This document shows, in pieces, positions 1 through 60,513 of a DNA stretch of 60,513 nucleotides. A model generated the notes under the pieces. The model was given only the letters and a program-made list of their open reading frames with translations. It did no database searches and had not been told where the DNA came from. Source of the DNA: Pseudofrankia coriaricola (GTDB lineage: Bacteria > Actinomycetota > Actinomycetes > Frankiales > Frankiaceae); the NCBI RefSeq assembly GCF_001854805.1, contig NZ_MBLO01000253.1:6176-66688 (forward strand), read 5' to 3'. Every line of letters starts with the position of its first letter. The first letter of the stretch is position 1. The translations under genes and the position numbers were made by a program.

Positions 1-348
1 CTGGGTGAGAAGGCCGTCTACCTCGCGTCGCTGCAGGCCGGCAAGCCCTACGTCTACGGCGCCAACGGGCCGGACTCGTTCGACTGCTCCAGCCTGGTGC
101 AGTACGTCTTCCGGCAGCTCGGCCGCAGCCTGCCGAGGACGGCGGAGGCGCAGTACGAGGCCTCGCTCCACGTCGACCAGGCGCACAAGGAAGTCGGCGA
201 CCTGATCTTCTTCGGCACGCCAGGTGACATCTACCACGTCGGCATCTACGCCGGCGACGGGAAGATGTGGGCCGCGCCGCACTCCGGCTCGGTCGTGCAG
301 CTGCAGACGATCTGGAGCACGAGCTACAACGTCGGCCGCGTCCTGTAG
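1..348 (+). CDS. NlpC/P60 family cell-wall peptidase, C-terminal part (5' end outside window)
   Basis: The reading frame is open from the first base and ends at TAG 346-348, giving about 115 C-terminal residues. It holds an NlpC/P60 papain-like domain: the catalytic Cys in FDCSSLV, the His in YHVGIYAG, and a third polar residue around WAAPHSG. These enzymes cleave peptide bonds in peptidoglycan stems outside the membrane, usually behind a signal peptide and coiled coil or SH3 domain that would lie upstream of the window. The domain is complete, so the enzyme is probably active. Its substrate bond cannot be told from this part. Confidence 0.9.
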   Translation: MGEKAVYLASLQAGKPYVYGANGPDSFDCSSLVQYVFRQLGRSLPRTAEAQYEASLHVDQAHKEVGDLIFFGTPGDIYHVGIYAGDGKMWAAPHSGSVVQLQTIWSTSYNVGRVL

Positions 349-1162
349 CGGGGCGCGGCGGGCGAGGAGGGCTCACTCCTTGAGCGGCGACGTTCGGCCA
401 GGTTCGGCTGCCCCGTTCGCGGGGTCCTTCCTCGAACCCACTCCCCTCCGGGTTCGCGGACACGGCCTGACCGCCTGGCTGGCTCCAACCGTCGGCGAAG
501 CCGGTGGAACCGTCGCTCTCAGAGTTTCCAAAGCCTTCGACGCTCGGTGATGCCCGACCAGGCAGCGACCCAGCGACGCGTCCGCCATCCGTACCGGCGG
601 CGGTAAGTTGCGGCTGGATGCGACAGCGGCCATGGTGGCCCGTCTCCTTCGACGCATCGTGCCTTTCCTCAGGCATTCCCAGACCCCCAGGACTCTCCGC
701 ATAGCAGCCGGCGTGGCCCTCGCCCCTTGGCCGCGCCACCCAGGACGTCCGCTGGTGGCATCAAGGGCTTCCCCCTCCCGCCCTCGATTCCGCCAGCGGA
801 CCACCCGCCGTCCGAACCCCCTCGGCGGCGGCGGCCCGGCTGGCTGCCCCCACGGCTCCGGGCCGAACAACGCGACGCCGCCCCACCGGATCTCCCCCCA
901 TCCGGCGGGGCGGCGCCCGCGGCCAACGAGACACCAACATCAGACTTCCGCCGGCTGGGTTCGCCCGGCCCGCGGATGGCCCGGGACGTCACACGACCGC
1001 CCGGGCACCCAGCCCCGCCCGCCCCGTCGGAAACCCCCCCGCCGACGGGGCGGGCGGCTGGCCTCGGTCAGTCAGTCCGTCGTGGGAGGCCGCCGGTGGC
1101 CAGGCCCGCATGCTCGCCGGCCCACTCTGGGTCGCCTGGCCCGCTCTGATCGCGTCTCCTAG

Positions 1163-1240
1163 AGCCGCCGTCACCAGCGTTCGCTTCACCAGCACGCGAC
1201 TGGTAGATCACCACGACCGTGTCGCCGTAGTCGTGAATCG
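1163..1240 (-). repeat. Dispersed repeat, copy 1 (second copy at 24869-24932)
   Basis: Read on the minus strand, the core GACACGGTCGTGGTGATC followed by ACCAGTCGCGTGCTGG closely matches plus-strand DNA at 24869-24920, with scattered substitutions. The similarity continues more weakly for some 25 bases. Neither copy lies in a recognisable gene. Confidence 0.7.
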
Positions 1241-1330
1241 GGCCAAATCGCGACCGCGACAACACGTCCGCGGCGATCATGAATCGTCGCGGACGGGGCG
1301 GCGCGGCAGTAGCTCGCTTTGGTCGGGTCT

Positions 1331-1374
1331 CCTGGACCGCTCCGGTCGCGGTCTTCCTGGACCGCTCCGGTCGC
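1331..1374. repeat. Short tandem repeat (two exact 19-bp units, period 25)
   Basis: CCTGGACCGCTCCGGTCGC occurs at 1331-1349 and again at 1356-1374 with a 6-bp spacer. No function is apparent. Confidence 0.85.
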
Positions 1375-1404
1375 CGATCCGAACCTGGCCGCTAGAGGGC
1401 CAAA

Positions 1405-1437
1405 GGGTGTGCGAAAATGATCTTCCTTCGCACACCC
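1405..1437 (-). terminator. Hairpin behind the hydrolase-fold gene, probable terminator
   Basis: GGGTGTGCGAA (1405-1415) and TTCGCACACCC (1427-1437) form a perfect 11-bp stem with an 11-nt loop. It starts 24 bp past the stop of the leftward gene at 1461. There is no strong T-tract, which is common for actinobacterial terminators. Confidence 0.5.
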
Positions 1438-1460
1438 GGCGGCCGTTGTCCCCAGGATCA

Positions 1461-2099
1461 CTAGCGGGACTTGTTCTGCGAGAAGCTCCACAGGTTGCCG
1501 GAGAGGTCGTCGTCCCACGAGGCCTGTCGCTCGCGGTCGGTCGGCACCTGGTCAGGGCAGTTCGGACCCGGATCGGGGTCGAACTGGCCCACGACGCCCA
1601 CCGCCGCGAACTTCGTGGGGTTCGCGCAGGCGAGGGCCAGCGCGAGCCGGGCGCCCTCACCGAGGCCCCAGATGTAGACCCGCTTCGGATCGATCGCCGT
1701 CCAGTCCTCGGACATGTACGTGACGATGTCCATCAGGTACTGCGCGTCGGGTCCGGCTGAGTCCACCTGCCACTCGCCGGCGACCGGCTCGGGGTAGACG
1801 AGCGCGAAGTTCTTCCGGTCGGCCAGTTTCGACGCGCCGCTGTCCGTTTCGAACACCTTCGTCTTGGTGTTGTTGTCCGGCAGAACAAGCACAAGCGGAA
1901 CCGCCTTCTTGGAGTTCCGCTTGGCATGCACGAGCAGTACGCGGCCTTTGGACTCGTACCGGGACGGCATGTCCTTCTCCGAGGTCTTAGCCGAGCCGCT
2001 GCCGTGCGCGAAGAGATAGAGCACAAAGATCGCAACGACAGCGATGACGGCTGCCTTGCGGTGCTTGCCCCACCATGCGGTGAGCGGATTGGCGGCCAC
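1461..2099 (-). CDS. Membrane-anchored alpha/beta-hydrolase-fold protein, PHB depolymerase/esterase-like, lacking the nucleophile Ser
   Basis: About 212 residues from GTG 2099; an ATG at 2153 is possible but adds an Arg/Gly-rich tail. One membrane segment (AAVIAVVAIFVLYLF, about residues 14-28) anchors an extracellular domain. That domain follows the LpqC/polyhydroxybutyrate-depolymerase pattern: a VPLVLVLPDN strand, then DPKRVYIWGLGEGARLALALA where active members have a GLSAGG-type nucleophile elbow. Here the elbow reads GLGEG, with Gly in the Ser position. A catalytic His near the C-terminus is not evident and the protein is shorter than active esterases. It is likely a non-catalytic relative; a binding or structural role is inferred only. 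Confidence 0.65.
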   Translation of the reverse strand: MAANPLTAWWGKHRKAAVIAVVAIFVLYLFAHGSGSAKTSEKDMPSRYESKGRVLLVHAKRNSKKAVPLVLVLPDNNTKTKVFETDSGASKLADRKNFALVYPEPVAGEWQVDSAGPDAQYLMDIVTYMSEDWTAIDPKRVYIWGLGEGARLALALACANPTKFAAVGVVGQFDPDPGPNCPDQVPTDRERQASWDDDLSGNLWSFSQNKSR

Positions 2100-2244
2100 G
2101 CCCCCAACCGAACCACACCTGACACCACGATGGCGCCCGTTTCGGCCAGGCATCTCGCCTGACGATGCCTTGATGGCATCTCGATGGCATCTCGCCGAAC
2201 GGACGGGGCCCGCGGCCCGACTCCTTTGCCTTCCTCACCCCACT

Positions 2245-2420
2245 CGTGTCTGCTGGCGCCTCCGGCCGCGCGCGGCTTCGCCACGATCGCGCGGCCTTTG
2301 GCTGTGTCTGCTGGGCGCCTCCGGCCGCGCGCGGCTTCGCCACGATCGCGCGGCCTTTGGCTGTGTCTGCTGGGCGCCTCCGGCCGCGCGCGGCTTCGCC
2401 ACAGTCGCGCGGCCTTTGGC
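2245..2420 (-). repeat. 59-bp tandem repeat array, three units
   Basis: Three units of exactly 59 bp; the first is trimmed and the last differs at CAGTCG versus CGATCG. Each unit contains GGCCGCGCG and, after about 13 nt, CGCGCGGCC, so it folds into a 9-bp GC hairpin. The array sits directly behind gatD on the same strand. The same unit recurs at 48627-48830 and in decayed form at 47690-47805. Confidence 0.9.
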
Positions 2421-2438
2421 TGGCTTCGCGGCGGACGC

Positions 2439-3593
2439 TCAGCCGACCTGCAGGGCGCGGATGCGCGCGGCCCGCAATGCCTCGACCTCCGGCGGGCCGG
2501 GAAGACGCGGCAGCGAGCCGTGTACCCAGGTCAGCATCAGGTCGGCCAGCGCCGGATTCTGCGCCAGGACCGGGCCGTGCAGGTACGTGCCGATCACTCT
2601 GCCGTCGATCCTGCCGTCCGTGCCCTCGGGGACGCCGTTGCCCAGGCCAAGCAGCACCCGGCCGAAGGGAAACCCACCGGCGCCCGGCAGCGGCCTCGTC
2701 CGGCCGCCATGATTCTCGTAACCGAGCACGGTCGGCAGACCGAGTGACGGGTCGGGTTCGACGACGATGTCGCCCACGACGCGCGGTGGCAGCGGCGCGT
2801 CCGGAGGGTCGAACGAGCGCCTGGTCTCGACGCCTACCAGCCCCATCCCGTCGTGGATCTGACCGCCGGCCGGGAAGCTCTCGCCGACGACCTGGTAGCC
2901 GGCGCAGACGGCCAGCACCACCGCGCCGCCGGCGACGGCCCGCTCGATCGCCTTGTTACGCCGCAGGCCCTCGGCCGCGAGTGTCTGCGGCTCGTCCTCG
3001 CCGCCGCCCAGCAGGTAGATGTCACATCCGGCCGGTACCGGCTCGCCTGCCGGCACGCTGACGACCTCGGCGGACAGGCCGCGCCAGCGCAGCCGCTGGG
3101 TGAGCACGATCGCGTTGCCACCGTCACCGTAGGTGCCGAGCAGCTCGGGATAGATCAGCGCGATCCGAGTGGTCGACTCCCGGGTCGCCGTCGCGCCGGC
3201 CGGATCGGGCTGCCGTTCCGCCAGCCGGCGTTCGAACGGGTCCGGCAGCCGCTCGGGCAGCCGGCTCCCCGGGGCCGACGGTTGCGATGGCGGCTGGAAG
3301 AGCCGCCGTTCCGGGATCTGCGGCGGCGTATACCGCTGCGGCGGGTACTGAAGGGGATGGGGCTCGAGGGGTTGGCGCTCGTCCGGGTAGGGCGGACGTC
3401 GCCCCGGCTGAACCGGCTGTGCCGGCCGTCCGGGGTACTGATCGTCCGGCGGGTAGGTCCCGGACGGGCCGGACGGGTAGGTCCCGGACGGGCCGGACGG
3501 GTAGGTCCCGGGCGGCGGGTAGAGCGGCTGGGTGACGTCCGGCGGCGACCCAGGGTCGCGCGGACGGCGTGGCTCCGGCTCGAACAGGCTCAC
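2439..3593 (-). CDS. gatD: Lipid II isoglutaminyl synthase, glutamine amidotransferase subunit GatD
   Basis: 384 residues from GTG 3593, which overlaps the murT stop in a GTGA junction, a sign of translational coupling. GatD releases ammonia from glutamine for MurT, which amidates the D-Glu of lipid II in the cytoplasm. The amidotransferase domain covers about residues 140-384: IALIYPELLGTYGDGGNA, the LLGGGEDEP loop, nucleophile Cys about 230 in VCAGYQ, NHGG, and the His in TYLHGP near 337. The first 140 residues are a low-complexity Pro/Gly/Tyr/Gln tail, with a 7-residue unit (TYPSGPS) repeated, that ordinary GatD proteins (about 240 aa) lack. The 59-bp repeat array follows its stop. Confidence 0.93.
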   Translation of the reverse strand: MSLFEPEPRRPRDPGSPPDVTQPLYPPPGTYPSGPSGTYPSGPSGTYPPDDQYPGRPAQPVQPGRRPPYPDERQPLEPHPLQYPPQRYTPPQIPERRLFQPPSQPSAPGSRLPERLPDPFERRLAERQPDPAGATATRESTTRIALIYPELLGTYGDGGNAIVLTQRLRWRGLSAEVVSVPAGEPVPAGCDIYLLGGGEDEPQTLAAEGLRRNKAIERAVAGGAVVLAVCAGYQVVGESFPAGGQIHDGMGLVGVETRRSFDPPDAPLPPRVVGDIVVEPDPSLGLPTVLGYENHGGRTRPLPGAGGFPFGRVLLGLGNGVPEGTDGRIDGRVIGTYLHGPVLAQNPALADLMLTWVHGSLPRLPGPPEVEALRAARIRALQVG

Positions 3594-4894
3594 CTGGCGC
3601 CTCCACGCGCGGGCGCGGGCAGCGCCGCCCGCGGGCGGCGCGGCGCGGGCGCGGTCCGGACCAGCAGGTCCCGGAACGCGGTGTAGTTCGCGACGACGTC
3701 CAGCACGGGCTCGGTGGCGGCATCGGCCGCGGCCTCGGCGTCCTGGTGCACCGAGTGTAGGACGCCGGCGTAGGCCAGCCGCACGCTCATGTCCTCCTTG
3801 CGCTCCCCGGTGACGAGCACGGGGCGGCCTGCGAGCCGCTCGAACGGCACATCCCAGATCCACGACGGGTCGCGGCCGTCAGCCGTCTGCGAGTTGAAGT
3901 CGACGATCAGGCTGCGCGGGGACGTCGAGTTGATCAGTTCCATCATCTCGACCCAGCCCGCGGGATTCTTGGCCAGCAGCATGCGGGCGCGCCGCGCCGC
4001 CGACCCGAGCAGTACCTCCTGGTAGCGGCCCTGCACGTCACCGAGATCGGTCATCGCGGCCAGCGCGTCCTCCACCTGGACGCCGAACTGCCGGGCCGCC
4101 GCCGCCGCCATCGTGGCGTTGCCCAGGTTGACCCGCCCCGGCAGGCCGATCGACGCCTTGATCGTGTGGCCGAACCACATGATCTCGTCAGGGCCCGTCA
4201 CCGCGACGATCGGCTCGGGCCTGGCCAGCCCGCACTCCGACCACCAACCGGTCTCGTTGCGGTGCAGCAGCTTGGCGCACTGCGGGCAGACCATCGCGTC
4301 CGCGGTCCAGTTCTGCCCGACCGACACCCAGACCTGCTTCGACCAGGACATCGCGGCCCAGGTCACCAGCGGGTCGTCGACGTTGGCCACGACCGTGCAG
4401 TCCTCGAGCTCCTCCCCCAGGTCGCGCCAGATGGCGGCGATGCGCCGCGTCTCGTTGGAGCGGTCCAGCTGGTCACGGCTGATGTTGAGCAGCAGCACCA
4501 CGCGCGGCTGGACCTCACGGGCGACCTTCGGCAGCCAGATCTCGTCGACCTCGAGCGCGGCGGCGGCGTCATAGGGCGGGCGAGAAAGCGCCGCCAGCAC
4601 GCCGGGCGCCATGTTCGCGCCGCCGCTGTTCGACTTGACCGGGCCGAGCGTGCCGAGCGCCCTGGCCAACAGCCGGGTGGTGGTCGTCTTGCCGTTCGTC
4701 GCGGACACGCAGGCGATCGGCCTGCCCTTGCCGACCTCGGCAAGGGCGCGCGGTGAGATCTGTAGGGCGAGCTTGCCGCCGATCATCTCGCCGGAGCCCT
4801 TACCAAGCCGGCGAGACGTCTCAGAGGCCAGCCGCTCGACGGCAAGCGCCGCCTTGGTCCTCGCGGAGAGGCGGCGCGGCAACGGAGTCATCAT
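3590..4894 (-). CDS. murT: Lipid II isoglutaminyl synthase, Mur-ligase-like subunit MurT
   Basis: 434 residues. ATP-dependent subunit that activates the alpha-carboxylate of D-Glu in lipid II; GatD supplies ammonia, giving D-isoglutamine. Visible features are the Mur-ligase P-loop CVSATNGKTTTTRLL (about residues 62-76), NISRDQLDR in the central domain, a family-specific zinc ribbon around residues 200-220 (CPQC then SECG), and the C-terminal Mur domain ending near residue 420. The N-terminus begins with two Met codons and either could start. It is first in a two-gene operon with gatD. Confidence 0.95.
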   Translation of the reverse strand: MMTPLPRRLSARTKAALAVERLASETSRRLGKGSGEMIGGKLALQISPRALAEVGKGRPIACVSATNGKTTTTRLLARALGTLGPVKSNSGGANMAPGVLAALSRPPYDAAAALEVDEIWLPKVAREVQPRVVLLLNISRDQLDRSNETRRIAAIWRDLGEELEDCTVVANVDDPLVTWAAMSWSKQVWVSVGQNWTADAMVCPQCAKLLHRNETGWWSECGLARPEPIVAVTGPDEIMWFGHTIKASIGLPGRVNLGNATMAAAAARQFGVQVEDALAAMTDLGDVQGRYQEVLLGSAARRARMLLAKNPAGWVEMMELINSTSPRSLIVDFNSQTADGRDPSWIWDVPFERLAGRPVLVTGERKEDMSVRLAYAGVLHSVHQDAEAAADAATEPVLDVVANYTAFRDLLVRTAPAPRRPRAALPAPARGGAR

Positions 4895-5501
4895 CGCGAT
4901 TCTTACCGCGCGCTGGGGCGTTGGGGCGCCCTACCCGGGATCCCTGCCGGATCGGCGACGAGGTTCCTGCCGGATCGACGACGACGCGCCGGCAGGTCGG
5001 CGATCCGGGAGGCCCGGGACGCTCCGCGCCCGTCACACCCTGTCGCGAGTCGATACATATGGCTGGGGCCTGTCCTGGTCTGGGTCAGTGAATGATCGGA
5101 ACGGGCCGGCCGCCAACGGCACCACCATCGAGTAGTGACGCACCCGACGGGACATGTCTCTGGTCGATGCATATGGCTGAGGCCAGCCGTGGTCAGAGGC
5201 CGACGAGATCGTTGAGCTGGCGGCACCCGACAACCTGGCCGCGGCCTGTCTACATGATGAGGGCGGCCTTGGCCCAGGTCGACCCGGGGGGCCGGTGGGT
5301 GTCGTCCGCGCGCGGAATAGCCTCGCTACCAGCTCCCTTGACCGGCCACCGGCCCCCGGCTACGCCGATGGGGCGGGAAAGGTGATCCCGCGCACCGGAC
5401 GACCCGCACGGCGCGAGAATCTCAGGTCAAGGCGCGTGGATCCGGCGCCACGGACTGACATGACGATGTACGAACTGGCTTGACGATGTGAGGACACCAC
5501 G
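4895..5501. other. Divergent intergenic region between murT and the tadA-associated gene
   Basis: About 600 bp between divergently transcribed genes, so it should carry both promoters. No gene is supported. The only clear structure is the pair of imperfect direct repeats at 5050-5070 and 5164-5184. Confidence 0.6.
5050..5184. repeat. Pair of imperfect direct repeats (TCGATrCATATGGCTGrGGCC), 114 bp apart
   Basis: The 21-bp element occurs at 5050-5070 and 5164-5184 with two mismatches. Both copies contain the NdeI-like palindrome CATATG and are followed by similar GTCCTGGTC/CGTGGTCAG sequence. They lie 155-290 bp before murT and 320-450 bp before the other gene, so a paired regulatory site is possible. 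Confidence 0.6.
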
Positions 5502-5990
5502 GTGAGCACCAAGGCCGTCGCGATCGCCCGCGACGACGACGGGTGGCGGGCTTACGACCTCGACCCCACCGAGCTCGAAGACCTCGACGCGCTGACAGAC
5601 GCGATGCGTGATCTCGGCGACGGTCTCGTCGTCGCCTTCGTCGAGGAGGACGACGAGTACCTGGCGATCATCCGCATCGACGAGGACTCGTCCGACCCAC
5701 GGGTCTTTCTCTCGGACCGGCGGGTACTGACGACCTCCGACCTGGCAGAGGCGCTGTTGGCCGACGCGCTGCCCATCCCCGCGCCGCGCGGGGATGGGGA
5801 TGAGGACGACGAGGCCGTGTTGCGGCACGCCCATCCGATCGGCGACCTCGACCTGCTCGACGATCTCGGCACGTCGGCGGGCGCTCTGGCCGCCCTGATA
5901 GCAGAGGAGGGCATGCTGCCGGCGGACGTCGCCGCGGTTATCAGCGAGCGCGCCGGAGCAGGCGAGATCTTCGACGAGGTGCCCGACTGA
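5502..5990 (+). CDS. tRNA adenosine deaminase-associated protein (TIGR03941-type)
   Basis: 162 residues from GTG 5502. The acidic sequence (WRAYDLDPTELEDLDALTDAMRDLG, VVAFVEEDDEYLAIIR, then VFLSDRR, and C-terminal LIAEEGMLPADVAAVISERAG) fits the small actinobacterial family found next to tadA. Its biochemical role is unknown; conserved pairing suggests it assists or regulates TadA. It is encoded about 40 bp before tadA on the same strand, presumably in one transcript. Confidence 0.85.
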   Translation: MSTKAVAIARDDDGWRAYDLDPTELEDLDALTDAMRDLGDGLVVAFVEEDDEYLAIIRIDEDSSDPRVFLSDRRVLTTSDLAEALLADALPIPAPRGDGDEDDEAVLRHAHPIGDLDLLDDLGTSAGALAALIAEEGMLPADVAAVISERAGAGEIFDEVPD

Positions 5991-6031
5991 CCGCCGCCTC
6001 CGGCACCGCCGCTGAGCGCGACCTCGCGTCG

Positions 6032-6484
6032 ATGCGGCTCGCGCTCGCTGAGGCGGCCCGCGCCCCCGAGGGCGGCGACGTGCCGGTCGGCGCCGTCGTG
6101 ATCGGCGCCGACGGCACCCTGCTCGGCCGCGGCCACAACGTCCGGGAAGCCACCGGCGACCCGACCGGGCATGCAGAGGTCATCGCGCTGCGTGCGGCCG
6201 CCGCGGCGGTGGGCGAATGGCGCCTCACCGGGGCCACGCTGGTCGTGACACTGGAGCCCTGCACCATGTGCGCGGGCGCGCTGGTTCTCGCCCGTGTCGC
6301 CCGACTCGTCTACGGCGCCACCGACGACAAGGCCGGTGCCGTCGGCTCCCTGTGGGACGTCGTCCGCGACCGGCGGCTCAACCACCGCCCCGAAGTGATC
6401 GGCGGCGTCGCCGCCGAGGAGTGCTCGGCCCTCCTCGCCGCCTTCTTCGCCACTCGCCGCACCGACCGCCAACCCCGCGGCTGA
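6032..6484 (+). CDS. tadA: tRNA-specific adenosine deaminase TadA
   Basis: 150 residues from ATG 6032. Deaminates the wobble adenosine of tRNA-Arg(ACG) to inosine. The zinc/catalytic motif HAE lies at about residue 47, followed by PCTMCAGALVLARV with the two zinc Cys near residues 75-78; VGAVVIGADGTLLGRGHN is the conserved N-terminal strand pair. Length is normal for the family. Upstream the frame stays open without an ATG, and family alignments place the start close to MRLALAEA. The tRNA-Ser(CGA) gene lies 63 bp downstream. Confidence 0.93.
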   Translation: MRLALAEAARAPEGGDVPVGAVVIGADGTLLGRGHNVREATGDPTGHAEVIALRAAAAAVGEWRLTGATLVVTLEPCTMCAGALVLARVARLVYGATDDKAGAVGSLWDVVRDRRLNHRPEVIGGVAAEECSALLAAFFATRRTDRQPRG

Positions 6485-6547
6485 CCAGCGCGCCCGCACC
6501 CAAGCCCTCTGCCCCACCTGTTCGCATCGTCGAGTAAGCTCACCTGC

Positions 6548-6634
6548 GGTGGAGTCGCCTAGTGGCCGAGGGCGCACGCCTCGAAAGCGTGTGAGGGGGC
6601 AACCCCTCCGTGGGTTCAAATCCCACCTCCACCG
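6548..6634 (+). tRNA. tRNA-Ser (anticodon CGA), AICE integration target
   Basis: 87-nt class II tRNA. The acceptor stem pairs GGTGGAG (6548-6554) with CTCCACC (6627-6633), discriminator G 6634. Anticodon loop CTCGAAA gives CGA. There is a long variable arm and a T-arm GTGGG/TTCAAAT/CCCAC. No CCA is encoded. The 3' half forms attL, so the gene stays intact after integration. Confidence 0.97.
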
Positions 6635-6637
6635 CCC
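6579..6637 (+). other. attL, 59-bp attachment core (tRNA 3' part)
   Basis: Identical over 59 bp to 20590-20648, from the anticodon loop through the acceptor stem and three C residues beyond. Mismatches on both sides (G versus A to the left, C versus T to the right) define the limits. Confidence 0.95.
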
Positions 6638-6718
6638 CTGAGCAGCACAAAGGCCGACCCCGGACGACACGTCCGAGGCCGGCCAATATCATCTAGTCTC
6701 AATCTTGGTCTCATTAGG
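6638..6718. other. Element arm inside attL, with a possible integrase arm site overlapping the int 3' end
   Basis: Contains TCTCAATCTTGGTCTCATT (6697-6715), which matches TCTCAGTTCTGGTCTCGTT at 20480-20498 inside attR at 15 of 19 positions and in the same orientation. Tyrosine integrases usually bind such arm sites flanking the core, but here the sequence also encodes the integrase C-terminus (NETKIETR). Confidence 0.35.
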
Positions 6719-7936
6719 CGCCCAGAGCAGCGATCCAACCCGCTGGGCGATGTCTCGACGTATCGGGGCGGTCAGGTGTTGGTACCGGGCGGCCATGGTG
6801 GTGCTCGACCAACCCATGATCGACATGACCGCGCGGTCTGGCACTCCAAGCAGGAGCAGAACAGTGGCCGCGGTATGCCTGGCGTCGTGCAGCCTGGCGT
6901 CACGCAGACCGGCCGCCGCCAGCAGTCGCTTCCATTCGGAGTAGTCCGTGCGGGGATTCGTCGCGCCGCCGGTCGGGGTTGCAAACAGCCATCCCGCGTT
7001 GGTCCATATATCGGCGGCCATGTCTCGTTCGCGCGCCTGCTCTACCTGGTGGGCACGAAGCAGGGCGACCAGCTCGTCCGGCAACCCGATCGTCCGCTTT
7101 CCAGCCCTGGATTTCGTGTCGTCGGTCTCGGGGCGGAGCGCGATGCGCCGTGGGCAGTAGCCACCATGCTTCTTGCCACACGTCCCGCCGCAGCCGTGGG
7201 ACCATTTCGGCCTCAGCCTGTTGCGACGCACCCGTAGCGCACCCTGTTCTAGGTCGACGTCCGCCCATTTTAGCCCAAGGGTCTCGCCCTGGCGCAGACC
7301 GAGCGCAAGCGCGATCGCCCATCGTGCGCTGTTACGTCGCTTGGCAGCGGCATCCATAAGCCGTTTGATCGCCGCGACATCGTAGGGTTCGATCTCTTCT
7401 TCGACGACAGCCGGAGGCTTGGCGAGAGTCGCCGGGTTCTCCGTTATCCGCTTCCGGCGCTTCGCCTCATTGAGCGCGGTCTTAATGGTGCGGTGCGCCT
7501 GGTGGGCCGTAGCGGGCTTGCTGCCGTTTCGCATCATCTTCGCGTACAAGCGCTCCAGGTGTTCAGGCTCAAGCCGGTCGATCCGGTGTTTCCCCACTCC
7601 CGGGTTCAGGTGAACGCGGACCGCGACGCGGTAGCCCGCCAGCGTGTTGTCCTTCACCGTCCCGGGCACGATGTTCTCGATCCAGTGATTTAGCCACTGC
7701 TCGACGGTCCACGGCTTCCCCGGCTTCCTTACCGCGCCCTCGTCGCGGTCGCGCTCCAGCTTGCGGACTTTCGTGATGACCTCGGTTTCTGTTTTGGCGC
7801 TGACGTGGCGGCGGTCGGGTGTGCCGTTGTCGCGGACGCCCATTGTGACGCGGCCGTGCCAGCGGCCGTCGTTTCCTTCGTAGATGGAGGCGGCGCCGTT
7901 GGGGGCGCGGGTGCCTTCCTTTCGCTTTCGGGGCAT
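6689..7936 (-). CDS. int: AICE integrase, tyrosine recombinase
   Basis: 415 residues. Catalyses recombination between the element attP and tRNA-Ser(CGA) attB, and reversal with excisionase. An N-terminal arm-binding region (SIYEGNDGRWHGRVTMG) and a SAM-like core-binding domain (about 75-165) precede the catalytic domain. That domain has Arg in LGLRQGETLGL (about 212), Lys in TKSRAGKRTIG, HDARH (about 350), GW in IMGWSS, and nucleophile Tyr in AARYQHL (about 386). A Cys/His-rich insertion (CGGTCGKKHGGYC) before the Lys motif could bind zinc and is seen in related actinobacterial integrases. It lies 12 bp behind xis and its 3' end faces attL. Confidence 0.95.
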   Translation of the reverse strand: MPRKRKEGTRAPNGAASIYEGNDGRWHGRVTMGVRDNGTPDRRHVSAKTETEVITKVRKLERDRDEGAVRKPGKPWTVEQWLNHWIENIVPGTVKDNTLAGYRVAVRVHLNPGVGKHRIDRLEPEHLERLYAKMMRNGSKPATAHQAHRTIKTALNEAKRRKRITENPATLAKPPAVVEEEIEPYDVAAIKRLMDAAAKRRNSARWAIALALGLRQGETLGLKWADVDLEQGALRVRRNRLRPKWSHGCGGTCGKKHGGYCPRRIALRPETDDTKSRAGKRTIGLPDELVALLRAHQVEQARERDMAADIWTNAGWLFATPTGGATNPRTDYSEWKRLLAAAGLRDARLHDARHTAATVLLLLGVPDRAVMSIMGWSSTTMAARYQHLTAPIRRDIAQRVGSLLWAPNETKIETR

Positions 7937-7948
7937 GGGTCGTCCTTT

Positions 7949-8146
7949 TCAGGCGGCGGGGGTGAGGCTGGCGGTGTAGGTGGCGAGGTCGGCCGTGCGG
8001 ACGCGGCGTAGGCGTCCGATGCGGACGGAGGCGAGGGCGCCTTGGCGGATGAGGGCGAAGGTGGTGGTGCGGCCGATCCCGAGGGCGTCGGCGGCTTCTT
8101 CGACGGTGAGCAGGAGCTTGGGCGTGGGAGGGGGCGCGGTGTCCAT
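7949..8146 (-). CDS. xis: Excisionase, MerR-like helix-turn-helix protein
   Basis: 65 residues from ATG 8146, preceded by CCGGAG at suitable spacing. LLTVEEAADALGIGRTTTFALIRQGALASVRIGRLRRVRTADLATYTASL is the small winged-helix domain of AICE and phage excisionases (DNA-binding helix GIGRTTTFALI, followed by the basic wing). It bends the att arms and drives the integrase towards excision. It sits 12 bp before int, so the two are coexpressed. The large dyad array at 8189-8415 lies immediately upstream. Confidence 0.88.
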   Translation of the reverse strand: MDTAPPPTPKLLLTVEEAADALGIGRTTTFALIRQGALASVRIGRLRRVRTADLATYTASLTPAA

Positions 8147-8188
8147 GCGTGCTCCGGGGGGTGTAGACAGCCGGGGGCGCGGCTGGGC

Positions 8189-8415
8189 GTTGACACGTTG
8201 ACAATCGGGCTGTCGGGGCCTGTTCGTGCTGGTCGGGGCGGGTGTAGGTCCGTCATCGGGGGTTGGTGACGGTTGTTGACGGTGTTGACAGCGCGGGCGC
8301 CGTGGTGGGTGGGTGTCAACGCCGTCAACGGCTGTCATCGGGGGGTGTCGACGGGGGTTGTGGGGCCGTGACCTGCGGTAAAGGCGCCGTTGATGTTGGT
8401 TGTCAACGTGTCAAC
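8189..8415. promoter_or_regulatory. Nested dyad of paired GTTGAC/GTCAAC repeats between rep and xis; candidate origin or operator
   Basis: Four pairs of the hexamer are arranged symmetrically. Two rightward pairs are GTTGAC-AC-GTTGAC (8189-8202) and GTTGAC-GGT-GTTGAC (8275-8289); two inverted pairs are GTCAAC-GCC-GTCAAC (8315-8329) and GTCAAC-GT-GTCAAC (8402-8415). The outer 15-mers (8189-8203, 8401-8415) are perfect reverse complements. The inner 16-mers (8275-8290, 8314-8329) match at 15 of 16. Internal spacings mirror each other (8, 9, 9, 8). The right outer arm lies inside the rep 3' coding end. Confidence 0.7.
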
Positions 8416-9933
8416 GGCTGTGAGTAGGTCGGCGGCGCGGGGGTGGAGTTGGTGGCGTCCGTCGGGGCGGGGTCGGGTCCAGCCGTAGGTGGCGAGGACG
8501 TCGAGGGCGGCGGTGACGTCGGCGGCGGTGGGGAGCTGGCGGATGAGGCGGCGGTGGAGTTCGCGGCGGGTGAAGCCGGTCATCTGTTCGCGGGCGAGGA
8601 ATCGCAGGGTGCGGGCGGCGGCGGTGTGGGCGGGGTCGGTGGTGACGGTGTGTAGGGCGGTGCGGTAATGGGCGGCGAGGGCGTCGGCGAGATGGACGGC
8701 GCCGCGCATTTGTTCGGCGTCGATGGGGTGGCGCCAGCCGTCGCCGGGGTGGTGGGCCATGTGGAGCAGTCCGGCGATGCGTAGGGTGGTTCCGGGGAGT
8801 TTGTTGGCCCATTCGCGCATGGCGTGGTATTCGCCGCCGGGGCGGAGCTGGTTTTCGACGTGCTCGGCGTGGGCGGTGCGAATCGTGTCGGCGTCGGGGG
8901 TGAGGGTGATGACGGCGGGGTCTTCCCATTCGGCGAGGGTGGCGGCCAGGCCGTGAATGGTGCGGGCGTAGGTGTCGGTGATGTGGTCTGGGATGGGTGG
9001 GGAGTTGACGTCGCGCCAGCCCGCGAGCGAGGCGGGCAGGACGAACAGGAACCGGGCGACTAGGCCGCGGCCGGATAGGTCGGCGTCTGCGCCGAACTTC
9101 CGGAGCACCGATGGTTGGATCATGACGCCGACGGTGAGGGCGGGGCGGGGGATGAATTCGGCGTCGCGTCCTTTGCGGTCGACGCGCATGGGCCGTCCGG
9201 CGTGGCCTTTCAGGTAGGGGTCGAGGTTGGGGGCGGCGGAGAACCGGCCGGCGAGGGTGTCGAAGATGCCTCCCTCGTCGGAGATCAGGGCCATGCGTCC
9301 GCCGTTGTCGGCCATGAGCGAGGTGAGGGCTTCGGGGGTGGCGTCGTCGGCGAACAGCCGCGGCAGCGACGGCACGGTGACGGCCTCGGCGGCGAGGGCG
9401 GCGACGACGGCCTCGGCGGTGAGATCGGCGCGCCGGTCGTTGTCGGCTCGGGCGGCGACGTTCTTGGCCTGTTCCGCGGCGCGTCCGGCGATGTCGCGTA
9501 GGGCCGCGTTTTCCTTGGCGACCGGTTCGACGCGGGCGGCGAGGGTGTGTTCAGCGGCGAGGAGCGGGGCGGTCAGGGCGCCGTGGACGGGGCTTTTGCG
9601 TTCGCCGGGGTCGGCGACGACGGCGAGGAACAGGTTGACCGGTTCGCGCCAGCCCGGTCGGGGTTCCACTTCGAGTCGGCCGCCGGCGCAGGTGGATAGG
9701 ACGGCGAGGGCGACGGCGCCGGCCATGGCGGGGTCGGTCTGAGTGAACGTCGCGACGGCGCGGACGTAGTCGGCGAGCCAGCCGGGGTAGACGTCGACCG
9801 GGAAGCCGGGTGGTGGGGGCGCGGTGCCGAGGGGTACGGGGAGTTCCCACGGCGGGCCGTCGTCGGGGTCGGCCGCCGGGGCGGCGGGGTGCAGGGGGTG
9901 GGCGGTGGCGGCCTCGGGGTGCTGCCCGGTCAT
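8335..9933 (-). CDS. AICE replication protein, YfjI/DUF3987 helicase-like family
   Basis: 532 residues. Family resemblance: an N-terminal region PPGFPVDVYPGWLADYVRAVATFTQTDPAMAG, then an ATPase-like core with VVADPGERKSPVHGAL as a Walker A variant (about residues 108-123), ALISDEGGIFDTLAG as the B-like segment (about 215), and LSGRGLVARFLFVLP. The C-terminus (TGFTRRELHRRL, VLATYGWTRPRPDGR) is winged-helix-like. Such proteins act with a prim-pol in replication of mobile elements; helicase activity is inferred, not shown. The 3' end carries one arm of the 8189-8415 dyad. The prim-pol gene is 206 bp upstream on the same strand. Confidence 0.8.
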   Translation of the reverse strand: MTGQHPEAATAHPLHPAAPAADPDDGPPWELPVPLGTAPPPPGFPVDVYPGWLADYVRAVATFTQTDPAMAGAVALAVLSTCAGGRLEVEPRPGWREPVNLFLAVVADPGERKSPVHGALTAPLLAAEHTLAARVEPVAKENAALRDIAGRAAEQAKNVAARADNDRRADLTAEAVVAALAAEAVTVPSLPRLFADDATPEALTSLMADNGGRMALISDEGGIFDTLAGRFSAAPNLDPYLKGHAGRPMRVDRKGRDAEFIPRPALTVGVMIQPSVLRKFGADADLSGRGLVARFLFVLPASLAGWRDVNSPPIPDHITDTYARTIHGLAATLAEWEDPAVITLTPDADTIRTAHAEHVENQLRPGGEYHAMREWANKLPGTTLRIAGLLHMAHHPGDGWRHPIDAEQMRGAVHLADALAAHYRTALHTVTTDPAHTAAARTLRFLAREQMTGFTRRELHRRLIRQLPTAADVTAALDVLATYGWTRPRPDGRHQLHPRAADLLTAVDTLTTNINGAFTAGHGPTTPVDTPR

Positions 9934-10052
9934 GGCGGGTCTCCCTTCGGTGGCGCGGCGGGGGTTGTGCGGGCCGTGGACGGCCTGCCGTGGGTGAGGT
10001 GGTCTGCGGTGGTAGGTGATGGTTCGGATGTGTTGGTGACGGTTTGGCGTGG

Positions 10053-10133
10053 CCCTGAGACGGCCATAGGGGCCCGTTTTCGGATGGGCTGGTGTGGTGA
10101 GGTAGGGCCTGGCGGTCTCAGGCCGTCTCAGGG
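10053..10133. promoter_or_regulatory. Perfect 13-bp inverted repeat between prim-pol and rep
   Basis: CCCTGAGACGGCC (10053-10065) and GGCCGTCTCAGGG (10121-10133) are exact reverse complements with 55 bp between. A further direct half copy GGCGGTCTCA lies at 10111-10120. It could be an operator, a transcript hairpin or part of a replication origin for the rep gene behind it. Confidence 0.55.
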
Positions 10134-10139
10134 CGTCGG

Positions 10140-11516
10140 TCAGGGCTGGATCGCGACGGCTTCGTCGCGGAAGCCGCCTTCGATCGCGGCGCGGGTCTCG
10201 CGTGCGGTCTGGCCGGCGGCCAGTCCGGCGCGGGTGAGCGCGTCGAGTGCGGCGCGGCAGGTGAGGGCGTCGGCGGCGACCATCCGGGCGGCGCCGCGGG
10301 CGGCGCCGTAGAGGGTGGTGCGGCGCCGTCCTTGCGGGGCGCGGGCGACCGCGGCCAGATGCGCGGCCAGCAGCAGATCGGGGTGAGAGATGCCCCCGCC
10401 CCCTTGCCCGGCGGGCGAGGCTGGCGGGGCGGGGTGCGGTGCCGCCGGGGCTGGGGTCGGCGGGTCGGGCTGGGACAGGCAGACCTCGAGAAGGGGCGGG
10501 GGCATCTCCCCCACTGCCCGGCCACCCGCCCAGCGGTAGGGGCGCCGGGTGGCCGGGTGGATCGAGGGCGGGGCGACGACGTAGCCGCCGTCGGCTTTGA
10601 TGTCGACCCCCGGATGCCCCGGCAATGGCCGGGATGGGACGGGCTTTCCGGGGTGGGTGTAGTAGAGGTGCCAGCCCCCGCCGCCGGTGGCCACCGTTGC
10701 GGTGGGCGTCATGAGCGCGCGGTCGAGCTCGCCGCCGTGGGCGGGGTCGATGTCGACGATCACCAGCCCGGACGTCGCCCCGGTCCGGATGGCGACCAGC
10801 CCGTCAGGGATGGCGGCGAGCATCGCGGCGATGCGGGTGGGGTCGGTGGTGGCCGCGTAGAAGCCGTGGCAGGTCAGACAGTCGCAGACTTCGCGGTCGT
10901 GGTCGTGGTCGGGGGCGACGGCCTTGCAGGGCTGGCAGTTGGCCACGGGCCGCTTGGAACGGCCTAGGACGAACACCCGCCACCCGGCGGTGGCATAGCC
11001 GCGGGCGACGGCCAGCCGATCTGAGGGTGGCGCGGGGTGGGTTTCGGCGGTGGGTCGCCCGCCGTGGCGGGCGTCGTCATGGCTGCCGGCCGCGGTGACG
11101 GCCTCGGTCTCGCTCGCCGCGGCGATGGCGAGGTCCGGGCAGGCGGGGCAGGTGACGGTGAACCCGCCGGGCGGGCTGGCAGGGGTGGCCATAGGTCGAG
11201 TCCGTTCGTGGGATGCGGCCGGGGCGGCGGGGGCTGGTGGGGTTGGGCAGGTGAGGTGCAGTGGTGCGCCGTCGTGGCGGCGGAACGTGGCGATGCCGCA
11301 GGCGCGGCAGGGGGCGAGGCTGCCCGGGCCGGATGCGAACTCCGACCGCCCGGCCTCGGTCGGCGTCGGGGTGGCTGGTGGCCGGGCGGCGGGGCCGGCG
11401 GGTAGGAGTCGGGCGGCGGTGTAGTCGACGCGGCGGGGTCGGTGGGCCTCGCAGCGCCAGCCCGCGGCGTAGAGCCGGCCGGGAGCGCCGCAGACGGCAC
11501 AGGGCGGGGTGGTCAT
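10140..11516 (-). CDS. Bifunctional primase/polymerase (prim-pol) with N-terminal zinc ribbons
   Basis: 458 residues from ATG 11516, whose ATGA overlaps the stop of the preceding gene. The N-terminal 150 residues hold several CxxC clusters (CAVCG, CRACG, CPAC). The prim-pol domain starts near LAVARGYATAGWRVFVLG and contains the metal-binding strand LVIVDIDPAHGGELDR, the His motif GWHLYYTHPG and GVDIKADGGYVVAPPSIHP. The C-terminal helical part resembles primase C-terminal domains. A second cluster CQPC...CDCLTC lies within the catalytic part. It primes and possibly copies the excised element together with the DUF3987 protein. Confidence 0.88.
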   Translation of the reverse strand: MTTPPCAVCGAPGRLYAAGWRCEAHRPRRVDYTAARLLPAGPAARPPATPTPTEAGRSEFASGPGSLAPCRACGIATFRRHDGAPLHLTCPTPPAPAAPAASHERTRPMATPASPPGGFTVTCPACPDLAIAAASETEAVTAAGSHDDARHGGRPTAETHPAPPSDRLAVARGYATAGWRVFVLGRSKRPVANCQPCKAVAPDHDHDREVCDCLTCHGFYAATTDPTRIAAMLAAIPDGLVAIRTGATSGLVIVDIDPAHGGELDRALMTPTATVATGGGGWHLYYTHPGKPVPSRPLPGHPGVDIKADGGYVVAPPSIHPATRRPYRWAGGRAVGEMPPPLLEVCLSQPDPPTPAPAAPHPAPPASPAGQGGGGISHPDLLLAAHLAAVARAPQGRRRTTLYGAARGAARMVAADALTCRAALDALTRAGLAAGQTARETRAAIEGGFRDEAVAIQP

Positions 11517-11875
11517 GCGGCCAGCCCCGTCCGGTCGTGGCAGTCGAGGCAGACGCCCAGCCGGGCGGGGATGACGTAGCCGGCATCCGCGCCGCAGCCG
11601 GGGCAGAGGCGGCGGCGGGCGCGGGCGGCGGCGAGTTGGGCGAGCCGGCCCGGGGCGGGCGGGGTGCGTAGGACGGTGTCGGCGAGGTGGTAGAGCGCGG
11701 CGGTCCGGACCCCGCTGGCCGCCCGCCGGGAGCGCCACATCAGTTGGGCGACCGGGTCGCCGGTCGGGCGTAGGCCCATCGCGGCGAGCTGGCCGCGGGT
11801 GGCGAGATGGTCGGGGGTCATCCGCCACGGCCAGGTCGGGATGCCGTAGCGGGTGCCAGCGGGGTCCAGGAACAT
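11513..11875 (-). CDS. AICE zinc-binding protein of the RRQRL-motif type
   Basis: 120 residues from ATG 11875. DPAGTRYGIPTWPWRMTPDHLATRGQLAAMGLRP followed by LCPGCGADAGYVIPARLGVCLDCHD matches the small protein widespread in actinomycete AICEs. The name-giving RRQRL segment is changed to TRGQL here. The C-terminal four-Cys ribbon (CPGC...CLDC) should bind zinc. Function unknown. It begins 10 bp after the preceding 54-residue gene and overlaps prim-pol by 4 bp. No strong ribosome site precedes it, so translation coupling is likely. Confidence 0.78.
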   Translation of the reverse strand: MFLDPAGTRYGIPTWPWRMTPDHLATRGQLAAMGLRPTGDPVAQLMWRSRRAASGVRTAALYHLADTVLRTPPAPGRLAQLAAARARRRLCPGCGADAGYVIPARLGVCLDCHDRTGLAA

Positions 11876-11885
11876 CTGCGTCGGC

Positions 11886-12050
11886 CTACCGGCGGGCGCG
11901 CTGTGGCGCGGGCTGGGCGGAGGTGTCGCGGGTGGGCTGGGCGGGCCGGCAGAAGTAGCGCTGATGGGTGGCCAACAGCTCGTCTGCTTCGGCCTGGGTG
12001 GTGACGTTGTCCGAGACTGCGCCGCAGTCGCCGCACCGGTAGCGGGCCAT
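11886..12050 (-). CDS. Small zinc-ribbon protein (54 aa)
   Basis: Reads ATG 12050 to TAG 11886. It begins MARYRCGDCGAVSDN with a CxxC knuckle, continues with an acidic stretch and HQRYFC (a possible second ligand pair), and ends in a Pro/Ala/Arg tail. Small proteins of this form occur in AICE transfer-replication operons between membrane and prim-pol genes. GGGAGTACCC just upstream can serve as ribosome site. Function unknown; DNA or RNA binding is inferred from the ribbon. Confidence 0.65.
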   Translation of the reverse strand: MARYRCGDCGAVSDNVTTQAEADELLATHQRYFCRPAQPTRDTSAQPAPQRARR

Positions 12051-12091
12051 GATGGGTACTCCCTTGCTTGTTCTTGTCGGGCGGGTGAGGG

Positions 12092-12135
12092 CCGGGGCGC
12101 GGCGACGTTCTTGGCGGAGTGGCGCCGCGCCCCGG
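12092..12135 (-). other. Intra-operon hairpin, copy 1 (13-bp stem)
   Basis: CCGGGGCGCGGCG (12092-12104) and CGCCGCGCCCCGG (12123-12135) form a perfect stem with an 18-nt loop containing TTCTTGGCGG. An almost identical structure lies at 15041-15088 in the same operon. No T-tract follows, so RNA processing, attenuation or protein binding is as likely as termination. Confidence 0.7.
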
Positions 12136-12141
12136 GCGGAT

Positions 12142-12378
12142 CTAGCGGCGGAGGTGGCCGCCGACGACGGCGATCCCGGCCAGGGTGAGTACGGCGAGGG
12201 CGGCGGTCAGGGCGATGGCGGCGGGCTGGTGGTGCAGCGGGTAGCCGCCGGCAACGGTGAGGGCGAGCCGGGCCGCGCGGGTGGTGGCGGTGCGGGTGGT
12301 GGCGGCGAGGCGGGCCAGGGCGCGGCGCAGGGTCGGCCAGAGCGCGGCGGCGGCCAGGGCGAACAGGACGGCGGTCAT
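12142..12378 (-). CDS. Small two-helix membrane protein of the transfer operon
   Basis: 78 residues from 12378. A first hydrophobic segment (TAVLFALAAAALW), a basic middle (LRRALARLAATTRTATTRAARLALTVAGG) and a second segment (AAIALTAALAVLTLAGIAVVG) give a helical hairpin. Position and form recall the small Spd (spread) proteins of Streptomyces plasmids, which help intramycelial spread. That assignment rests on context rather than sequence motifs. It lies 15 bp after the preceding gene. Confidence 0.6.
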   Translation of the reverse strand: MTAVLFALAAAALWPTLRRALARLAATTRTATTRAARLALTVAGGYPLHHQPAAIALTAALAVLTLAGIAVVGGHLRR

Positions 12379-12393
12379 AGCAGGGCTCCCGGG

Positions 12394-12630
12394 CTAGCGG
12401 AGGCGGCGCAGGGCGTTGGTGGCGCGACGGCCGGCGCGCAGGGTCAGGCCGGTGTGGTCGCAGTGGCGGCACGGACGGGGCCGTCCGGTGAACCGGCCGG
12501 TGGTGCGGGTGGTGCCGGCGCAGTGGCGGCAGGGGCGGAACGGCCGGATCCAGCACAGAACCCCGTAACCGACAGTGACGATCAGCAGGGGCAGGGCGAG
12601 CGGGACGAGCAAGCTCGGGTCGGGGGTCAC
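12394..12630 (-). CDS. Small membrane-anchored zinc-ribbon protein
   Basis: 78 residues from GTG 12630. One membrane segment (LLVPLALPLLIVTVGYGVLCWI) is followed by a cytoplasmic tail with two CxxC pairs, PCRHCAGTTRTTGRFTGRP and PCRHCDHTG. These resemble a single DnaJ-type zinc hairpin and end in a basic tail. It is a typical small AICE operon gene; the role is unknown. Membrane anchoring next to TraB suggests work at the transfer pore, which is inference. Confidence 0.6.
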   Translation of the reverse strand: MTPDPSLLVPLALPLLIVTVGYGVLCWIRPFRPCRHCAGTTRTTGRFTGRPRPCRHCDHTGLTLRAGRRATNALRRLR

Positions 12631-12670
12631 GGAGGGCCTCCAGGGCTGTTTTTGGGCGCGTTTGGCCGGG

Positions 12671-12758
12671 GGGTGCTAGCCACTAGTGGGCTGGCGGGGG
12701 TTGGTGGGGGGTGCTAGCGGGGGTGCTAGGTCTAGCGGGGGTGGCCGCTAGACCTAGC
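12671..12758. promoter_or_regulatory. GGGTGCTAG direct repeats and 14-bp stem-loop behind traB; candidate transfer locus or terminator
   Basis: GGGTGCTAG occurs near 12671, 12709 and 12721. GCTAGGTCTAGCGG (12725-12738) and CCGCTAGACCTAGC (12745-12758) form a perfect 14-bp stem with a 6-nt loop, 16 bp past the traB stop. CTAG, normally scarce in high-GC genomes, occurs six times within about 85 bp. Confidence 0.65.
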
Positions 12759-12774
12759 GACCCGCCGGGGCGGG

Positions 12775-15006
12775 TTAGCCGCTCCGCTTCCGCTCACGCT
12801 CAGTGATCGCGGTGAGGATGTCGGCGTGGGTGACGCCGCGGCGGTTGCCGCCCTTGCCGGTGGCCGGGTCGGTGCCCCAGATCTGCCCGACGGTGATCCC
12901 GTGGGGGGTGAGGGCGGCGGTGAGCTGGGCTGGCTTCCACCCGGTGTAGGCGTCGGGACGGTGCTCGGCGAGCAGGCTGCACAGGGTGTCGTTCCAGACC
13001 TTGTCCTCGCCCAGCGGCCAGACCGCGGCCACGTCGGCGAGCACATCGAGAACCTCGGTAGTGCGGGTCCGCTCCGCCGGGGTCGGCAGGGTGCCAGCCT
13101 CGGCGCGGAGCTCGACCGCACGGGCGACGACGCGGACCAGGTCCGGTCCGGCGACGTAGAACGACCGGTCGGCGCCGGGCTTGCCGAACCCTGCGAGGAT
13201 GCCCCAGCCGGCTTCGGTGACCGGCTCGAACACGGTGGCCCGGTAGCCGTTCTTGTACGCCGACGTCCCCAGGATCATGTCGTTCGCGGTCTGGTCCGCC
13301 ACCGACAGGCAGAACCGCGAGTTGACGTTGCGGGTGATCCCCGTCGGCAGGCTGTCCTTGTCGGGGATCTGGGTACCCAGCAGGATGATCACTCCGAGGG
13401 CGCGGCCCAGCTTGATCGCCCGCTCCAGGGTCTCCCCTGCCGCCTTGCCCCAGCGGGACACGAACAGTTCCTGTGCTTCGTCGATGAAGACCACGAGCGG
13501 GTGCAGCCCGGAGCCCTTGAGGGAGGCGAGCTGTGGAGTGACTTTGCCTTCGGGGGCCATGCCGCGGGCGCGGTAGTAGTCGATCCGCTCGGAGCGGCGC
13601 TGGCACTCGGCGTAGACCCAGTCGACCATCCCGGCGGCGCGCTCGATCGTGGCCTCGTCGAAGCCGTTGCCGTACTCGGCAAGGACCGGCTCGAAGTCGG
13701 CGAAGTCACCGACGCCCTTGAGTTCGTAGCCGCGGATCTCGGCCCGGGGGTCGAGGGCGGCGGCGGCCACGAGTAGCCGCAGGGCGAACGTCTTGCCGGA
13801 GCCGGGCTGGCCGCCGAACAGCCAGTTGCGGAACATCAGCGACACGCAGACCGTGGTCATCCGTGGGGTGGTCGCGAACGCGAACGGCTCGAAGACGTCG
13901 ACCTTGCCGGACCGGATCAGCGGCCAGGCAGGGGGGCGCATCTTTGACGCAGGCTCATGGCCCACCCACAGCGCCAGCCGCCCGGTGTGCCCCGGCGACG
14001 GCTCAGGCCAGACCTGGTCGAGCGGTAGGCGCAGGCCGGAAGCGAGCCGGCCGCGGCGGGCGACGACCTCGGCGGCTTCCACGCCGTAGGGCAGGTCGAC
14101 GATGGCCAGGTGGCCGGGGCCGTCGCGGTGGATCTCGACCGGGAACGAGATCGCCCCCGGGTCCTTCGCCACCGCGGAGTTGATCCCGGCCAGGCCGATC
14201 GAGGTCAGGGCGCGGCGGACGAGTTCCGCCGTCAGCTTGCGATAGGCCGGGCCGTTCGTGACACGGTCGAGAATCGGCCGGTCCGCCGGGCGGCCCAACC
14301 GCGCCAGACCGACCACCGTGCCAACCAGCACGGCGAGGCGGACCAGCGACGGCCACGGGCCGAACCAGACCACCAGGTAGGCCACCAGCACCAACACGGT
14401 GCTGATGCCGAGGATCGGCCAGCGGGTCGTGGACTGACGCTGGCGGGCGCGGTCGAGCTGCAGCCATGCCGCGGTGTCGTTGCGCCGGGCCGCGTCCTGC
14501 CGCAACGCCCAGTTGCCCTCCTCCGCCGACGCCCACCGCAGCAGCCGCCCGACGAGGCGGAACCCGCCCACCATCGCCCACCACACCGTCAGCAGCGCGT
14601 ACTTCGGCGCGCGCAGGGCGTGGAAGCCAGCGGCGTAGCCGACGTTGCGGGAGGTCTGGCGGGCGGCGGTGCGGACCGCGACGCGGGAACGCAGCCAGGC
14701 CGGGACAATCGGCGCCCGCACCGGACGCACCCGCCCCGCCGGCACCGCCGTCTCGTCCGACGGGTCGACCGGCACGCCCAGCGGCGCCGGCTCGACCGCG
14801 ACCGACTCGCGGTCCTCGCCATCGTCGCCGGGGTCGGTGGTGGGCGGGGCGGGGACCGGGCGCCGGGCGCGTGCCTCTGCCAGGTCCACGACCTCACCCC
14901 CCGGCCCGGCGGTCGGGTCGGCTGGGTCGGTCGGGCTGGTGGGGTCGGTCCACCCGTCGTCGGGGTCGGGGCTGGCGCCCGGCCCGAACGGGTCTGTAGT
15001 CGTCAT
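12775..15006 (-). CDS. traB: FtsK/SpoIIIE-type DNA translocase TraB
   Basis: 743 residues from ATG 15006. It pumps double-stranded plasmid DNA between hyphae, the sole motor of AICE transfer. An acidic, Pro-rich N-terminal tail (1-100) is followed by two hydrophobic stretches (AAGFHALRAPKYALLTVWWAMVGGF and WPILGISTVLVLVAYLVVWF). The RecA-like domain has Walker A GGQPGSGKT (about 400) and Walker B LVVFIDEAQELF (about 505). The C-terminus (LTPHGITVGQIWG, RRGVTHADILTAI) fits the winged-helix gamma-like domain that reads repeats in the transfer locus. The repeat/stem-loop cluster just past the stop is a candidate target. Length and order match actinobacterial TraB. Confidence 0.93.
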   Translation of the reverse strand: MTTTDPFGPGASPDPDDGWTDPTSPTDPADPTAGPGGEVVDLAEARARRPVPAPPTTDPGDDGEDRESVAVEPAPLGVPVDPSDETAVPAGRVRPVRAPIVPAWLRSRVAVRTAARQTSRNVGYAAGFHALRAPKYALLTVWWAMVGGFRLVGRLLRWASAEEGNWALRQDAARRNDTAAWLQLDRARQRQSTTRWPILGISTVLVLVAYLVVWFGPWPSLVRLAVLVGTVVGLARLGRPADRPILDRVTNGPAYRKLTAELVRRALTSIGLAGINSAVAKDPGAISFPVEIHRDGPGHLAIVDLPYGVEAAEVVARRGRLASGLRLPLDQVWPEPSPGHTGRLALWVGHEPASKMRPPAWPLIRSGKVDVFEPFAFATTPRMTTVCVSLMFRNWLFGGQPGSGKTFALRLLVAAAALDPRAEIRGYELKGVGDFADFEPVLAEYGNGFDEATIERAAGMVDWVYAECQRRSERIDYYRARGMAPEGKVTPQLASLKGSGLHPLVVFIDEAQELFVSRWGKAAGETLERAIKLGRALGVIILLGTQIPDKDSLPTGITRNVNSRFCLSVADQTANDMILGTSAYKNGYRATVFEPVTEAGWGILAGFGKPGADRSFYVAGPDLVRVVARAVELRAEAGTLPTPAERTRTTEVLDVLADVAAVWPLGEDKVWNDTLCSLLAEHRPDAYTGWKPAQLTAALTPHGITVGQIWGTDPATGKGGNRRGVTHADILTAITERERKRSG

Positions 15007-15040
15007 GATGGTGGTGGTCCTTCCATGCGGAGGGGCAGGA

Positions 15041-15088
15041 CCGGGGCGCGGCGGGTGAGTCTTGGCGGGCTGAACCGCCGCGCCCCGG
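15041..15088 (-). other. Intra-operon hairpin, copy 2 (14-bp stem) between DUF2637 gene and traB
   Basis: CCGGGGCGCGGCGG (15041-15054) and CCGCCGCGCCCCGG (15075-15088) form a perfect stem with a 20-nt loop containing GTCTTGGCGG. It matches copy 1 at 12092-12135 in stem and loop core. It fills most of the 105-bp gap before the traB start. Confidence 0.7.
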
Positions 15089-15111
15089 GGAACACGGGCT
15101 GGTCGGGCTGG

Positions 15112-15936
15112 TTAGGCGGCGACCGGCTCACGGGCCGCCGGCACCGCCGGGACGTCGCTCACGGTCGGCGTGGGTGCCGGGGTGCGCAGGCCGGCGGTGT
15201 CGAGTAGCCGGGTGGCGCGCTGGTGGCCGATCCCGAGCGCGGCGGCGGCGCGGCGGACCGGCACCGTGCCGTCGGGGGCGCGGGGCAGGTCGCGAAGCGC
15301 GGCGATCAGGTCGGCGTCGGTCCGCTGAGGGGCGCGCTTGCGGTCGGGGTTGCGGGGTGTGCTCGTCTGCGTCCGGCCGGTCCGGGCCGGCACACGCTTC
15401 GCGGTGCGCTCCGTGGTTGGCGTGGGTGTCGGGTCGGGGGTGGATGTGAAGGCGGCGGCGGTGACGGTGTCGAGCGCCAGGTCGAGCACAGCACCCACCG
15501 CGCCCGCGGGCGACGGTGCGGGCTGGGTGTTGTCGAGTTCGGCGCGGATGCGGCCACCGGTCTCCAACAGGGCGATCGAGGCGACGACCACCAGGCCATC
15601 GACCGACAGCGGCAGCAGGTGCGCGGAGATCGCGGTCTCGCCGTAGCGGGCGGCGACGCTGACCATGTGGAAGTAGGAGACGTACGCCGCGACGCCGGCC
15701 ACCGCCGCCGTCGCCGCCCGGCCCACGAACGCCAGCACGAGACGGTGAACCGGAACGCGGGAGATCAGCTCCACCGTGATCAGCAGGGCGACCGGCGACC
15801 ACGCCGACATCACCCGCCCCACGATGCTCGGCTGGGCGTGCAGCACGTTCGCCGCGATCGACGCGGACACCCCCAACGTCAGGGCGACCCGCACCCCCCA
15901 CTGGAGACGGCGCAGACGGTGTAGACGGTCGTTCAC
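15112..15936 (-). CDS. DUF2637 membrane protein (SpdB-like transfer accessory)
   Basis: 274 residues from GTG 15936, overlapping the previous stop as GTGA. Four hydrophobic segments make up the DUF2637 domain: VALTLGVSASIAANVL, SAWSPVALLITVELISRV, ATAAVAGVAAYVSYFHMVSVA and HLLPLSVDGLVVVASIALLE. This family is found beside TraB in nearly all AICEs and is thought to help spread. A Pro/Thr-rich linker leads to a C-terminal helix-turn-helix-like part (VPVRRAAAALGIGHQRATRLLDTAGL), suggesting DNA contact on the cytoplasmic side. Confidence 0.85.
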   Translation of the reverse strand: MNDRLHRLRRLQWGVRVALTLGVSASIAANVLHAQPSIVGRVMSAWSPVALLITVELISRVPVHRLVLAFVGRAATAAVAGVAAYVSYFHMVSVAARYGETAISAHLLPLSVDGLVVVASIALLETGGRIRAELDNTQPAPSPAGAVGAVLDLALDTVTAAAFTSTPDPTPTPTTERTAKRVPARTGRTQTSTPRNPDRKRAPQRTDADLIAALRDLPRAPDGTVPVRRAAAALGIGHQRATRLLDTAGLRTPAPTPTVSDVPAVPAAREPVAA

Positions 15937-16316
15937 TGGTCCTCCTCCAGGGTGTCGAGCGTGGTGAGTTCGGCGCGGAGCTTGGTGGCCTGGTCCGCCC
16001 ACCAACCGGGCACGGTCGTGCTGGTGGTGGCGTACCGCTCGGCCTCGGCAAGCCGGGCGGTCAGCACGGTGCGCCGGTCGGGGATCTCGTCCACCACGGC
16101 GGCCACCGCCAAGGCGCGGCGCAGGCTGACCGTTTCCGCGTCCTGCGAGTACGCACCGGTCAGGGTCGACTCGATGGAGGCGGCCATCAGGCCGAGTGCG
16201 AACGCCCGCCGGCTGGCCGGGGCGTCGTAGTGGGCGAGCATCGCCCGCGCACCGTCCAACTCGGCGGCGGTCAGCTCGACCGCGGGCGGCCACGTGGAAA
16301 CGGTCCGGGTGGTCAC
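15933..16316 (-). CDS. AICE protein of unknown function (127 aa)
   Basis: Starts at GTG 16316, overlapping the previous gene by GTGA, and itself overlaps the DUF2637 gene. The sequence (ELTAAELDGARAMLAHYDAPASRRAFALGLMAASIESTL, then ALAVAAVVDEIPDRRTVLTARLAEAERYA) looks all-helical and soluble. No motif is recognised. The strict 4-bp overlaps on both sides imply fixed stoichiometry with its neighbours in the transfer operon. Confidence 0.65.
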   Translation of the reverse strand: MTTRTVSTWPPAVELTAAELDGARAMLAHYDAPASRRAFALGLMAASIESTLTGAYSQDAETVSLRRALAVAAVVDEIPDRRTVLTARLAEAERYATTSTTVPGWWADQATKLRAELTTLDTLEEDQ

Positions 16317-16927
16317 GCCGCACCCCGTAGCGGGTGACGACGGGGACGGAACCGGCCCGGCCCGGCAGGCTCGAAGTCGGTGGCGACGCTCGCCAGCCGG
16401 CGGTGGGCCGTGTCGAGACGGAGGGTGGCGAGGGGGCCGCCGTACCCGGCGGCGAGGGAGGCTTCGGCGTCGACCACGGCAAGTTCGGCGTCGATCAGCG
16501 GCCATTCGGCGTCGATCTCCGCCAGGTCGCCGGGCGTCGGCTCCCGGTCGGCCAGGTCCGCGGACGACTCGTCCGACGCGAGGCTGGCCAGCATGTCGAG
16601 GTCGGTGAACACCGCCCACAACACGAGACCCACCTCGGCGCGGGTGAAGACCGCTTCGACCTTGACCGCCCTGCCGCTGTCGCCGAATGGGCGCGCCGAC
16701 AGTGGCACTTCCAGACGGGCGGCGTAGCGCAGCAGCGCGGCAAGGCGGCGAGCCTCATCGGGGTCGTACACATGCAGGTCGACCGCGGTCTTCCGCGCCG
16801 GCACCGACACATGCACCCCCGGCGCGCCGCCGCCCAGCAGGTCGACGACTTCGGCAGCCACCCGCAACGCGGCGGCCTGCCGGCCGGCCCGGACATCCGG
16901 GCCGGCCACCACGACAGAGGCGGTCAC
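16313..16927 (-). CDS. AICE protein of unknown function (204 aa)
   Basis: Starts at GTG 16927. It has a mixed alpha/beta N-terminal half (VVDLLGGGAPGVHVSVPARKTAVDLHVYDPDEARRLAALLRYAARL) and a long acidic helical C-terminal part (LAEIDAEWPLIDAELAVVDAEASLAAGYGGP). No recognised domain and no membrane segment. Second gene of the main transfer operon, overlapping the genes on both sides by 4 bp. The C-terminus is Arg/Pro-rich. Confidence 0.65.
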   Translation of the reverse strand: MTASVVVAGPDVRAGRQAAALRVAAEVVDLLGGGAPGVHVSVPARKTAVDLHVYDPDEARRLAALLRYAARLEVPLSARPFGDSGRAVKVEAVFTRAEVGLVLWAVFTDLDMLASLASDESSADLADREPTPGDLAEIDAEWPLIDAELAVVDAEASLAAGYGGPLATLRLDTAHRRLASVATDFEPAGPGRFRPRRHPLRGAA

Positions 16928-17046
16928 TTGCTACCGCCCGACTGAGAACCCCGCTCCACCAGCTCCCGCGCGAGCTTCTCGACGGCCTCAGCCGTCGCGT
17001 CCGCGAGGTTGTCGGCCGACGGGGCCGTGTTCAGGGCATGCTTCAT
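16924..17046 (-). CDS. Short leader peptide-like protein (40 aa), first gene of the transfer operon
   Basis: ATG 17046 with an excellent ribosome site AGGAGGT about ten bases upstream. Sequence MKHALNTAPSADNLADATAEAVEKLARELVERG then a Ser/Gly tail: one amphipathic helix. It overlaps the next gene by 4 bp. It could be a small DNA-binding or toxin-neutralising peptide, or a translational leader for the operon; nothing in the sequence decides. Confidence 0.6.
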   Translation of the reverse strand: MKHALNTAPSADNLADATAEAVEKLARELVERGSQSGGSK

Positions 17047-17121
17047 ACGGGTCTGACCTCCTACACAGGTCGGATCAAGACCCTGGCCGGGTGCGGGAAC
17101 ACTCGGCCGGGGTCGGACCTT

Positions 17122-17157
17122 GGCCCTCGGCTGGTGCGGGAACACCAGCCGAGGGCC
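17122..17157. terminator. Strong hairpin (15-bp perfect stem) between the two AICE operons
   Basis: GGCCCTCGGCTGGTG (17122-17136) pairs perfectly with CACCAGCCGAGGGCC (17143-17157) around a 6-nt loop. GTTTTCG follows on the plus strand. It lies between the regulator stop (17262) and the transfer operon start (17046). It may insulate the two leftward units, but the T-run orientation fits rightward transcription better. Confidence 0.6.
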
Positions 17158-17212
17158 GTTTTCGTTGCGGTTCAGCGACTTAGCCGGTGACCCGCACCCG
17201 AAGTATGGGGTA

Positions 17213-17258
17213 GCACCCTTAGTGCCGTCTAGACCTTCCTAGGATTTTTTGTGCGACC
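17213..17258 (-). promoter_or_regulatory. Operator/promoter-like box, copy upstream of the transfer operon
   Basis: Minus-strand order: GGTCGCACAAAAAAT, CCTAGGAAGG, TCTAGACGG, CTAAGGGTGC. The same blocks occur at 18861-18896 before the regulatory operon. This copy has about 10 extra bp (including palindromic CCTAGG) between the A-tract and the TCTAGA block. It lies 167 bp before the first gene of the transfer operon. Confidence 0.65.
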
Positions 17259-17261
17259 TAG

Positions 17262-18476
17262 TCACACGGGTACGCCACAGCGGTCGGCTAGGCCGCGAAG
17301 CTCCAGGTCGTCGCGGCGGTCCGGACCCTGCAGCAGATCCCGCACGAGCACTCGCACGCGTGGATGGTCGCGAATCTGCTCCGGCGCGATCCGCTCCGCC
17401 TCCAGCAGTGCGGTCACTGCCTCGCCGCGGGCGCGACGCTGCGCATTGGCTCGCGCGACGTCGATCAGGAAGCGCGCCCGCCGTTCCGGCGACAGCCCAT
17501 CGAGGTCAATGTCGGCTGCCCGTTCCAGGGCCTCGCCCGCGTCACCGAGCTCGACCGCGACCGCGACCGCGTGGATCGCAACGTTCGCCGGTCCGAACTC
17601 GGTGTTGAAATCGTTGCGACCGGCGCCGACCGTTGCCGCGAGCCTCTCGGCCTCGCCGATCGCCTCTCGGGTGCCGGACCGGTCGCCGGATCGCGCGGCC
17701 ACGACTGCCCGGACCAGGCAGAGCGCGCCAAGCACCGATGTGGCCGGTTTCCCGAGGTCGGCCGACCGCGGGCGAAGCGCGTCCGCGCCGACGGTCGCCG
17801 CGTGGCGGGCCTGGTCGAGCCGACCGGCGCTCAGCAACGTCTGCGCCAGCCGGTACTGACCAGCCGCCACCAGCGCCGGATCGTCCGCGCGCTCGGCCGC
17901 GAACAGTGCGCGGTCGGCTGTCAACCAGCCCGCTTCGAGGTCATCCACCTTCGCGAACACCGCGCCGACCGCCTGATAGGCACTGGCCAACGCCGCAGCG
18001 ATCCCGGCACGCTCGCCGGACGGCGCCGACCGCACCGCCTGCTCCAGATCGATGATCAGCGCGGCCAGTGTCGGCACGACTTCCGAGTACCTAGACGCGT
18101 GGACTAGGTCCCACACACCGTCGACCCGCGCCCGCGCGTCCGAGCCGGTCGCGCTCCTGCCTGGTGGTCCCGGAGCAATCAGCGCGGCCAGCGCCGGGTG
18201 GCCAGTGACCGCCAAGCGCAGCGTCGACCACCAGGGCGCCGGATCGGCAACCGCCTCAACGGGCGCGCCCGGCGAGAGTTCAGCCACCGGAACGTTCAGG
18301 GTGTCGGCGAGCAGCTCCAACACCGACATCCGGTCGACCTTGCGAGCGTTCCGCTCGACCTGCGAAACCCAGCTCTCCGACCGGCCGATCAGCCGCCCAA
18401 GCTCGACCTGAGACAGCCCACGCCGCTTCCGGTGGTACGCGACGCGTTCGCCCAGCGTCGGGGACGCCTCGGTCAC
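17262..18476 (-). CDS. XRE-family regulator with C-terminal TPR-like repeats
   Basis: 404 residues from GTG 18476, overlapping the preceding stop as GTGA. The N-terminal helix-turn-helix (LGERVAYHRKRRGLSQVELGRLIGRSESWVSQVERNARKVDRMSVLELLADTL, residues 8-60) is Cro/CI-like. The rest is an array of helical pairs of TPR type with Ala-rich repeats (LASAYQAVGAVFAKVDDLEAGWLTADRALFAAERA and similar). Actinobacterial regulators of this build often sense small peptides or ligands. As the only dedicated regulator in the AICE, it probably controls the twin boxes at 17213 and 18861, so also its own operon; this is inferred. Confidence 0.85.
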   Translation of the reverse strand: MTEASPTLGERVAYHRKRRGLSQVELGRLIGRSESWVSQVERNARKVDRMSVLELLADTLNVPVAELSPGAPVEAVADPAPWWSTLRLAVTGHPALAALIAPGPPGRSATGSDARARVDGVWDLVHASRYSEVVPTLAALIIDLEQAVRSAPSGERAGIAAALASAYQAVGAVFAKVDDLEAGWLTADRALFAAERADDPALVAAGQYRLAQTLLSAGRLDQARHAATVGADALRPRSADLGKPATSVLGALCLVRAVVAARSGDRSGTREAIGEAERLAATVGAGRNDFNTEFGPANVAIHAVAVAVELGDAGEALERAADIDLDGLSPERRARFLIDVARANAQRRARGEAVTALLEAERIAPEQIRDHPRVRVLVRDLLQGPDRRDDLELRGLADRCGVPV

Positions 18477-18790
18477 TTCGCGCCCCCGGTCACGCCCTTG
18501 TCGTCGATCAGCGAAAGGAACTCGACCCGCGGCGGCGCAGCTAGGAACTCCTCCCGCGCCGCGAGGAACCGCATCACGTGCTCCTGGCGCTCATGCTCGT
18601 CGAACGCCTCGCGGCTCCGGTACAGCTCGTAGAAGATCCGTGCGTCTGGATCTTCCTCAACGGCATGCGTCGCGTAGACCTGCGTCCCAGGCTCCAACGC
18701 CACAATCTGTGGCAACGTCTCTGCGACCAGGCGGTCGAACCCCTCCGCCGCCCCGGGTCGCAAGGCGAACCGAACCACCAACCCGAACAT
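18473..18790 (-). CDS. Antibiotic biosynthesis monooxygenase (ABM)-fold protein
   Basis: 105 residues from ATG 18790, preceded by GGAGAAGAGG. MFGLVVRFALRPGAAEGFDRLVAETLPQIVALEPGTQVYATHAVEEDPDARIFYELYRSREAFDEHERQEHVMRFLA is a clear ABM dimeric alpha/beta-barrel half. Family members oxidise quinols, degrade haem or sense small molecules. First gene of the regulatory operon, with a 4-bp overlap to the XRE regulator. The tight coupling suggests the fold makes or removes the regulator's ligand, which is speculation. Start chosen by the ribosome site and family length. Confidence 0.85.
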   Translation of the reverse strand: MFGLVVRFALRPGAAEGFDRLVAETLPQIVALEPGTQVYATHAVEEDPDARIFYELYRSREAFDEHERQEHVMRFLAAREEFLAAPPRVEFLSLIDDKGVTGGAK

Positions 18791-18860
18791 CGAGCCTCTT
18801 CTCCTTGGGTACGACGCCAGGCAGCTCAGCGTCGACGACCCCACCATCCTGACACAGCCC

Positions 18861-18896
18861 GCACCCTTAGGACCATCTAGCATTTTTTGTGCGACC
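18861..18896 (-). promoter_or_regulatory. Operator/promoter-like box, copy upstream of the regulatory operon
   Basis: Minus-strand order: GGTCGCACAAAAAATG, CTAGATGG, CCTAAGGGTGC. Matches the 17213-17258 box block by block but is 10 bp shorter. It lies about 70 bp before the ABM start, at promoter distance. Confidence 0.65.
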
Positions 18897-19058
18897 ACAG
18901 CTCTCGTAACGCCCAAGGATGGCCGCCTTATTTCCTCCCCAGCGAGAGTCCACGCACTGGATGACGATCAACCTTCAGCCGCGACCACTCCGAGCGGTGC
19001 CGAAGATTCATCGCGGTAGGATCGCCGCCAAGTTCCAACTGCTAGACGGGGGCTAGTG

Positions 19059-20261
19059 ATGGCAAATTCACGACCAATTTATTCATGGAGAACAAAAAGA
19101 AATACCCGCAGATTGCTTGGCAAAGTCCGGAAAGACTTAAGGAGGCTTGAGCGCCTCGACCTGCTTTCCGAACCACAAAAGCTAGCACTAAGGCCGGCAG
19201 TTGTTCGCGCGAAGATTTTCCAAGAATTGGTGACAAGCTACGATCGCACCATCGTAAATTTAGTGATGATACCCCTAACGCTATTGCTATTGATACTGCT
19301 CATCAGTAGGGCTGTCGATGTATCCGGAGGCGAAATATCAGGCACGTCTCTGCGTGCAGCTATTGCCGGGGTCGGAATTTCCCTTGTAGTACTCGAAGGG
19401 TTTCGGAATCGCATAAGAGGAATTCTAACATCAATCTTTGTTTATCTCGGCATATTGTGCCTTTTGGTAATTCTCTACTTAGCAAATGACGTCGGTCATC
19501 ATTTTGAAAAATCCTCAGAAAAATCTTGGATACCGTGGCCGTCGTGGAACATCAAAATTAGTCACGATTGGCTCAAGGATGTAGCCATCGGTCTGGCCGG
19601 CGGAATCCTCATCGCGCTGTCGATGATCTTTCTTTCGATCGCCTTGTCTGTAGTAGAGACGCGGCTTTTCAACGCAGCAGTTGTCCGCCTCGCTCCGGAA
19701 CGCTTAGTAATAAGTGGGCTTATTACGGCGATACTTTCGATTGGTTCGACCGATACACAACTTTCATGGAAACGACGAATCCGGGCGGCATCGGCGTTAA
19801 CAGGCTCCGCCAAAGCAATGGACCATATGGGACGTAAGACCCCAATGACAGAGGTGGCCGAGGGATTTCGACGCCGCGCAAACTACCTGCGCGGAATGTC
19901 GGGGGCGCTCACTCTTTCCAAGGAGAGTACCCAAGGAGATACTGTCACCCATTTGATGGCGTTCACCATTGAGGCTACCCGAGGAAACCTTAGCCACATA
20001 CCCGAAGCTGAGGGAGAGTCCGCGGTGATGTCCAGTCGCCGCCTTGCACTTCGTTCCACAAGGGCAGTGCTTGTCGGACTATTCCCCATAGCCGCTATCC
20101 TCACAATTGAGAGATTCGTCGCCGGATTTGATGGTCCAGTGGTCGACTATTTGAAAATTACCGCAGCCACCTGGCTTATCGTTTCAATAACGTCGATAAT
20201 CGACTCGTCTAGTTCCCAGCGCATTCCGCTTATTGGAGGCTGGCTAAACCGTCCGTCCTAG
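19059..20261 (+). CDS. AT-rich multi-pass membrane protein, probable AICE cargo
   Basis: About 400 residues from ATG 19059, with GTG 19056 directly before it and GACGGGGG as ribosome site. A basic N-terminal cytoplasmic part (WRTKRNTRRLLGKVRKDLRRLERL) is followed by hydrophobic segments at about 66-84, 99-114, 123-143, 175-199, 215-229, 336-355 and 366-383. A large soluble region (about 235-330) contains RRANYLRGMSGALTLSKE and HLMAFTIEATRG. No family is recognised. One hand-counted row (19261-19320) is 45% GC, far below its neighbours, and codons end in A/T unusually often. Opposite orientation to the backbone and a place beside attR mark it as recently acquired cargo; defence or exclusion is possible but unproven. 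Confidence 0.75.
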   Translation: MANSRPIYSWRTKRNTRRLLGKVRKDLRRLERLDLLSEPQKLALRPAVVRAKIFQELVTSYDRTIVNLVMIPLTLLLLILLISRAVDVSGGEISGTSLRAAIAGVGISLVVLEGFRNRIRGILTSIFVYLGILCLLVILYLANDVGHHFEKSSEKSWIPWPSWNIKISHDWLKDVAIGLAGGILIALSMIFLSIALSVVETRLFNAAVVRLAPERLVISGLITAILSIGSTDTQLSWKRRIRAASALTGSAKAMDHMGRKTPMTEVAEGFRRRANYLRGMSGALTLSKESTQGDTVTHLMAFTIEATRGNLSHIPEAEGESAVMSSRRLALRSTRAVLVGLFPIAAILTIERFVAGFDGPVVDYLKITAATWLIVSITSIIDSSSSQRIPLIGGWLNRPS

Positions 20262-20589
20262 CCAGCCGGCGTCGCCAGCCAATGGGCAACCAGGCTCGTC
20301 GGACGTCCGGCGTACGGACGTCCGCAGCCACTTCTAGGCGGTGTGGCCGGGGGCCAAGATGCGAGCGTTTGAGACCCGGGCCGTAGGGCACGGCGCCGGA
20401 CGGTAGCGCCCCGCAGGAAAGGCGCCGGCCTGCGGCTCTCTCGCTCCCGTCCTAGATCGAGCAGGGCGCGTCCGGCGGTCTCAGTTCTGGTCTCGTTCAC
20501 CAACGTTCGGTACCGGTCACGATCGGTCGAAGACCGATGAGACGCCTCATCTAGACCACGGCGTATCTTCCTGGACGGCAGTGAGCAGA
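20262..20589. other. attR arm region with palindromes and an int-end-like repeat
   Basis: No gene supported. Contains CGGACGTCCG twice (20300-20309, 20315-20324), TCTCAGTTCTGGTCTCGTT (20480-20498, like the attL arm), and two small dyads: ATCGGTC/GACCGAT (20522-20538) and GATGAG/CTCATC (20536-20551). These could be integrase and excisionase sites of the attP arm. Confidence 0.45.
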
Positions 20590-20648
20590 CCTCGAAAGCG
20601 TGTGAGGGGGCAACCCCTCCGTGGGTTCAAATCCCACCTCCACCGCCC
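20590..20648 (+). other. attR, 59-bp duplicate of the tRNA-Ser 3' part
   Basis: Exact copy of 6579-6637 without the 5' half of the tRNA, so it is not a functional tRNA gene. Marks the right end of the integrated element. Confidence 0.95.
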
Positions 20649-20655
20649 TGTTCGG

Positions 20656-20891
20656 TGACCCTTTGGGTCACCTTCCCGGAGTCTCGATGTCTGCTCCGGG
20701 GGACGACCCCCGGACCCCCGATGTAGGGGCTTCGCCCCTACGACCCCCTCGGCTCGCCGCCTAGCGGCGGCATTTGACCCTTCGGGTCACCTTCCCCGAG
20801 TCTCGATGTCTGCCCTGGAGGACGACCCCGGACCCCCGATGTAGGGGCTTCGCCCCTACGACCCCCTCGGCTCGCCGCCTAGCGGCGGCAT
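20656..20891 (-). repeat. Two tandem ~119-bp repeats with G/C dyads, directly behind attR
   Basis: Units at 20656-20773 and 20774-20891 share small stems GACCCTTTGGGTC, GTAGGGGC/GCCCCTAC and CCGCCTAGCGGCGG, and a long dyad (CCGGGGG ... CCCCCGG). Read on the minus strand, the core CATCGGGGGTCCGGGGGTC also occurs at 27600-27800, 28180-28250 and 40385-40430. In an empty chromosome it would follow the tRNA-Ser gene directly. Confidence 0.8.
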
Positions 20892-21472
20892 CGGGCTGGG
20901 CGGTCTGGCTGGGGTTCTTTGCACGGACGCCTTCGGTTGCTTTTCCTTTGACCGCCCTTCGGGCGTTGTCGGCTGTGCGGGCGGTTCTCGGTCAGGTCAT
21001 CCACGGCTTGGTGAACCTTTCGGGCAGAGGCCGCTTCCGAGCCTGGCTATGGCCTTCATCGCGGTGGCCGGGAGGCCGGTGTGGGTGGCGCCGATATCAG
21101 GTGGCGGCTCGGGTGTCGGGACGACGGCGCGGCGGGGCTGGAATTGGGCCCGGGTACATCGGCGGGGCTGGGTGGGGTGACCGGTTTAAACGGCTTTGGG
21201 TGGTCGGCTTTGGGAGTTCGCGGGGCGGGGATGCGCCGACGCGAAAAATGGGGTGGCGGCCCGGTCTGGCGGGTATACCCATCGGTCGGGTTGCGGCCGC
21301 GGCAGGGCGTGCAATAGTCGTGACGAACAGAAAAACAATGCGTGACCATGACTCCGCGGAAGGCCACCACGCGACGAGAAAATGATTTCTGAACGGTCGC
21401 GGACCAGGCGTGGGAGAAGGACTTTCGGCGGGGTCGGCGCGCACAACCGATCCCAGCCAGGAGGTACCGAGA
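20892..21472. other. Intergenic region before the NmrA-like gene
   Basis: About 580 bp. Open frames here give Gly/Arg/Trp-rich translations without motifs and are not supported. The last 150 bp are less GC-rich and probably contain the promoter of the rightward gene at 21473. Confidence 0.5.
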
Positions 21473-22114
21473 ATGGCAAGGGTTGTGGTGTTCGGAGCGA
21501 GCGGCAAGATCGGGCAGTCCGTCGTGAGCGAGGCGATCCGGCGCGGCCACCAGGTCACCGCGGTGGCGCGCGACGAGGCGAAGCTCGCCAAGCTGCCCAG
21601 AAAGGCCCAGTCCGCCGCCGGTGACGCCACTTCGCGTGACTCGGTGTACAGCCTCGCGGACGGCGCCGACGCCGTGGTCGTCGCGATCGGTGGAAACGAC
21701 AAGAAGGTCTGGGTGAACGCCGCCCGCACCATGATCGACGCGATGAGCAAGCTGGGCGACAACGCGCCTCGTCTCATCCACGTCGGCCACGGGGGCACCC
21801 TCGAGGACGGACAGGGTGCCCGCATCCTCGACGACCCCGAGTTCCCGAACGGCATGCGCAAGGACGCGCAGGGCCAGGCGGAGGCGCTCGACGCGCTGCG
21901 TGCCGCCAAGAGCGTGCGCTGGACGGTCGTCTGCCCGCCGCCCGTGAACCTCGCCCAGGGCAAGCGCCGGGACACCTACCGCACCGGCACCGACCAGCCG
22001 GTCCGTGATGGCCGCGGCAACATGGCGCTGTCGGCCGACGACCTCGCCGTCGCGATCTGCGACGAGATCGAGAAGGCCAAGCACATCAACCAGCGCTACA
22101 CCGTCGGCTACTGA
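21473..22114 (+). CDS. NAD(P)-binding oxidoreductase, NmrA/atypical short-chain family
   Basis: 213 residues from ATG 21473 with ribosome site AGGAGGT eight to thirteen bases before. The Rossmann motif GASGKIG lies at residues 7-13, followed by VTAVARDEAKL and GDATSRDSVYSLADGADAVVVAIG, typical of NAD(P)H-binding NmrA/YwnB-like proteins. HVGHGGTLEDG stands where classical SDRs have Ser, and no YxxxK pair is seen. It may reduce small substrates or act as a redox sensor; the substrate is unknown. Single gene, first complete chromosomal gene right of the AICE. Confidence 0.85.
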   Translation: MARVVVFGASGKIGQSVVSEAIRRGHQVTAVARDEAKLAKLPRKAQSAAGDATSRDSVYSLADGADAVVVAIGGNDKKVWVNAARTMIDAMSKLGDNAPRLIHVGHGGTLEDGQGARILDDPEFPNGMRKDAQGQAEALDALRAAKSVRWTVVCPPPVNLAQGKRRDTYRTGTDQPVRDGRGNMALSADDLAVAICDEIEKAKHINQRYTVGY

Positions 22115-22372
22115 CCGGCGGGCGGCGGCCGGCGGGCGCGGAGTTTCGCGGAGTTTCTCTGTCAACCGCCGGCCGCCGACCTCCCGGTGTTCCCACTGAT
22201 TCCGGACCAGCTAGGCCGCGCCGTCCGTCATTGTGTCGGGCAGCGGTCCAGACCAGTCCCTGAGGAGTTCGAGACGGCGATCCGGAGCCGCCACGGAACA
22301 GATATACGCACCGCCACGGCCGGCGTCAGCGTCGACGCGGGTATCCGGGCGGCGCCAGTCTTCATCGCAATC

Positions 22373-22419
22373 GCCCCCGGGGCCGCCCAGCGTCGCGCGG
22401 TTCCCGGGGGCTACTTTTT
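22373..22419 (+). terminator. Probable intrinsic terminator between convergent genes
   Basis: GCCCCCGGG (22373-22381) and CCCGGGGGC (22403-22411) form a perfect 9-bp stem, followed by TACTTTTT on the plus strand. It serves rightward transcription from the NmrA-like gene and lies 20 bp beyond the stop of the leftward decarboxylase, so it may work for both. Confidence 0.65.
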
Positions 22420-22438
22420 CGCGCGAGCCTTGGCGCGG

Positions 22439-23881
22439 TTATGGATGCGACTGGTCCGCCCGGGCTCGGGCGCGGCGGGCCGCCAGATCCTCCGTGAGCG
22501 GCGGCGATGGGTCGGCGCGCATTGTGTCGAGAATCTCGGCGGTGTCCTTCGGAGTCGTCAACGGCGAGACGATCGCGAAACGGGCGAGTGTCTCGCCCTG
22601 GTGCACCGTCGGAGTGACGAACGCGAAACCATCACGCAGCAGGCGCTCGGACCAGGCGTGGTAGTCGCCCGCGGACCAGCCGAGCCGGCGGAACACCACC
22701 ACGGACAGCTCGGGCTCGCCGACGAGCTCCAGGTAGGGGGCCTCGCGGATCTGTTCCGCGCAGGCAGCCGCGGTGGCGAGCGCGCGCTCGATCGCCTCGG
22801 CGTAGGCGCGGGTGCCGTGCACCGCGAGCGAGAACCAGAACGGCAGGCCACGGGCTCGCCTGGTCAGCCCCACCGCGTAGTCGGTGGGGTTCCACACGTC
22901 CGGCGCGTCGAGCACCTGCAGGTAGCCGGCCTGCTGGGTATGAGCGGCCCGGGCAAGCGCCGGCTCACGGTAGATCAGCGCGCACGCGTCGAACGGCGCG
23001 AACAGCCACTTGTGCGGGTCGACGATGAAGGAGTCGCACAGTTCCAGGCCGTCGAACCGATGCCTCGCGGACGGCGCGGCCAGAGCGGCCAACCCGTATG
23101 CCCCATCGACATGCATCCACAGCCCGTGCGCTCTGGCCACCTCGGCCAGCCCGCGCAGGTCGTCGACGATGCCGAACTGGGTGGTGCCGGCGGTGGCGAC
23201 GACGGCGAACACACCATCGCGCCGGTCGGCGGGCAAACCATCGAGAGCGTGGGCGAGCGCGGGGCCGGTCAGCCGTCCATGCCCGTCGGAAGGCGCGTCG
23301 ACGATGTCGACATCCATCACCCGCGCGGCCTCGGCCAGCGACGAGTGTGCCTCCTGCCCACAGGCAAAGCTCCACCGACGCGGTGAGATGCCCGCCGCGG
23401 CGCACCTCGCGCGGGCCGCATGGCGAGCGGCGACCAGCGCGGACAGGTTGCCGACCGTCCCACCGGGCACGAACACGCCGCCGGCCGTGGCTGGGAGGCC
23501 CGCCAGGTCGGTAAGCCAGCGCAGCGCCTGGTTCTCCGCGAAGACAGCGCCCGCGCCTTCGAGCCAGCTACCCGCGTAGATCGACGAGGCACCGACAACC
23601 AGGTCGAACAGTATGGCGGCCCTGGTCGGAGCGGCGGGGATGAACGAGAGGTAGCGCGGATGGTCCGTTGAGATGCAGGCGCGGGCCAGCACCTCGTCAT
23701 AGAGGCGCAGCGCCTCGACACCACCGAGGCCGTCAGGAGTGACCGTCTCACCCACGGCGGCGGCGAGCTGGGCCGGCGACCGCGGCGCGTCCAGAGGCGC
23801 CGGGTCAAACCGCATCCGTTCCTGCGCGTACGCGATGACAGCGCGGGCCAGCTCGGCCGTCTGGTCGTCGTAGCGGTGCAC
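22439..23881 (-). CDS. Group II PLP-dependent amino-acid decarboxylase
   Basis: 480 residues from GTG 23881. A fold-type I decarboxylase of the aromatic-amino-acid/glutamate/diaminobutyrate group. HPRYLSFIPAAPT and GVFVPGGTVGNLSAL contact substrate and phosphate; SFACGQEAHSS carries the ring-stacking His; HVDGAYGLAALA has the Asp that binds the pyridine nitrogen; the Schiff-base Lys lies in DPHKWLFAPFD (about 300). Length is normal. The substrate cannot be fixed; aromatic amino acids or L-2,4-diaminobutyrate are the usual choices. Monocistronic and convergent with the NmrA-like gene. Confidence 0.9.
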   Translation of the reverse strand: MHRYDDQTAELARAVIAYAQERMRFDPAPLDAPRSPAQLAAAVGETVTPDGLGGVEALRLYDEVLARACISTDHPRYLSFIPAAPTRAAILFDLVVGASSIYAGSWLEGAGAVFAENQALRWLTDLAGLPATAGGVFVPGGTVGNLSALVAARHAARARCAAAGISPRRWSFACGQEAHSSLAEAARVMDVDIVDAPSDGHGRLTGPALAHALDGLPADRRDGVFAVVATAGTTQFGIVDDLRGLAEVARAHGLWMHVDGAYGLAALAAPSARHRFDGLELCDSFIVDPHKWLFAPFDACALIYREPALARAAHTQQAGYLQVLDAPDVWNPTDYAVGLTRRARGLPFWFSLAVHGTRAYAEAIERALATAAACAEQIREAPYLELVGEPELSVVVFRRLGWSAGDYHAWSERLLRDGFAFVTPTVHQGETLARFAIVSPLTTPKDTAEILDTMRADPSPPLTEDLAARRARARADQSHP

Positions 23882-24293
23882 AGTCCTCCCGTGCTCCAGC
23901 GCTCGCCATCCGGCCGCTTACACCCGCCTGTTTGTGGCGCGGCGCTTCTCCTACCGATTCGCGCGGCGGCGGCCACGGGTTCGGCGTTCTTCCGGTTCAG
24001 GGCGGCGAGACCCGCGGTTGAGCCTGGCCTGGCCCGGTGCGGGACGGCTCGCGCGCCAGCCCTTTCCAGCCTGTCGCAGCAGGCATGCCGCACACCGCCC
24101 ATGGCATGCCGCGCCATGGGCACGACGTGCCATGGGCGGCACGGTATGGGCGAGCCACGGGCGGCACGCGGAGACCGTCGCCGCCTGCCCGTTCCCTCAG
24201 GGCCCAGCCCGTCAGAACCGTCAGGACGGTGCTGGGCCAACCCTCATGGCTGTTGGTCTCACGCTCCGCCCGGAACCGCCCGGGCGGAACCGG
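23882..24293. other. Intergenic region with palindrome cluster and hairpins
   Basis: No supported gene. CGCCCATGGCA (24096-24106) and TGCCATGGGCG (24128-24138) form an 11-bp dyad, with a third GCCATGGGC between them at 24113-24121. GGCCCAGC/GCTGGGCC (24201-24208, 24231-24238) makes a further hairpin, possibly the terminator of the small leftward gene at 24294. Confidence 0.55.
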
Positions 24294-24383
24294 TCAGGCC
24301 TCCTGCTTGCCCTTGCGCTGACGCAGGAAGAAGCCACCGGTGGCCAGGGCGACCAGCAGGACGACGATGCCGACACGCTTCAT
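24294..24383 (-). CDS. Small single-span membrane peptide (29 aa)
   Basis: ATG 24383 with a strong ribosome site GGAGG five to six bases upstream. Sequence MKRVGIVVLLVALATGGFF then LRQRKGKQEA: one membrane helix and a basic tail. The form recalls the actinobacterial DLW-39 mini-proteins, but the Asp-Leu-Trp signature is missing. The ribosome site and clean hydrophobic-basic layout support a real gene. Function unknown. Confidence 0.55.
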   Translation of the reverse strand: MKRVGIVVLLVALATGGFFLRQRKGKQEA

Positions 24384-24990
24384 GACAACCTCCGAAATAC
24401 CTGTTGAAGACTTGTGGACGCCGACCCCTGGGGTCGGCGCCGCCGGATCAGGTTCCGACCGAATGTCACGGCGAAGTTTCCGCCCGGCATGGCCAGAGCA
24501 TGCCACGCACCGCACGGCATCGAGGTACCGGCACCGGCACGTGCCCGGCTTACCCCAAAGATCCGGCGCGCCGACGGGTGCCGCGGACGGGTTCCCCGCC
24601 TCGACCGGCGTGGAATCGACCGGATGTCTCCACCGCCACATCAGCTAGACACCCGGCGTGGCCACCCGTTGTCACCCGGTTCGTCACTACTTGTGCGCAG
24701 GATCGGCGAGGGGACCGCCCAGGCCGCGCGGACCGGCCCAACCCATCCGTCTGGCGCGGGTCCAGGTCAAACCTGCATAGCACCCACCGGGGCGCCGCCT
24801 CACGGCGCCGTCCGCCGGGCTCCGCGAGGCGGCCGGAGGTCCTGACGGCGCGACGCGGCGCGGCGCGCAGGTCTACGACGACACGGTGGTGGTGATCCAC
24901 CAGCCGCGTGCTGGCGGGCGAACATCGGCGCAGGCGGCGCTAGCCTGCCCCAGAATTCGGGGCGAGGGGGACAAACCCGCGTGGGATCGC
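24384..24990. other. Intergenic region upstream of the small membrane peptide and behind dnaX
   Basis: About 600 bp with no supported gene. The right end carries the dispersed repeat copy 24869-24932; the rest shows no clear motif beyond scattered GGCATGCC-like palindromes. Confidence 0.5.
24869..24932 (+). repeat. Dispersed repeat, copy 2 (partner at 1163-1240, minus)
   Basis: ACGACACGGTGGTGGTGATC followed by CACCAGCCGCGTGCTGG matches the minus strand of 1180-1235 with a few substitutions and one small gap. It lies about 60 bp behind the dnaX stop. Confidence 0.7.
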
Positions 24991-27384
24991 TCAGCCGTCG
25001 CCGCGCTGCTCGATGACGGTCGCGCCGAGGCCGACCCGTAGCAGTTCCACGGCGGCGGCCTCACCCGTCAGGGTCGCGCCCGGATGCGTCGGCGCGTCCT
25101 CGTCGTCCGGCGACGGCTCGTCGGTCGCGTCGTCGCCCGCGCCGAAGGCCCTGGGCACCGCGGTCGTGGTGTGGGAGGGCGTGGCCACGGCCCCCCCGGC
25201 GGCCGCGGAGCCCCCAACCGTGGTCACGGCCACCGGGGCAGGTGCCGCCGTGAGGCCGAGTCCGGCGTCCTGGCGGGCAAACGTGGGGGCCGGTGCGGCG
25301 TCGAGCCCGGGACCGAGCGGTCCGCGTTCCGCCGTAGCGATGGCGGAGCCAGCGAACCCACCCGCCCTGCCGGCGACACCGGCCTGGAGGGGTGGCTGCA
25401 CCCCGCCGCCCGCGAGGCCGGCGCCGTATCCGGCTGACGGCTGCGGCTGCGCGGCGTAGCCGGTCGGCGGGCGGACCCCTTGGCCCGGCTGCGGTCCCGA
25501 CCAGGCGGCCGCCGCCGGCGAGGGCGGCGGCCCGGGCGGCGTGGGCCCGGGCGGCGTCGGACGGCCCGGGCCGTCGGCCGTCGGCGCGTGGCCAGTCGGC
25601 GCGCCAGCGGGTCGGCCCGGCCCGCCCCGGGCGCCGCCGGCGCCGGGACGCCCGCCGCTCGCGCCGGGCTCGCCGATCGTCACCCGCCACGCGCCGCCGA
25701 ACGTCTCGGCGAGCGCCTCGGCCAGCACATCGGCATGGTTCCCCTGGCTGAACACCTTGGCCATCGGGGGTGTCGAGAGCGCGAGAAACACCTCGTTCGA
25801 CCGGACCTCGAGCACACTGACGTGCTCTACCAGGAGGCTCGCTGTCACCACCCTGCGGCGCCGTGTCGCGGCGAGCACCTGGTCCCACCTGGCACGCACA
25901 GTTGCCGCCTCAGGCCCGCCACCACCGTCGGCCGCGGCCGGCCGCTGTGCTGGCTGCGCGGCCGGCGGAGGCGGCGACTGCCGCCCGGCGGGGGCCGTCG
26001 GCCCGCTCGCCGGGCCGCCCCAGCCGCCGCCCGGCCGAGGCGCAGGGGCTCCATCAGCCGGCCCGGTCGACGGAGCCGGCCTGGGCTCGGCCGCGTGCGC
26101 GAGCGCGGGCGCGGATGCCGGCGGGCGTGTGCTCGGGGTGTACGGAGCCGGCGGCGCGGGCGAACCGACCGGAGCCGTGGGCTCGGCCGCGGAAGCGGAG
26201 GCGGGGGTCACCAAGGCCGGCGCGCCCGCGGCCTGGCCGCGCTCGAGCCGTTCCAGGCGGACGAGCAGCGCGGCCGGGTCGGTCGCGGCGCCCGGCAGCA
26301 GCACCCTGGCCAGGACGAGCTCGAGCAGCAGCCGAGGGCTCGCCGTCCCGCGCATCTCCGCGAGGCCGGCGTGCAGCACGTCGGCGGTCCGCGACAGCTC
26401 CGCCGGGCCGACCCGGCCCGCCTGGGCCTTCATTCGGTCGATCTGATCGGACGAGAAGGCATCGAGGAGGCCGCGCTCGACCGCGTCGGGCACAGCGTTG
26501 ATCAGAATGAGGTCGCGCAGCCGCTCCAGCAGGTCCGCGGTGAAGCGGCGCGGGTCGTGCCCCGACCCCACGACCTTGTCGACGACGGTGAACAGCGTCG
26601 CCCCGTCGCGGACGGCGAGCGCGTCGACGGTCTCGTCGAGCAGCACGCCGTCGGTCATCCCGAGCAGCGCGACCGCCCGGTCGTAGCGCAGCCCCTCTGG
26701 GCCAGCGCCCGCCAGCAGCTGGTCGAGCACCGACAGCGAGTCACGCACCGAGCCGGCGCCGGCTCGGACCACCAGCGGGAGCACCGACGGGTCGACCTCG
26801 GCGCCTTCCTGGGCGCACACCGAAGCCAGGTGGTCGCGTAGTACCCCCGGCGGCACCAGCCGGAAGGCGTAGTGATGCGTCCTGGACCGGATGGTGGCGA
26901 TCACCTTGTCCGGCTCGGTGGTCGCGAAGATGAACTTCAGGTAGGGCGGCGGCTCCTCGACGACCTTGAGCAGCGCGTTGAACGCCGCGGCGGTCACCAT
27001 GTGCGCCTCGTCCACCACGAAGACCTTGAACCTGGCCGATGCCGGCGCGAAGAACGCGCGTTCCCGCAGGTCACGCGCGTCATCGACGAGGCCGTGCGAG
27101 GCGGCGTCGATCTCGGTGACATCCATCGACGAGCCGGTCCGGATGGACACGCACTGGTCGCACACACCGCATGGCTCAGGCGTCGGCCCCCGCTCGCAGT
27201 TGAGCGAGGCGGCAAGGATCCGCGCCGACGAGGTCTTGCCGCAGCCGCGCGGGCCGCTGAACAGGTAGGCATGGTGCAGCCGGCCGGTGCGCAGCGCCTG
27301 CATCAGCGCCGTCGTCACATGCTCCTGCCCGACGACCTGGCTGAACGTCGCGGGCCGGTACCGGTTGTACAGCGCTGTGCTCAC
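24991..27384 (-). CDS. dnaX: DNA polymerase III subunit gamma/tau
   Basis: 797 residues from GTG 27384. Clamp-loader ATPase that loads the sliding clamp and couples the replisome. SGPRGCGKTSS (Walker A, about 44-54), a zinc module CERGPTPEPCGVCDQC (about 63-78), VVDEAHM (Walker B, about 125), EEPPPYLKFIFATTEPDK (sensor 1 region) and the lid domain are all normal. From residue 390 on, long Pro/Ala/Gly-rich linkers surround a conserved tau segment (ARWDQVLAATRRRRVVTASLLVEHVSVLEVRSNEVFLAL). The mature length is typical of Frankia and Streptomyces relatives. The SRP RNA gene lies about 450 bp upstream on the same strand. Confidence 0.95.
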   Translation of the reverse strand: MSTALYNRYRPATFSQVVGQEHVTTALMQALRTGRLHHAYLFSGPRGCGKTSSARILAASLNCERGPTPEPCGVCDQCVSIRTGSSMDVTEIDAASHGLVDDARDLRERAFFAPASARFKVFVVDEAHMVTAAAFNALLKVVEEPPPYLKFIFATTEPDKVIATIRSRTHHYAFRLVPPGVLRDHLASVCAQEGAEVDPSVLPLVVRAGAGSVRDSLSVLDQLLAGAGPEGLRYDRAVALLGMTDGVLLDETVDALAVRDGATLFTVVDKVVGSGHDPRRFTADLLERLRDLILINAVPDAVERGLLDAFSSDQIDRMKAQAGRVGPAELSRTADVLHAGLAEMRGTASPRLLLELVLARVLLPGAATDPAALLVRLERLERGQAAGAPALVTPASASAAEPTAPVGSPAPPAPYTPSTRPPASAPALAHAAEPRPAPSTGPADGAPAPRPGGGWGGPASGPTAPAGRQSPPPPAAQPAQRPAAADGGGGPEAATVRARWDQVLAATRRRRVVTASLLVEHVSVLEVRSNEVFLALSTPPMAKVFSQGNHADVLAEALAETFGGAWRVTIGEPGASGGRPGAGGARGGPGRPAGAPTGHAPTADGPGRPTPPGPTPPGPPPSPAAAAWSGPQPGQGVRPPTGYAAQPQPSAGYGAGLAGGGVQPPLQAGVAGRAGGFAGSAIATAERGPLGPGLDAAPAPTFARQDAGLGLTAAPAPVAVTTVGGSAAAGGAVATPSHTTTAVPRAFGAGDDATDEPSPDDEDAPTHPGATLTGEAAAVELLRVGLGATVIEQRGDG

Positions 27385-27590
27385 AGCGTCTCGAGCTCAC
27401 TCTGTCGCCGCACTCGCTCCGCCGCCTTCCTCGTCCCTCGGAAGGCAGCTCCGCGAGCTTGCTCCTGCGCTCGCCAACCCGCCCTCGCAGCCCGCGTCGC
27501 TACGTGCCCCGATCCGGTGCCTGGGCTGTCAGGGGAACGGGGCAAGGCCATTGTCCGCCTCCCACGACTACCGGTGCGGGGGCCACTCCG

Positions 27591-27805
27591 CCCCCAAGGC
27601 CGCGGCCCCCAAGATCGCGCGAAGCGCGACATCGGAGGTCCGGGAGCCACCCTCCCAGGCAGACATCACGAGCCCGCAAGCCACCCCTAACGACGACGAA
27701 GGACACCCCGCCGCGCCCGCAGGGCCGCGGCCCCCAAGGTCGCGCGAAGCGCGACATCGGGGGTCCGGGGGTCGCCCCCCGGGGCAGACATCACGAGCCC
27801 CGGGA
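27591..27805 (+). repeat. Two copies of the G/C-dyad repeat between dnaX and the SRP RNA
   Basis: GCCGCGGCCCCCAAG, TCGCGCGAAGCGCGACATCGG and GCAGACATCACGAGCCC recur in order from 27597 and 27723, about 126 bp apart. The right copy keeps the full dyad GGGGGTCCGGGGG/CCCCCCGGGG; the left is decayed. CGCGCGAAGCGCG forms a GAA-loop hairpin. Confidence 0.75.
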
Positions 27806-27831
27806 AGCCGCCCAAAGGGCGGCGAACAGGA

Positions 27832-27921
27832 GGACCCCTCGCGCACCCGCCAGAGCCCGCTTATCCTTGCTGCCTTCCGGCCCTGGGGAGGTTCACGAGG
27901 ATGACGCCACACGAGGGGTCT
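27832..27921 (-). ncRNA. ffs: Signal recognition particle RNA (small 4.5S type)
   Basis: Minus strand: terminal stem GACCCCTCG (27912-27920) pairs with CGAGGGGTC (27833-27841). The apical part GTGAACCTCCCCAGGGCCGG followed by AAGGCAGCAAGGATAA is the conserved domain IV (GGAAGC-type asymmetric loop) that binds Ffh. Position next to dnaX is normal for actinobacteria. Exact ends are estimated. Confidence 0.9.
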
Positions 27922-28051
27922 GCTCCGCAGTCTAGCCGGCCGGCGCCGATCTTGACGCCCGGGCCACCCCCGGCCTGAGACGCCTTCGAGATCGCTACCT
28001 GAGCCCCGCCCGCCAGCCCTCACCCGCCCGCGATCCGGTACTCTCGTCGGC

Positions 28052-28136
28052 GGAGGACTCGCCTAGTGGCCTAGGGCGCACGCTTGGAAAGCGTGTTGGG
28101 CTTACACCCTCGCGGGTTCGAATCCCGCGTCCTCCG
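28052..28136 (+). tRNA. tRNA-Ser (anticodon GGA)
   Basis: 85-nt class II tRNA. The acceptor stem GGAGGAC (28052-28058) pairs with GTCCTCC (28129-28135), discriminator G 28136. Anticodon loop TTGGAAA gives GGA. There is a long variable arm and a T-arm GCGGG/TTCGAAT/CCCGC. Confidence 0.97.
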
Positions 28137-28154
28137 CTCGGCGAGCCTGCTCGG

Positions 28155-28325
28155 TGCGGCGCACCTTCGCTTTGCGGAGGACGCAATATCTGCCCATGGG
28201 GGCGACCCCCTGGAACCCCCGGTGTCGGGCTTCGCCCGACCCACCGATCCACACAGCACCGCCACCACAACTCGGCACGGGACACCTTCGCTTTGCGGAG
28301 GACGCAGCATCCCCCAAAGGGCACC
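28155..28325 (-). repeat. G/C-dyad repeat copy with flanking direct repeats behind tRNA-Ser(GGA)
   Basis: CACCTTCGCTTTGCGGAGGACGC occurs at about 28160 and 28281. Between them, TCTGCCCATGGGGGCGACCC, CCCCCGGTGTCGGGCTTCGCCCGAC is the minus-strand form of the family at 20656 and 27591. As with tRNA-Ser(CGA), the repeat directly follows a tRNA-Ser gene. Confidence 0.7.
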
Positions 28326-28408
28326 CTCGCACCCGGCCGTCGAGGCCTCATCAACCCTCAGGTCCGCGCGCACGCCGCACAGGGCGCCCACCGCATAGGA
28401 TCATGGTC

Positions 28409-28804
28409 ATGTCGAATCCTGGGGACCCGTTTGGTGGGCTCGGCGGTGACGCGGCCGGTGGTTTCGGGGCGCTCTTTGAGCAGGCGCAGAAGATGCAGGC
28501 CGCGATGGTCACCGCGCAGCGGGAGCTCGCCGAGGCACGGATCGAGGGCAGCGCGGGTGGCGGGCTGGTGACCGCGACCGTGAACGGCGGCGGCGAGCTG
28601 GTCGACCTGAAGATCAGCGCGCGGGCCGTCGACCCGGACGACACCGAGACGCTTGCCGATCTGGTGCTGGCCGCGGTGCGCGACGCCACGACGAACGCGC
28701 ACAAGCTGGCCGAGCAGAAGATGGCGGCGGCCACGGGCGGGCTGGGCGACATACTCGGGGGGCCAGGCGGCGGCCTGCCGGGCGGCTTCCCCCAGCTCGG
28801 CTGA
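28409..28804 (+). CDS. YbaB/EbfC family nucleoid-associated protein
   Basis: 131 residues from ATG 28409, eight bases after AGGA; ATG 28403 is an in-frame alternative. The helical LFEQAQKMQAAMVTAQRELAEARIEGSAGGGLVTATVNGGGELVDLKI core and the C-terminal helix (DLVLAAVRDATTNAHKLAEQKM) are the YbaB fold. It binds DNA as a dimer without strong specificity and typically sits between dnaX and recR, as here. The Gly-rich ends are disordered. Confidence 0.93.
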   Translation: MSNPGDPFGGLGGDAAGGFGALFEQAQKMQAAMVTAQRELAEARIEGSAGGGLVTATVNGGGELVDLKISARAVDPDDTETLADLVLAAVRDATTNAHKLAEQKMAAATGGLGDILGGPGGGLPGGFPQLG

Positions 28805-28870
28805 CCACATCGGGTTTGGGCAGATTTCAGGGACCGACGGCGCTGACGGCGCGGGAACGGTAAGGCAAAC

Positions 28871-29470
28871 GTGTATGAAGGCGTCGTCCAGGACCTGATC
28901 GACGAGCTCGGGATGCTTCCCGGGATCGGGCCGAAGAGCGCGCAGCGCATCGCGTTCCACATTCTCGCCGCCGACCCGGCCGACGTCCGCCGGCTCGCCA
29001 AGACGCTCATCGAGGTCAAGGAGAAGGTCCAGTTCTGCCGGATCTGCTTCAACGTGGCCCAGGCCGAGCTGTGCCGGATCTGCTCCGACCCGCGCCGCGA
29101 CACGACGGCGATCTGTGTCGTCGAGGAGTCGAAGGACGTCGTCGCGGTCGAGCGGACCCGCGAGTTCCGCGGTCGCTACCACGTTCTGGGCGGGGCGATC
29201 AACCCGATCGGCGGCGTCGGCCCCGACGACCTGCACATCCGTGAGCTGATCGCGCGGCTGGCCGACGGCTCGGTGACCGAGCTGATCCTGGCGACCGACC
29301 CGAACACCGAAGGCGAGGTCACCGCGAGCTACCTCGCCCGCCAGATCGCCCCGATGGGCCTGACCGTCACCCGGCTGGCGAGTGGGCTGCCGATGGGCGG
29401 TGACCTGGAATGGGCGGACGAGGTGACCCTCGGCCGTGCCTTCGAGGGCCGCCGGACGGTCTCACCCTGA
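28871..29470 (+). CDS. recR: Recombination protein RecR
   Basis: 199 residues from GTG 28871. With RecF and RecO it loads RecA at gaps. A helix-hairpin-helix ([20 protein letters not shown], residues 12-33), a four-Cys zinc finger ([17 protein letters not shown], about 56-72), a Toprim domain from [11 protein letters not shown] and the C-terminal Walker-like loop are intact. Length is standard. Probably cotranscribed with ybaB 66 bp upstream. Confidence 0.96.
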
Positions 29471-29501
29471 GCGCCGTGCCGGCCGGCCCGCCCGACCTGG
29501 G

Positions 29502-30167
29502 CTAGAAACCGAGGATCGGCGCGTAGGTGGAGCTGGGAATCGCCGACAACGTCAGCAGAACGACGCTGATATCCAGCTCGTCCGCCTCGGCGGAGAAGTG
29601 CCCGAGCATGCCACGGGTCAGATAGACCGGCTGGCCGCCGCGGCTGACCCGCACCCCGAAGACACCCGTCGCGCGCAGCCACCAGACCCTGTCGGCCGCT
29701 CTGATGCGCACCTGCCGGCGGTCGCGGCGCAGGTCGGCTACGAGCCTGCGCAATCGCGGATGGTCGGCCCGCGGCCGGCTAGGCTGGTCGACCGCGCCGG
29801 CGATCTCCCGGCCCGCGGCGTGAACCACCAGGCGAGCCGGCTCCGCCGTCAGTTCGATCAGCGAGCTTTCCCGCGAGATCTCCTGCCCGGCGGGCCACAT
29901 CGTCGCCGGCCAGATTCCCTCCCCGGCGAGCACGCGCGCACCCAGCGGGCCGCCGGTCGGGTGCCCTGGCGGCAGCAGTGCGCCGACAACCATGCCGGCT
30001 CCGTCGAGCCGCCAGGCGACCGACACGACGGCGCCGGGCGCGAGGCCGGGCAGTGCCGGAGCGCGGGGGGCCGCTTCGGTGGAACTCGCGCGCACGGGCA
30101 GCATGCGCAGCATCCGGGTGGGAGTGACGTTGTGGATGAGGGTCCACGACTGGGTCAGACCGATCAT
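29502..30167 (-). CDS. Hypothetical protein (221 aa)
   Basis: From ATG 30167. No recognised family. Mostly beta-strand-like with Arg-rich loops (LAPGAVVSVAWRLDGAGMVVGALLPPG; LRRDRRQVRIRAADRVWWLRATGVFGVRVSR) and a hydrophobic C-terminus (DISVVLLTLSAIPS). No signal peptide. Convergent with recR with about 30 bp between stops. Coding use looks genuine: consistently GC-rich third positions in this frame only. Confidence 0.6.
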   Translation of the reverse strand: MIGLTQSWTLIHNVTPTRMLRMLPVRASSTEAAPRAPALPGLAPGAVVSVAWRLDGAGMVVGALLPPGHPTGGPLGARVLAGEGIWPATMWPAGQEISRESSLIELTAEPARLVVHAAGREIAGAVDQPSRPRADHPRLRRLVADLRRDRRQVRIRAADRVWWLRATGVFGVRVSRGGQPVYLTRGMLGHFSAEADELDISVVLLTLSAIPSSTYAPILGF

Positions 30168-30477
30168 GCCCGGCGCCTCCTCCAGCCATCCGCCAGCACG
30201 GCTCTGGAACGGGCGATCGGGCGAGCTAGGCGGCCCGGAATGTCCCGTGTCCAGCGTGAACCACGCTCCGCTTCCACCGGTGGACAGTCTGCCATCTGCC
30301 CCTTACGCATCGCAATACAAGTACATCTTGGGAGCTATCACGACATTCGATAACTCATACGGGTTGTCCGGAATGCCGACCGGGTCGCCCACCCCGGTCG
30401 CGACCCACCGGAAGCCGGATGACAGCGTGGAACGCGGAGCCGGCCCCAGCCGGTCATGTCAGGAGCGGGTACATCAG

Positions 30478-30939
30478 ATGATCATCAGTTCACACGTCGG
30501 AGCGGGTGCCCTGGTCGGCATGGCCGTCCGCAGACCGGGGGCGGCGCTCGCCGCGGGCTTCCTGTCCCACCTTGTGATGGACGCGCTGCCGCACTGGGGC
30601 ACCGGCCCGAACACCGAGCCAGAGTGGCTGCCGATCGCGAAGAAGGACGGCGTCGCGGGGCTCGCCGCGATGGCGCTGCTGACCGCGTCCGCACCGGCGG
30701 CCGTCCGGCTCGCCGTACTCGCCGGGATGACAGGCGCCTGCCTACCGGACACCGACAAGGTCGGTCGCTTCTTCGTCGGCCACAGCCCTTGGCCAGCCCG
30801 GTTCGACCATTTCCACGCGGCGATCCAGAACGAGGCCCGCCACCGTCTCCCCCGCGAGGTCGCCACCGCCGCCGCGCTCACGGCGATCAGCACGCTCACT
30901 CTGCGAGCCTGGTCCGCCCGCACCCCGCGGGCCGACTGA
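30478..30939 (+). CDS. Small membrane protein, DUF457/YdjM-like metal-dependent hydrolase family
   Basis: 153 residues from ATG 30478. ISSHVGAGALVGMAVRRPGAALAAGFLSHLVMDALPHWGT and ACLPDTDK with DHFHAAIQNEARHRLP place His and Asp residues as in the inner-membrane YdjM/DUF457 proteins. Three or so hydrophobic segments (GAALAAGFLSHLVMDAL, VAGLAAMALLTASAPAAVRLAVLAGM, VATAAALTAISTLTL) are present. Activity is unproven for the family. The upstream 300 bp is AT-richer and likely holds the promoter; AGGAG lies 13 bases before the start, slightly far. Confidence 0.7.
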   Translation: MIISSHVGAGALVGMAVRRPGAALAAGFLSHLVMDALPHWGTGPNTEPEWLPIAKKDGVAGLAAMALLTASAPAAVRLAVLAGMTGACLPDTDKVGRFFVGHSPWPARFDHFHAAIQNEARHRLPREVATAAALTAISTLTLRAWSARTPRAD

Positions 30940-31049
30940 AGCCGCCGCCATCGGCGCCCGCCCCTGGGCGCGGGTCCGGCGGCTCGGAGTTCCGAACCCG
31001 GAGTTCCGGAACCCGGAGTTCCGGAGGCCGGGCCTCAGCGCGCCGGGAA

Positions 31050-32093
31050 TCAGAGGTCAGGGAAGAGGACAGCGGCGCCGGTGACGCGGTCGGCGGCAAG
31101 ATCCGCGAGGGCTCGGTCGGCGGCGGCGAGCGGGTAGGGCGTCACCGTCACCTCCAGCAGGTGACGGGCCGCGATCTCGAGGAACTCGGCGCCGTCGGCC
31201 CTGGTGTTCGCCGTGGTACTGCGCACCGAGCGTTCCTGGAACAGGTGGCGCTGGTAGTTCAGCGGGGGGACATCCGAGAGGTGGATCCCGGCGATGGACA
31301 GGGTGCCGCCACGGTCGAGCGCCTGGAGCGCGACCGGCACCAGCTCGCCGACCGGCGCGAACAGCACCGCCGCGTCGAGCGGCTCGGGCGGGGCGTCGTA
31401 GGCGCCGGTCGCCGAAGAGGCGCCGAGACTCAGCGCCAGCCGCTGGGCGTCCGCCGAACGCGTCATCACGTGCACGGTGGCTCCCTCGGCCCGTGCCACC
31501 TGGGCGGCAAGGTGCGCGGAGGCGCCGAAGCCGTAGATGCCGAGCCGTCCGCCCGGCGGCAGCTCCGCGCGCCGCAGCGCCCGGTAGCCGACGATCCCGG
31601 CGCACAGCAGTGGTGCGAGCTCGCCGTCGTCGTAGCCGGCCGGGAGCCGGTAGGCGTAGTCGGCGCTCACGACGGCGTACTGGGCATAGCCGCCGTCGGC
31701 GTCCCAACCGGTGTAGGTGGACGCGGGGCACAGGTTCTCCGCGCCGCGGCGGCAGTAGGCGCACGTGCCGTCCGTGCCTGCGAGCCAGGCGATGCCCAGC
31801 CGGCCATCCGGCCCGAGCCCCGGCCAGCGGGCCTCGATGTCGACACCGGGCCCGGCCTCGTCGAGCGTGCCGACGACCTCGTGGCCCGGAATGGTGAACG
31901 GACGCCGAGGCGCCAGATCACCCTCGGCGAGATGCAGGTCTGTCCGGCACACCCCACAGGCCTTCACACGCAACCGGACCTGCCCGTACCCAGGTTCGTG
32001 CACCGGCAGTTCGACCTGGCGCAGCGGCCCCGTGGCCGCCGGCCCCGGCCTCGCCACCTGCCAGCCCACCATCGTGTCCGCACCCGAGGTCAC
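31050..32093 (-). CDS. Zinc-dependent alcohol dehydrogenase, AdhA-type MDR protein
   Basis: 347 residues from GTG 32093 (GAGAGG nine bases upstream); ATG 32072 would give [11 protein letters not shown], nearer the usual family start. Catalytic zinc ligands are in [10 protein letters not shown] and [34 protein letters not shown] is the NAD-binding fold. [29 protein letters not shown] is characteristic of the AdhA group. The structural-zinc loop has only three of four Cys: where relatives have TCGRCRYC, this reads TDGTCAYC. It oxidises alcohols or reduces aldehydes; substrate unknown. Single gene. Confidence 0.88.
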
Positions 32094-32342
32094 GACCAAA
32101 GCCTCTCACCGCGCACGCTGTCCGTCCGTCCGAGCATCCACGCACGCAAGGGCACGAGGACGACAGACGGCACGCAACCAGACGACCGTCGCCGAACAGC
32201 GCAACCCAGCCAAGAGCCCGACGCCGGTCCGGGCCAGCCCGGCACTTTCTGGTCCGGCCCGGAACCAACGCAAGGAGCAGGGTCCCTGCCGGATCGGCGG
32301 AGCTTGCGGAGCCGATCTGGGAGGTTAGGCTCAGCGCCCGAT

Positions 32343-32389
32343 GTCTAAGCGCCGAGCGGTCGCGCAAGCGACCTCCGAGGCGCTTAGAC
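32343..32389 (-). terminator. Two-tier hairpin terminator of terD
   Basis: GTCTAAGCGCC (32343-32353) pairs with GGCGCTTAGAC (32379-32389). An inner stem GGTCGC-GCAA-GCGACC (32358-32373) has a GCAA tetraloop. The outer arm overlaps the terD stop codon (32384-32386), so the structure closes the transcript at once. Confidence 0.75.
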
Positions 32390-32968
32390 GCTCACCCCGT
32401 AGTCGCGTGCGAGGCCGGCGAGGTCGGTGTGGCCCTGGCCGACAGCGCGGAACTTCCAGTCGGCGCCGTTGCGGTACACCTCGCCGAAGATGACGACCGT
32501 TTCGGTCGAGTAGTCCTCGGACAGGTCGTACCGGACGAGCTCGGTGCCGTTCTGGTCGACGACGCGGATGTAGGCGTTGCGGACCTGGCCGAAGTTCTGG
32601 GCCCGGTTGACGGCGTCGTAGATGGACACCGGAACGACGATCTTGGCGGCGTCGGCCGGGACGAGGCCGAGATTGATGACGACCGACTCGTCGTCGCCCT
32701 CGCCTTCGCCGGTCCGGTTGTCGCCGGACAGCTCGATCGCGCCATCGGGCGACTTCAGGTTGTTGAAGAAGACGAAGTGCCCGTCCGTGACGACCTTGTT
32801 GCTCTCGCTGACGGCGATCGCCGACGCGTCAAGGTCGAACTCGGTGCCGGTGGTGGTGCGGGCATCCCAGCCGAGGCCGACGGTCAGCGCCGTGAGCTGC
32901 GGGTTGCCGGCGTCCGCCGCCGTCTTCGTCAGGCTGACGTTACCGCCTTTGGCGAGGCTGATGGCCAT
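32384..32968 (-). CDS. terD: TerD family calcium-binding stress protein
   Basis: 194 residues from ATG 32968. ISLAKGGNVSLTK at the N-terminus, LTVGLGWDARTTTGTEFDLDASA, then HFVFFNNLKSPDGAIELSGDNRTGEGEGDDE, VVPVSIYDAVNRAQNFGQVRNAYIRVVD and WKFRAVGQG form a complete TerD domain. Acidic loops bind calcium. The family gives tellurite and general stress resistance and is often multicopy in actinobacteria. Here it stands alone, so the symbol names the family, not a ter operon member. Confidence 0.93.
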   Translation of the reverse strand: MAISLAKGGNVSLTKTAADAGNPQLTALTVGLGWDARTTTGTEFDLDASAIAVSESNKVVTDGHFVFFNNLKSPDGAIELSGDNRTGEGEGDDESVVINLGLVPADAAKIVVPVSIYDAVNRAQNFGQVRNAYIRVVDQNGTELVRYDLSEDYSTETVVIFGEVYRNGADWKFRAVGQGHTDLAGLARDYGVSV

Positions 32969-33312
32969 GTATGAGTCCTTCCTGGCCGATCTGTTCCACA
33001 AGCATCGACGGCCATGACGGTGAGCAGCGCTGGTCGCGAACACCTTCGCACAATTCGTCCGGCCGATCAGCGGGCCCGTCGCGCGCCGGACAGCATGACC
33101 GGGCACCGGGACCACATCCGGGCACCTTCCACACCACATGACCACCGAAACCACACGGAGGCAACAACGTGGGCACCATCGTGGAACCGCCGGGGCCCGG
33201 CTGGCGAGGACCCGCCGGGCGCGCTGGAGAGACCGGGAGATGACGGATGTCATCGCGGGTTCGTGACGGTCATGACTGACGCGAGGATCGCCGTACCCAG
33301 CACCCTGCTGAC
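32969..33312. other. Divergent intergenic region between terD and the ABC operon
   Basis: About 340 bp with no supported gene; it should carry both promoters. No repeats or dyads stand out. Confidence 0.4.
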
Positions 33313-34512
33313 ATGCCCAGATTCAGTGCGTCGCGGCCGCCGCGAGACGAGCGCGCCGCCCATCAGGCCCGCGGCAGCGGCAGCGGCACCGGCACCGGCA
33401 CCGGCACCGCGGCGTCTTCCCCCGCCCCGGCACCATCCGCACCATCCGCGCGGTCATCCTCCGCGCCCTCCAGAGCGGGGTCGCCCGGCGCCGCGCCGAT
33501 CGTGCTCGACGGCGTCCACCGGGGCTACGGGGCGACGAAGGCCGTGGACGGTGTGAGCCTGGCCGTCCCCGCCGGCCAGGTCGTCGCGCTGCTCGGCCCG
33601 AACGGCGCCGGCAAGTCCACCACGATCGACATTCTGCTGGGCCTGACCAGGCCCGAGCGCGGCACGGTGAGCCTGTTCGGCCAGGAGCCTCGGCAGGCCT
33701 GCGCGAGCGGGCGGGTCGGGGCGATGCTGCAGAACGGGGGCCTGCTCCCCTATGCGACGGTCGGCGCGGTGCTCGACGCGCTGCGGGGGCTCTACCCTCG
33801 CCCGCTGCCCACCGCCGAGGCGCTGCGCCGCGCGGGCGCGACGGAACTCGCCGGTTCCCGCACCGAGCGGCTTTCCGGTGGCCAGCGCCAGCGGGTCCGG
33901 TTCGCGGCCGCGCTGCTGCCCGACCCCGACCTGCTGGTGCTCGACGAGCCGACGGCGGCGATGGACGTGGCCGCGCGGCTCGCGTTCTGGGCGGCGACGC
34001 GGGAGTGGGCGGCCGAGGGGCGCACCGTGCTGTTCGCGACCCATTACCTGGCCGAGGCCGACGACTTCGCCGACCGGATCGTGCTGCTGCGCGCCGGCAA
34101 GGTCGTCGCGGACGGCCCGACGACCGAGGTGAAGGGGCAGGTCGGCGGCCGGACGATCCGCGCGACGCTGCCCGGCGCCGAGACGGGCCGGCTCGCCGCG
34201 CTCGGCCCGCTGCCGGGTGTCACCAGGGCGGAGACCCGCGGCGAGACGATCGAGCTGACCTGCGCGGACAGCGACCGGGCGCTGCGGGCGCTGCTCGCCG
34301 CCGCCGCGGACGTCCGGGACATCGAGATCACGGGCGCCGGCCTGGAGGACGCCTTCGTCGCTCTGACCAGCGCGCCCGCGGGCCACGCCGCGCCAGCCCA
34401 GGCCGCGTCACTTCAAGGCACCGCATCACTTCAAGGCACCGCATCACCTCAAGGCACGTCGTCACCTCAAGGCACGTCACCCCAGGATTGGGCGAAGGAG
34501 ACCTCGCGATGA
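33313..34512 (+). CDS. ABC transporter ATP-binding protein (drug-export type)
   Basis: 399 residues if ATG 33313 is the start. The first 60 residues are low-complexity (Gly/Thr alternation, then Pro/Ala/Ser), so a later start is possible. The ATPase domain from IVLDGVHRGYGATKAVDGVSL contains LLGPNGAGKSTT (Walker A), the Q-loop MLQNG, LSGGQRQRVRFAAAL (signature), LLVLDEPTAAMD (Walker B) and the switch His in LFATHYLAEAD. A DUF4162-like C-terminal domain follows. The last 35 residues come from an 18-bp DNA repeat (TASLQG-like unit four times). It overlaps the permease gene by ATGA and is probably controlled by the kinase/regulator pair behind it. Confidence 0.93.
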   Translation: MPRFSASRPPRDERAAHQARGSGSGTGTGTGTAASSPAPAPSAPSARSSSAPSRAGSPGAAPIVLDGVHRGYGATKAVDGVSLAVPAGQVVALLGPNGAGKSTTIDILLGLTRPERGTVSLFGQEPRQACASGRVGAMLQNGGLLPYATVGAVLDALRGLYPRPLPTAEALRRAGATELAGSRTERLSGGQRQRVRFAAALLPDPDLLVLDEPTAAMDVAARLAFWAATREWAAEGRTVLFATHYLAEADDFADRIVLLRAGKVVADGPTTEVKGQVGGRTIRATLPGAETGRLAALGPLPGVTRAETRGETIELTCADSDRALRALLAAAADVRDIEITGAGLEDAFVALTSAPAGHAAPAQAASLQGTASLQGTASPQGTSSPQGTSPQDWAKETSR

Positions 34513-35255
34513 ACCCGGCTCTGCTGACCGCCCGCTATACCCGGTTCGAGATAGGCCGGATCTGGCGCAACCCGCGCTTCCTGATCTTCAGCGTGACGTT
34601 TCCGTTCATCATGTTCGCCGCCTTCACCTCGAGCGACGCCACCGACCGGCTTGGCGACATCACCGTCGGCCCATACGTCATGGTCAGCATGGCGACCTTC
34701 GGCGCGATGGTGTCCATCGTCGGCACCGCCGGGCGGATCGCGCTGGAGCGCGCAGGCGGCTGGAGCCGCCAGCTGCGGCTGACCGCGCTCACCGGCGGCC
34801 ACTACCTGCTCACCAAGGTGATCACTTCCTTCGCGCTGGCGCTGCCCGCGCTGGTCGTGGTGTTCGTCGAGGCAGACGCGCTCGGCCGCGCCAAGCTGCC
34901 GGTGCACACATACTTCGTCGTCGGCCTGTGGGTGCTGATCGGCATGGTGCCGCTGGCGGCGTTCGGGATCTGGCTGGGCTACCTGCTACGCGCCGACAAC
35001 GCGGCGCAGCTGTCCGGCGCGGTCTCCTCGCTGCTCGCGCTCGCCGGGGGCGTTTGGGTACCGGTCGAGCAGTTTCCCGACTGGATGGCCAAGATCGCGA
35101 AGGCGCTGCCGATGTACTGGACGGGCGACGCCGGCCGCGAGGTGATCGCCGGTAGCTGGCTCGGCTGGCACGGACTGGCCATCCTGGCGGTATGGACCGT
35201 GATACTCGGACGGCTCGCGGCGCGGGCCTACTCCCGTGACCAGCTGCGAGCCTGA
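34509..35255 (+). CDS. ABC transporter permease (ABC-2 type)
   Basis: 248 residues from ATG 34509, coupled to the ATPase by a 4-bp overlap. Six membrane segments: FLIFSVTFPFIMFAAF, YVMVSMATFGAMVSIVG, VITSFALALPALVVVFVE, TYFVVGLWVLIGMVPLAAFGIWLGYLL, LSGAVSSLLALAGGVWVPVEQFP and LAILAVWTVILGRLAA. ALPMYWTGDAGREVI between the last two is the usual periplasmic-side stretch of DrrB/YhfC-like exporters. The substrate is probably a drug or lipid; unknown. Confidence 0.9.
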   Translation: MNPALLTARYTRFEIGRIWRNPRFLIFSVTFPFIMFAAFTSSDATDRLGDITVGPYVMVSMATFGAMVSIVGTAGRIALERAGGWSRQLRLTALTGGHYLLTKVITSFALALPALVVVFVEADALGRAKLPVHTYFVVGLWVLIGMVPLAAFGIWLGYLLRADNAAQLSGAVSSLLALAGGVWVPVEQFPDWMAKIAKALPMYWTGDAGREVIAGSWLGWHGLAILAVWTVILGRLAARAYSRDQLRA

Positions 35256-35423
35256 CACCCGGACGGGCCCTCGGGGGCGTGAGGCTCCGCCATCGTCGAG
35301 CCCCGTTCGGCCTGACCCGCCGACGCGGTCCTCCAGGCCGCGGGACCACGAGCCCACCGACTGGCCGGCCCCGGTTCGCGGCCAGCGCGGCCAGGTGGCC
35401 GCCGACGGCGGAGGGCGACGAGC

Positions 35424-36773
35424 GTGACGGCGAGTACCGGCATGGCGATGAGCGAGACGGTGAGTGAGCCGTCGCAGGACACGCTCACCGCGATCCGGCG
35501 GTTCTTCTTCGAACCGATCCGGGGGCAGAATGCGTTCGGGCGTGAGGCCGGCGTCGGCCGGTGGCGGCGCACCGCGGCGATCTGGCTGGTCTACCTCGGC
35601 TACTCGGTCGGCGACCTGTTCTCGAATGACCACCCGCCGCGGATAGCGCTCGGGCTGATCCTGCTGGCCGCGTTCGCGTACCTCTACGTCGGCCCGCTGC
35701 CCCGGGCGATGTTCGGCGGGCCGCGGCGCTACCAGGCGACGGTGCTGGTCGGGATGCCCGGCATCACCGTTGTCTACCTGGTCGTGCTGGGCCGCAGCGG
35801 GCTGGTGATGCCGGTCTTCGACTCCGTCGCCTTCGCCATGCTGCTGCTCCCGGTGATCGGGCTGCCGGTCATCCTGGTGATGGCGGCCGCGGTCACCTGG
35901 CTGCCTCAGTACGTCCCGAGCTGGGACCTGCACGGCGAGCAGTGGTCGCTCTCCGGGCCGATCCTGCTCGTGGTCTTCGCTCTCTACGTGATGCGTACCG
36001 GGACTCGGCACCAGATCGAGCTGTTCCAGGCCCGCCGGGAGATAGAGCGGCTGGCCAAGGAGCAGGAGCGGCTGCGGATCAGTCGGGACATGCACGACCT
36101 GCTGGGGCACGCGCTGACGACGATCACGGTGAAGGCCGAGCTCGCGGCGAGGCTCGTCGGCCGCGACCCCGACAGGGCGGCGGCCGAGATGGCGCAGGTG
36201 GCGGCACTCGGCAGGGAGGGGCTCGCCGACGTGCGGGCGGCACTGGCCGGCTACCGGCCGGTGAGCCTGGCCGGCGAGCTGGCCGCCGCGCGGGAGGTGC
36301 TCAGCGCCGCGGGCATCCGCGCCCAGCTGCCGGCGGCCGTCGAGGAGGTTCCGGTCGAGCTGAGCGAGCTGTTCGGCTGGGTGCTGCGGGAGGGAGTGAC
36401 CAACGTCGTGCGGCACAGTGGCGCGCGATCCGTACAGGTAGCGCTGACGGGCAGGTCCATCGAGGTCGTCGACGACGGGCGCGGCCCCCTGCCGCGCGTC
36501 CCCGCGGGCCCGGCCGCGCCTGCCGGGCCTGCCGGGCCTGCCGCCCTCGTGCCGTCTGAGCGGACCGGAACCCACACGGCGCGGGCCGCCCCTGGCCATG
36601 GACTGGCGGGCCTCGCCGAGCGGGTCGCCGCCGCGGGCGGACGACTGGAGACCGGCTCCGCGCGGCCCGCGCCAGGCGACGCCGAGACGGACGCCGGCAC
36701 CGACGCTGACGCCGCCCCCGGCGCTGTGGGCGGGGGCAGCGGGTTCCGGCTGCGCGCGGTGGTGCCCGCATGA
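35424..36773 (+). CDS. Sensor histidine kinase, NarL-type (HisKA_3), DesK-like
   Basis: 449 residues from GTG 35424 with GGAG upstream; the in-frame ATG codons at 35442 and 35448 are alternatives. Five or so membrane helices (IWLVYLGYSVG to LLVVFALYVM) form the sensor part. The phosphoacceptor His lies in ISRDMHDLLGHALTTITVKAELAARL (about 225), and the ATPase domain has REGVTNVVRHSGA (N-box) and VVDDGRG (G1). A Pro/Ala/Gly insert separates this from GHGLAGLAERVAAAGG (G2). Domain plan and neighbours (ABC exporter before, LuxR-type regulator after) match DesK-DesR-like systems that control a nearby exporter. Confidence 0.92.
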   Translation: MTASTGMAMSETVSEPSQDTLTAIRRFFFEPIRGQNAFGREAGVGRWRRTAAIWLVYLGYSVGDLFSNDHPPRIALGLILLAAFAYLYVGPLPRAMFGGPRRYQATVLVGMPGITVVYLVVLGRSGLVMPVFDSVAFAMLLLPVIGLPVILVMAAAVTWLPQYVPSWDLHGEQWSLSGPILLVVFALYVMRTGTRHQIELFQARREIERLAKEQERLRISRDMHDLLGHALTTITVKAELAARLVGRDPDRAAAEMAQVAALGREGLADVRAALAGYRPVSLAGELAAAREVLSAAGIRAQLPAAVEEVPVELSELFGWVLREGVTNVVRHSGARSVQVALTGRSIEVVDDGRGPLPRVPAGPAAPAGPAGPAALVPSERTGTHTARAAPGHGLAGLAERVAAAGGRLETGSARPAPGDAETDAGTDADAAPGAVGGGSGFRLRAVVPA

Positions 36774-37375
36774 TCCGGGTGCTGCTCGCCGACGACCAGC
36801 ACCTCGTCCGCGGGGCGCTCGCGGCGCTGCTGTCGCTGGAGGACGACATGGAGGTCGTCGGGCAGGTCGGCCGCGGCGACGAGGTCGCGGCGGCCGTCGC
36901 CCAGCTGCTGCCCGACGTCGTGCTGATGGACGTCGAGATGCCCGGCATCGACGGGCTGGCCGCCGCGGGCACGGTGCGTGCCACCCGGCCGGCCAGCCGG
37001 GTGCTCATCGTCACCACCTTCGGGAGGGCCGGCTACCTGCGCCGGGCGATGGAGGCCGGCGCGCTGGGTTTTGTCGTCAAGGACGCACCGCCGGACGCGC
37101 TCGCGGACGCCGTGCGCAGGGTCGCCCGGGGCGAGCGGGTCGTCGACCCGACGCTCGCCGCCGCGACGCTCGCCACCGGGCCGAGCCCGCTCACCGCGCG
37201 CGAGCGGGATGTCCTCGTCGCGGCGCGCGACGGGGCGACCGTGGCCGACATCGCCGGCCGGCTGTTCCTGTCTGAGGGGACGGTCCGCAACTACCTGTCC
37301 GCCGCGATCGCCAAGACCGGCGCCCGCAACCGCATGGAGGCTCTGCGCGCCGCCGAGGAGTCCGGCTGGCTCTGA
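36770..37375 (+). CDS. LuxR/NarL-family response regulator
   Basis: 201 residues, ATGA overlap with the kinase gene. Receiver domain: acidic pair in LLADDQHLVR, phosphoacceptor Asp in VLMDVEMPG (about 54), Thr in IVTTFGR and Lys in FVVKDAPP. The C-terminal LuxR helix-turn-helix is LTARERDVLVAARDGATVADIAGRLFLSEGTVRNYLSAAIAKTGARNRMEA. It should be phosphorylated by the kinase and act on the exporter operon promoter. Confidence 0.94.
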   Translation: MIRVLLADDQHLVRGALAALLSLEDDMEVVGQVGRGDEVAAAVAQLLPDVVLMDVEMPGIDGLAAAGTVRATRPASRVLIVTTFGRAGYLRRAMEAGALGFVVKDAPPDALADAVRRVARGERVVDPTLAAATLATGPSPLTARERDVLVAARDGATVADIAGRLFLSEGTVRNYLSAAIAKTGARNRMEALRAAEESGWL

Positions 37376-37504
37376 CCAGCACCGATGCGTCCTTCCGGCC
37401 GCCGGCGCCATGGGGCCGCCGAGACCATTCCGGGGCTGGCGGGCCGGTGACGGTGGGCGAAAATCGGGTCGGGAACGGCGGCGGCACTCTGTAGCCTGAG
37501 GGGC

Positions 37505-38773
<1,269 letters not shown>

Positions 38774-38955
38774 GCCAACGCAGCCACCTCCCCGACCCAG
38801 ACCCAGCCGGGCCACCGCCACATGCGTCAGCCCGGAACCAGCCGGGGAGGGCGCTCCGCGCCCGACAGGCGGAGCGTCCGGCGGGCGCGCCAGCGCCCTT
38901 CCGGACGACCGCCACACCGTCGCCGTGACGGTGGTTATCGAGAGGAACTTCGGCC

Positions 38956-40029
38956 GTGGCCGACGAGACCGCCCATCGCCCTACCCTTGCCATCGTCGGC
39001 GCGACCGGAGCCGTGGGCACCGTCATGCTGTCGCTGCTGGACGAGCGCCCGGACATCTGGGGTGAGATCCGCCTGATCGCCTCGGCCCGCTCGGCGGGGC
39101 GGACGCTGCGGGTACGCGGCGAGGACGTGGTCGTCCAGGCACTCGCGCCCGAGGTCTTCGACGGTGTCGACATCGCGATGTTCGATGTGCCCGACGAGAT
39201 CTCCGCCCAGTGGGCGCCGGTCGCCGCCGAGCGCGGGGCGATCGCCGTCGACAACTCCGGCGCGTTCCGGATGGACGCGGACGTGCCGCTGGTCGTCCCC
39301 GAGGTCAACGCCGACGCGCTCGCCGACACGCCACGCGGGATCATCGCCAACCCGAACTGCACGACGCTGTCGATGATCGTCGCGATCGGGGCGCTGCACC
39401 GCGAGTTCGGCCTCGAGTCGCTGTTCGCCACGTCCTACCAGGCGGCCAGCGGCGCTGGCCAGGCCGGCATCGACGCGCTCTACGACCAGTTGGCCGTCGT
39501 CGGTGGCCGCCGAGACCTCGGCCAGGCCGCCGGCGACGTACGCAAGGCCCTCGGTGAGGACGCCCTCGGGCCGTTCCCGGCTCCGCTCGCGCTCAACGTG
39601 GTCCCGTGGGCCGGCTCGCTCAAGGACGGCGGCTGGTCCTCGGAGGAGATGAAGATCCGCAACGAGTCACGCAAGATTCTCGGACTGCCGGGTCTACGCG
39701 TCTCGGCCACCTGCGTGCGGGTTCCGGTCATCACCACCCACGCGGTGGCGGTGCATGCCCGGTTCGCCCGCCCGGTCGGCGCCGCCGAGGCTCGCGCCGT
39801 GCTCGTCGGTGCGCCCGGGATCGCCGTCGTGGACGACCCGGCGGCCGGCGAGTTCCCGATGCCGGCGGACGTCGTCGGGACCGACCCCACCTGGGTGGGC
39901 CGAATCCGCCAGTCGCCGGACGACCCGAACGAGGTGGCGCTTTTCGTGTGCGGCGACAACCTCCGCAAGGGAGCCGCTCTGAACACCCTGCAGATCGCGG
40001 AGACCCTCGTCGGCCGCGGCCTGCGCTAA
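38956..40029 (+). CDS. asd: Aspartate-semialdehyde dehydrogenase
   Basis: 357 residues from GTG 38956. Reduces aspartyl phosphate made by LysC. LAIVGATGAVGTVMLSLL is the NADP loop, NSGAFRMD and NPNCTTLSMIVAIGALH carry the phosphate site and the catalytic Cys (about 136), and RVPVITTHAVAVHA has the active-site His. The order lysC-asd is conserved; the 180-bp gap between them may contain a separate promoter. Length is normal. Confidence 0.95.
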   Translation: MADETAHRPTLAIVGATGAVGTVMLSLLDERPDIWGEIRLIASARSAGRTLRVRGEDVVVQALAPEVFDGVDIAMFDVPDEISAQWAPVAAERGAIAVDNSGAFRMDADVPLVVPEVNADALADTPRGIIANPNCTTLSMIVAIGALHREFGLESLFATSYQAASGAGQAGIDALYDQLAVVGGRRDLGQAAGDVRKALGEDALGPFPAPLALNVVPWAGSLKDGGWSSEEMKIRNESRKILGLPGLRVSATCVRVPVITTHAVAVHARFARPVGAAEARAVLVGAPGIAVVDDPAAGEFPMPADVVGTDPTWVGRIRQSPDDPNEVALFVCGDNLRKGAALNTLQIAETLVGRGLR

Positions 40030-40325
40030 CCCCGTTCGCCCGGCACGACGGTTTACCGAACAACGGTTGCGAATACAAATACCGGAGCGCGTCGGGCGCA
40101 ACGGAAAACATCCAGCGAAGCATCCGGTCTCGTTCGGGCTCGCGGTATCCAGTGGCCGGCACAATCACGCCGGCCACTGGGACCAGCATGCCCTAGAACG
40201 CTCTTCGGTAGCGATCGCCGCCATGCGCCGTTGACGGTCTGGCGCCCTGCCCCGCGGGCAGTTCCGACCGGCCCTTCCGCCCACCGGCCAGGCGGGTGGA
40301 AGGGCCGAAGCCCACCGCACAAAGC

Positions 40326-40359
40326 GATCAGCCCGCCTCCCCGGGGAGACGGGCTGATC
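40326..40359. terminator. Hairpin between convergent asd and csp genes
   Basis: GATCAGCCCG (40326-40335) pairs perfectly with CGGGCTGATC (40350-40359); the loop contains the palindrome TCCCCGGGGA, so the structure is very stable. No T-tract. A bidirectional terminator is likely. Confidence 0.6.
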
Positions 40360-40384
40360 GTGGTCGAGGACTGAGCCCTAGATC

Positions 40385-40430
40385 GAGCCAAGCCCGACAT
40401 CGGGGTCCGGGGTCACCCCTGGAGCAGTAT
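40385..40430 (+). repeat. Decayed copy of the G/C-dyad repeat
   Basis: AAGCCCGACATCGGGGTCCG then GGGTCACCCCTGGAGCAG aligns with the family core seen at 20656, 27591 and 28155, with shortened G-runs. Confidence 0.6.
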
Positions 40431-40499
40431 GCAGAGCGGGCCACCGGGGAAGCTGCCCGGAGGGCAACGACCAGGGTGGCCCGTCGAGGTCTGCGTGGC

Positions 40500-40703
40500 T
40501 CAGATGGCGTGGACCGCGTCGGCCTGCGGCCCCTTCTGACCCTGGGTCACCTGGAACTCGACCCGCTGGCCCTCCTCAAGGGACTTGTAGCCGTCCATGT
40601 CGATGGCGCTGTAGTGGACGAAGACGTCGGAGCCGCCGCCGTCCACAGAGATGAAGCCGAAGCCCTTTTCCGAGTTGAACCACTTGACCGTGCCCTGAGC
40701 CAC
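40500..40703 (-). CDS. Cold-shock protein, CspA family
   Basis: 67 residues from ATG 40703 with AGGAG about eight bases upstream. RNP1 KGFGFI and RNP2 VFVHYSAI are intact in a full five-strand OB fold ([51 protein letters not shown]). It binds single-stranded RNA and DNA as a chaperone. Length and sequence match the constitutive actinobacterial Csp type. Confidence 0.95.
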
Positions 40704-41119
40704 GTGCCGTTCTCCTTGCTGGTGCAGTCAGGGCCCGCACCGCGCGGACCCCGGGCCATTCGCCGGCGAGACATTTCATCACCGGTTCAGTTCCGCAGCG
40801 TCTCGGTTGAGACACGCACCGAACTGCTGCCAAGCACGACGGTACACGCCGAGGGGCGCGTGCGGGAGCCCTCCGGGCCAGGAAGTCCACTTCATCCGCC
40901 GGTAACAAGCCGACGCCCACGCACGCTCCGATGCCCATATCGCATCCGTCCCAATCGGTCGAGACCACGCGCCGGCATGACGAAACGACACGCCCGGACA
41001 CAAACCAGCCACTGGCCGTAGGTGATATAAGTCACCTACTATAGTCCCGGGCGAGCGCCCGGGCCATTGATCTCCACAACCGTGTGGCACTTCGTCAGGC
41101 CGCCAGGCGGGGGCCAATG
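40704..41119. other. Intergenic region upstream of csp
   Basis: About 415 bp with no supported gene; likely a long 5' region for csp. The dyad at 41018-41039 lies 315 bp before csp, and a GC hairpin (CCCGGGC/GCCCGGG, 41046-41063) stands beside it. Confidence 0.5.
41018..41039. promoter_or_regulatory. AT-centred 22-bp dyad, candidate operator
   Basis: GTAGGTGA-TATAAG-TCACCTAC is a perfect 8-bp inverted repeat with a 6-bp AT-rich centre, followed by TATAGT. The size and spacing are those of a homodimeric repressor site. No adjacent regulator gene is present. Confidence 0.5.
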
Positions 41120-42343
41120 CTAGCCGGGCAGTGCCTGAGCGAGATCGGCAATCAGATCCGCGGGCTCCTCCAGGCCGATGGACAGCCGCAGAAGGCCGAG
41201 GTCGACACCGGCCGCCGCGATCTCCTCAACGGTCTGGTGGGAGAACACCAGCGTCGCCGGGTGCGTGATCAGGCTCTCGACGCCCCCGAGGCTGACCGCG
41301 TTGACGAACAGCCCGACCCCGCGCAGCACGTTCTGGGCCGCGTCGAACCCACCCCGCACGACGAAGCTGAGCATTCCGCCGAACCCGGTCATCTGCCGGC
41401 GAGTGAGCTCGTGCTGCGGGTGATCAGCCAACCCCGGGTAGTACACCGCCTCGACGGCGGGATGGCCGGCGAGGAACTCGGCGACGGCCTGCGCGGACGA
41501 GTTCTGCCGCGCCAGCCGCAGCGGGAAGGTACGCAGGCCGCGGGCCAGCAGCCAGGCCTCGAAGGGATGGCAGACCGGGCCGAAGACCCGGGCGGTCTGC
41601 CAGGCCGCCTCCATCAGGTCGGCGCGCCCGGTGACCACGCCCGCGGTGACGTCGCTGTGCCCTCCGAGGTACTTCGTCGCCGACTGGACGACGAGGTCGG
41701 CCCCGAGCTCGATCGGGCGGGTGTTGAAGGGCGACGCGAACGTGTTGTCCGTGATCATCAATGCGCCGTGGGCGTGGGCCGCATGGGCCGCGGCGGCGAG
41801 ATCGGTGAGGACGAGGCTCGGATTGCTCGGCGTCTCGGTGTAGACGACCTTGGTCCGGTCGGTGACCGCGGCCGTGAGCGCCGCCGTGTCCGACTGCTCG
41901 ACCAGGGTCACCTCGATGCCGAAGCGCGGCAGCACATCCGTCAACAGGGTGAGCGACCCGGTGTAGTGCTGGGTCTGGGCGACGACGTGGTCGCCCTGGG
42001 AGACGTTCGACAGCAGCGCGGCGCTGACCGCCGCCATCCCGCTGCCGACGAGGAGCGCGGCCTCGGCGCCGTCGAGCGCCCGCAGCATCTCCTCGCAGAC
42101 CCGGGCGTTGGGCGAGCCGTAACGGGTGTAGAACCGCGCGGGGCTGACGGCGCTCGCGGCCTCGGCGGCCCGCTCGTCCGCCGGCAGACGGTAGGTGCTG
42201 GTCTGGAAGATCGGCGGGTTGAGCGGCTCGCCGACCGGGTCGTCGTGCCAGTCCGGGTGGATCAGCCGGGTGATGTCCGCCCAGTTCCTGGCCGCGGCCG
42301 GTTCGGGGCTCCGCTGTTGGGGGTTCCGCTGTTCGCCGGTCAT
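41120..42343 (-). CDS. PLP-dependent trans-sulfuration family enzyme (cystathionine lyase/synthase type)
   Basis: 407 residues from ATG 42343; the frame stays open upstream but only with low-complexity sequence. ADITRLIHPDWHDDPVGEPLNPPIFQTSTYRLP, YTRYGSPNARVCEEMLRALDGAEAALLVGSGMAA, ITDNTFASPFNTRPIELGADLVVQSATKYLGGHSDVTAG (Schiff-base Lys in SATKYLGGH) and SLGGVESLITHPA are all family landmarks. It may be cystathionine gamma-lyase, gamma-synthase or methionine gamma-lyase; sequence by eye does not settle it. Single gene. Confidence 0.9.
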   Translation of the reverse strand: MTGEQRNPQQRSPEPAAARNWADITRLIHPDWHDDPVGEPLNPPIFQTSTYRLPADERAAEAASAVSPARFYTRYGSPNARVCEEMLRALDGAEAALLVGSGMAAVSAALLSNVSQGDHVVAQTQHYTGSLTLLTDVLPRFGIEVTLVEQSDTAALTAAVTDRTKVVYTETPSNPSLVLTDLAAAAHAAHAHGALMITDNTFASPFNTRPIELGADLVVQSATKYLGGHSDVTAGVVTGRADLMEAAWQTARVFGPVCHPFEAWLLARGLRTFPLRLARQNSSAQAVAEFLAGHPAVEAVYYPGLADHPQHELTRRQMTGFGGMLSFVVRGGFDAAQNVLRGVGLFVNAVSLGGVESLITHPATLVFSHQTVEEIAAAGVDLGLLRLSIGLEEPADLIADLAQALPG

Positions 42344-42494
42344 GGCCACAGCCTGCCCGGCCCCTCGACCAGGCCGCGACCCGATTTCGGCGTCATCCCG
42401 CCCAGGGCGCCAGAACTCGCCGCTTTCCGCCCCCACCCGAAGCCGGCGTCGGGCCAGAGCCCAACAAGACCGCGACGGGGAGGCGGCGGAGAAG

Positions 42495-44138
42495 CTACCC
42501 CTTCAGCCAGTGGCGGTGGCGGCTGTCCGAGAGGGATGGCCAGGCGTCGAAGAAGTCGCGCTCGGCGACGCGCGCCCGCAGCTCCTCCAGGCCGAGCAGC
42601 AGACCGTAGGTGAACGCCGTCGGGTCGCCGGCTTCCTGTGCCTCGATCCCCCAGGACCGCAGCAGCCCGGCGGCCACCGTGGCGTCCTGGTGGGTGCCGA
42701 GCAGTTCCTGCGCCTCCTCGGAGATCCTGGCCAGCGTCCTGGCATCCGGGCCGAAGACGGGCGTGAGCGCCTCACCGGCGTAGCGCAGCCGCTTGGCCTG
42801 CTTGCGTGCGGAGTGCAGCAGCACATCGCGGTCATGGCCGGCCGGGGTCGCCGCGGCCTTCGCGATCTTGCGGACAAGCTTGCGGTCGGCGGAGCGGACC
42901 AGCTCGCGCAGCTCGGTCGCCGCCGGGCGCCGTGCTCGCCCGGTCAGCGGCGCGCGCACCAGCTCGCCGAGGTCGACCAGCAGGACGAGGTAGCGCTCGT
43001 CGCGCAGCGCGGCGAGCGCCTCGGCCCTGCCCTGTGACATGCCGGCCTTGAGATGCCGGGCGAGGCTCTCCTCGACCGGTCCGCGGACGAGGTCGGGCGG
43101 CAGCGCCGCGAGCCGGCCGTCGAAGTACTCGAGCTGCACCTCGCTGTCGCGTGCGCCTGACAGCGCCCGCGCGAGGTCGCCGAGCTCGCGGTCGAGATGG
43201 GCGACCAGGTCGGCAGGGAACAGCGGCGCGAACGTGCGCAGCGTGCTGCGCATCCGGCGAGTGGCCACCCGCATCTTGTGCACCGCGTCCGGCTCGTCCA
43301 TCCGCACCCGCGGGTCGGCCGCGAGCAGCGCCTCCACCTGCGCGGACAGGTAGACGCGCAGCACCTCGCCGGCGGCGAGGCCGGCTCGCCGGCGGCGGCC
43401 GGCCGGTATCGCCGGCGACGGGCTCGGGGCCGGCTCGGGCGGCGCGGTGTTGGCCAGACTGAGCAGGTGGGCGAGCTTGGAGCCGTGCGGCGCGTCGGTC
43501 GCGCCAGCCGCGCGCAGGACCGCCTCCACGTCGTCGAGCAGCCGCGCCCCGGCGGCGCCCCCGAGGGGCGCATCGGCGTCGGCGGCCGTGCCCGTCCCGG
43601 TGGCGGCCCCGTTGAGCAGCTCGACCTCGATCTCGCGCCACTGTGTCAGGACCGCCCGCTCGCCCAGAGTCTGGGCACGGACGCGGTCGTCGACGACCTC
43701 CGCCAACGGCTCGCCGGCCGCGTCCAGCAGCCGGGTGGCACCGCGGGTGGTGACCAGCCGGGCGACCGGGCTGACCCGCGCGCCGCGCAGCTGCAGGAAC
43801 ACGATGTCGAGCAGGTCGGCCGGCGGCACGCAGTGCGCCACGCCCCGCTCGTCCGGCTCACTGGCCGACAGCGGACGGTGGATCTCCTCGCGCGCGCCGC
43901 CGCCGGCCGGCAGCTTCAGGTGCCAGCCGTCGTCGGAGCCCCCGACCCGGCGGCGCAACGTCACCTTGGCCCGGGCGAGCCGCAGGTCCTCCGAGTCGTA
44001 GTAGACGGCCTCCTGCGTGAACGTCTCCGGCTTCGTCACCGCCGCCACGCCGACGCCGCGGCCCGCCGTATCCAGTGAGGGCAGCACGAAGTCCACCCCT
44101 ACGGCGAACTTCCGCTCGATCTCCAGCTGACCGCCCAC
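42495..44138 (-). CDS. CYTH-CHAD domain protein (polyphosphate-associated)
   Basis: 547 residues from GTG 44138 with AAAGGGGA upstream. The N-terminal CYTH domain (about 1-205) begins with the hallmark EIERKF and continues with YYDSEDLRLARAKVTLRRRVGG and WHLKLP. The C-terminal CHAD domain (about 250-540) has VHKMRVATRRMRSTLRTFAPLF, LARALSGARDSEV and LLHSARKQAKRLRYAGEAL, with many conserved His and basic residues that bind polyphosphate. CYTH enzymes hydrolyse triphosphates. A role at polyphosphate granules is probable. Confidence 0.93.
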   Translation of the reverse strand: MGGQLEIERKFAVGVDFVLPSLDTAGRGVGVAAVTKPETFTQEAVYYDSEDLRLARAKVTLRRRVGGSDDGWHLKLPAGGGAREEIHRPLSASEPDERGVAHCVPPADLLDIVFLQLRGARVSPVARLVTTRGATRLLDAAGEPLAEVVDDRVRAQTLGERAVLTQWREIEVELLNGAATGTGTAADADAPLGGAAGARLLDDVEAVLRAAGATDAPHGSKLAHLLSLANTAPPEPAPSPSPAIPAGRRRRAGLAAGEVLRVYLSAQVEALLAADPRVRMDEPDAVHKMRVATRRMRSTLRTFAPLFPADLVAHLDRELGDLARALSGARDSEVQLEYFDGRLAALPPDLVRGPVEESLARHLKAGMSQGRAEALAALRDERYLVLLVDLGELVRAPLTGRARRPAATELRELVRSADRKLVRKIAKAAATPAGHDRDVLLHSARKQAKRLRYAGEALTPVFGPDARTLARISEEAQELLGTHQDATVAAGLLRSWGIEAQEAGDPTAFTYGLLLGLEELRARVAERDFFDAWPSLSDSRHRHWLKG

Positions 44139-44355
44139 GCCGTCCCCTTTCGGAGCGCCCGCTCGGGTCGCTCGTATGCCCTGCGCCCTCGGCCACATGG
44201 GCGGATGAGCGGGGGTCCAGGGGTCGTCGTCACACGGGCGGCGCCATGACTCCGCCGAGCGGACTCCGCCGAGCACGCGTCCGCGGCCGGCGGCCGCCTG
44301 GCCACCCGGCCACACGTGTAGCAACAACCCCGGTTTGCCGTTTGTTCTCCTATTG

Positions 44356-45339
44356 TTATCCAGGAGTTGGCAGCCAGGAGACGGATCCAGCCAACAACAC
44401 ATATCCGACGAACGCCACCGAATCGATCAGCGTGTGTGCCACGACCAGCGGCACCACCCGGCCGCGTCGTTGGAAGATCCGGCCGAACAGCACACCCATC
44501 GCGACGTTGCCGAGGAAGCCACCGAGGCCCTGGTAAAGGTGGTAGGAGCCGCGCAGCAGGGCACTCGCGGCGAGCGCCCGCCGGTCACCCCAGCCGAGCT
44601 CACGGAGCCGGACCAGCAGGTATCCGGCGACGACGACCTCCTCGGTCACCGCGTTCTGCAACGCGGAGCCGAGCAGCACCGGGATCCGCCACCACACGTC
44701 CGGCAGCCCGGAGGGTGCGACGGTCAGGTTCGCCCCGCTGTGCCAGGCCAGGAGGTAGAAGCCCAGCCCGGTGCCGCCGACGGCGGCGGCGAGGGCCGCG
44801 CCGAACGCGAGGTCGCGCCCCGGGCGGCGGCGGTCCAGTCCGATCGCCCGGGCGCCGCCGCCATGGCGGCCGAGCAGATGTACGGCCAGGAACGCCGGGA
44901 CGATGGCATTGAGCAGCCCGGCGAGCTGGAGCGCCAGGTCCAGCCACGGCCGGCCCGGCGCCGCGGACCCGTTGAGCAGCGCCACCTGGCCGCGGACCGG
45001 ACCGCTCGTCACCGCCCCGATGTAGCGGATGAAGGCGAACAGCCCCGACATCCCGAGCGACACCCCGAGCAGCAGCCAGATCTCGACCACCAGCCCGCGC
45101 CGGCCGAGGGCCTCCTCGCCATCGGTTCCGGCCGCCGGGGTCACCGGCACCGTGGGGGCCGCCGGGGCCGGCCGCGTGTCCGACGTGGCGGTGGTGCTGA
45201 TGGGCGGAACGGCGGGAACGGGCATCCCCGAGACGGGGCCGACGCTCCCGGTGTTCTCGGCGTCGGCGCCGGGCTGTGAGCCGGGGACTGGCTCCGGTCC
45301 GGTGCCGACGCTCGCCCGAGGACGTATCCCTGGCCGCAT
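44356..45339 (-). CDS. CPBP family intramembrane metalloprotease
   Basis: 327 residues from ATG 45339. A Pro/Ala-rich cytoplasmic tail of about 85 residues is followed by about eight membrane helices. CPBP motifs are present: EEVVVAGYLLVRL (motif 1, double Glu), SALLRGSYHLYQG (motif 2, His) and VVAHTLIDSVAF (motif 3, His/Asp). Related to Rce1-type proteases and bacteriocin self-immunity proteins. No partner gene is adjacent. The N-terminal tail is longer than usual. Confidence 0.88.
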   Translation of the reverse strand: MRPGIRPRASVGTGPEPVPGSQPGADAENTGSVGPVSGMPVPAVPPISTTATSDTRPAPAAPTVPVTPAAGTDGEEALGRRGLVVEIWLLLGVSLGMSGLFAFIRYIGAVTSGPVRGQVALLNGSAAPGRPWLDLALQLAGLLNAIVPAFLAVHLLGRHGGGARAIGLDRRRPGRDLAFGAALAAAVGGTGLGFYLLAWHSGANLTVAPSGLPDVWWRIPVLLGSALQNAVTEEVVVAGYLLVRLRELGWGDRRALAASALLRGSYHLYQGLGGFLGNVAMGVLFGRIFQRRGRVVPLVVAHTLIDSVAFVGYVLLAGSVSWLPTPG

Positions 45340-45603
45340 TCCGGGACCGTAGCCCACCCGCCTGAGGCCGTCCCGCGGCGGACGCTCCGCGCCCGCCGCC
45401 GGGCGCGGCCTGTCGGGCGCTGAGCGCCCTCCCCACGCGGTTCCGGGCCCTGGCATATGGCAGTGGTAAGGCTTGGTCCGGGCTGGCGAGGTGGCTGGGT
45501 TGGTACTGCGCTGATGCGCCGTCACTTGCCGTGGCTGGGTTGCGTGCATTGCTCGCCGGAACGAGGTCACGCCCGCGCCGGCTTCCCGGTTAGTCGGCGC
45601 ACG

Positions 45604-45631
45604 ACCTTCTACACGGCGTAAAATTCGGATC
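45604..45631 (+). promoter_or_regulatory. Promoter with -10 TAAAAT directly before blaI, possibly leaderless
   Basis: TAAAAT at 45619-45624 places the transcription start at about 45631, one base before the ATG. No ribosome site precedes the ATG. The overlapping CTACAC...GTAAAA is a loose dyad of the kind BlaI-type repressors bind, suggesting autorepression. Confidence 0.45.
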
Positions 45632-46147
45632 ATGGCGCGCCTGGGAGACCTAGAACGCTCGGTCATGGATGTGTTGTGGGACTCCGAAGGCTGGCTGACA
45701 GCGCGGGAGGTCGCGGCGCGGCTGCAGCACGAGCGGGACCTCGCGTACACGACCGTCCTCACGGTCCTCGAGCGGCTCGAGAAGAAGGGCTTCGTGCGGC
45801 GCCAGCGGGCCGCCCGCGCGCACCGCTACCGGGCGTCCGACGCCCGCGAGGCGGTCGTCGCCGAGGCGATGCTCGAGGCGCTCGGCAACGCCGACGACCG
45901 TGGCTCCGCGCTGGTCCGCTTCGTCGGCGCGGTGTCGGCCGAGGAGGCGGAGATCCTGCGCCGCGCGCTCGCGCTGCCGGCCGAGACCGACGTGCTCACG
46001 CCGACCGGCCCCGGCGACGAGTCATACCTCGACGTCGCCACGCTCGGTGATAGCGCCACCGGCATCATCACCGACACCCGCACAGACGAACTCGATTCGT
46101 CATCGTCGCCCGATAAGGCGGGCGGCGGTAACCTTGCGTCGACATGA
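45632..46147 (+). CDS. BlaI/MecI-family transcriptional repressor
   Basis: 171 residues from ATG 45632. The winged helix MARLGDLERSVMDVLWDSEGWLTAREVAARLQHERDLAYTTVLTVLERLEKKGFVRRQRAARAHRYRA and the dimerisation part (LEALGNADDRGSALVRFVGAVSAEEAEILRRAL) are complete. A 55-residue acidic tail is extra. It overlaps the M56 gene by ATGA; in such pairs the membrane peptidase relieves repression. The inducing signal is unknown here, since no beta-lactamase gene is nearby. Confidence 0.93.
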   Translation: MARLGDLERSVMDVLWDSEGWLTAREVAARLQHERDLAYTTVLTVLERLEKKGFVRRQRAARAHRYRASDAREAVVAEAMLEALGNADDRGSALVRFVGAVSAEEAEILRRALALPAETDVLTPTGPGDESYLDVATLGDSATGIITDTRTDELDSSSSPDKAGGGNLAST

Positions 46148-47394
46148 CGACGGCGGCCGCTCTCGCGCTGTTCGCCGTGGCGCTGGCCTGGCCGGTGCCG
46201 CGGCTGCTCGCGGGTGCCCGCTGGACGCACGGCTGCCCCAGAGCGGCGATCGTGCTGTGGCAGGCCGTGGGGCTCGCCGGCGGGGTGTCTGCGCTGCTGG
46301 CGGCCGCCGCCTTCACCGTGGCGCCGCTGTCCGGCTCGACGCCCCGGGCGATCGCCAACCACGCACGTAACATCGCGGCCGGCCGGCCGCTGTCCGGGCT
46401 CGACTGGCTCAGCATCGTCGGCCTGATGGCCGTCGCGGCGCTGGCTGGCCGCCTGTTCGGCGTACTCGCCTCGTCCACCCACGCCACCCTGCGCCATCGC
46501 CATCGCCACCGCCACCTCGTCGACCTCACCGGCCGGGAGCACCCCCAGACGTCCTGCCGAGCGCGATCGCACGGCCACGTCGGCGCCCCGGCCCAGGCCC
46601 GCGCCGGCCGTTCCCGCAGGATCCACGACTGGACTCCGCTCGCCGTGGTCCGCCCGCAGCCATCCCGCCCTGAGCCGGGCCGCGCGGGCGTTGACAAGCA
46701 GGCTCAGTGCGAGCTCTGCGGTCGCGTGGGGCTGCGCATCCTCGACCACCCGGTGGCGGTCGCCTACTGCGTCCCCGGCGTCCGGCACGCCCGGGTGGTG
46801 GTGTCCCGCGGCCTGCTCACCACCCTGGCGCCGCGCGAGCTGCAGGCCGTGCTCGCCCACGAGGACGCGCACGTCGCCGGGCGCCACGACCTGGTCATCC
46901 AGCCGTTCATCGCCTGGCAGCAGACCTTCCCCTTCCTGCGTCCGGCCTGGGAGGCGACGGCGGCGGTCTCGCTGCTCGTCGAGATGCTCGCCGACGACGC
47001 CGCCGCCCGCCGCACGAGCGGGAAGGTGCTCGCCAGAGCGCTCGCCCAGCTCGGCGTGACCCGTTCCCTCGTTCCCGCCGGCACCCTCGGGATCACCGGG
47101 GACCTCACCCCCGGCGGTTTCGCCGGGGTCCCCAGCCGGCGCGGCGCCGCGCGTCAGGCCGGCTCCGGCACGGCCGTTGCCGCCGCGGCGACCGCCACAC
47201 CCGCGGCGCAGCGCTCCCCCGACGCCGCGACGCTCGCGGGCGCCGGGAGCGTCCACCCGCCGTCGCGGTCACCGGTGATCGCGCGCATCGTCCGGCTGCT
47301 GGAACCGCCGGCCGTCCCGTGGTGGCAGCCGGCCGCCGCCTACGCCGCGGCGACCGCCATCGTCGCGACGCCCATCCTGCTGCTCACGCTGTAA
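46144..47394 (+). CDS. M56-family membrane metallopeptidase (BlaR1-like without sensor domain)
   Basis: 416 residues. Membrane segments at both ends and in the middle (AAALALFAVALAWPVPRLL, AIVLWQAVGLAGGVSALLAAAAFTV, WLSIVGLMAVAALAGRLFGVL, and C-terminal WWQPAAAYAAATAIVATPILLL). The zinc motif HEDAH lies in LQAVLAHEDAHVAGRHDLV, followed by MLADDAAARR with the third ligand region. A His/Arg-rich insertion of about 75 residues (HATLRHRHRHRHL onward) precedes the catalytic domain. No penicillin-binding sensor follows, unlike BlaR1. Coupled with the BlaI-type repressor. Confidence 0.9.
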   Translation: MTTAAALALFAVALAWPVPRLLAGARWTHGCPRAAIVLWQAVGLAGGVSALLAAAAFTVAPLSGSTPRAIANHARNIAAGRPLSGLDWLSIVGLMAVAALAGRLFGVLASSTHATLRHRHRHRHLVDLTGREHPQTSCRARSHGHVGAPAQARAGRSRRIHDWTPLAVVRPQPSRPEPGRAGVDKQAQCELCGRVGLRILDHPVAVAYCVPGVRHARVVVSRGLLTTLAPRELQAVLAHEDAHVAGRHDLVIQPFIAWQQTFPFLRPAWEATAAVSLLVEMLADDAAARRTSGKVLARALAQLGVTRSLVPAGTLGITGDLTPGGFAGVPSRRGAARQAGSGTAVAAAATATPAAQRSPDAATLAGAGSVHPPSRSPVIARIVRLLEPPAVPWWQPAAAYAAATAIVATPILLLTL

Positions 47395-47816
47395 CGCCCC
47401 GTGCGGGCGCACGGCGCTCGAACACCGGCCAACTGCCACGGTGTCGGGCCGACGAAAGCGTTGTCTGCCACGCGGACGCAGCTGGGACGTCATCGGCTGG
47501 TACCTGGGTCTTAAGGAGTCGGAGGCGTCACGTTTCCTAGCCGCGGAGCCCCGGCGGGGGGACGATCCGACACGGTGACGGCTTGGTCGCAGCACCGCGA
47601 GCACGTCGCCGGTACTGGCCCTCGACGACCGCCGCGCGGACACCCCCCGGAACACCCGTCCCCTGCGCGCGCCAGCCAATGGCCCGCCGGCGGATATGGC
47701 CAAGGCCCACACGAGCACGGCGAAGCCCTGCTCGGCCGGAGGTCTGCCGGTCGAAACGGCCGAAGGCCACGCGAGCAAGGCGAAGCCTTGCCACGATGGG
47801 AGGCGGACGAAGAAGC
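47395..47816. other. Intergenic region with decayed 59-bp-type repeats
   Basis: About 420 bp with no supported gene. The right half is made of repeat remnants described at 47690-47805. Confidence 0.5.
47690..47805 (+). repeat. Decayed copies of the 59-bp repeat
   Basis: GGCCAAGGCCCACACGAGCA, CGGCGAAGCCCTGCTCGGCC and GGAGGTCTGCCGGTCGAAAC, then GGCCGAAGGCCACGCGAGCA and AGGCGAAGCCTTG, follow the order and spacing of the 59-bp unit (GCCAAAGGCCGCGCG, TGGCGAAGCC, GCGGCCGGAGGC) with many substitutions. Confidence 0.6.
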
Positions 47817-48602
47817 ATGACGACGACGGCGATCGGCCCGGGCTCGGTCGGACACGGCGCCGGCGACCACGGAGACGGTGGTGGCAGCAGCGGCGACCCG
47901 AAGGCGATCATCGTCGTCCACGACGTCAGCGGCGTGGCGGCCGCCGGTGAGCTCGGCACGATCGCGGACAGGATGACGCAGCACGGCATCCGGTTCGGCG
48001 TGATCACCTCCGGCGAGCAGCCGTTTCCCGACCCCGCGGCGCTTGACCTCATCGTCGTCATGGGCTCCGACAAGTCCGCCTACGACGACACGATCCCGTG
48101 GCTGCCCGCCGAGCTGACCTACCTGCGCGCGGCGATTCGGGCCGGCACCCCGATCCTCGGCATCTGCTTCGGTGGGCAGATCCTCGCCCGTGCGCTCGGC
48201 GGTGTCGTACGCCCGGCCGAGCGGCACGAACTGGGCTGGCTACCGGTCACCACCGCTGACCAGACCGCGATCCCGACCGGCCCCTGGATGGAGTCGCACT
48301 GGGACACGTTCACTGTGCCACCGGGCGCGCGGCGACTCGCCTGGACGCCGGCCGCCGAGCAGGCGTTCCGGTTCGGCCCGCACCTCGGGGTGCAGTTCCA
48401 CCCCGAGATCACCCCGACGGTGTTCGAGACCTGGGCGGCCATCTGGCAGGCCAACGGACGTGATCGGGAGCTCGCCGCGATGGGCGTCGACATCGCCGCA
48501 CTGCGCGAGGAGATCGCGCGCCGATCCGATGCCTCCCGCACCTCCTCCTACACCCTCTTCGACGACTTCTGGGCCCGCGCCCGCGCCTTCAGCCGCGCCT
48601 GA
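47817..48602 (+). CDS. Class I glutamine amidotransferase (GMP synthase-like domain, stand-alone)
   Basis: 261 residues from ATG 47817. AIIVVHDVSGVAAAGELGTIADRMTQHGIRFGVI, LIVVMGSDKSAYDDTIPWLPAELTYLRAAI, nucleophile Cys in LGICFGGQILARALGG (about 118) and the catalytic His in LGVQFHPEITP are intact. Such stand-alone proteins (YfeJ/Pcp group) often hydrolyse gamma-glutamyl compounds; the acceptor is unknown. The 59-bp repeat array follows directly, in the same relative orientation as behind gatD. Confidence 0.9.
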   Translation: MTTTAIGPGSVGHGAGDHGDGGGSSGDPKAIIVVHDVSGVAAAGELGTIADRMTQHGIRFGVITSGEQPFPDPAALDLIVVMGSDKSAYDDTIPWLPAELTYLRAAIRAGTPILGICFGGQILARALGGVVRPAERHELGWLPVTTADQTAIPTGPWMESHWDTFTVPPGARRLAWTPAAEQAFRFGPHLGVQFHPEITPTVFETWAAIWQANGRDRELAAMGVDIAALREEIARRSDASRTSSYTLFDDFWARARAFSRA

Positions 48603-48626
48603 CGCGCGGCGACGCCGCCGCCCGGC

Positions 48627-48830
48627 CGAAGGCCGCGCGACCATGGCGAAGCCACGCGCGGCCGGAGGCACCCAACAGACACAGCCAAAGGCCGCGCGAC
48701 CATGGCGAAGCCACGCGCGGCCGGAGGCACCCAACAGACACAGCCAAAGGCCGCGCGACCATGGCGAAGCCACGCGCGGCCGGAGGCACCCACAGACACA
48801 GCCAAAGGCCGCGCCGCCATGGTGGAACCT
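48627..48830 (+). repeat. 59-bp tandem repeat array, three units plus a partial one
   Basis: Units 48632-48690 and 48691-48749 are identical; the third (48750-48807) lacks one base; a partial fourth ends at about 48830. It is the reverse complement of the 2245-2420 array with few changes. It lies between converging stops of the amidotransferase and the exporter. Confidence 0.92.
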
Positions 48831-48841
48831 CGCGCTGGCGA

Positions 48842-50353
48842 TTAGCGGCGGGTGGCGAGGGCGACGTCCGGTTCCTCGCGCCGCGGCTGGGTGGCGAACA
48901 GCGCGGCGGTACGGGCGGCGGTGCCGCGGGCCCAACGGCCAGTGGTCAGCAGGCCGAGGACGCCGATGGCGACGCCGCAGCCAACCATGATCCACCAGGC
49001 TGCCGCGCTGGTCGGGTCGATCGCGGCATGACCGTCCTGACCGGCGACGTGGCTGGCCGCGACGGAGCCGAAGATCGCGACACCCAGCGCCATGCCGACC
49101 TGCCGGCTGGTCGAGGCGACCGCCGCGGCGACGCCGGCCTGGGCGACGGGCATTCCGGACACCGCCGTGTTGGTGATCGGCGCGTTCACCATGCCGAAGC
49201 CCAGCCCGAACAGCGCATAGGCACAGACAAGCACCGCGAGGCTGGTGTGCGGGCCCATGAACGACAGCACCACGCCGCTGGCGGGCAGCGCCGTCCCCGC
49301 GATGATCAACGGCGGCCGCGGTCCGTAGCTGGCGACGAGACGGCCCGAGATCGGCGCGCACACCGCGGTCACCCCCGCCATCGGCAGGGTCAGCAGGCCA
49401 GCATGCAGCGCCGAGTAGCCACGCACGTTCTGCAGGTAGAGCGTGTTGAGGAACAGGAAGCCACCCATCGCCGCGAACGCGCAGACGGCGATGGCGGTGG
49501 CACCGGAGAACGGCGCGCTGCGGAAGAACCGCATGTCGAGCAGCGCCTCGTCGCGGCGCGTCTCGCAGACGATCAGCCCGACGAGCGCGCTGGCGGCGAT
49601 GACGAACAGGACAATCGTCTGCACCGACGTCCAGCCGGCGGCCGGCGCCTCGATGATCGCGTACGTGAGCGTGCCGAGAGTGACGGCGACGAGCAGTTGG
49701 CCCAGCGGGTCGAACCGGCGGGCTCGGGGCGCCTTCGACTCGGGCACGTACCGGGTGGTGAGCACCATCGCGGCGAGGCCGATCGGCACGTTGATCCAGA
49801 AGATCGCCCGCCAGCCGACCCCGTCGACGAGCAGTCCGCCGAGCACCGGGCCCAACGCCATGGACAGGCCGATCACGCCGCCCCACACGCCGATGGCGCG
49901 AGCCCGCTCCCGCCGGTCGGTGAAGGTGTTCGTGATGATCGCCATCGCCACCGGGTTGAGCATCGAGCCGCCGACCGCCTGGATCATCCGGAAGGCGATC
50001 AGCCAGCCGAGGCCGGGCGCGAGGCTGCACAGCAGCGACCCGGCAGAGAACAGCGCCAGCCCGGTCCGGAACACCCGCTTGCGACCGAGACGGTCGCCCA
50101 TCGAGCCGGAGAACAGCAGCAGGCTCGCGATCACGAGCCCGTAGGCGTCGATCGTCCACTGCAGGCCGGAGTCGGGGGCATGCAGGTCGTGCTTCAGCGA
50201 CGGCAGGCCGACGTTGAGGATCGTGGTGTCCATCCCGACGATGAACAGGCTCGAACAGCAGATCGCCAGTACCAGGTAGCGCCCGCTCCGGCTCAGCGGC
50301 TCACCCGCCGTCACTCCACCAGCCCCCGCCGCCGACGTGGGTGCCGTCGTCAT
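48842..50353 (-). CDS. MFS multidrug exporter, DHA2 (14-TM) family
   Basis: 503 residues from ATG 50353 (CGGAGAG upstream); 50383 is a possible longer start. MDTTILNVGLPSLKHDLH (motif D1), LLLFSGSMGDRLGRKRVFRTGL (motif A) and AMAIITNTFTDRRERARAIGVWGGVIGLSMALGPVLGGLLVDGVGWRAIFWINVPIGL (motif C) are textbook EmrB/QacA. Fourteen membrane helices can be counted. Proton-coupled export of drugs or natural products. No TetR or MarR gene is adjacent, but the upstream region is AT-rich and could hold an operator. Confidence 0.93.
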   Translation of the reverse strand: MTTAPTSAAGAGGVTAGEPLSRSGRYLVLAICCSSLFIVGMDTTILNVGLPSLKHDLHAPDSGLQWTIDAYGLVIASLLLFSGSMGDRLGRKRVFRTGLALFSAGSLLCSLAPGLGWLIAFRMIQAVGGSMLNPVAMAIITNTFTDRRERARAIGVWGGVIGLSMALGPVLGGLLVDGVGWRAIFWINVPIGLAAMVLTTRYVPESKAPRARRFDPLGQLLVAVTLGTLTYAIIEAPAAGWTSVQTIVLFVIAASALVGLIVCETRRDEALLDMRFFRSAPFSGATAIAVCAFAAMGGFLFLNTLYLQNVRGYSALHAGLLTLPMAGVTAVCAPISGRLVASYGPRPPLIIAGTALPASGVVLSFMGPHTSLAVLVCAYALFGLGFGMVNAPITNTAVSGMPVAQAGVAAAVASTSRQVGMALGVAIFGSVAASHVAGQDGHAAIDPTSAAAWWIMVGCGVAIGVLGLLTTGRWARGTAARTAALFATQPRREEPDVALATRR

Positions 50354-50675
50354 CGGCTCTCCGATCTTTGAGCTGGTCACCACCCGAGATCACCGAAATC
50401 GTTGTGGATGTCTAATAGTTAGCAGGATACAACTAATTCTCTCGCCAGCCGCCCTGCTCGTCTGTGACGTTTCCGCCGTCGGCGCCACCCGCGATCGCCA
50501 GGCCGGTCGTGCGGCAACCGGGCAACCGGGCAACCGGGCAACCGGGCCGAGGATCAGCGCCGTTCGGCGATGCCGGGCCCGAGCGGCGGTCTAACGGCCG
50601 ACACGAACGGACAAATGGTGCGCTGCCGATGCTTACCTGTGGGTAGCTGTCGAGGGAGAAGGGGTCACGGGACTG
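50354..50675. other. Divergent intergenic region before the exporter and the repeat protein
   Basis: Contains an AT-rich patch (50400-50450) with TAGTT/AACTA half-sites, probably the exporter promoter, and a four-fold 9-bp repeat (50513-50548). No gene supported. Confidence 0.5.
50513..50548. repeat. Microsatellite (GCAACCGGG)x4
   Basis: Four perfect 9-bp units in tandem, prone to slippage. Confidence 0.9.
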
Positions 50676-51734
50676 ATGACCGGGCCAGGGCTCGAAAACC
50701 CGTCCCCACCGCGTGAACTCCCACCGGACGAGCCGACGCCAGCGCAGGCATCGGTGGCCTGGCCGATCCAGCTACTCGTCGTCTGGCCCGCGCGCGCGGT
50801 CGCGTTCGCGGTCTTCCTTCCGTTACGGATGCTCTACGAGCTGGTCGCGCTGGTGCTGCGCGGGCTGGTTCGGGTGACGTGGGGATGGCTCCTGTACCCG
50901 GGGCTGCGGTTCCTGTTCAAGGCGCTGTGGGTCGTGCTGTCCGGGCTGTGGGACTGGGCGCTGTGTCCCGTCGGACGAGGGCTGGCCTGGCTCTGGACGC
51001 ATGCCTGCCTGCCAGTTCTCCGGCTGATCTGGTTCGGGCTGCGCAGACTGGTCATCGAGATCGTGAACGCGCTCCAGGCGTTGTGGCGGACGATCTGCGT
51101 AGTCGTCCGCCATCTGGTCCGTCCCGTCCGCTGGTTCACTCGGGCCGCTCTTGCCCCCGCGTTGCGCGCGACGGCGTGGGTCCTGGTTCGCGCCTGGCGC
51201 GCGATCCGCTGGTTCAGCCGGGTGGCGGTCGCCCCGGCGTTGCGCGCGATGGCGTGGGTGCTGGCCCGCGCCTGGCGCGCGATCCGCGCCGGCCTGCGCG
51301 CACTCGGCCGTCTGCTGGTGCTGTTGGCCTGGCACCTGGTCGTCCGGCCCGGCCGCTGGCTGGTTCTGGCGGTGCTCGCGCCCGGCTGGCGGGCGACGGT
51401 GGCAACGCTGGCCTGGGCGGTCCGCGCAGTCAAGGTGGTCCTGCGCCTGTTCGTGGCCGTACCGCTGGTCTGGAGCTGGCGGACGGTGGCGGTCCCGGCC
51501 GGGCGGGCGACCGGGAGGGCACTGCGTGTCCTGGTCGTCGTCCCCATCGCCTGGTGCTGGCGGACGCTGGTCATACCCACGGCGCGGGCGGTACGCACCG
51601 TGTCACGGGTGCTGGTCGTCCGGCCGTCACGGTGGGTCCGCCGCACCGTCTGGCAGCCGATCCGCGAGACCATCTCCAACGTCGCCCGAGCCCTCACCGG
51701 CCGGCCCGTCCGACATCAGCGGGCCAAGCCCTGA
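50676..51734 (+). CDS. Trp/Arg-rich amphipathic repeat protein of unknown function
   Basis: 352 residues from ATG 50676. After a Pro-rich start, almost the whole protein consists of repeating amphipathic or membrane-like segments rich in Trp, Arg, Val and Leu, with no long polar stretch. Two neighbouring units at about 150-205 are nearly identical: RAALAPALRATAWVLVRAWRAIRW and RVAVAPALRAMAWVLARAWRAIRA; later units (VPLVWSWRTVAVPAGRATGRALRVL, VPIAWCWRTLVIPTARAVRTV) are looser. Each carries a W-R pair and a central Pro. GC-rich third positions in this frame support coding over the antisense frame. It may coat or span membranes; no family is recognised. Confidence 0.75.
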   Translation: MTGPGLENPSPPRELPPDEPTPAQASVAWPIQLLVVWPARAVAFAVFLPLRMLYELVALVLRGLVRVTWGWLLYPGLRFLFKALWVVLSGLWDWALCPVGRGLAWLWTHACLPVLRLIWFGLRRLVIEIVNALQALWRTICVVVRHLVRPVRWFTRAALAPALRATAWVLVRAWRAIRWFSRVAVAPALRAMAWVLARAWRAIRAGLRALGRLLVLLAWHLVVRPGRWLVLAVLAPGWRATVATLAWAVRAVKVVLRLFVAVPLVWSWRTVAVPAGRATGRALRVLVVVPIAWCWRTLVIPTARAVRTVSRVLVVRPSRWVRRTVWQPIRETISNVARALTGRPVRHQRAKP

Positions 51735-51955
51735 ACGCGGCCCGAACCAATGGGTGAGCCGCGGCAACGCAGCAGCGCGGACCCATGTCGGACCCCCGAC
51801 GACGAGTCGGGCGACGACCTCCGCGACGCCGTTCAGGGAGGTCGCGAGGCGCCACCCGACAGCCGGGCGCGGGCCTGGCCTGGCCTGGCCTGACGAGTGT
51901 CCGGCCGCAGGTTCATGTCGACCCCACGGAACTGGCTCGGCTTAGTCGAACAGGG

Positions 51956-52507
51956 TCAGTCGAACAGGGTCGGGGGCGGGGCGGGCAGGGCGCCTTCGAT
52001 CTGGAGCATGTGGCGCTTGGTAGCCGGGCCGCCCGGGGCGGAGAAGCCGCCGAGCGCGCCGGCCGCGGCCACGACCCGGTGACAGGGTACGACGATCGGG
52101 ACCGGGTTGCGGCCCAGCGCCTGGCCGACCGCCCGGACGGCGCCCGGCATCCCCAGCCGCGCGGCGACCTCACCGTAGGTGAGCGTCGAGCCGGGCGGGA
52201 TCGCGCGCGTCACCTCATAGACGCGGCGGTAGAAGTCCGGCACTCCGCCCAGGTCGACCCGGACCTCGCCGAGATCCACCGGCTCGCCCGCGAGCAATGC
52301 GACCATCCCGTCGATCGCTGCCCGAACCCCGTCAGGCGCCGGTCCTTCCACAGCGTCCGGATAGGCGGCCGCGAGGTCAGCCCGGGTGGCGGACACGTCA
52401 CCCTGGTCGGACGGCAACGCGATGCCGACGATCCCGTCGTCGCCCCAGACGATGCCGCAAGAACCCACCGCAGTGTCGAAGAGCGTCATCCCATGGCTGA
52501 CAGACAT
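51956..52507 (-). CDS. ogt: Methylated-DNA--protein-cysteine methyltransferase
   Basis: 183 residues from ATG 52507. Repairs O6-alkylguanine by irreversible transfer to Cys. VYEVTRAIPPGSTLTYGEVAARLGMPGAVRAVGQALGRNPVPIVVPCHRVVAAAGALGGFSAPGGPATKRHML carries the helix-turn-helix, the Asn hinge and active-site PCHR. The stop codon lies in a 14-bp tandem duplication (51945-51971), so the last codons TLFD are repeated downstream. Confidence 0.94.
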   Translation of the reverse strand: MSVSHGMTLFDTAVGSCGIVWGDDGIVGIALPSDQGDVSATRADLAAAYPDAVEGPAPDGVRAAIDGMVALLAGEPVDLGEVRVDLGGVPDFYRRVYEVTRAIPPGSTLTYGEVAARLGMPGAVRAVGQALGRNPVPIVVPCHRVVAAAGALGGFSAPGGPATKRHMLQIEGALPAPPPTLFD

Positions 52508-52595
52508 GCCTCTATCGTGCTCCCGGCCACCGACACTCCATCCCTGTCAGGACCCCATCAGGCGGACCGGACGGGAGCAGGGCCGAACCTTCGCG

Positions 52596-53258
52596 CTACT
52601 CGTGCTCGCCGGTGACGGTCTGCTGGGGTTGGACGCCGTCAGGGCGGAAGGTCCGGGAGGTGCCGGACGGGTCCGTTCCGAGAGTGTTGCCGCACTTGGT
52701 GGAGAACCAGCGTGACTGGCCCGCCTTCGGCCGCCAGCTCTCGACGTCGAACGTCTCGCCGGTCGCATACCCCTGGCCGCCCGACGCGGGGACCAAGGCC
52801 AGGTACTCATGGCAGCGCAGCTGGTCCTGGAGGCTGTCGCTGACCGGCCCGTCGAGCCCCGTGAACCCGGCGGACGGCGTCAGGCAACGGCGGATCGCCT
52901 GCCACATCACCGTTGTCGCCTCGTTACGGTCGCTGGCGTGCCGTGCGTCGCCGGTCGGGCGTAGCGAGACCCGGAAGTCGCCGTTCGACCACCGCTGCAC
53001 GGTGATCTCCTCGACGTACTGACTGGCGCCGCAGTACGGCGGACCGGCGGCGGCCGCACCGGCGGGGCTGGCCGTCGCGCTCGGGACGGCGGCGGCGCTC
53101 GGAGAGGAGGAGGCGCCCGCCCCATCGGCGGCGGAACGCGGGGCCGCGGTGGAGCGGGCAGCGCCCTGGGACTGACAGGCCACCGTCACCGCGCTCGCCA
53201 GCACCAGACCTGCCGCCACCACACCAGCCGAAACCGCTTTGCCCACCGCCCGCCTCAT
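52596..53258 (-). CDS. Putative lipoprotein
   Basis: 220 residues from ATG 53258 (GTG 53261 precedes it). Signal peptide RRAVGKAVSAGVVAAGLVLASAVTVAC with the lipobox ending at Cys about 28, followed by a Ser/Ala/Pro linker. The mature part (YVEEITVQRWSNGDFRVSLRPTGDARHASDRNEATTVMWQAIRRCL ... DQLRCHEYLALV ... SRWFSTKCGNTLG) has four or five Cys for disulfides. It resembles secreted DUF2599-like proteins of actinobacteria, but this is not certain. Its leader is a perfect 23-bp tandem duplication. Confidence 0.75.
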   Translation of the reverse strand: MRRAVGKAVSAGVVAAGLVLASAVTVACQSQGAARSTAAPRSAADGAGASSSPSAAAVPSATASPAGAAAAGPPYCGASQYVEEITVQRWSNGDFRVSLRPTGDARHASDRNEATTVMWQAIRRCLTPSAGFTGLDGPVSDSLQDQLRCHEYLALVPASGGQGYATGETFDVESWRPKAGQSRWFSTKCGNTLGTDPSGTSRTFRPDGVQPQQTVTGEHE

Positions 53259-53303
53259 CACCTGACGAGCCTAGGCCGAGTCACCTGACGAGCCTAGGCC
53301 GAG
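53258..53303 (-). repeat. 23-bp perfect tandem duplication of the lipoprotein leader
   Basis: TCACCTGACGAGCCTAGGCC GAG occurs at 53258-53280 and 53281-53303. The left unit touches the start codon, so the ribosome site (AGGTG) is present twice. Confidence 0.9.
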
Positions 53304-53555
53304 CACGCCTGCCTGGCCTGGCAACGTCGCGCGCTGGACGCGCATGTCCGTCGGCGGCGCGGGCCGCGACCACGCCAGTGACGGGTGAAAGCCTCAGACG
53401 CCGCCGCCTGGCCGGCCCGCGGCCGCAGGCCCGACGTCGTACCGGCCGCCCAGCCAAGACCCGCACCTCGCGGTTCGCCATGATTCGTCGGCCCTGGACG
53501 CGACTTGTCGACCTTGAAGGCGATTTACCCGACGATCGACGGGTAACGATCGATC

Positions 53556-53708
53556 ATGCTTGCTCTCGTTGCCGCCCTCTGCTTCCTGCTCGCCGCCTTC
53601 GGAGTCGACTCGGACGACATCAACCTCGTCTGGCTCGGCCTGGCCTTCCTCGCCGGTCACTTCGCCTTCCCCATCACTTCTCCCCGGTTCAACCGCGCCC
53701 GACGGTAA
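53556..53708 (+). CDS. Small two-helix membrane protein (50 aa)
   Basis: ATG 53556 to TAA 53708. MLALVAALCFLLAAFG, a short acidic turn (VDSDDIN), then LVWLGLAFLAGHFAFPI and a basic tail RFNRARR. Very similar mini-proteins (an LIA-LGLAF pattern) are common in Streptomyces and relatives; function unknown. No obvious ribosome site, but the two-helix layout and basic tail are convincing. Confidence 0.6.
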   Translation: MLALVAALCFLLAAFGVDSDDINLVWLGLAFLAGHFAFPITSPRFNRARR

Positions 53709-53774
53709 GGGCAGGAAGAACCGCCCGGCGCTGACGGGCTCCCATAGATCTTCGCGGTCGGGCGAAGACCCAGC

Positions 53775-53891
53775 GCCAAGCACGTCGGGGTCGTGCTTCG
53801 CCAGCTCCTCCATGTCCAACGGCTGCCCGGGACGCCGGGTCAGCTCATGGGGAGCAGCGAACGCCTGCTCAAGAGGGATTTGTTGATCCCA
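53775..53891 (-). pseudogene. HhH-GPD glycosylase remnant 1 (N-terminal segment)
   Basis: Minus-strand translation WDQQIPLEQAFAAPHELTRR and GQPLDMEELAKHDPDVLG aligns with LDQQIPLERAFAAPYELTQRLGRPLDVVEFADFDPDELG of the intact gene at 58670-59245. Similarity then stops; there is no start codon or downstream domain. Confidence 0.8.
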
Positions 53892-53966
53892 GCAAATCGG
53901 ACAAACAACGAACCGGCGAGTCAGGTCAGCGGGGTAACGACTGATCCGGCGGACCTGCGCGCGGCG

Positions 53967-54380
53967 TCAGCGCGCCAACATGCCACCGAGGGGCACACGT
54001 CGCGCGACGATCTTCCGATGGCGAATACGCCAGCCGTTGCCGTCGAAGACGATCACATCGTCGTAGACGACACTTCCGCATGCACCGTCGGCCATGATCC
54101 CGATGCCCTTCGACCTGGCGCGCACCTGGCCGTCGGCCTGCTCGGTAAGCACCAGGTTCGTGATGTGGTGGCCGACCGGGTTGGCGTCGCCGACGGCGAG
54201 TGCCACAGACCGGATGGCTTCCACCCCGGTCACCGTGCCATGGCCGTAGTCGGCGAGATCGTGGGTGACGTCCGGAGTGAGCAGGTCTCCCAGGCGGTCC
54301 AGCTCTCCGGCGTCAACGAGATGCCCGTACTGGTGTATCAGGTCCGTGATGGCGACCCGGTCCTCGACGGTCAACGTCAT
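53967..54380 (-). CDS. SnoaL/NTF2-like protein
   Basis: 137 residues from ATG 54380 with GGGAGG upstream. VEDRVAITDLIHQYGHLVDAGELDRLGDLLTPDVTHDL, HHITNLVLTEQADGQVRARSKGIGIM and WRIRHRKIVARRVPL are the SnoaL-like cone-barrel pattern. Members are small isomerases, dehydratases or ligand binders. It is divergent from the TetR gene with two palindromes between, so probably its target. Its stop lies 75 bp from HhH-GPD remnant 1, and a fragment of a related SnoaL gene recurs at 57111-57185. Confidence 0.85.
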   Translation of the reverse strand: MTLTVEDRVAITDLIHQYGHLVDAGELDRLGDLLTPDVTHDLADYGHGTVTGVEAIRSVALAVGDANPVGHHITNLVLTEQADGQVRARSKGIGIMADGACGSVVYDDVIVFDGNGWRIRHRKIVARRVPLGGMLAR

Positions 54381-54410
54381 CGGTTGGCTCTCCCTCCCAG
54401 CCTGACTAAA

Positions 54411-54456
54411 TGGGGAGCTCCCCACTTCATGGTTTCACCATAATGGGGTCCTCCCC
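54411..54456. promoter_or_regulatory. Two operator-like palindromes between the SnoaL and TetR genes
   Basis: TGGGGAGCTCCCCA (54411-54424) is a perfect 14-bp palindrome; TGGGGTCCTCCCC (54444-54456) is an imperfect second copy. AATGGGG precedes both. The centres are about three helical turns apart. Likely binding sites for the TetR protein, controlling both directions. Confidence 0.7.
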
Positions 54457-54474
54457 GGTCAGCAAGGAGCCGCC

Positions 54475-55086
54475 GTGACGCGAGACGTGCCCCCGCGCGC
54501 ATCGGGGACGCGCGAAACCGGGCGGCGGCCGCGGTCGGACGCGACGCGCAACATGGACCTGCTGGTGGCGGCCGCAAGAACGCTGTTCGACGAGCGCGGC
54601 ACCGACGTGCCCCTGGACGAGATCGCCCGCCGGGCCCGCGTCGGCAACGCCACGTTGTATCGAAACTTTCCGAGCAGGGGCGACCTGCTCGTCGCCGTCT
54701 ACTCCGAAGAGGTCGACGCCGTGCTCGGGCAGGGTGCGGCCCTGCTCGAGACATCTCCTCCCGAGGAGGCGCTGTTCACCTGGCTGGACCTGTTCGTCGT
54801 GCACGTCGCGACCAGACGTCCCCTCGCCCTGGCCGCGATCTCGCATGAGCCCGACGAGCGGCGCGGGGAGCTGGCGGAACGCTGGCACGCGATGATGCGT
54901 TCGACGATGGCGGCCCTGCTGGCGCCAGCGCAGGAAGCCGGTGCCGTGCGCCGCGACCTCACGGCCGTCGATCTGCTGGCGCTCACCAACGCCACCGCTC
55001 TGGCCAGCACCGACCCGTCAGATGCCGTCCGGCTGATGCACGTCCTGCGCAGCGGCGTCGAGACCCGGTCGGATGCTCATCCGTGA
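54475..55086 (+). CDS. TetR-family transcriptional regulator
   Basis: 203 residues from GTG 54475 with AAGGAG about nine bases upstream. The N-terminal domain RNMDLLVAAARTLFDERGTDVPLDEIARRARVGNATLYRNFPSRGDLLVAVYSEEV (about 25-82) is a classical TetR helix-turn-helix. The C-terminal ligand domain (LDLFVVHVATRRPLALAAI, MMRSTMAALLAPAQEAG) resembles the SbtR-like group. It probably represses the divergent SnoaL gene and itself. Confidence 0.92.
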   Translation: MTRDVPPRASGTRETGRRPRSDATRNMDLLVAAARTLFDERGTDVPLDEIARRARVGNATLYRNFPSRGDLLVAVYSEEVDAVLGQGAALLETSPPEEALFTWLDLFVVHVATRRPLALAAISHEPDERRGELAERWHAMMRSTMAALLAPAQEAGAVRRDLTAVDLLALTNATALASTDPSDAVRLMHVLRSGVETRSDAHP

Positions 55087-55159
55087 TCCTTCGCGCACAG
55101 CCTCTGGCCGGCCCCCCTTCGAGCAGACGATCTTCATGGTTGGACGGTAGAACCACGGG

Positions 55160-55318
55160 TCAGGCAGCGCCGGTCCTGGCAGCGGCCTTCATCTGCTTTT
55201 TGTACTCGCGGACCTGGTCCCGGGTGGAGACGTCCACGATGTCAGCGACCGAGCGGAAGCTGCCCTTATCCCCGAACGGTGCACACGCCTCACGCCATCC
55301 AGGCGGGGTGACACGGCC
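55160..55318 (-). pseudogene. HhH-GPD glycosylase remnant 2 (C-terminal segment)
   Basis: Minus-strand VTPPGWREACAPFGDKGSFR, SVADIVDVSTRDQVREYKKQ, MKAAARTGAA and stop aligns with the C-terminus of the intact protein (VTPPGWREACAPFGEEGAFRSVADIV ... KKQMKAAAKATTP). The catalytic middle and N-terminus are absent on this side. Confidence 0.88.
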
Positions 55319-55345
55319 GGACCCTCGTGCCTCGAACCTGACCGG

Positions 55346-56161
55346 CTAGCTCTCGACGCGGTAGGTGACCAGTGTCTGGTCGGGATTGTCGGCGATCTGC
55401 AGCACCACGTGCGAGTAGGTCCGCGGGCCGAGGAGCGGGTGCCGAAGTTTCTTCACCCCGCTACCGATCGAAGCGACGTCATGACGCGGCCACCATCGGC
55501 GCACGAACTCGCTGTCGCGCCGGAGTTCGGCTACGAGTGCGACGAAGCTCGGCTCGTCCTTGTGTCGTGCCGCTGCCAGGCGGAACCGTCCAAGCATCGC
55601 GCGGGCCTCGAACTCCCAGTCGAGGTACACCTGCCTTGCCCGGTCGCTGGTGAACATCCATCGGACCAGGTTCCGGTCGCCGACCGGCCGAGCTTCCCAG
55701 TCGGTGAACAGCTCCCGTGCCGAAGGATTGGAAGCGAGGACGTCCCAGCGCCGTCCCTTCACGTAGGTCGGGTACGGCTCGAGCCGGTGCACAAGATCGA
55801 CAACGCCCGGAGCGAGGTACTCGGTTGGTGTCACGGAAGCCCGTCCGCCTTCCGCGGCAGGCCCGACTCCGTCGTGTCGACCATAGGCCAGTACGTCCAG
55901 GTACCGGCGCTCCGCCGTGGTCATCCGCAGCGCGGCGGCGAGCGCATCGAGCACGTGCTCGGACGGGCGCACCGGACGGCCCTGTTCCAGATAGGTGTAG
56001 TAGGTCGTGGACAGGTTCGCCAGCAGCGCGACCTCTTCACGGCGCAACCCCGGCGTGCGACGCCGCGTCCCTGGCGGCAGCCCGACCGCGCTCGGGCTGA
56101 GCCCGGCCCGCCGCGACCGGAGGAGCTGGCCCAGGGCGACCGGGTCTCCGTCGGACTCCAT
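55346..56161 (-). CDS. XRE-family regulator with MmyB-like ligand domain
   Basis: 271 residues from ATG 56161 (ATG 56179 possible). The helix-turn-helix LGQLLRSRRAGLSP, RRRTPGLRREEVALLANLSTTYYTYLEQGRPVRPSEHVLDALAAALRM (about 10-78) is followed by the MmyB-like PAS-type domain (VVDLVHRLEPYPTYVKGRRWDVLASNPSARELFTDW, WMFTSDRARQVYLDWE, HPLLGPRTYSHVVLQIADNPDQTLVTYRVE). This large actinobacterial family regulates nearby enzymes and binds a fatty-acid-like ligand. Divergent from the hydrolase gene 78 bp away, its likely target. Confidence 0.9.
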   Translation of the reverse strand: MESDGDPVALGQLLRSRRAGLSPSAVGLPPGTRRRTPGLRREEVALLANLSTTYYTYLEQGRPVRPSEHVLDALAAALRMTTAERRYLDVLAYGRHDGVGPAAEGGRASVTPTEYLAPGVVDLVHRLEPYPTYVKGRRWDVLASNPSARELFTDWEARPVGDRNLVRWMFTSDRARQVYLDWEFEARAMLGRFRLAAARHKDEPSFVALVAELRRDSEFVRRWWPRHDVASIGSGVKKLRHPLLGPRTYSHVVLQIADNPDQTLVTYRVES

Positions 56162-56239
56162 GCCTACCAGCCTAGTCATGCCGGTACTACGAACCGCCGA
56201 CTCTGGTTACTATCGTCAGCGGCGACGACAGTGGTGACT

Positions 56240-56974
56240 ATGGCACTCGTCCACCAGACAATTGAGATACCAGTCGCGGATCGCACCACCATGCCGGCCT
56301 ACCTGGCGCGTCCGGACGGTGATGCGGCCAGAGTCGGTGTCGTCGTTGTCCACGAACTGTTCGGCGTGAATCCCGACATCATTTCGGTGGTCGACGACAT
56401 TGCACACGCCGGCTATCTCACGATCGCCCCCGAGTTCTACCACCGCGACGCCGCACCGGGCCGGTGGCTACCACGCGACGACAGTGGGCGCGACGAGGGT
56501 TTCTCCCTGTTGCACAAGATGACACGCGCCCAGGCAATCGACGACGTACGCGCCTGTGCGGACCTGCTGAAGACGCGTTACGGCGTGGACGAGATCGCCA
56601 TGGTGGGCTTCAGCGCCGGCGGCCACCTCGCCTTTCTCGCGGCCACCCAGGTACCCGTCAGTCGGGTGGTCGTGCTGTACGGCGGCTGGCTCACCAGCAC
56701 CGACATACCGCTCAGTAGGCCCGAGCCTACGCTGACCCTCGCCTCCGGCATTACCGGCAAGCTGCTGTACCTGGTCGGCGAGAGCGACAAACTGATCGAC
56801 GAAGAAGAGCGCGGCGAGATCGCCAGTGCGCTACAGGCGGCGAACATCACGCACGAGATGGTCACCTACCCCGGCGCGCAACATGCGTTCTTCTGGCCGG
56901 GAACACCCACCTTCGACGAGAGCGCCCGCAACGACGCTCGGCGAAGGATCCTGGCATTGCTCGCGGAAAACTAA
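56240..56974 (+). CDS. Dienelactone hydrolase-family protein with Ser nucleophile
   Basis: 244 residues from ATG 56240. IEIPVADRTTMPAYLARPDG, VVVVHELFGVNPDIISVVDDIAHAGYLTIAPEFYHR, MVGFSAGGHLAFLAA (nucleophile elbow), LLYLVGESDKLIDEEE (acid) and YPGAQHAFFWPG (His) give a complete triad. Classical dienelactone hydrolases use Cys (GFCxGG); here it is Ser, so a carboxylesterase activity is more likely. Paired with the divergent MmyB-like regulator. Confidence 0.9.
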   Translation: MALVHQTIEIPVADRTTMPAYLARPDGDAARVGVVVVHELFGVNPDIISVVDDIAHAGYLTIAPEFYHRDAAPGRWLPRDDSGRDEGFSLLHKMTRAQAIDDVRACADLLKTRYGVDEIAMVGFSAGGHLAFLAATQVPVSRVVVLYGGWLTSTDIPLSRPEPTLTLASGITGKLLYLVGESDKLIDEEERGEIASALQAANITHEMVTYPGAQHAFFWPGTPTFDESARNDARRRILALLAEN

Positions 56975-57009
56975 GCGAAAGTCAATCCCGGCAGGTTCCG
57001 CGGTAGGCC

Positions 57010-57185
57010 GCTACCCTGGCGACCTCCTCGACATCGAGTGGCCGTACGAGCCGCCGGGTCAGCTCGTACGGCGCGACGAACGCCCGCTCCAGCGGGATCT
57101 GCTGATCCCACCCAGTATCGGAACGATGGAGTGAAATCGGCAAGATCATTGATCAGGTCGGCGGTGAACAGGTCATCCAACCGTC
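57010..57185 (-). pseudogene. Composite remnant: SnoaL-like fragment joined to HhH-GPD N-terminal fragment
   Basis: Right part (57111-57185, minus strand): RLDDLFTADLINDLADFTP, similar to DRLGDLLTPDVTHDLADYG of the SnoaL gene. Left part (57010-57110): WDQQIPLERAFVAPYELTRR and LVRPLDVEEVARVA, similar to the HhH-GPD N-terminus. The order SnoaL then HhH fragment is the same as at 53775-54380. Confidence 0.75.
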
Positions 57186-57222
57186 ATGCTCTCCGCCGGG
57201 TCGCCGTGGAAAACTGCCCCAC

Positions 57223-58578
57223 GTGCGGGTTCTGCGCGAGCTGGCCGAACAGACGCCGCCGTCACGGGAGCGGTACGTCGACCTGCTCCGCGCCGTGACG
57301 ATCGTCCTGGTCGTCCTCGGCCATTGGCTAGTCAGCGTGATCACCCACAACGAGCAGGGGCAGCTGGCCGGACACGCGGCGCTCGAGTCGATGACGTGGA
57401 TGTACCCGTTTACCTGGCTGGTCCAGGTCATGCCGCTGTTCTTCATCGCCGGCGGGTACGCCAACGCCGCGTCGCTGGCCGCGCACCGCGACCGTGGCGG
57501 CCACGCGATCACCTGGCTACAGAACCGTGGGGCGCGCCTTCTACGGCCTACCACTACGTTCCTGGTCGTGCTCGCCACCGTAGCGTTGGTCGCCCAGCCG
57601 CTGGGCGCCGACCGTGAAATGGCCCGGCTGGCCATCTGGTTCGCCACGATCCAGCTGTGGTTCCTGTCCGCATACCTCGCCGTGGTGCTGCTGACCCCGT
57701 TGATGTACTGGCTGCACGGGCGGTTCGGCTGGGGCGTGGTGGTCGTGCTGGTCGTCCTGGTCACGCTCGGGGACGTGGCCCGGTTCCACGGCCACGGTGA
57801 CATGGCTGACGGCGGCTACATTTACGGCTGGCTGGTGATTCACCAGATCGGGTTCTTCTGGAGGGACGGCCGGCTGCCCTTCCGCCCGCGGGTATGGGCG
57901 CCGTTGCTGTTCGGCGGCCTGGCCGCGGTGATGGCGTTGACGCTGGCCGGGCCCTATCCCGTCAGCATGGTCGACGTCCCCGGGAGGGAACCGCACAACG
58001 CCTCGCCGCCGACGGTGGCCCTGCTCGCCAGCACCGCCTTCCAACTGGGCCTAGTGATGATGCTGCACGGCCCGGCGCAGCGCTGGCTGCGCCAGCGGCC
58101 CTGGCAGGCCGTGGTCGGGACAAACATGGTGATCCTCACCATCTTTCTGTGGCACATGTGCGCGGTGCTGTTGCTCGTCGGCCTGCTGAACGCTGTGGGC
58201 GCGCTGCCGACACCCGCGGCGGGCACCGTTTCCTGGTGGATCTGGCGGCTTCCCTGGTTCCTCATGCTCGCGGTGATCCTTGCTGGCCTGGTGGCGGTGT
58301 TCGGCCGCATCGAGATGCGCGGCACGCGCCAGGCGGCGGCCAGCAGGCTGCCGCCGTGGCTGACCCGCGCCCTCACGAGCCCGGTGCCCTGTCTTGTGCT
58401 CACCTTGGCCGCCTTCGCCGGTGCAGCCGCCGGGCTGATCAGCAACAACGTCGCCCCCGCAAGGGCCCATTACCGGGTCGGCATGCCGCTCGGCGGCCTG
58501 CTCGCCTACCTCGCAGGCGCCGCGCTGCTCCGGCTGCTGCGGTCAGCACGGACGGTCTCCGGCGCCGAGCCGCCCTGA
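57223..58578 (+). CDS. Acyltransferase family 3 membrane protein
   Basis: 451 residues from GTG 57223. RYVDLLRAVTIVLVVLGHWLVSVI carries the conserved Arg and His of acyltransferase 3, and PFTWLVQVMPLFFIAGGYANAASL and the middle RLLRPTTTFLV follow the family plan. About eleven membrane helices span the rest (WFLSAYLAVVLLTPLMYWL, GWLVIHQIGFFW, ILTIFLWHMCAVLLLVGLLNAVG and others). Transfers acyl groups to sugars or other exported compounds; the substrate is unknown. It lies between HhH-GPD remnant 3 and the intact HhH-GPD gene. Confidence 0.9.
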   Translation: MRVLRELAEQTPPSRERYVDLLRAVTIVLVVLGHWLVSVITHNEQGQLAGHAALESMTWMYPFTWLVQVMPLFFIAGGYANAASLAAHRDRGGHAITWLQNRGARLLRPTTTFLVVLATVALVAQPLGADREMARLAIWFATIQLWFLSAYLAVVLLTPLMYWLHGRFGWGVVVVLVVLVTLGDVARFHGHGDMADGGYIYGWLVIHQIGFFWRDGRLPFRPRVWAPLLFGGLAAVMALTLAGPYPVSMVDVPGREPHNASPPTVALLASTAFQLGLVMMLHGPAQRWLRQRPWQAVVGTNMVILTIFLWHMCAVLLLVGLLNAVGALPTPAAGTVSWWIWRLPWFLMLAVILAGLVAVFGRIEMRGTRQAAASRLPPWLTRALTSPVPCLVLTLAAFAGAAAGLISNNVAPARAHYRVGMPLGGLLAYLAGAALLRLLRSARTVSGAEPP

Positions 58579-58669
58579 CGCCGCCGAGCGGTGGCGGACG
58601 AGCGGTGGCGGAACCACCGCGACCTTCGCACCCCAGACGCCGGCAGCGCGGCCCCACGGGCGGTCCTGG

Positions 58670-59245
58670 TCAGGGCGTGGTCGCCTTCGCGGCCGCCTTC
58701 ATCTGCTTCTTGAAGTCCCGGACCTGGATGCGGCTCTCGGGGCTGACGATGTCGGCGACCGAGCGGAAAGCGCCCTCCTCGCCGAACGGGGCGCAGGCCT
58801 CCCGCCATCCGGGCGGGGTGACGCCGAACTGCTTGCCCAGCAGCGCCACGAAGATCTTCGCCTTCTGCGGACCGAAGCCGGGCAGCGCCGAGATCCGCTC
58901 GAGCAGCTCGCGCCCGTCGGCAGCGGTGCTCCAGACCCGCGCGGCATCACCGTCGTAGCTGTCCACGACCAGCCGGCACAGCGCCTGCACCCGCTTGGCC
59001 ATCGAGCCCGGAAAGCGGTGCAGCGCCGGCTGCTTCGCGAACACGGCGCCAAGCTCGTCGGGGTCGAAATCCGCAAACTCCACGACGTCCAGCGGACGAC
59101 CGAGGCGCTGCGTCAGCTCGTACGGCGCCGCGAACGCCCGCTCCAGCGGGATCTGCTGATCCAGGACCATGCCGATAAGCAGCGCCAATGGGTCGTTCGT
59201 CAGCAGCTCGTCCGCCTCGGCGATCTGGCTCAGGTGCAGTCCCAC
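58670..59245 (-). CDS. HhH-GPD base-excision DNA repair protein
   Basis: 191 residues from GTG 59245. LLTNDPLALLIGMVLDQQIPLERAFAAPYELTQRLG starts the helical domain. The helix-hairpin-helix lies at ELLERISALPGFGPQKAKIFVALLGKQFGVTPPGW, followed by a C-terminal helix (SRIQVRDFKKQMKAAAK). The TIGR03252-type uncharacterised group lacks the usual catalytic Lys of Nth, so glycosylase specificity is unknown. This is the intact copy; three decayed fragments of it lie 1.5-5.5 kb to the left, all on the same strand. Confidence 0.9.
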   Translation of the reverse strand: MGLHLSQIAEADELLTNDPLALLIGMVLDQQIPLERAFAAPYELTQRLGRPLDVVEFADFDPDELGAVFAKQPALHRFPGSMAKRVQALCRLVVDSYDGDAARVWSTAADGRELLERISALPGFGPQKAKIFVALLGKQFGVTPPGWREACAPFGEEGAFRSVADIVSPESRIQVRDFKKQMKAAAKATTP

Positions 59246-59589
59246 GACATCACCGTAGCCGACCGCGGCGCGGTGGCCACCGCTTCGCCCGGTCCTTTCG
59301 CCGTAACCGCCCACGATCCCGCCATGCTTCGCGGTCGGGCAGCTCAGGGACTATCGCGACAGCCAACAAGGATCCGATCCAGATGATGATCAAGGATGGC
59401 CGGCGACGCGCCGAGGGGTGTACAAGCCGACAAGGAGCCGTCCTGGCGGACGAGGATCGTCCGTAGTGACCGGGGCCCGTCTCCCCGTCACATCCCAGCC
59501 TGTCCGCTTACGGGCCGGGCGGCCTCAAGACATCGCCGGGCCATGCCGCGGCTTACCCTCCTCGAGAGGCTCAGCCGCAACAGCCGGCG
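59246..59589. other. Intergenic stretch without a supported gene
   Basis: About 340 bp. Open frames have no motif. No repeats are noticed. Confidence 0.4.
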
Positions 59590-59696
59590 GGAGATCCGGG
59601 ATCTGGCCGGCGCAGGCACTGGACGCACTCGACGGTCGTCGCTTTGCCGGCCCCGTTAGCGCCGATGAGGCCCACGATCTCGCCGGCCGTGCTGTT
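59590..59696 (-). pseudogene. ABC-transporter ATPase remnant (Walker A region only)
   Basis: Minus-strand STAGEIVGLIGANGAGKATT then VECVQCLRRPDPG matches the beginning of ABC ATPase domains, with the P-loop Ser/Thr changed (GKAT for GKST). No signature motif or Walker B follows before a stop. It is read in another frame than the neighbouring gene. Confidence 0.8.
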
Positions 59697-59748
59697 GGTG
59701 CCGGAGCCGAGTAACCGGAGCCAGGTGAGTAGCGAGAAGGCAGGCGTC

Positions 59749-60513
59749 TCAGCCGCGGCCTTTCCTGCCCCCGGATCCGTTGGCCCGCGCGCGCCGGCGG
59801 GCGACGTCCCGCCGGGACGGAGTACGCCCGCCCACCGACGGCATTGGGCGCACCGGAGCATCCGCGGGCCGCGAGGCCGGCTCGGCCGCCTGCCGGGCGG
59901 GCTGGGCGACCGCGTCCGGCCGATGCCTGGCAATAGTCGCCAGGCCGACCAGCACCGCGGACCGCCCGGCCGAAACGTCACGCAGCATTCCCACCAGCGC
60001 CGCGCCTCCGCCCGGCCACCCCGCGGCCTCCTCGTCGAAGGCTGCGAGCGTCGCGCGCTCCAGCGGGTCGTCCCCCGTGCCGGCCCGCCCGTCGGCCTCG
60101 GGCGGCCCGTCGGGGCCGGGCGGCATCTCGTCGGCCAGCAGTGTCGACCAGAACGCGGCCAGCTGGAGGCTGACAAGCCGATCACGCAGCAGAACCGCGC
60201 GAGCACGAAGCGGTGGCTCCACCTCGCCCTGGCCTCCCCTCGACCGCAACGCCGCCAGCGCATAGGCGCCGATCGTGGGGTCCGCGACGGCCTCCCGCAA
60301 CGCCGCCAGCAGATGCTCCTCGGTTCCGGGGCCGGGCAGCGGCGACGGGAGCGCGTCGTCCGGCGCCGCTTGGTAAGGCCTGCCGGGGGCGAGCCGCTGC
60401 CGCGCCCACCCGTTGGTGTCGACCCCCAGCAGCTCGAAGACGGTCTGGTGCTGCCCGGGGCTCGCCGCGCACGCCGCGAGCAGGTCAAGCCAGCGACGCT
60501 CACGCTCCCCCGC
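59749..60513 (-). CDS. Hypothetical protein, 5' end outside window
   Basis: Open from the window edge to the stop at 59749, about 254 C-terminal residues. The visible part begins GERERRWLDLLAACAASPGQHQTVFELLGV and continues with helices (LREAVADPTIGAYALAALRSRG; LRARAVLLRDRLVSLQLAAFWSTLLADEM; LERATLAAFDEEAAGWPGGGAALVGMLRDVSAGRSAVLVGLATIARH), then a basic Arg/Gly-rich tail. No recognised family. GC-rich third positions in this frame support coding. Confidence 0.65.
   Translation of the reverse strand, partial: AGERERRWLDLLAACAASPGQHQTVFELLGVDTNGWARQRLAPGRPYQAAPDDALPSPLPGPGTEEHLLAALREAVADPTIGAYALAALRSRGGQGEVEPPLRARAVLLRDRLVSLQLAAFWSTLLADEMPPGPDGPPEADGRAGTGDDPLERATLAAFDEEAAGWPGGGAALVGMLRDVSAGRSAVLVGLATIARHRPDAVAQPARQAAEPASRPADAPVRPMPSVGGRTPSRRDVARRRARANGSGGRKGRG

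Follow-up and report, generated by a model that had tools for sequence, protein, structure and literature searches.

The replication proteins of prim-pol AICEs were counted among the less well characterised in a 2011 survey (PMC3218068). The nearest described replicon is pWTY27, which in the same survey Ghinet et al. considered to be probably an excised ICE. It encodes the prim-pol RepB and a 522-aa RepA, and carries a 300-bp region in which repeats of 8 bp and of 7 bp occur on both strands, together with a long inverted repeat; RepA binds this region, replication in S. lividans depends on it, and the plasmid replicates bidirectionally (PMC3583192). The clone coordinates given there suggest that the repeat region lies 3' of repA. 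In SaPIs, the helicase reads repeats just downstream of its own gene through its C-terminal domain and appears to do so as two hexamers; in SCC, the corresponding domain of Cch2 binds the putative origin of that element (PMC7581432). Text searches of the literature returned no paper that, judged by its entry, describes the mirrored plan reported below for AICEs, pWTY27 being the nearest case. The statement in a preliminary description of our locus that no AICE origin of this plan is described is nearly right, the qualification being the RepA-bound repeats of pWTY27.

The locus lies in a window of 60,513 nucleotides, that is, the whole stretch of DNA analysed here. Between rep and xis of a 14-kb AICE, we find an array of ~230 bases (8188-8416) that consists of two mirrored half-modules of ~104 bp. 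We propose that this array is the replication origin of the AICE, bound by the element's own Rep, and consider this probable on the basis of sequence and analogy. The array is read in this way because the initiators of pWTY27, SaPIs and SCC (Cch2) bind repeats beside their genes. The AICE measures ~14.07 kb (about 6579-20648) and is bounded by a 59-bp direct repeat; its genes run leftward as traB-like, prim-pol and rep, then the array, the xis-like gene and the tyrosine integrase. The features of the element are as follows:

6579..6637, plus strand: attachment-site copy, 3' part of tRNA-Ser cga (6547-6637)
6689..7936, minus strand: tyrosine integrase
7949..8146, minus strand: xis-like HTH_17 gene
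8335..9933, minus strand: rep, a DUF3987 (PF13148) putative helicase of 532 codons, with a modelled C-terminal winged helix at ~434-496
10140..11828, minus strand: prim-pol open frame, PF09250 at residues 276-444; the true start is probably further in
12775..15006, minus strand: FtsK/TraB-like transfer gene (E 1.3e-4; its 21.9 bits fall short of the curated cut-off, 24), with relatives in other elements
17262-18476: XRE-type HTH gene
20590..20648, plus strand: second copy of the 59-bp attachment repeat

No RepSA-type initiator was recognised in rep, for which Pfam gives only DUF3987 and NCBIfam gives no family.

The preliminary description reported eight GTTGAC copies in four pairs with periods of 8, 9, 9 and 8, a perfect outer dyad of 15 bp, an inner dyad of 15 out of 16, a common centre near 8302 and one outer arm inside the rep coding sequence. 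All of this is confirmed except the length of the outer dyad, which is perfect over 17 bp (8188-8204 / 8400-8416). The copies start at 8189, 8197, 8275 and 8284 on the plus strand and at 8315, 8324, 8402 and 8410 on the minus strand. The inner dyad extends beyond its core to 24 nt at 83% (8267-8290 / 8314-8337), both dyads are centred on 8302, and the right outer arm coincides with rep codons ~506-512. The description nevertheless understates the array, which also holds a GCAGGTCA box, a weaker mirror box and two single TGAC/GTCA-type sites in each spacer. Its parts are the following:

8188..8204, plus strand: left outer repeat pair CGTTGACACGTTGACAA, period 8, kept in the relatives L001, L013, L002 (one mismatch) and G002
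8228..8235, plus strand: degenerate box GCTGGTCG, 2 mismatches to GCAGGTCA, from the half-module alignment
8252..8257, minus strand: single inverted site GTCATC in the left spacer, from the half-module alignment
8267..8270, plus strand: single TGAC site in the left spacer, from the half-module alignment
8275..8290, plus strand: left inner repeat pair, period 9
8291..8313, no strand: G+C-rich unconserved centre, variable in length among relatives
8314..8329, minus strand: right inner repeat pair, period 9
8334..8337, minus strand: single TGAC site in the right spacer, overlapping the rep stop codon (8335-8337)
8347..8352, plus strand: single inverted site GTCGAC in the right spacer (GTCAAC in L001, L013 and L002)
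8369..8376, minus strand: GCAGGTCA / TGACCTGC box, an octamer common to most array loci across classes
8400..8416, minus strand: right outer repeat pair, where the low-confidence tail (508-532) of the Rep model begins

Such clustering is far from what shuffled DNA gives. Eight of the 25 GTTGAC words of the window fall within 227 bp, while 100 dinucleotide shuffles of the window never placed more than three in that length; beyond the array pairs, no two GTTGAC of the 60.5 kb are spaced 6-40 bp apart. In a search of the window with 30-400 bp between arm starts, the 17-bp outer pair is the longest inverted repeat. The second longest, of 16 bp, lies inside the prim-pol open frame (10387 / 10493). 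Across the 11.2-Mb source genome, GTTGAC-N1-4-GTTGAC occurs eight times, four of them within the array. An AT-rich unwinding stretch, expected of iteron origins in general, was sought in the window array and none was found, the G+C content being 0.53-0.75 in 40-bp steps; this counts against the origin reading.

An alignment of 11 half-modules (five arrays and one lone half) gives the order of parts, from the outside in, as outer pair, GCAGGTCA-type box ~25 bp further inward, inverted GTCAAC-type site, TGAC site and inner pair. The outer-to-inner spacing is 86-88 bp in both halves of the window array and of L001, L013, L002 and G002, though the spacers differ. The halves face each other over the unconserved centre, and the start-to-start distance of the inner pairs is 40 bp in the window, 42 in L001, 39 in L013, 40 in G002 and 29 in L002. 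The rep frame enters the right half of the window array; the coding part of this half is mostly a flexible tail, probably, because residues 508-532 of the Rep model are of low confidence.

Arrays with the GTTGACA word are also present in Pseudofrankia asymbiotica (L001/L012; Rep 83%), in genome G022 (L013; Rep 74-75%) and in Catenuloplanes japonicus (L002; Rep 65%), and a genome-contig search with the window Rep returned two loci. The 15-mer GTTGACACGTTGACA occurs nine times in four of 35 family genomes, as one outer pair each in G000, G005, G022 and G002 and as a lone half also in G002. It is found in 74 viral contigs as well, 73 of them with a single match and L049 with two on the same strand. 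The P. asymbiotica comparison covered 20 kb of a 45.8-kb contig. Within these 20 kb, the integrase, xis and traB genes of the window have no match below E 0.3 and its prim-pol has a remote match only; this stretch does contain an integrase and a prim-pol, each of another lineage. Over the 20 kb compared, the two elements are closely alike only in Rep and the array.

In the one-contig genome G002, DUF3987 finds no match at E 0.001. A full array and a half array are nevertheless present, with a Prim-Pol match 410 kb away. This rep-less locus (L114 10687-12640; G002:C1 about 3357687-3359640) also carries, within 2 kb, dyads of four other words, namely ACTCCGGAAACTCCGG, GGCCGGAAAGGCCGG, CCCCGCAAC and GAAACTCTCCAAG. 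Three of these four share a double CTACGCGC centre, a core that is absent from the viral contigs scanned and, among the 35 family genomes, is present in G002 alone. It is possible that the locus is a battery of origins; it may be either a remnant or a satellite with several origins.

The region 3' of rep was inspected in 51 loci, namely the window and 50 others, after the copies L001 and L011 (of L012 and the window) and L014 (of L117) had been left out. From 392 genomes, 31 of 68 matches, mostly the best-scoring, were inspected, L024 included. The same general plan is seen 3' of rep in 40 of the 51 loci, and the layout recurs with other repeat letters in elements of other actinobacteria, including Streptomyces. 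With array presence and repeat class assigned by eye, the 40 loci comprise four of class GTTGACA, two of GGTGACA, 23 of TGACAGAA, five of CCACAGAAA, four of CCGCAGAAA and two of CCGCACAAA. A label-free check agrees with this division: the longest inverted repeat 3' of rep, with arms of up to 28 nt in the survey, beats all 100 shuffles in 36 of the 40 array loci and in none of the 11 others, and in the flank upstream of rep, taken as control, this happens in two of 50. For L013, the stop was extended through N bases, so that its survey, octamer and spacing figures are off; the L013 array itself was read separately and in the half-module alignment, and the inverted-repeat test used the corrected stop. 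Among the Streptomyces cases, NZ_CP107792.1 is an 18,451-bp circular replicon on which prim-pol is followed by rep (DUF3987), then by a TGACAGAA-type array, an HTH gene and, last, an integrase. The genus of L119 is taken to be Streptomyces on the strength of an 82% match to a named replicon from there.

The rule of the plan is best seen in the TGACAGAA class, where mirrored 4+4 modules (outer pair 9 bp apart, inner pair 21 bp apart, inner starting 65 bp after outer; up to three mismatches per 9-mer and a tolerance of 1 bp) are found in 23 of 23 loci and in none of 1150 mononucleotide shuffles. In this class the A+T content reaches 0.64 near one inner arm. The central gaps are 44, 55-58, 65-68 and 88-90, about helical-turn steps among related loci that are not independent. 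The corresponding distances in the other classes differ by 10-12 bp, with 29 against 39-42 in the GTTGACA class. For the 10 distinct gaps, again of related loci, the phase measure R is 0.52, 0.70 and 0.77 at periods of 10, 10.5 and 11. These stepwise gaps suggest that the two halves need to lie on the same helical face, and looping or synapsis of the halves is plausible.

One octamer is shared across the classes. When all 8-mers 3' of rep were counted, with none chosen beforehand, GCAGGTCA/TGACCTGC was the most shared, in 36 of 40 array loci, in six classes and in none of the 11 array-less loci; upstream of rep it is found in eight of 40. Two facing boxes with at most one mismatch are present in 30 of 34 loci of the classes other than GTTGACA and GGTGACA, and in the GTTGACA class the rep-side box has the opposite orientation. 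The box may act for some component that these replicons share, for instance the Prim-Pol or a host factor.

No recognised array was seen 3' of rep in 11 of the 51 loci, and in five f17 elements 19-20 kb of sequence held no dyad of this kind; like the rep-less array of G002, this counts against the origin reading. In L149, one of the five, a lone inverted repeat of 21 nt lies 2.6 kb beyond rep. L146 and L147 have tandem repeats where rep ends, with no dyad seen. L117 (around 9560-10150, genome G020) carries a GGTGACA array in which a single left half is combined with some three consecutive right halves. For a distant rep (35%), L118 of genome G003 has a 19-nt inverted repeat, TCCCCACAATCCCCAGAAG, just upstream of the gene (10139 / 10182), which exceeds the longest of 100 shuffles; in this locus the array may be upstream of rep. 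Near the rep of a Tsukamurella plasmid (43-44%; L162), only inverted repeats of 11-14 nt occur. Here TGACCTGC is found at 7531, the rep stop, and ~1.1 kb on at 8610, with 12-nt inverted repeats between and around; this is possibly a diverged array.

Which gene does the array accompany? On a Rep tree built from the helicase domain with the C-terminus left out, the repeat class requires seven changes, against 13-17 in 200 shuffles. The alternative with the most to recommend it is that the array is an operator of the xis-int promoter, where a regulator, Xis or Rep would bind the paired sites, loop the DNA and switch the excision genes; we consider it unlikely. In its favour, the window array is directly upstream of xis, and an xis-like ORF, sought with four chosen seed proteins, starts no more than 700 bp 3' of rep in 37 of the 40 loci with an array. 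TTGACA-like words, moreover, resemble -35 boxes. Repeat class is also slightly non-random on the xis tree (37 rows), where it takes 11 changes against 11-14, as low in only one of 200 shuffles. This association is weak, and several observations speak against an operator. The xis family is itself near random on the Rep tree (16 changes against 14-22; 20 of 200 shuffles as low), and the best-matching xis seed is scrambled with respect to repeat class: L017 and L018 share an xis family and have different repeats, and L018 and L019 show the reverse. Furthermore, the xis family of the window occurs without an array in L026 and L028, and L156, the element of L026, has an integrase (61%) and an xis (56%) like those of the window and no array. 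The looped Xis operator put forward in the preliminary description thus finds no support, and on the Rep tree the repeat word fits far better than xis does. A secondary regulatory role of Rep binding at the array is possible.

A transfer locus (clt), with the repeats recognised by the TraB/FtsK translocase, is a very unlikely alternative. Streptomyces clt loci do hold short repeats, and the clt of pWTY27 has TGACACC repeats (PMC3583192), but the array is 4.3 kb from the traB-like gene of the window, and TraB relatives (34-43%) reside in the array-less elements L149, L150, L151 and L156. The P. asymbiotica array, conversely, occurs with no traB match below E 0.3 in the 20 kb compared. Considering that repeat class tracks the Rep tree and that related xis, int and TraB occur without an array, the array belongs mainly with the rep module. 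Part of this linkage is explained by shared ancestry alone, because rep and array are adjacent.

We give as little credence to a foldback stem-loop origin or single-stranded hairpin of the kind put forward for pRN1 and, in pWTY27, for IR2. The outer arms are fully complementary and the inner arms largely so, and the origin of pRN1 is a stem-loop just 3' of its rep gene (PMC4234260). The spacers that separate the outer from the inner arms, however, have a mirror similarity of only 42%, which rules out a continuous stem, and the tandem repeats inside the arms and the stepwise spacing fit a bound protein better. A small inserted MITE-like element with terminal inverted repeats would explain why the similarity of the rep-less G002 array to the window stops at the outer arms (window 8186-8419), but the fixed place 3' of rep in diverse elements, the differing repeat words and the conserved inner structure make it barely credible.

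The reading as an origin bound by Rep also draws on the protein. DUF3987 was predicted by Kazlauskas et al. to be a helicase family of mobile elements, and the winged helices of related proteins were suggested to recognise origins (PMC5862659). An AlphaFold model of Rep built with 31 sequences (mean pLDDT 84, pTM 0.77) predicts a C-terminal domain of helix-helix-helix-strand-strand at about 434-496. Against the PDB, Foldseek gave MCM helicases as best matches (E 1.8e-3, probability 1.00, TM about 0.3), with none at E 0.001 or better, and a PDB sequence search with the Rep alignment found no match. MarR/SarA-type winged-helix proteins were also returned, presumably owing to the C-terminal domain. 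As modelled, Rep is an AAA+ helicase, nearest to MCM but weakly so, with a C-terminal winged helix.

We propose the following mechanism. The origin would be used after excision of the AICE. Rep, which belongs to DUF3987 and is modelled as an AAA+ helicase resembling MCM, would read the 6-9-bp repeats through its C-terminal winged helix, and each mirrored half-module may act as one assembly platform. As the half-modules are turned toward each other at a favoured helical phase, a pair of Rep assemblies with opposite polarity could form at one origin and send out forks in both directions, with priming by the element's Prim-Pol. The preliminary description suggested an origin recognised by an element protein. 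Conservation, rep linkage, the modelled winged helix and the precedent of SaPIs, SCC and pWTY27 argue for this part of it, and from these we infer that the protein is Rep. Multiple short repeats lie directly downstream of the rep helicase gene, as in iteron origins of the SaPI/SCC kind. The array is likely, by sequence and analogy, to be an iteron origin served by a self-loading helicase, distinguished by its plan of two mirrored and phased halves and by repeat words that change.

A broader reading is offered tentatively, and we hold it to be rather doubtful as a whole: that these arrays belong to an origin family spread widely among actinobacteria, whose two mirrored, helix-phased half-origins would each self-load a single MCM-like DUF3987 ring, head to head and without a loader; that the repeat word is swapped for compatibility, while the fixed GCAGGTCA box serves a shared primase; and that the locus of G002, where five or more distinct repeat dyads occur, is a satellite with origins for several helpers. 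For prim-pol AICEs, the array provides a concrete candidate origin. The repeat-word classes would predict which elements are able to coexist in one cell, and further origins of this type could be recognised by them in genome data.

With pWTY27, the likeness is in the order prim-pol, rep, repeat region, which is seen in the window and in L157 and, for pWTY27 itself, is taken from coordinates. Compared by description, pWTY27 differs in its repeat word, GTGGGAAC, and the parts of its report used here (PMC3583192) describe neither a mirrored half-module rule nor a shared box. Plasmid pSM17B, whose best BLASTN match in print is pWTY27, encodes a prim-pol and a D5-type helicase and has a 26-nt dyad 3' of rep (L158 2967-3084) with one GCAGGTCA box. 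No GTGGGAAC was found in pSM17B.

Phage P4 encodes a primase-helicase whose winged helix binds origin repeats; likened by description, it resembles the recognition proposed for our system and differs in having a TOPRIM-type primase. In SaPIs and SCCmec (Cch2), an element primase acts with a self-loading helicase; these elements are staphylococcal, their helicases are of the DUF927 or D5 type, and the mirrored two-half plan is not described in the sections of the source drawn on here (PMC7581432). pRN1 is also a prim-pol/helicase replicon with its origin just 3' of rep and an initiator with a C-terminal winged helix, but this origin is a stem-loop with no iterons, and an SF3 helicase is fused to the primase (PMC4234260). 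At the budding-yeast origin, two opposed ORC sites load two MCM rings (PMC12440816). The comparison is an analogy only; yeast employs the separate loader ORC. The mirrored, helix-phased plan together with a modelled MCM-like initiator may offer a small bacterial system for loader-free bidirectional helicase loading.
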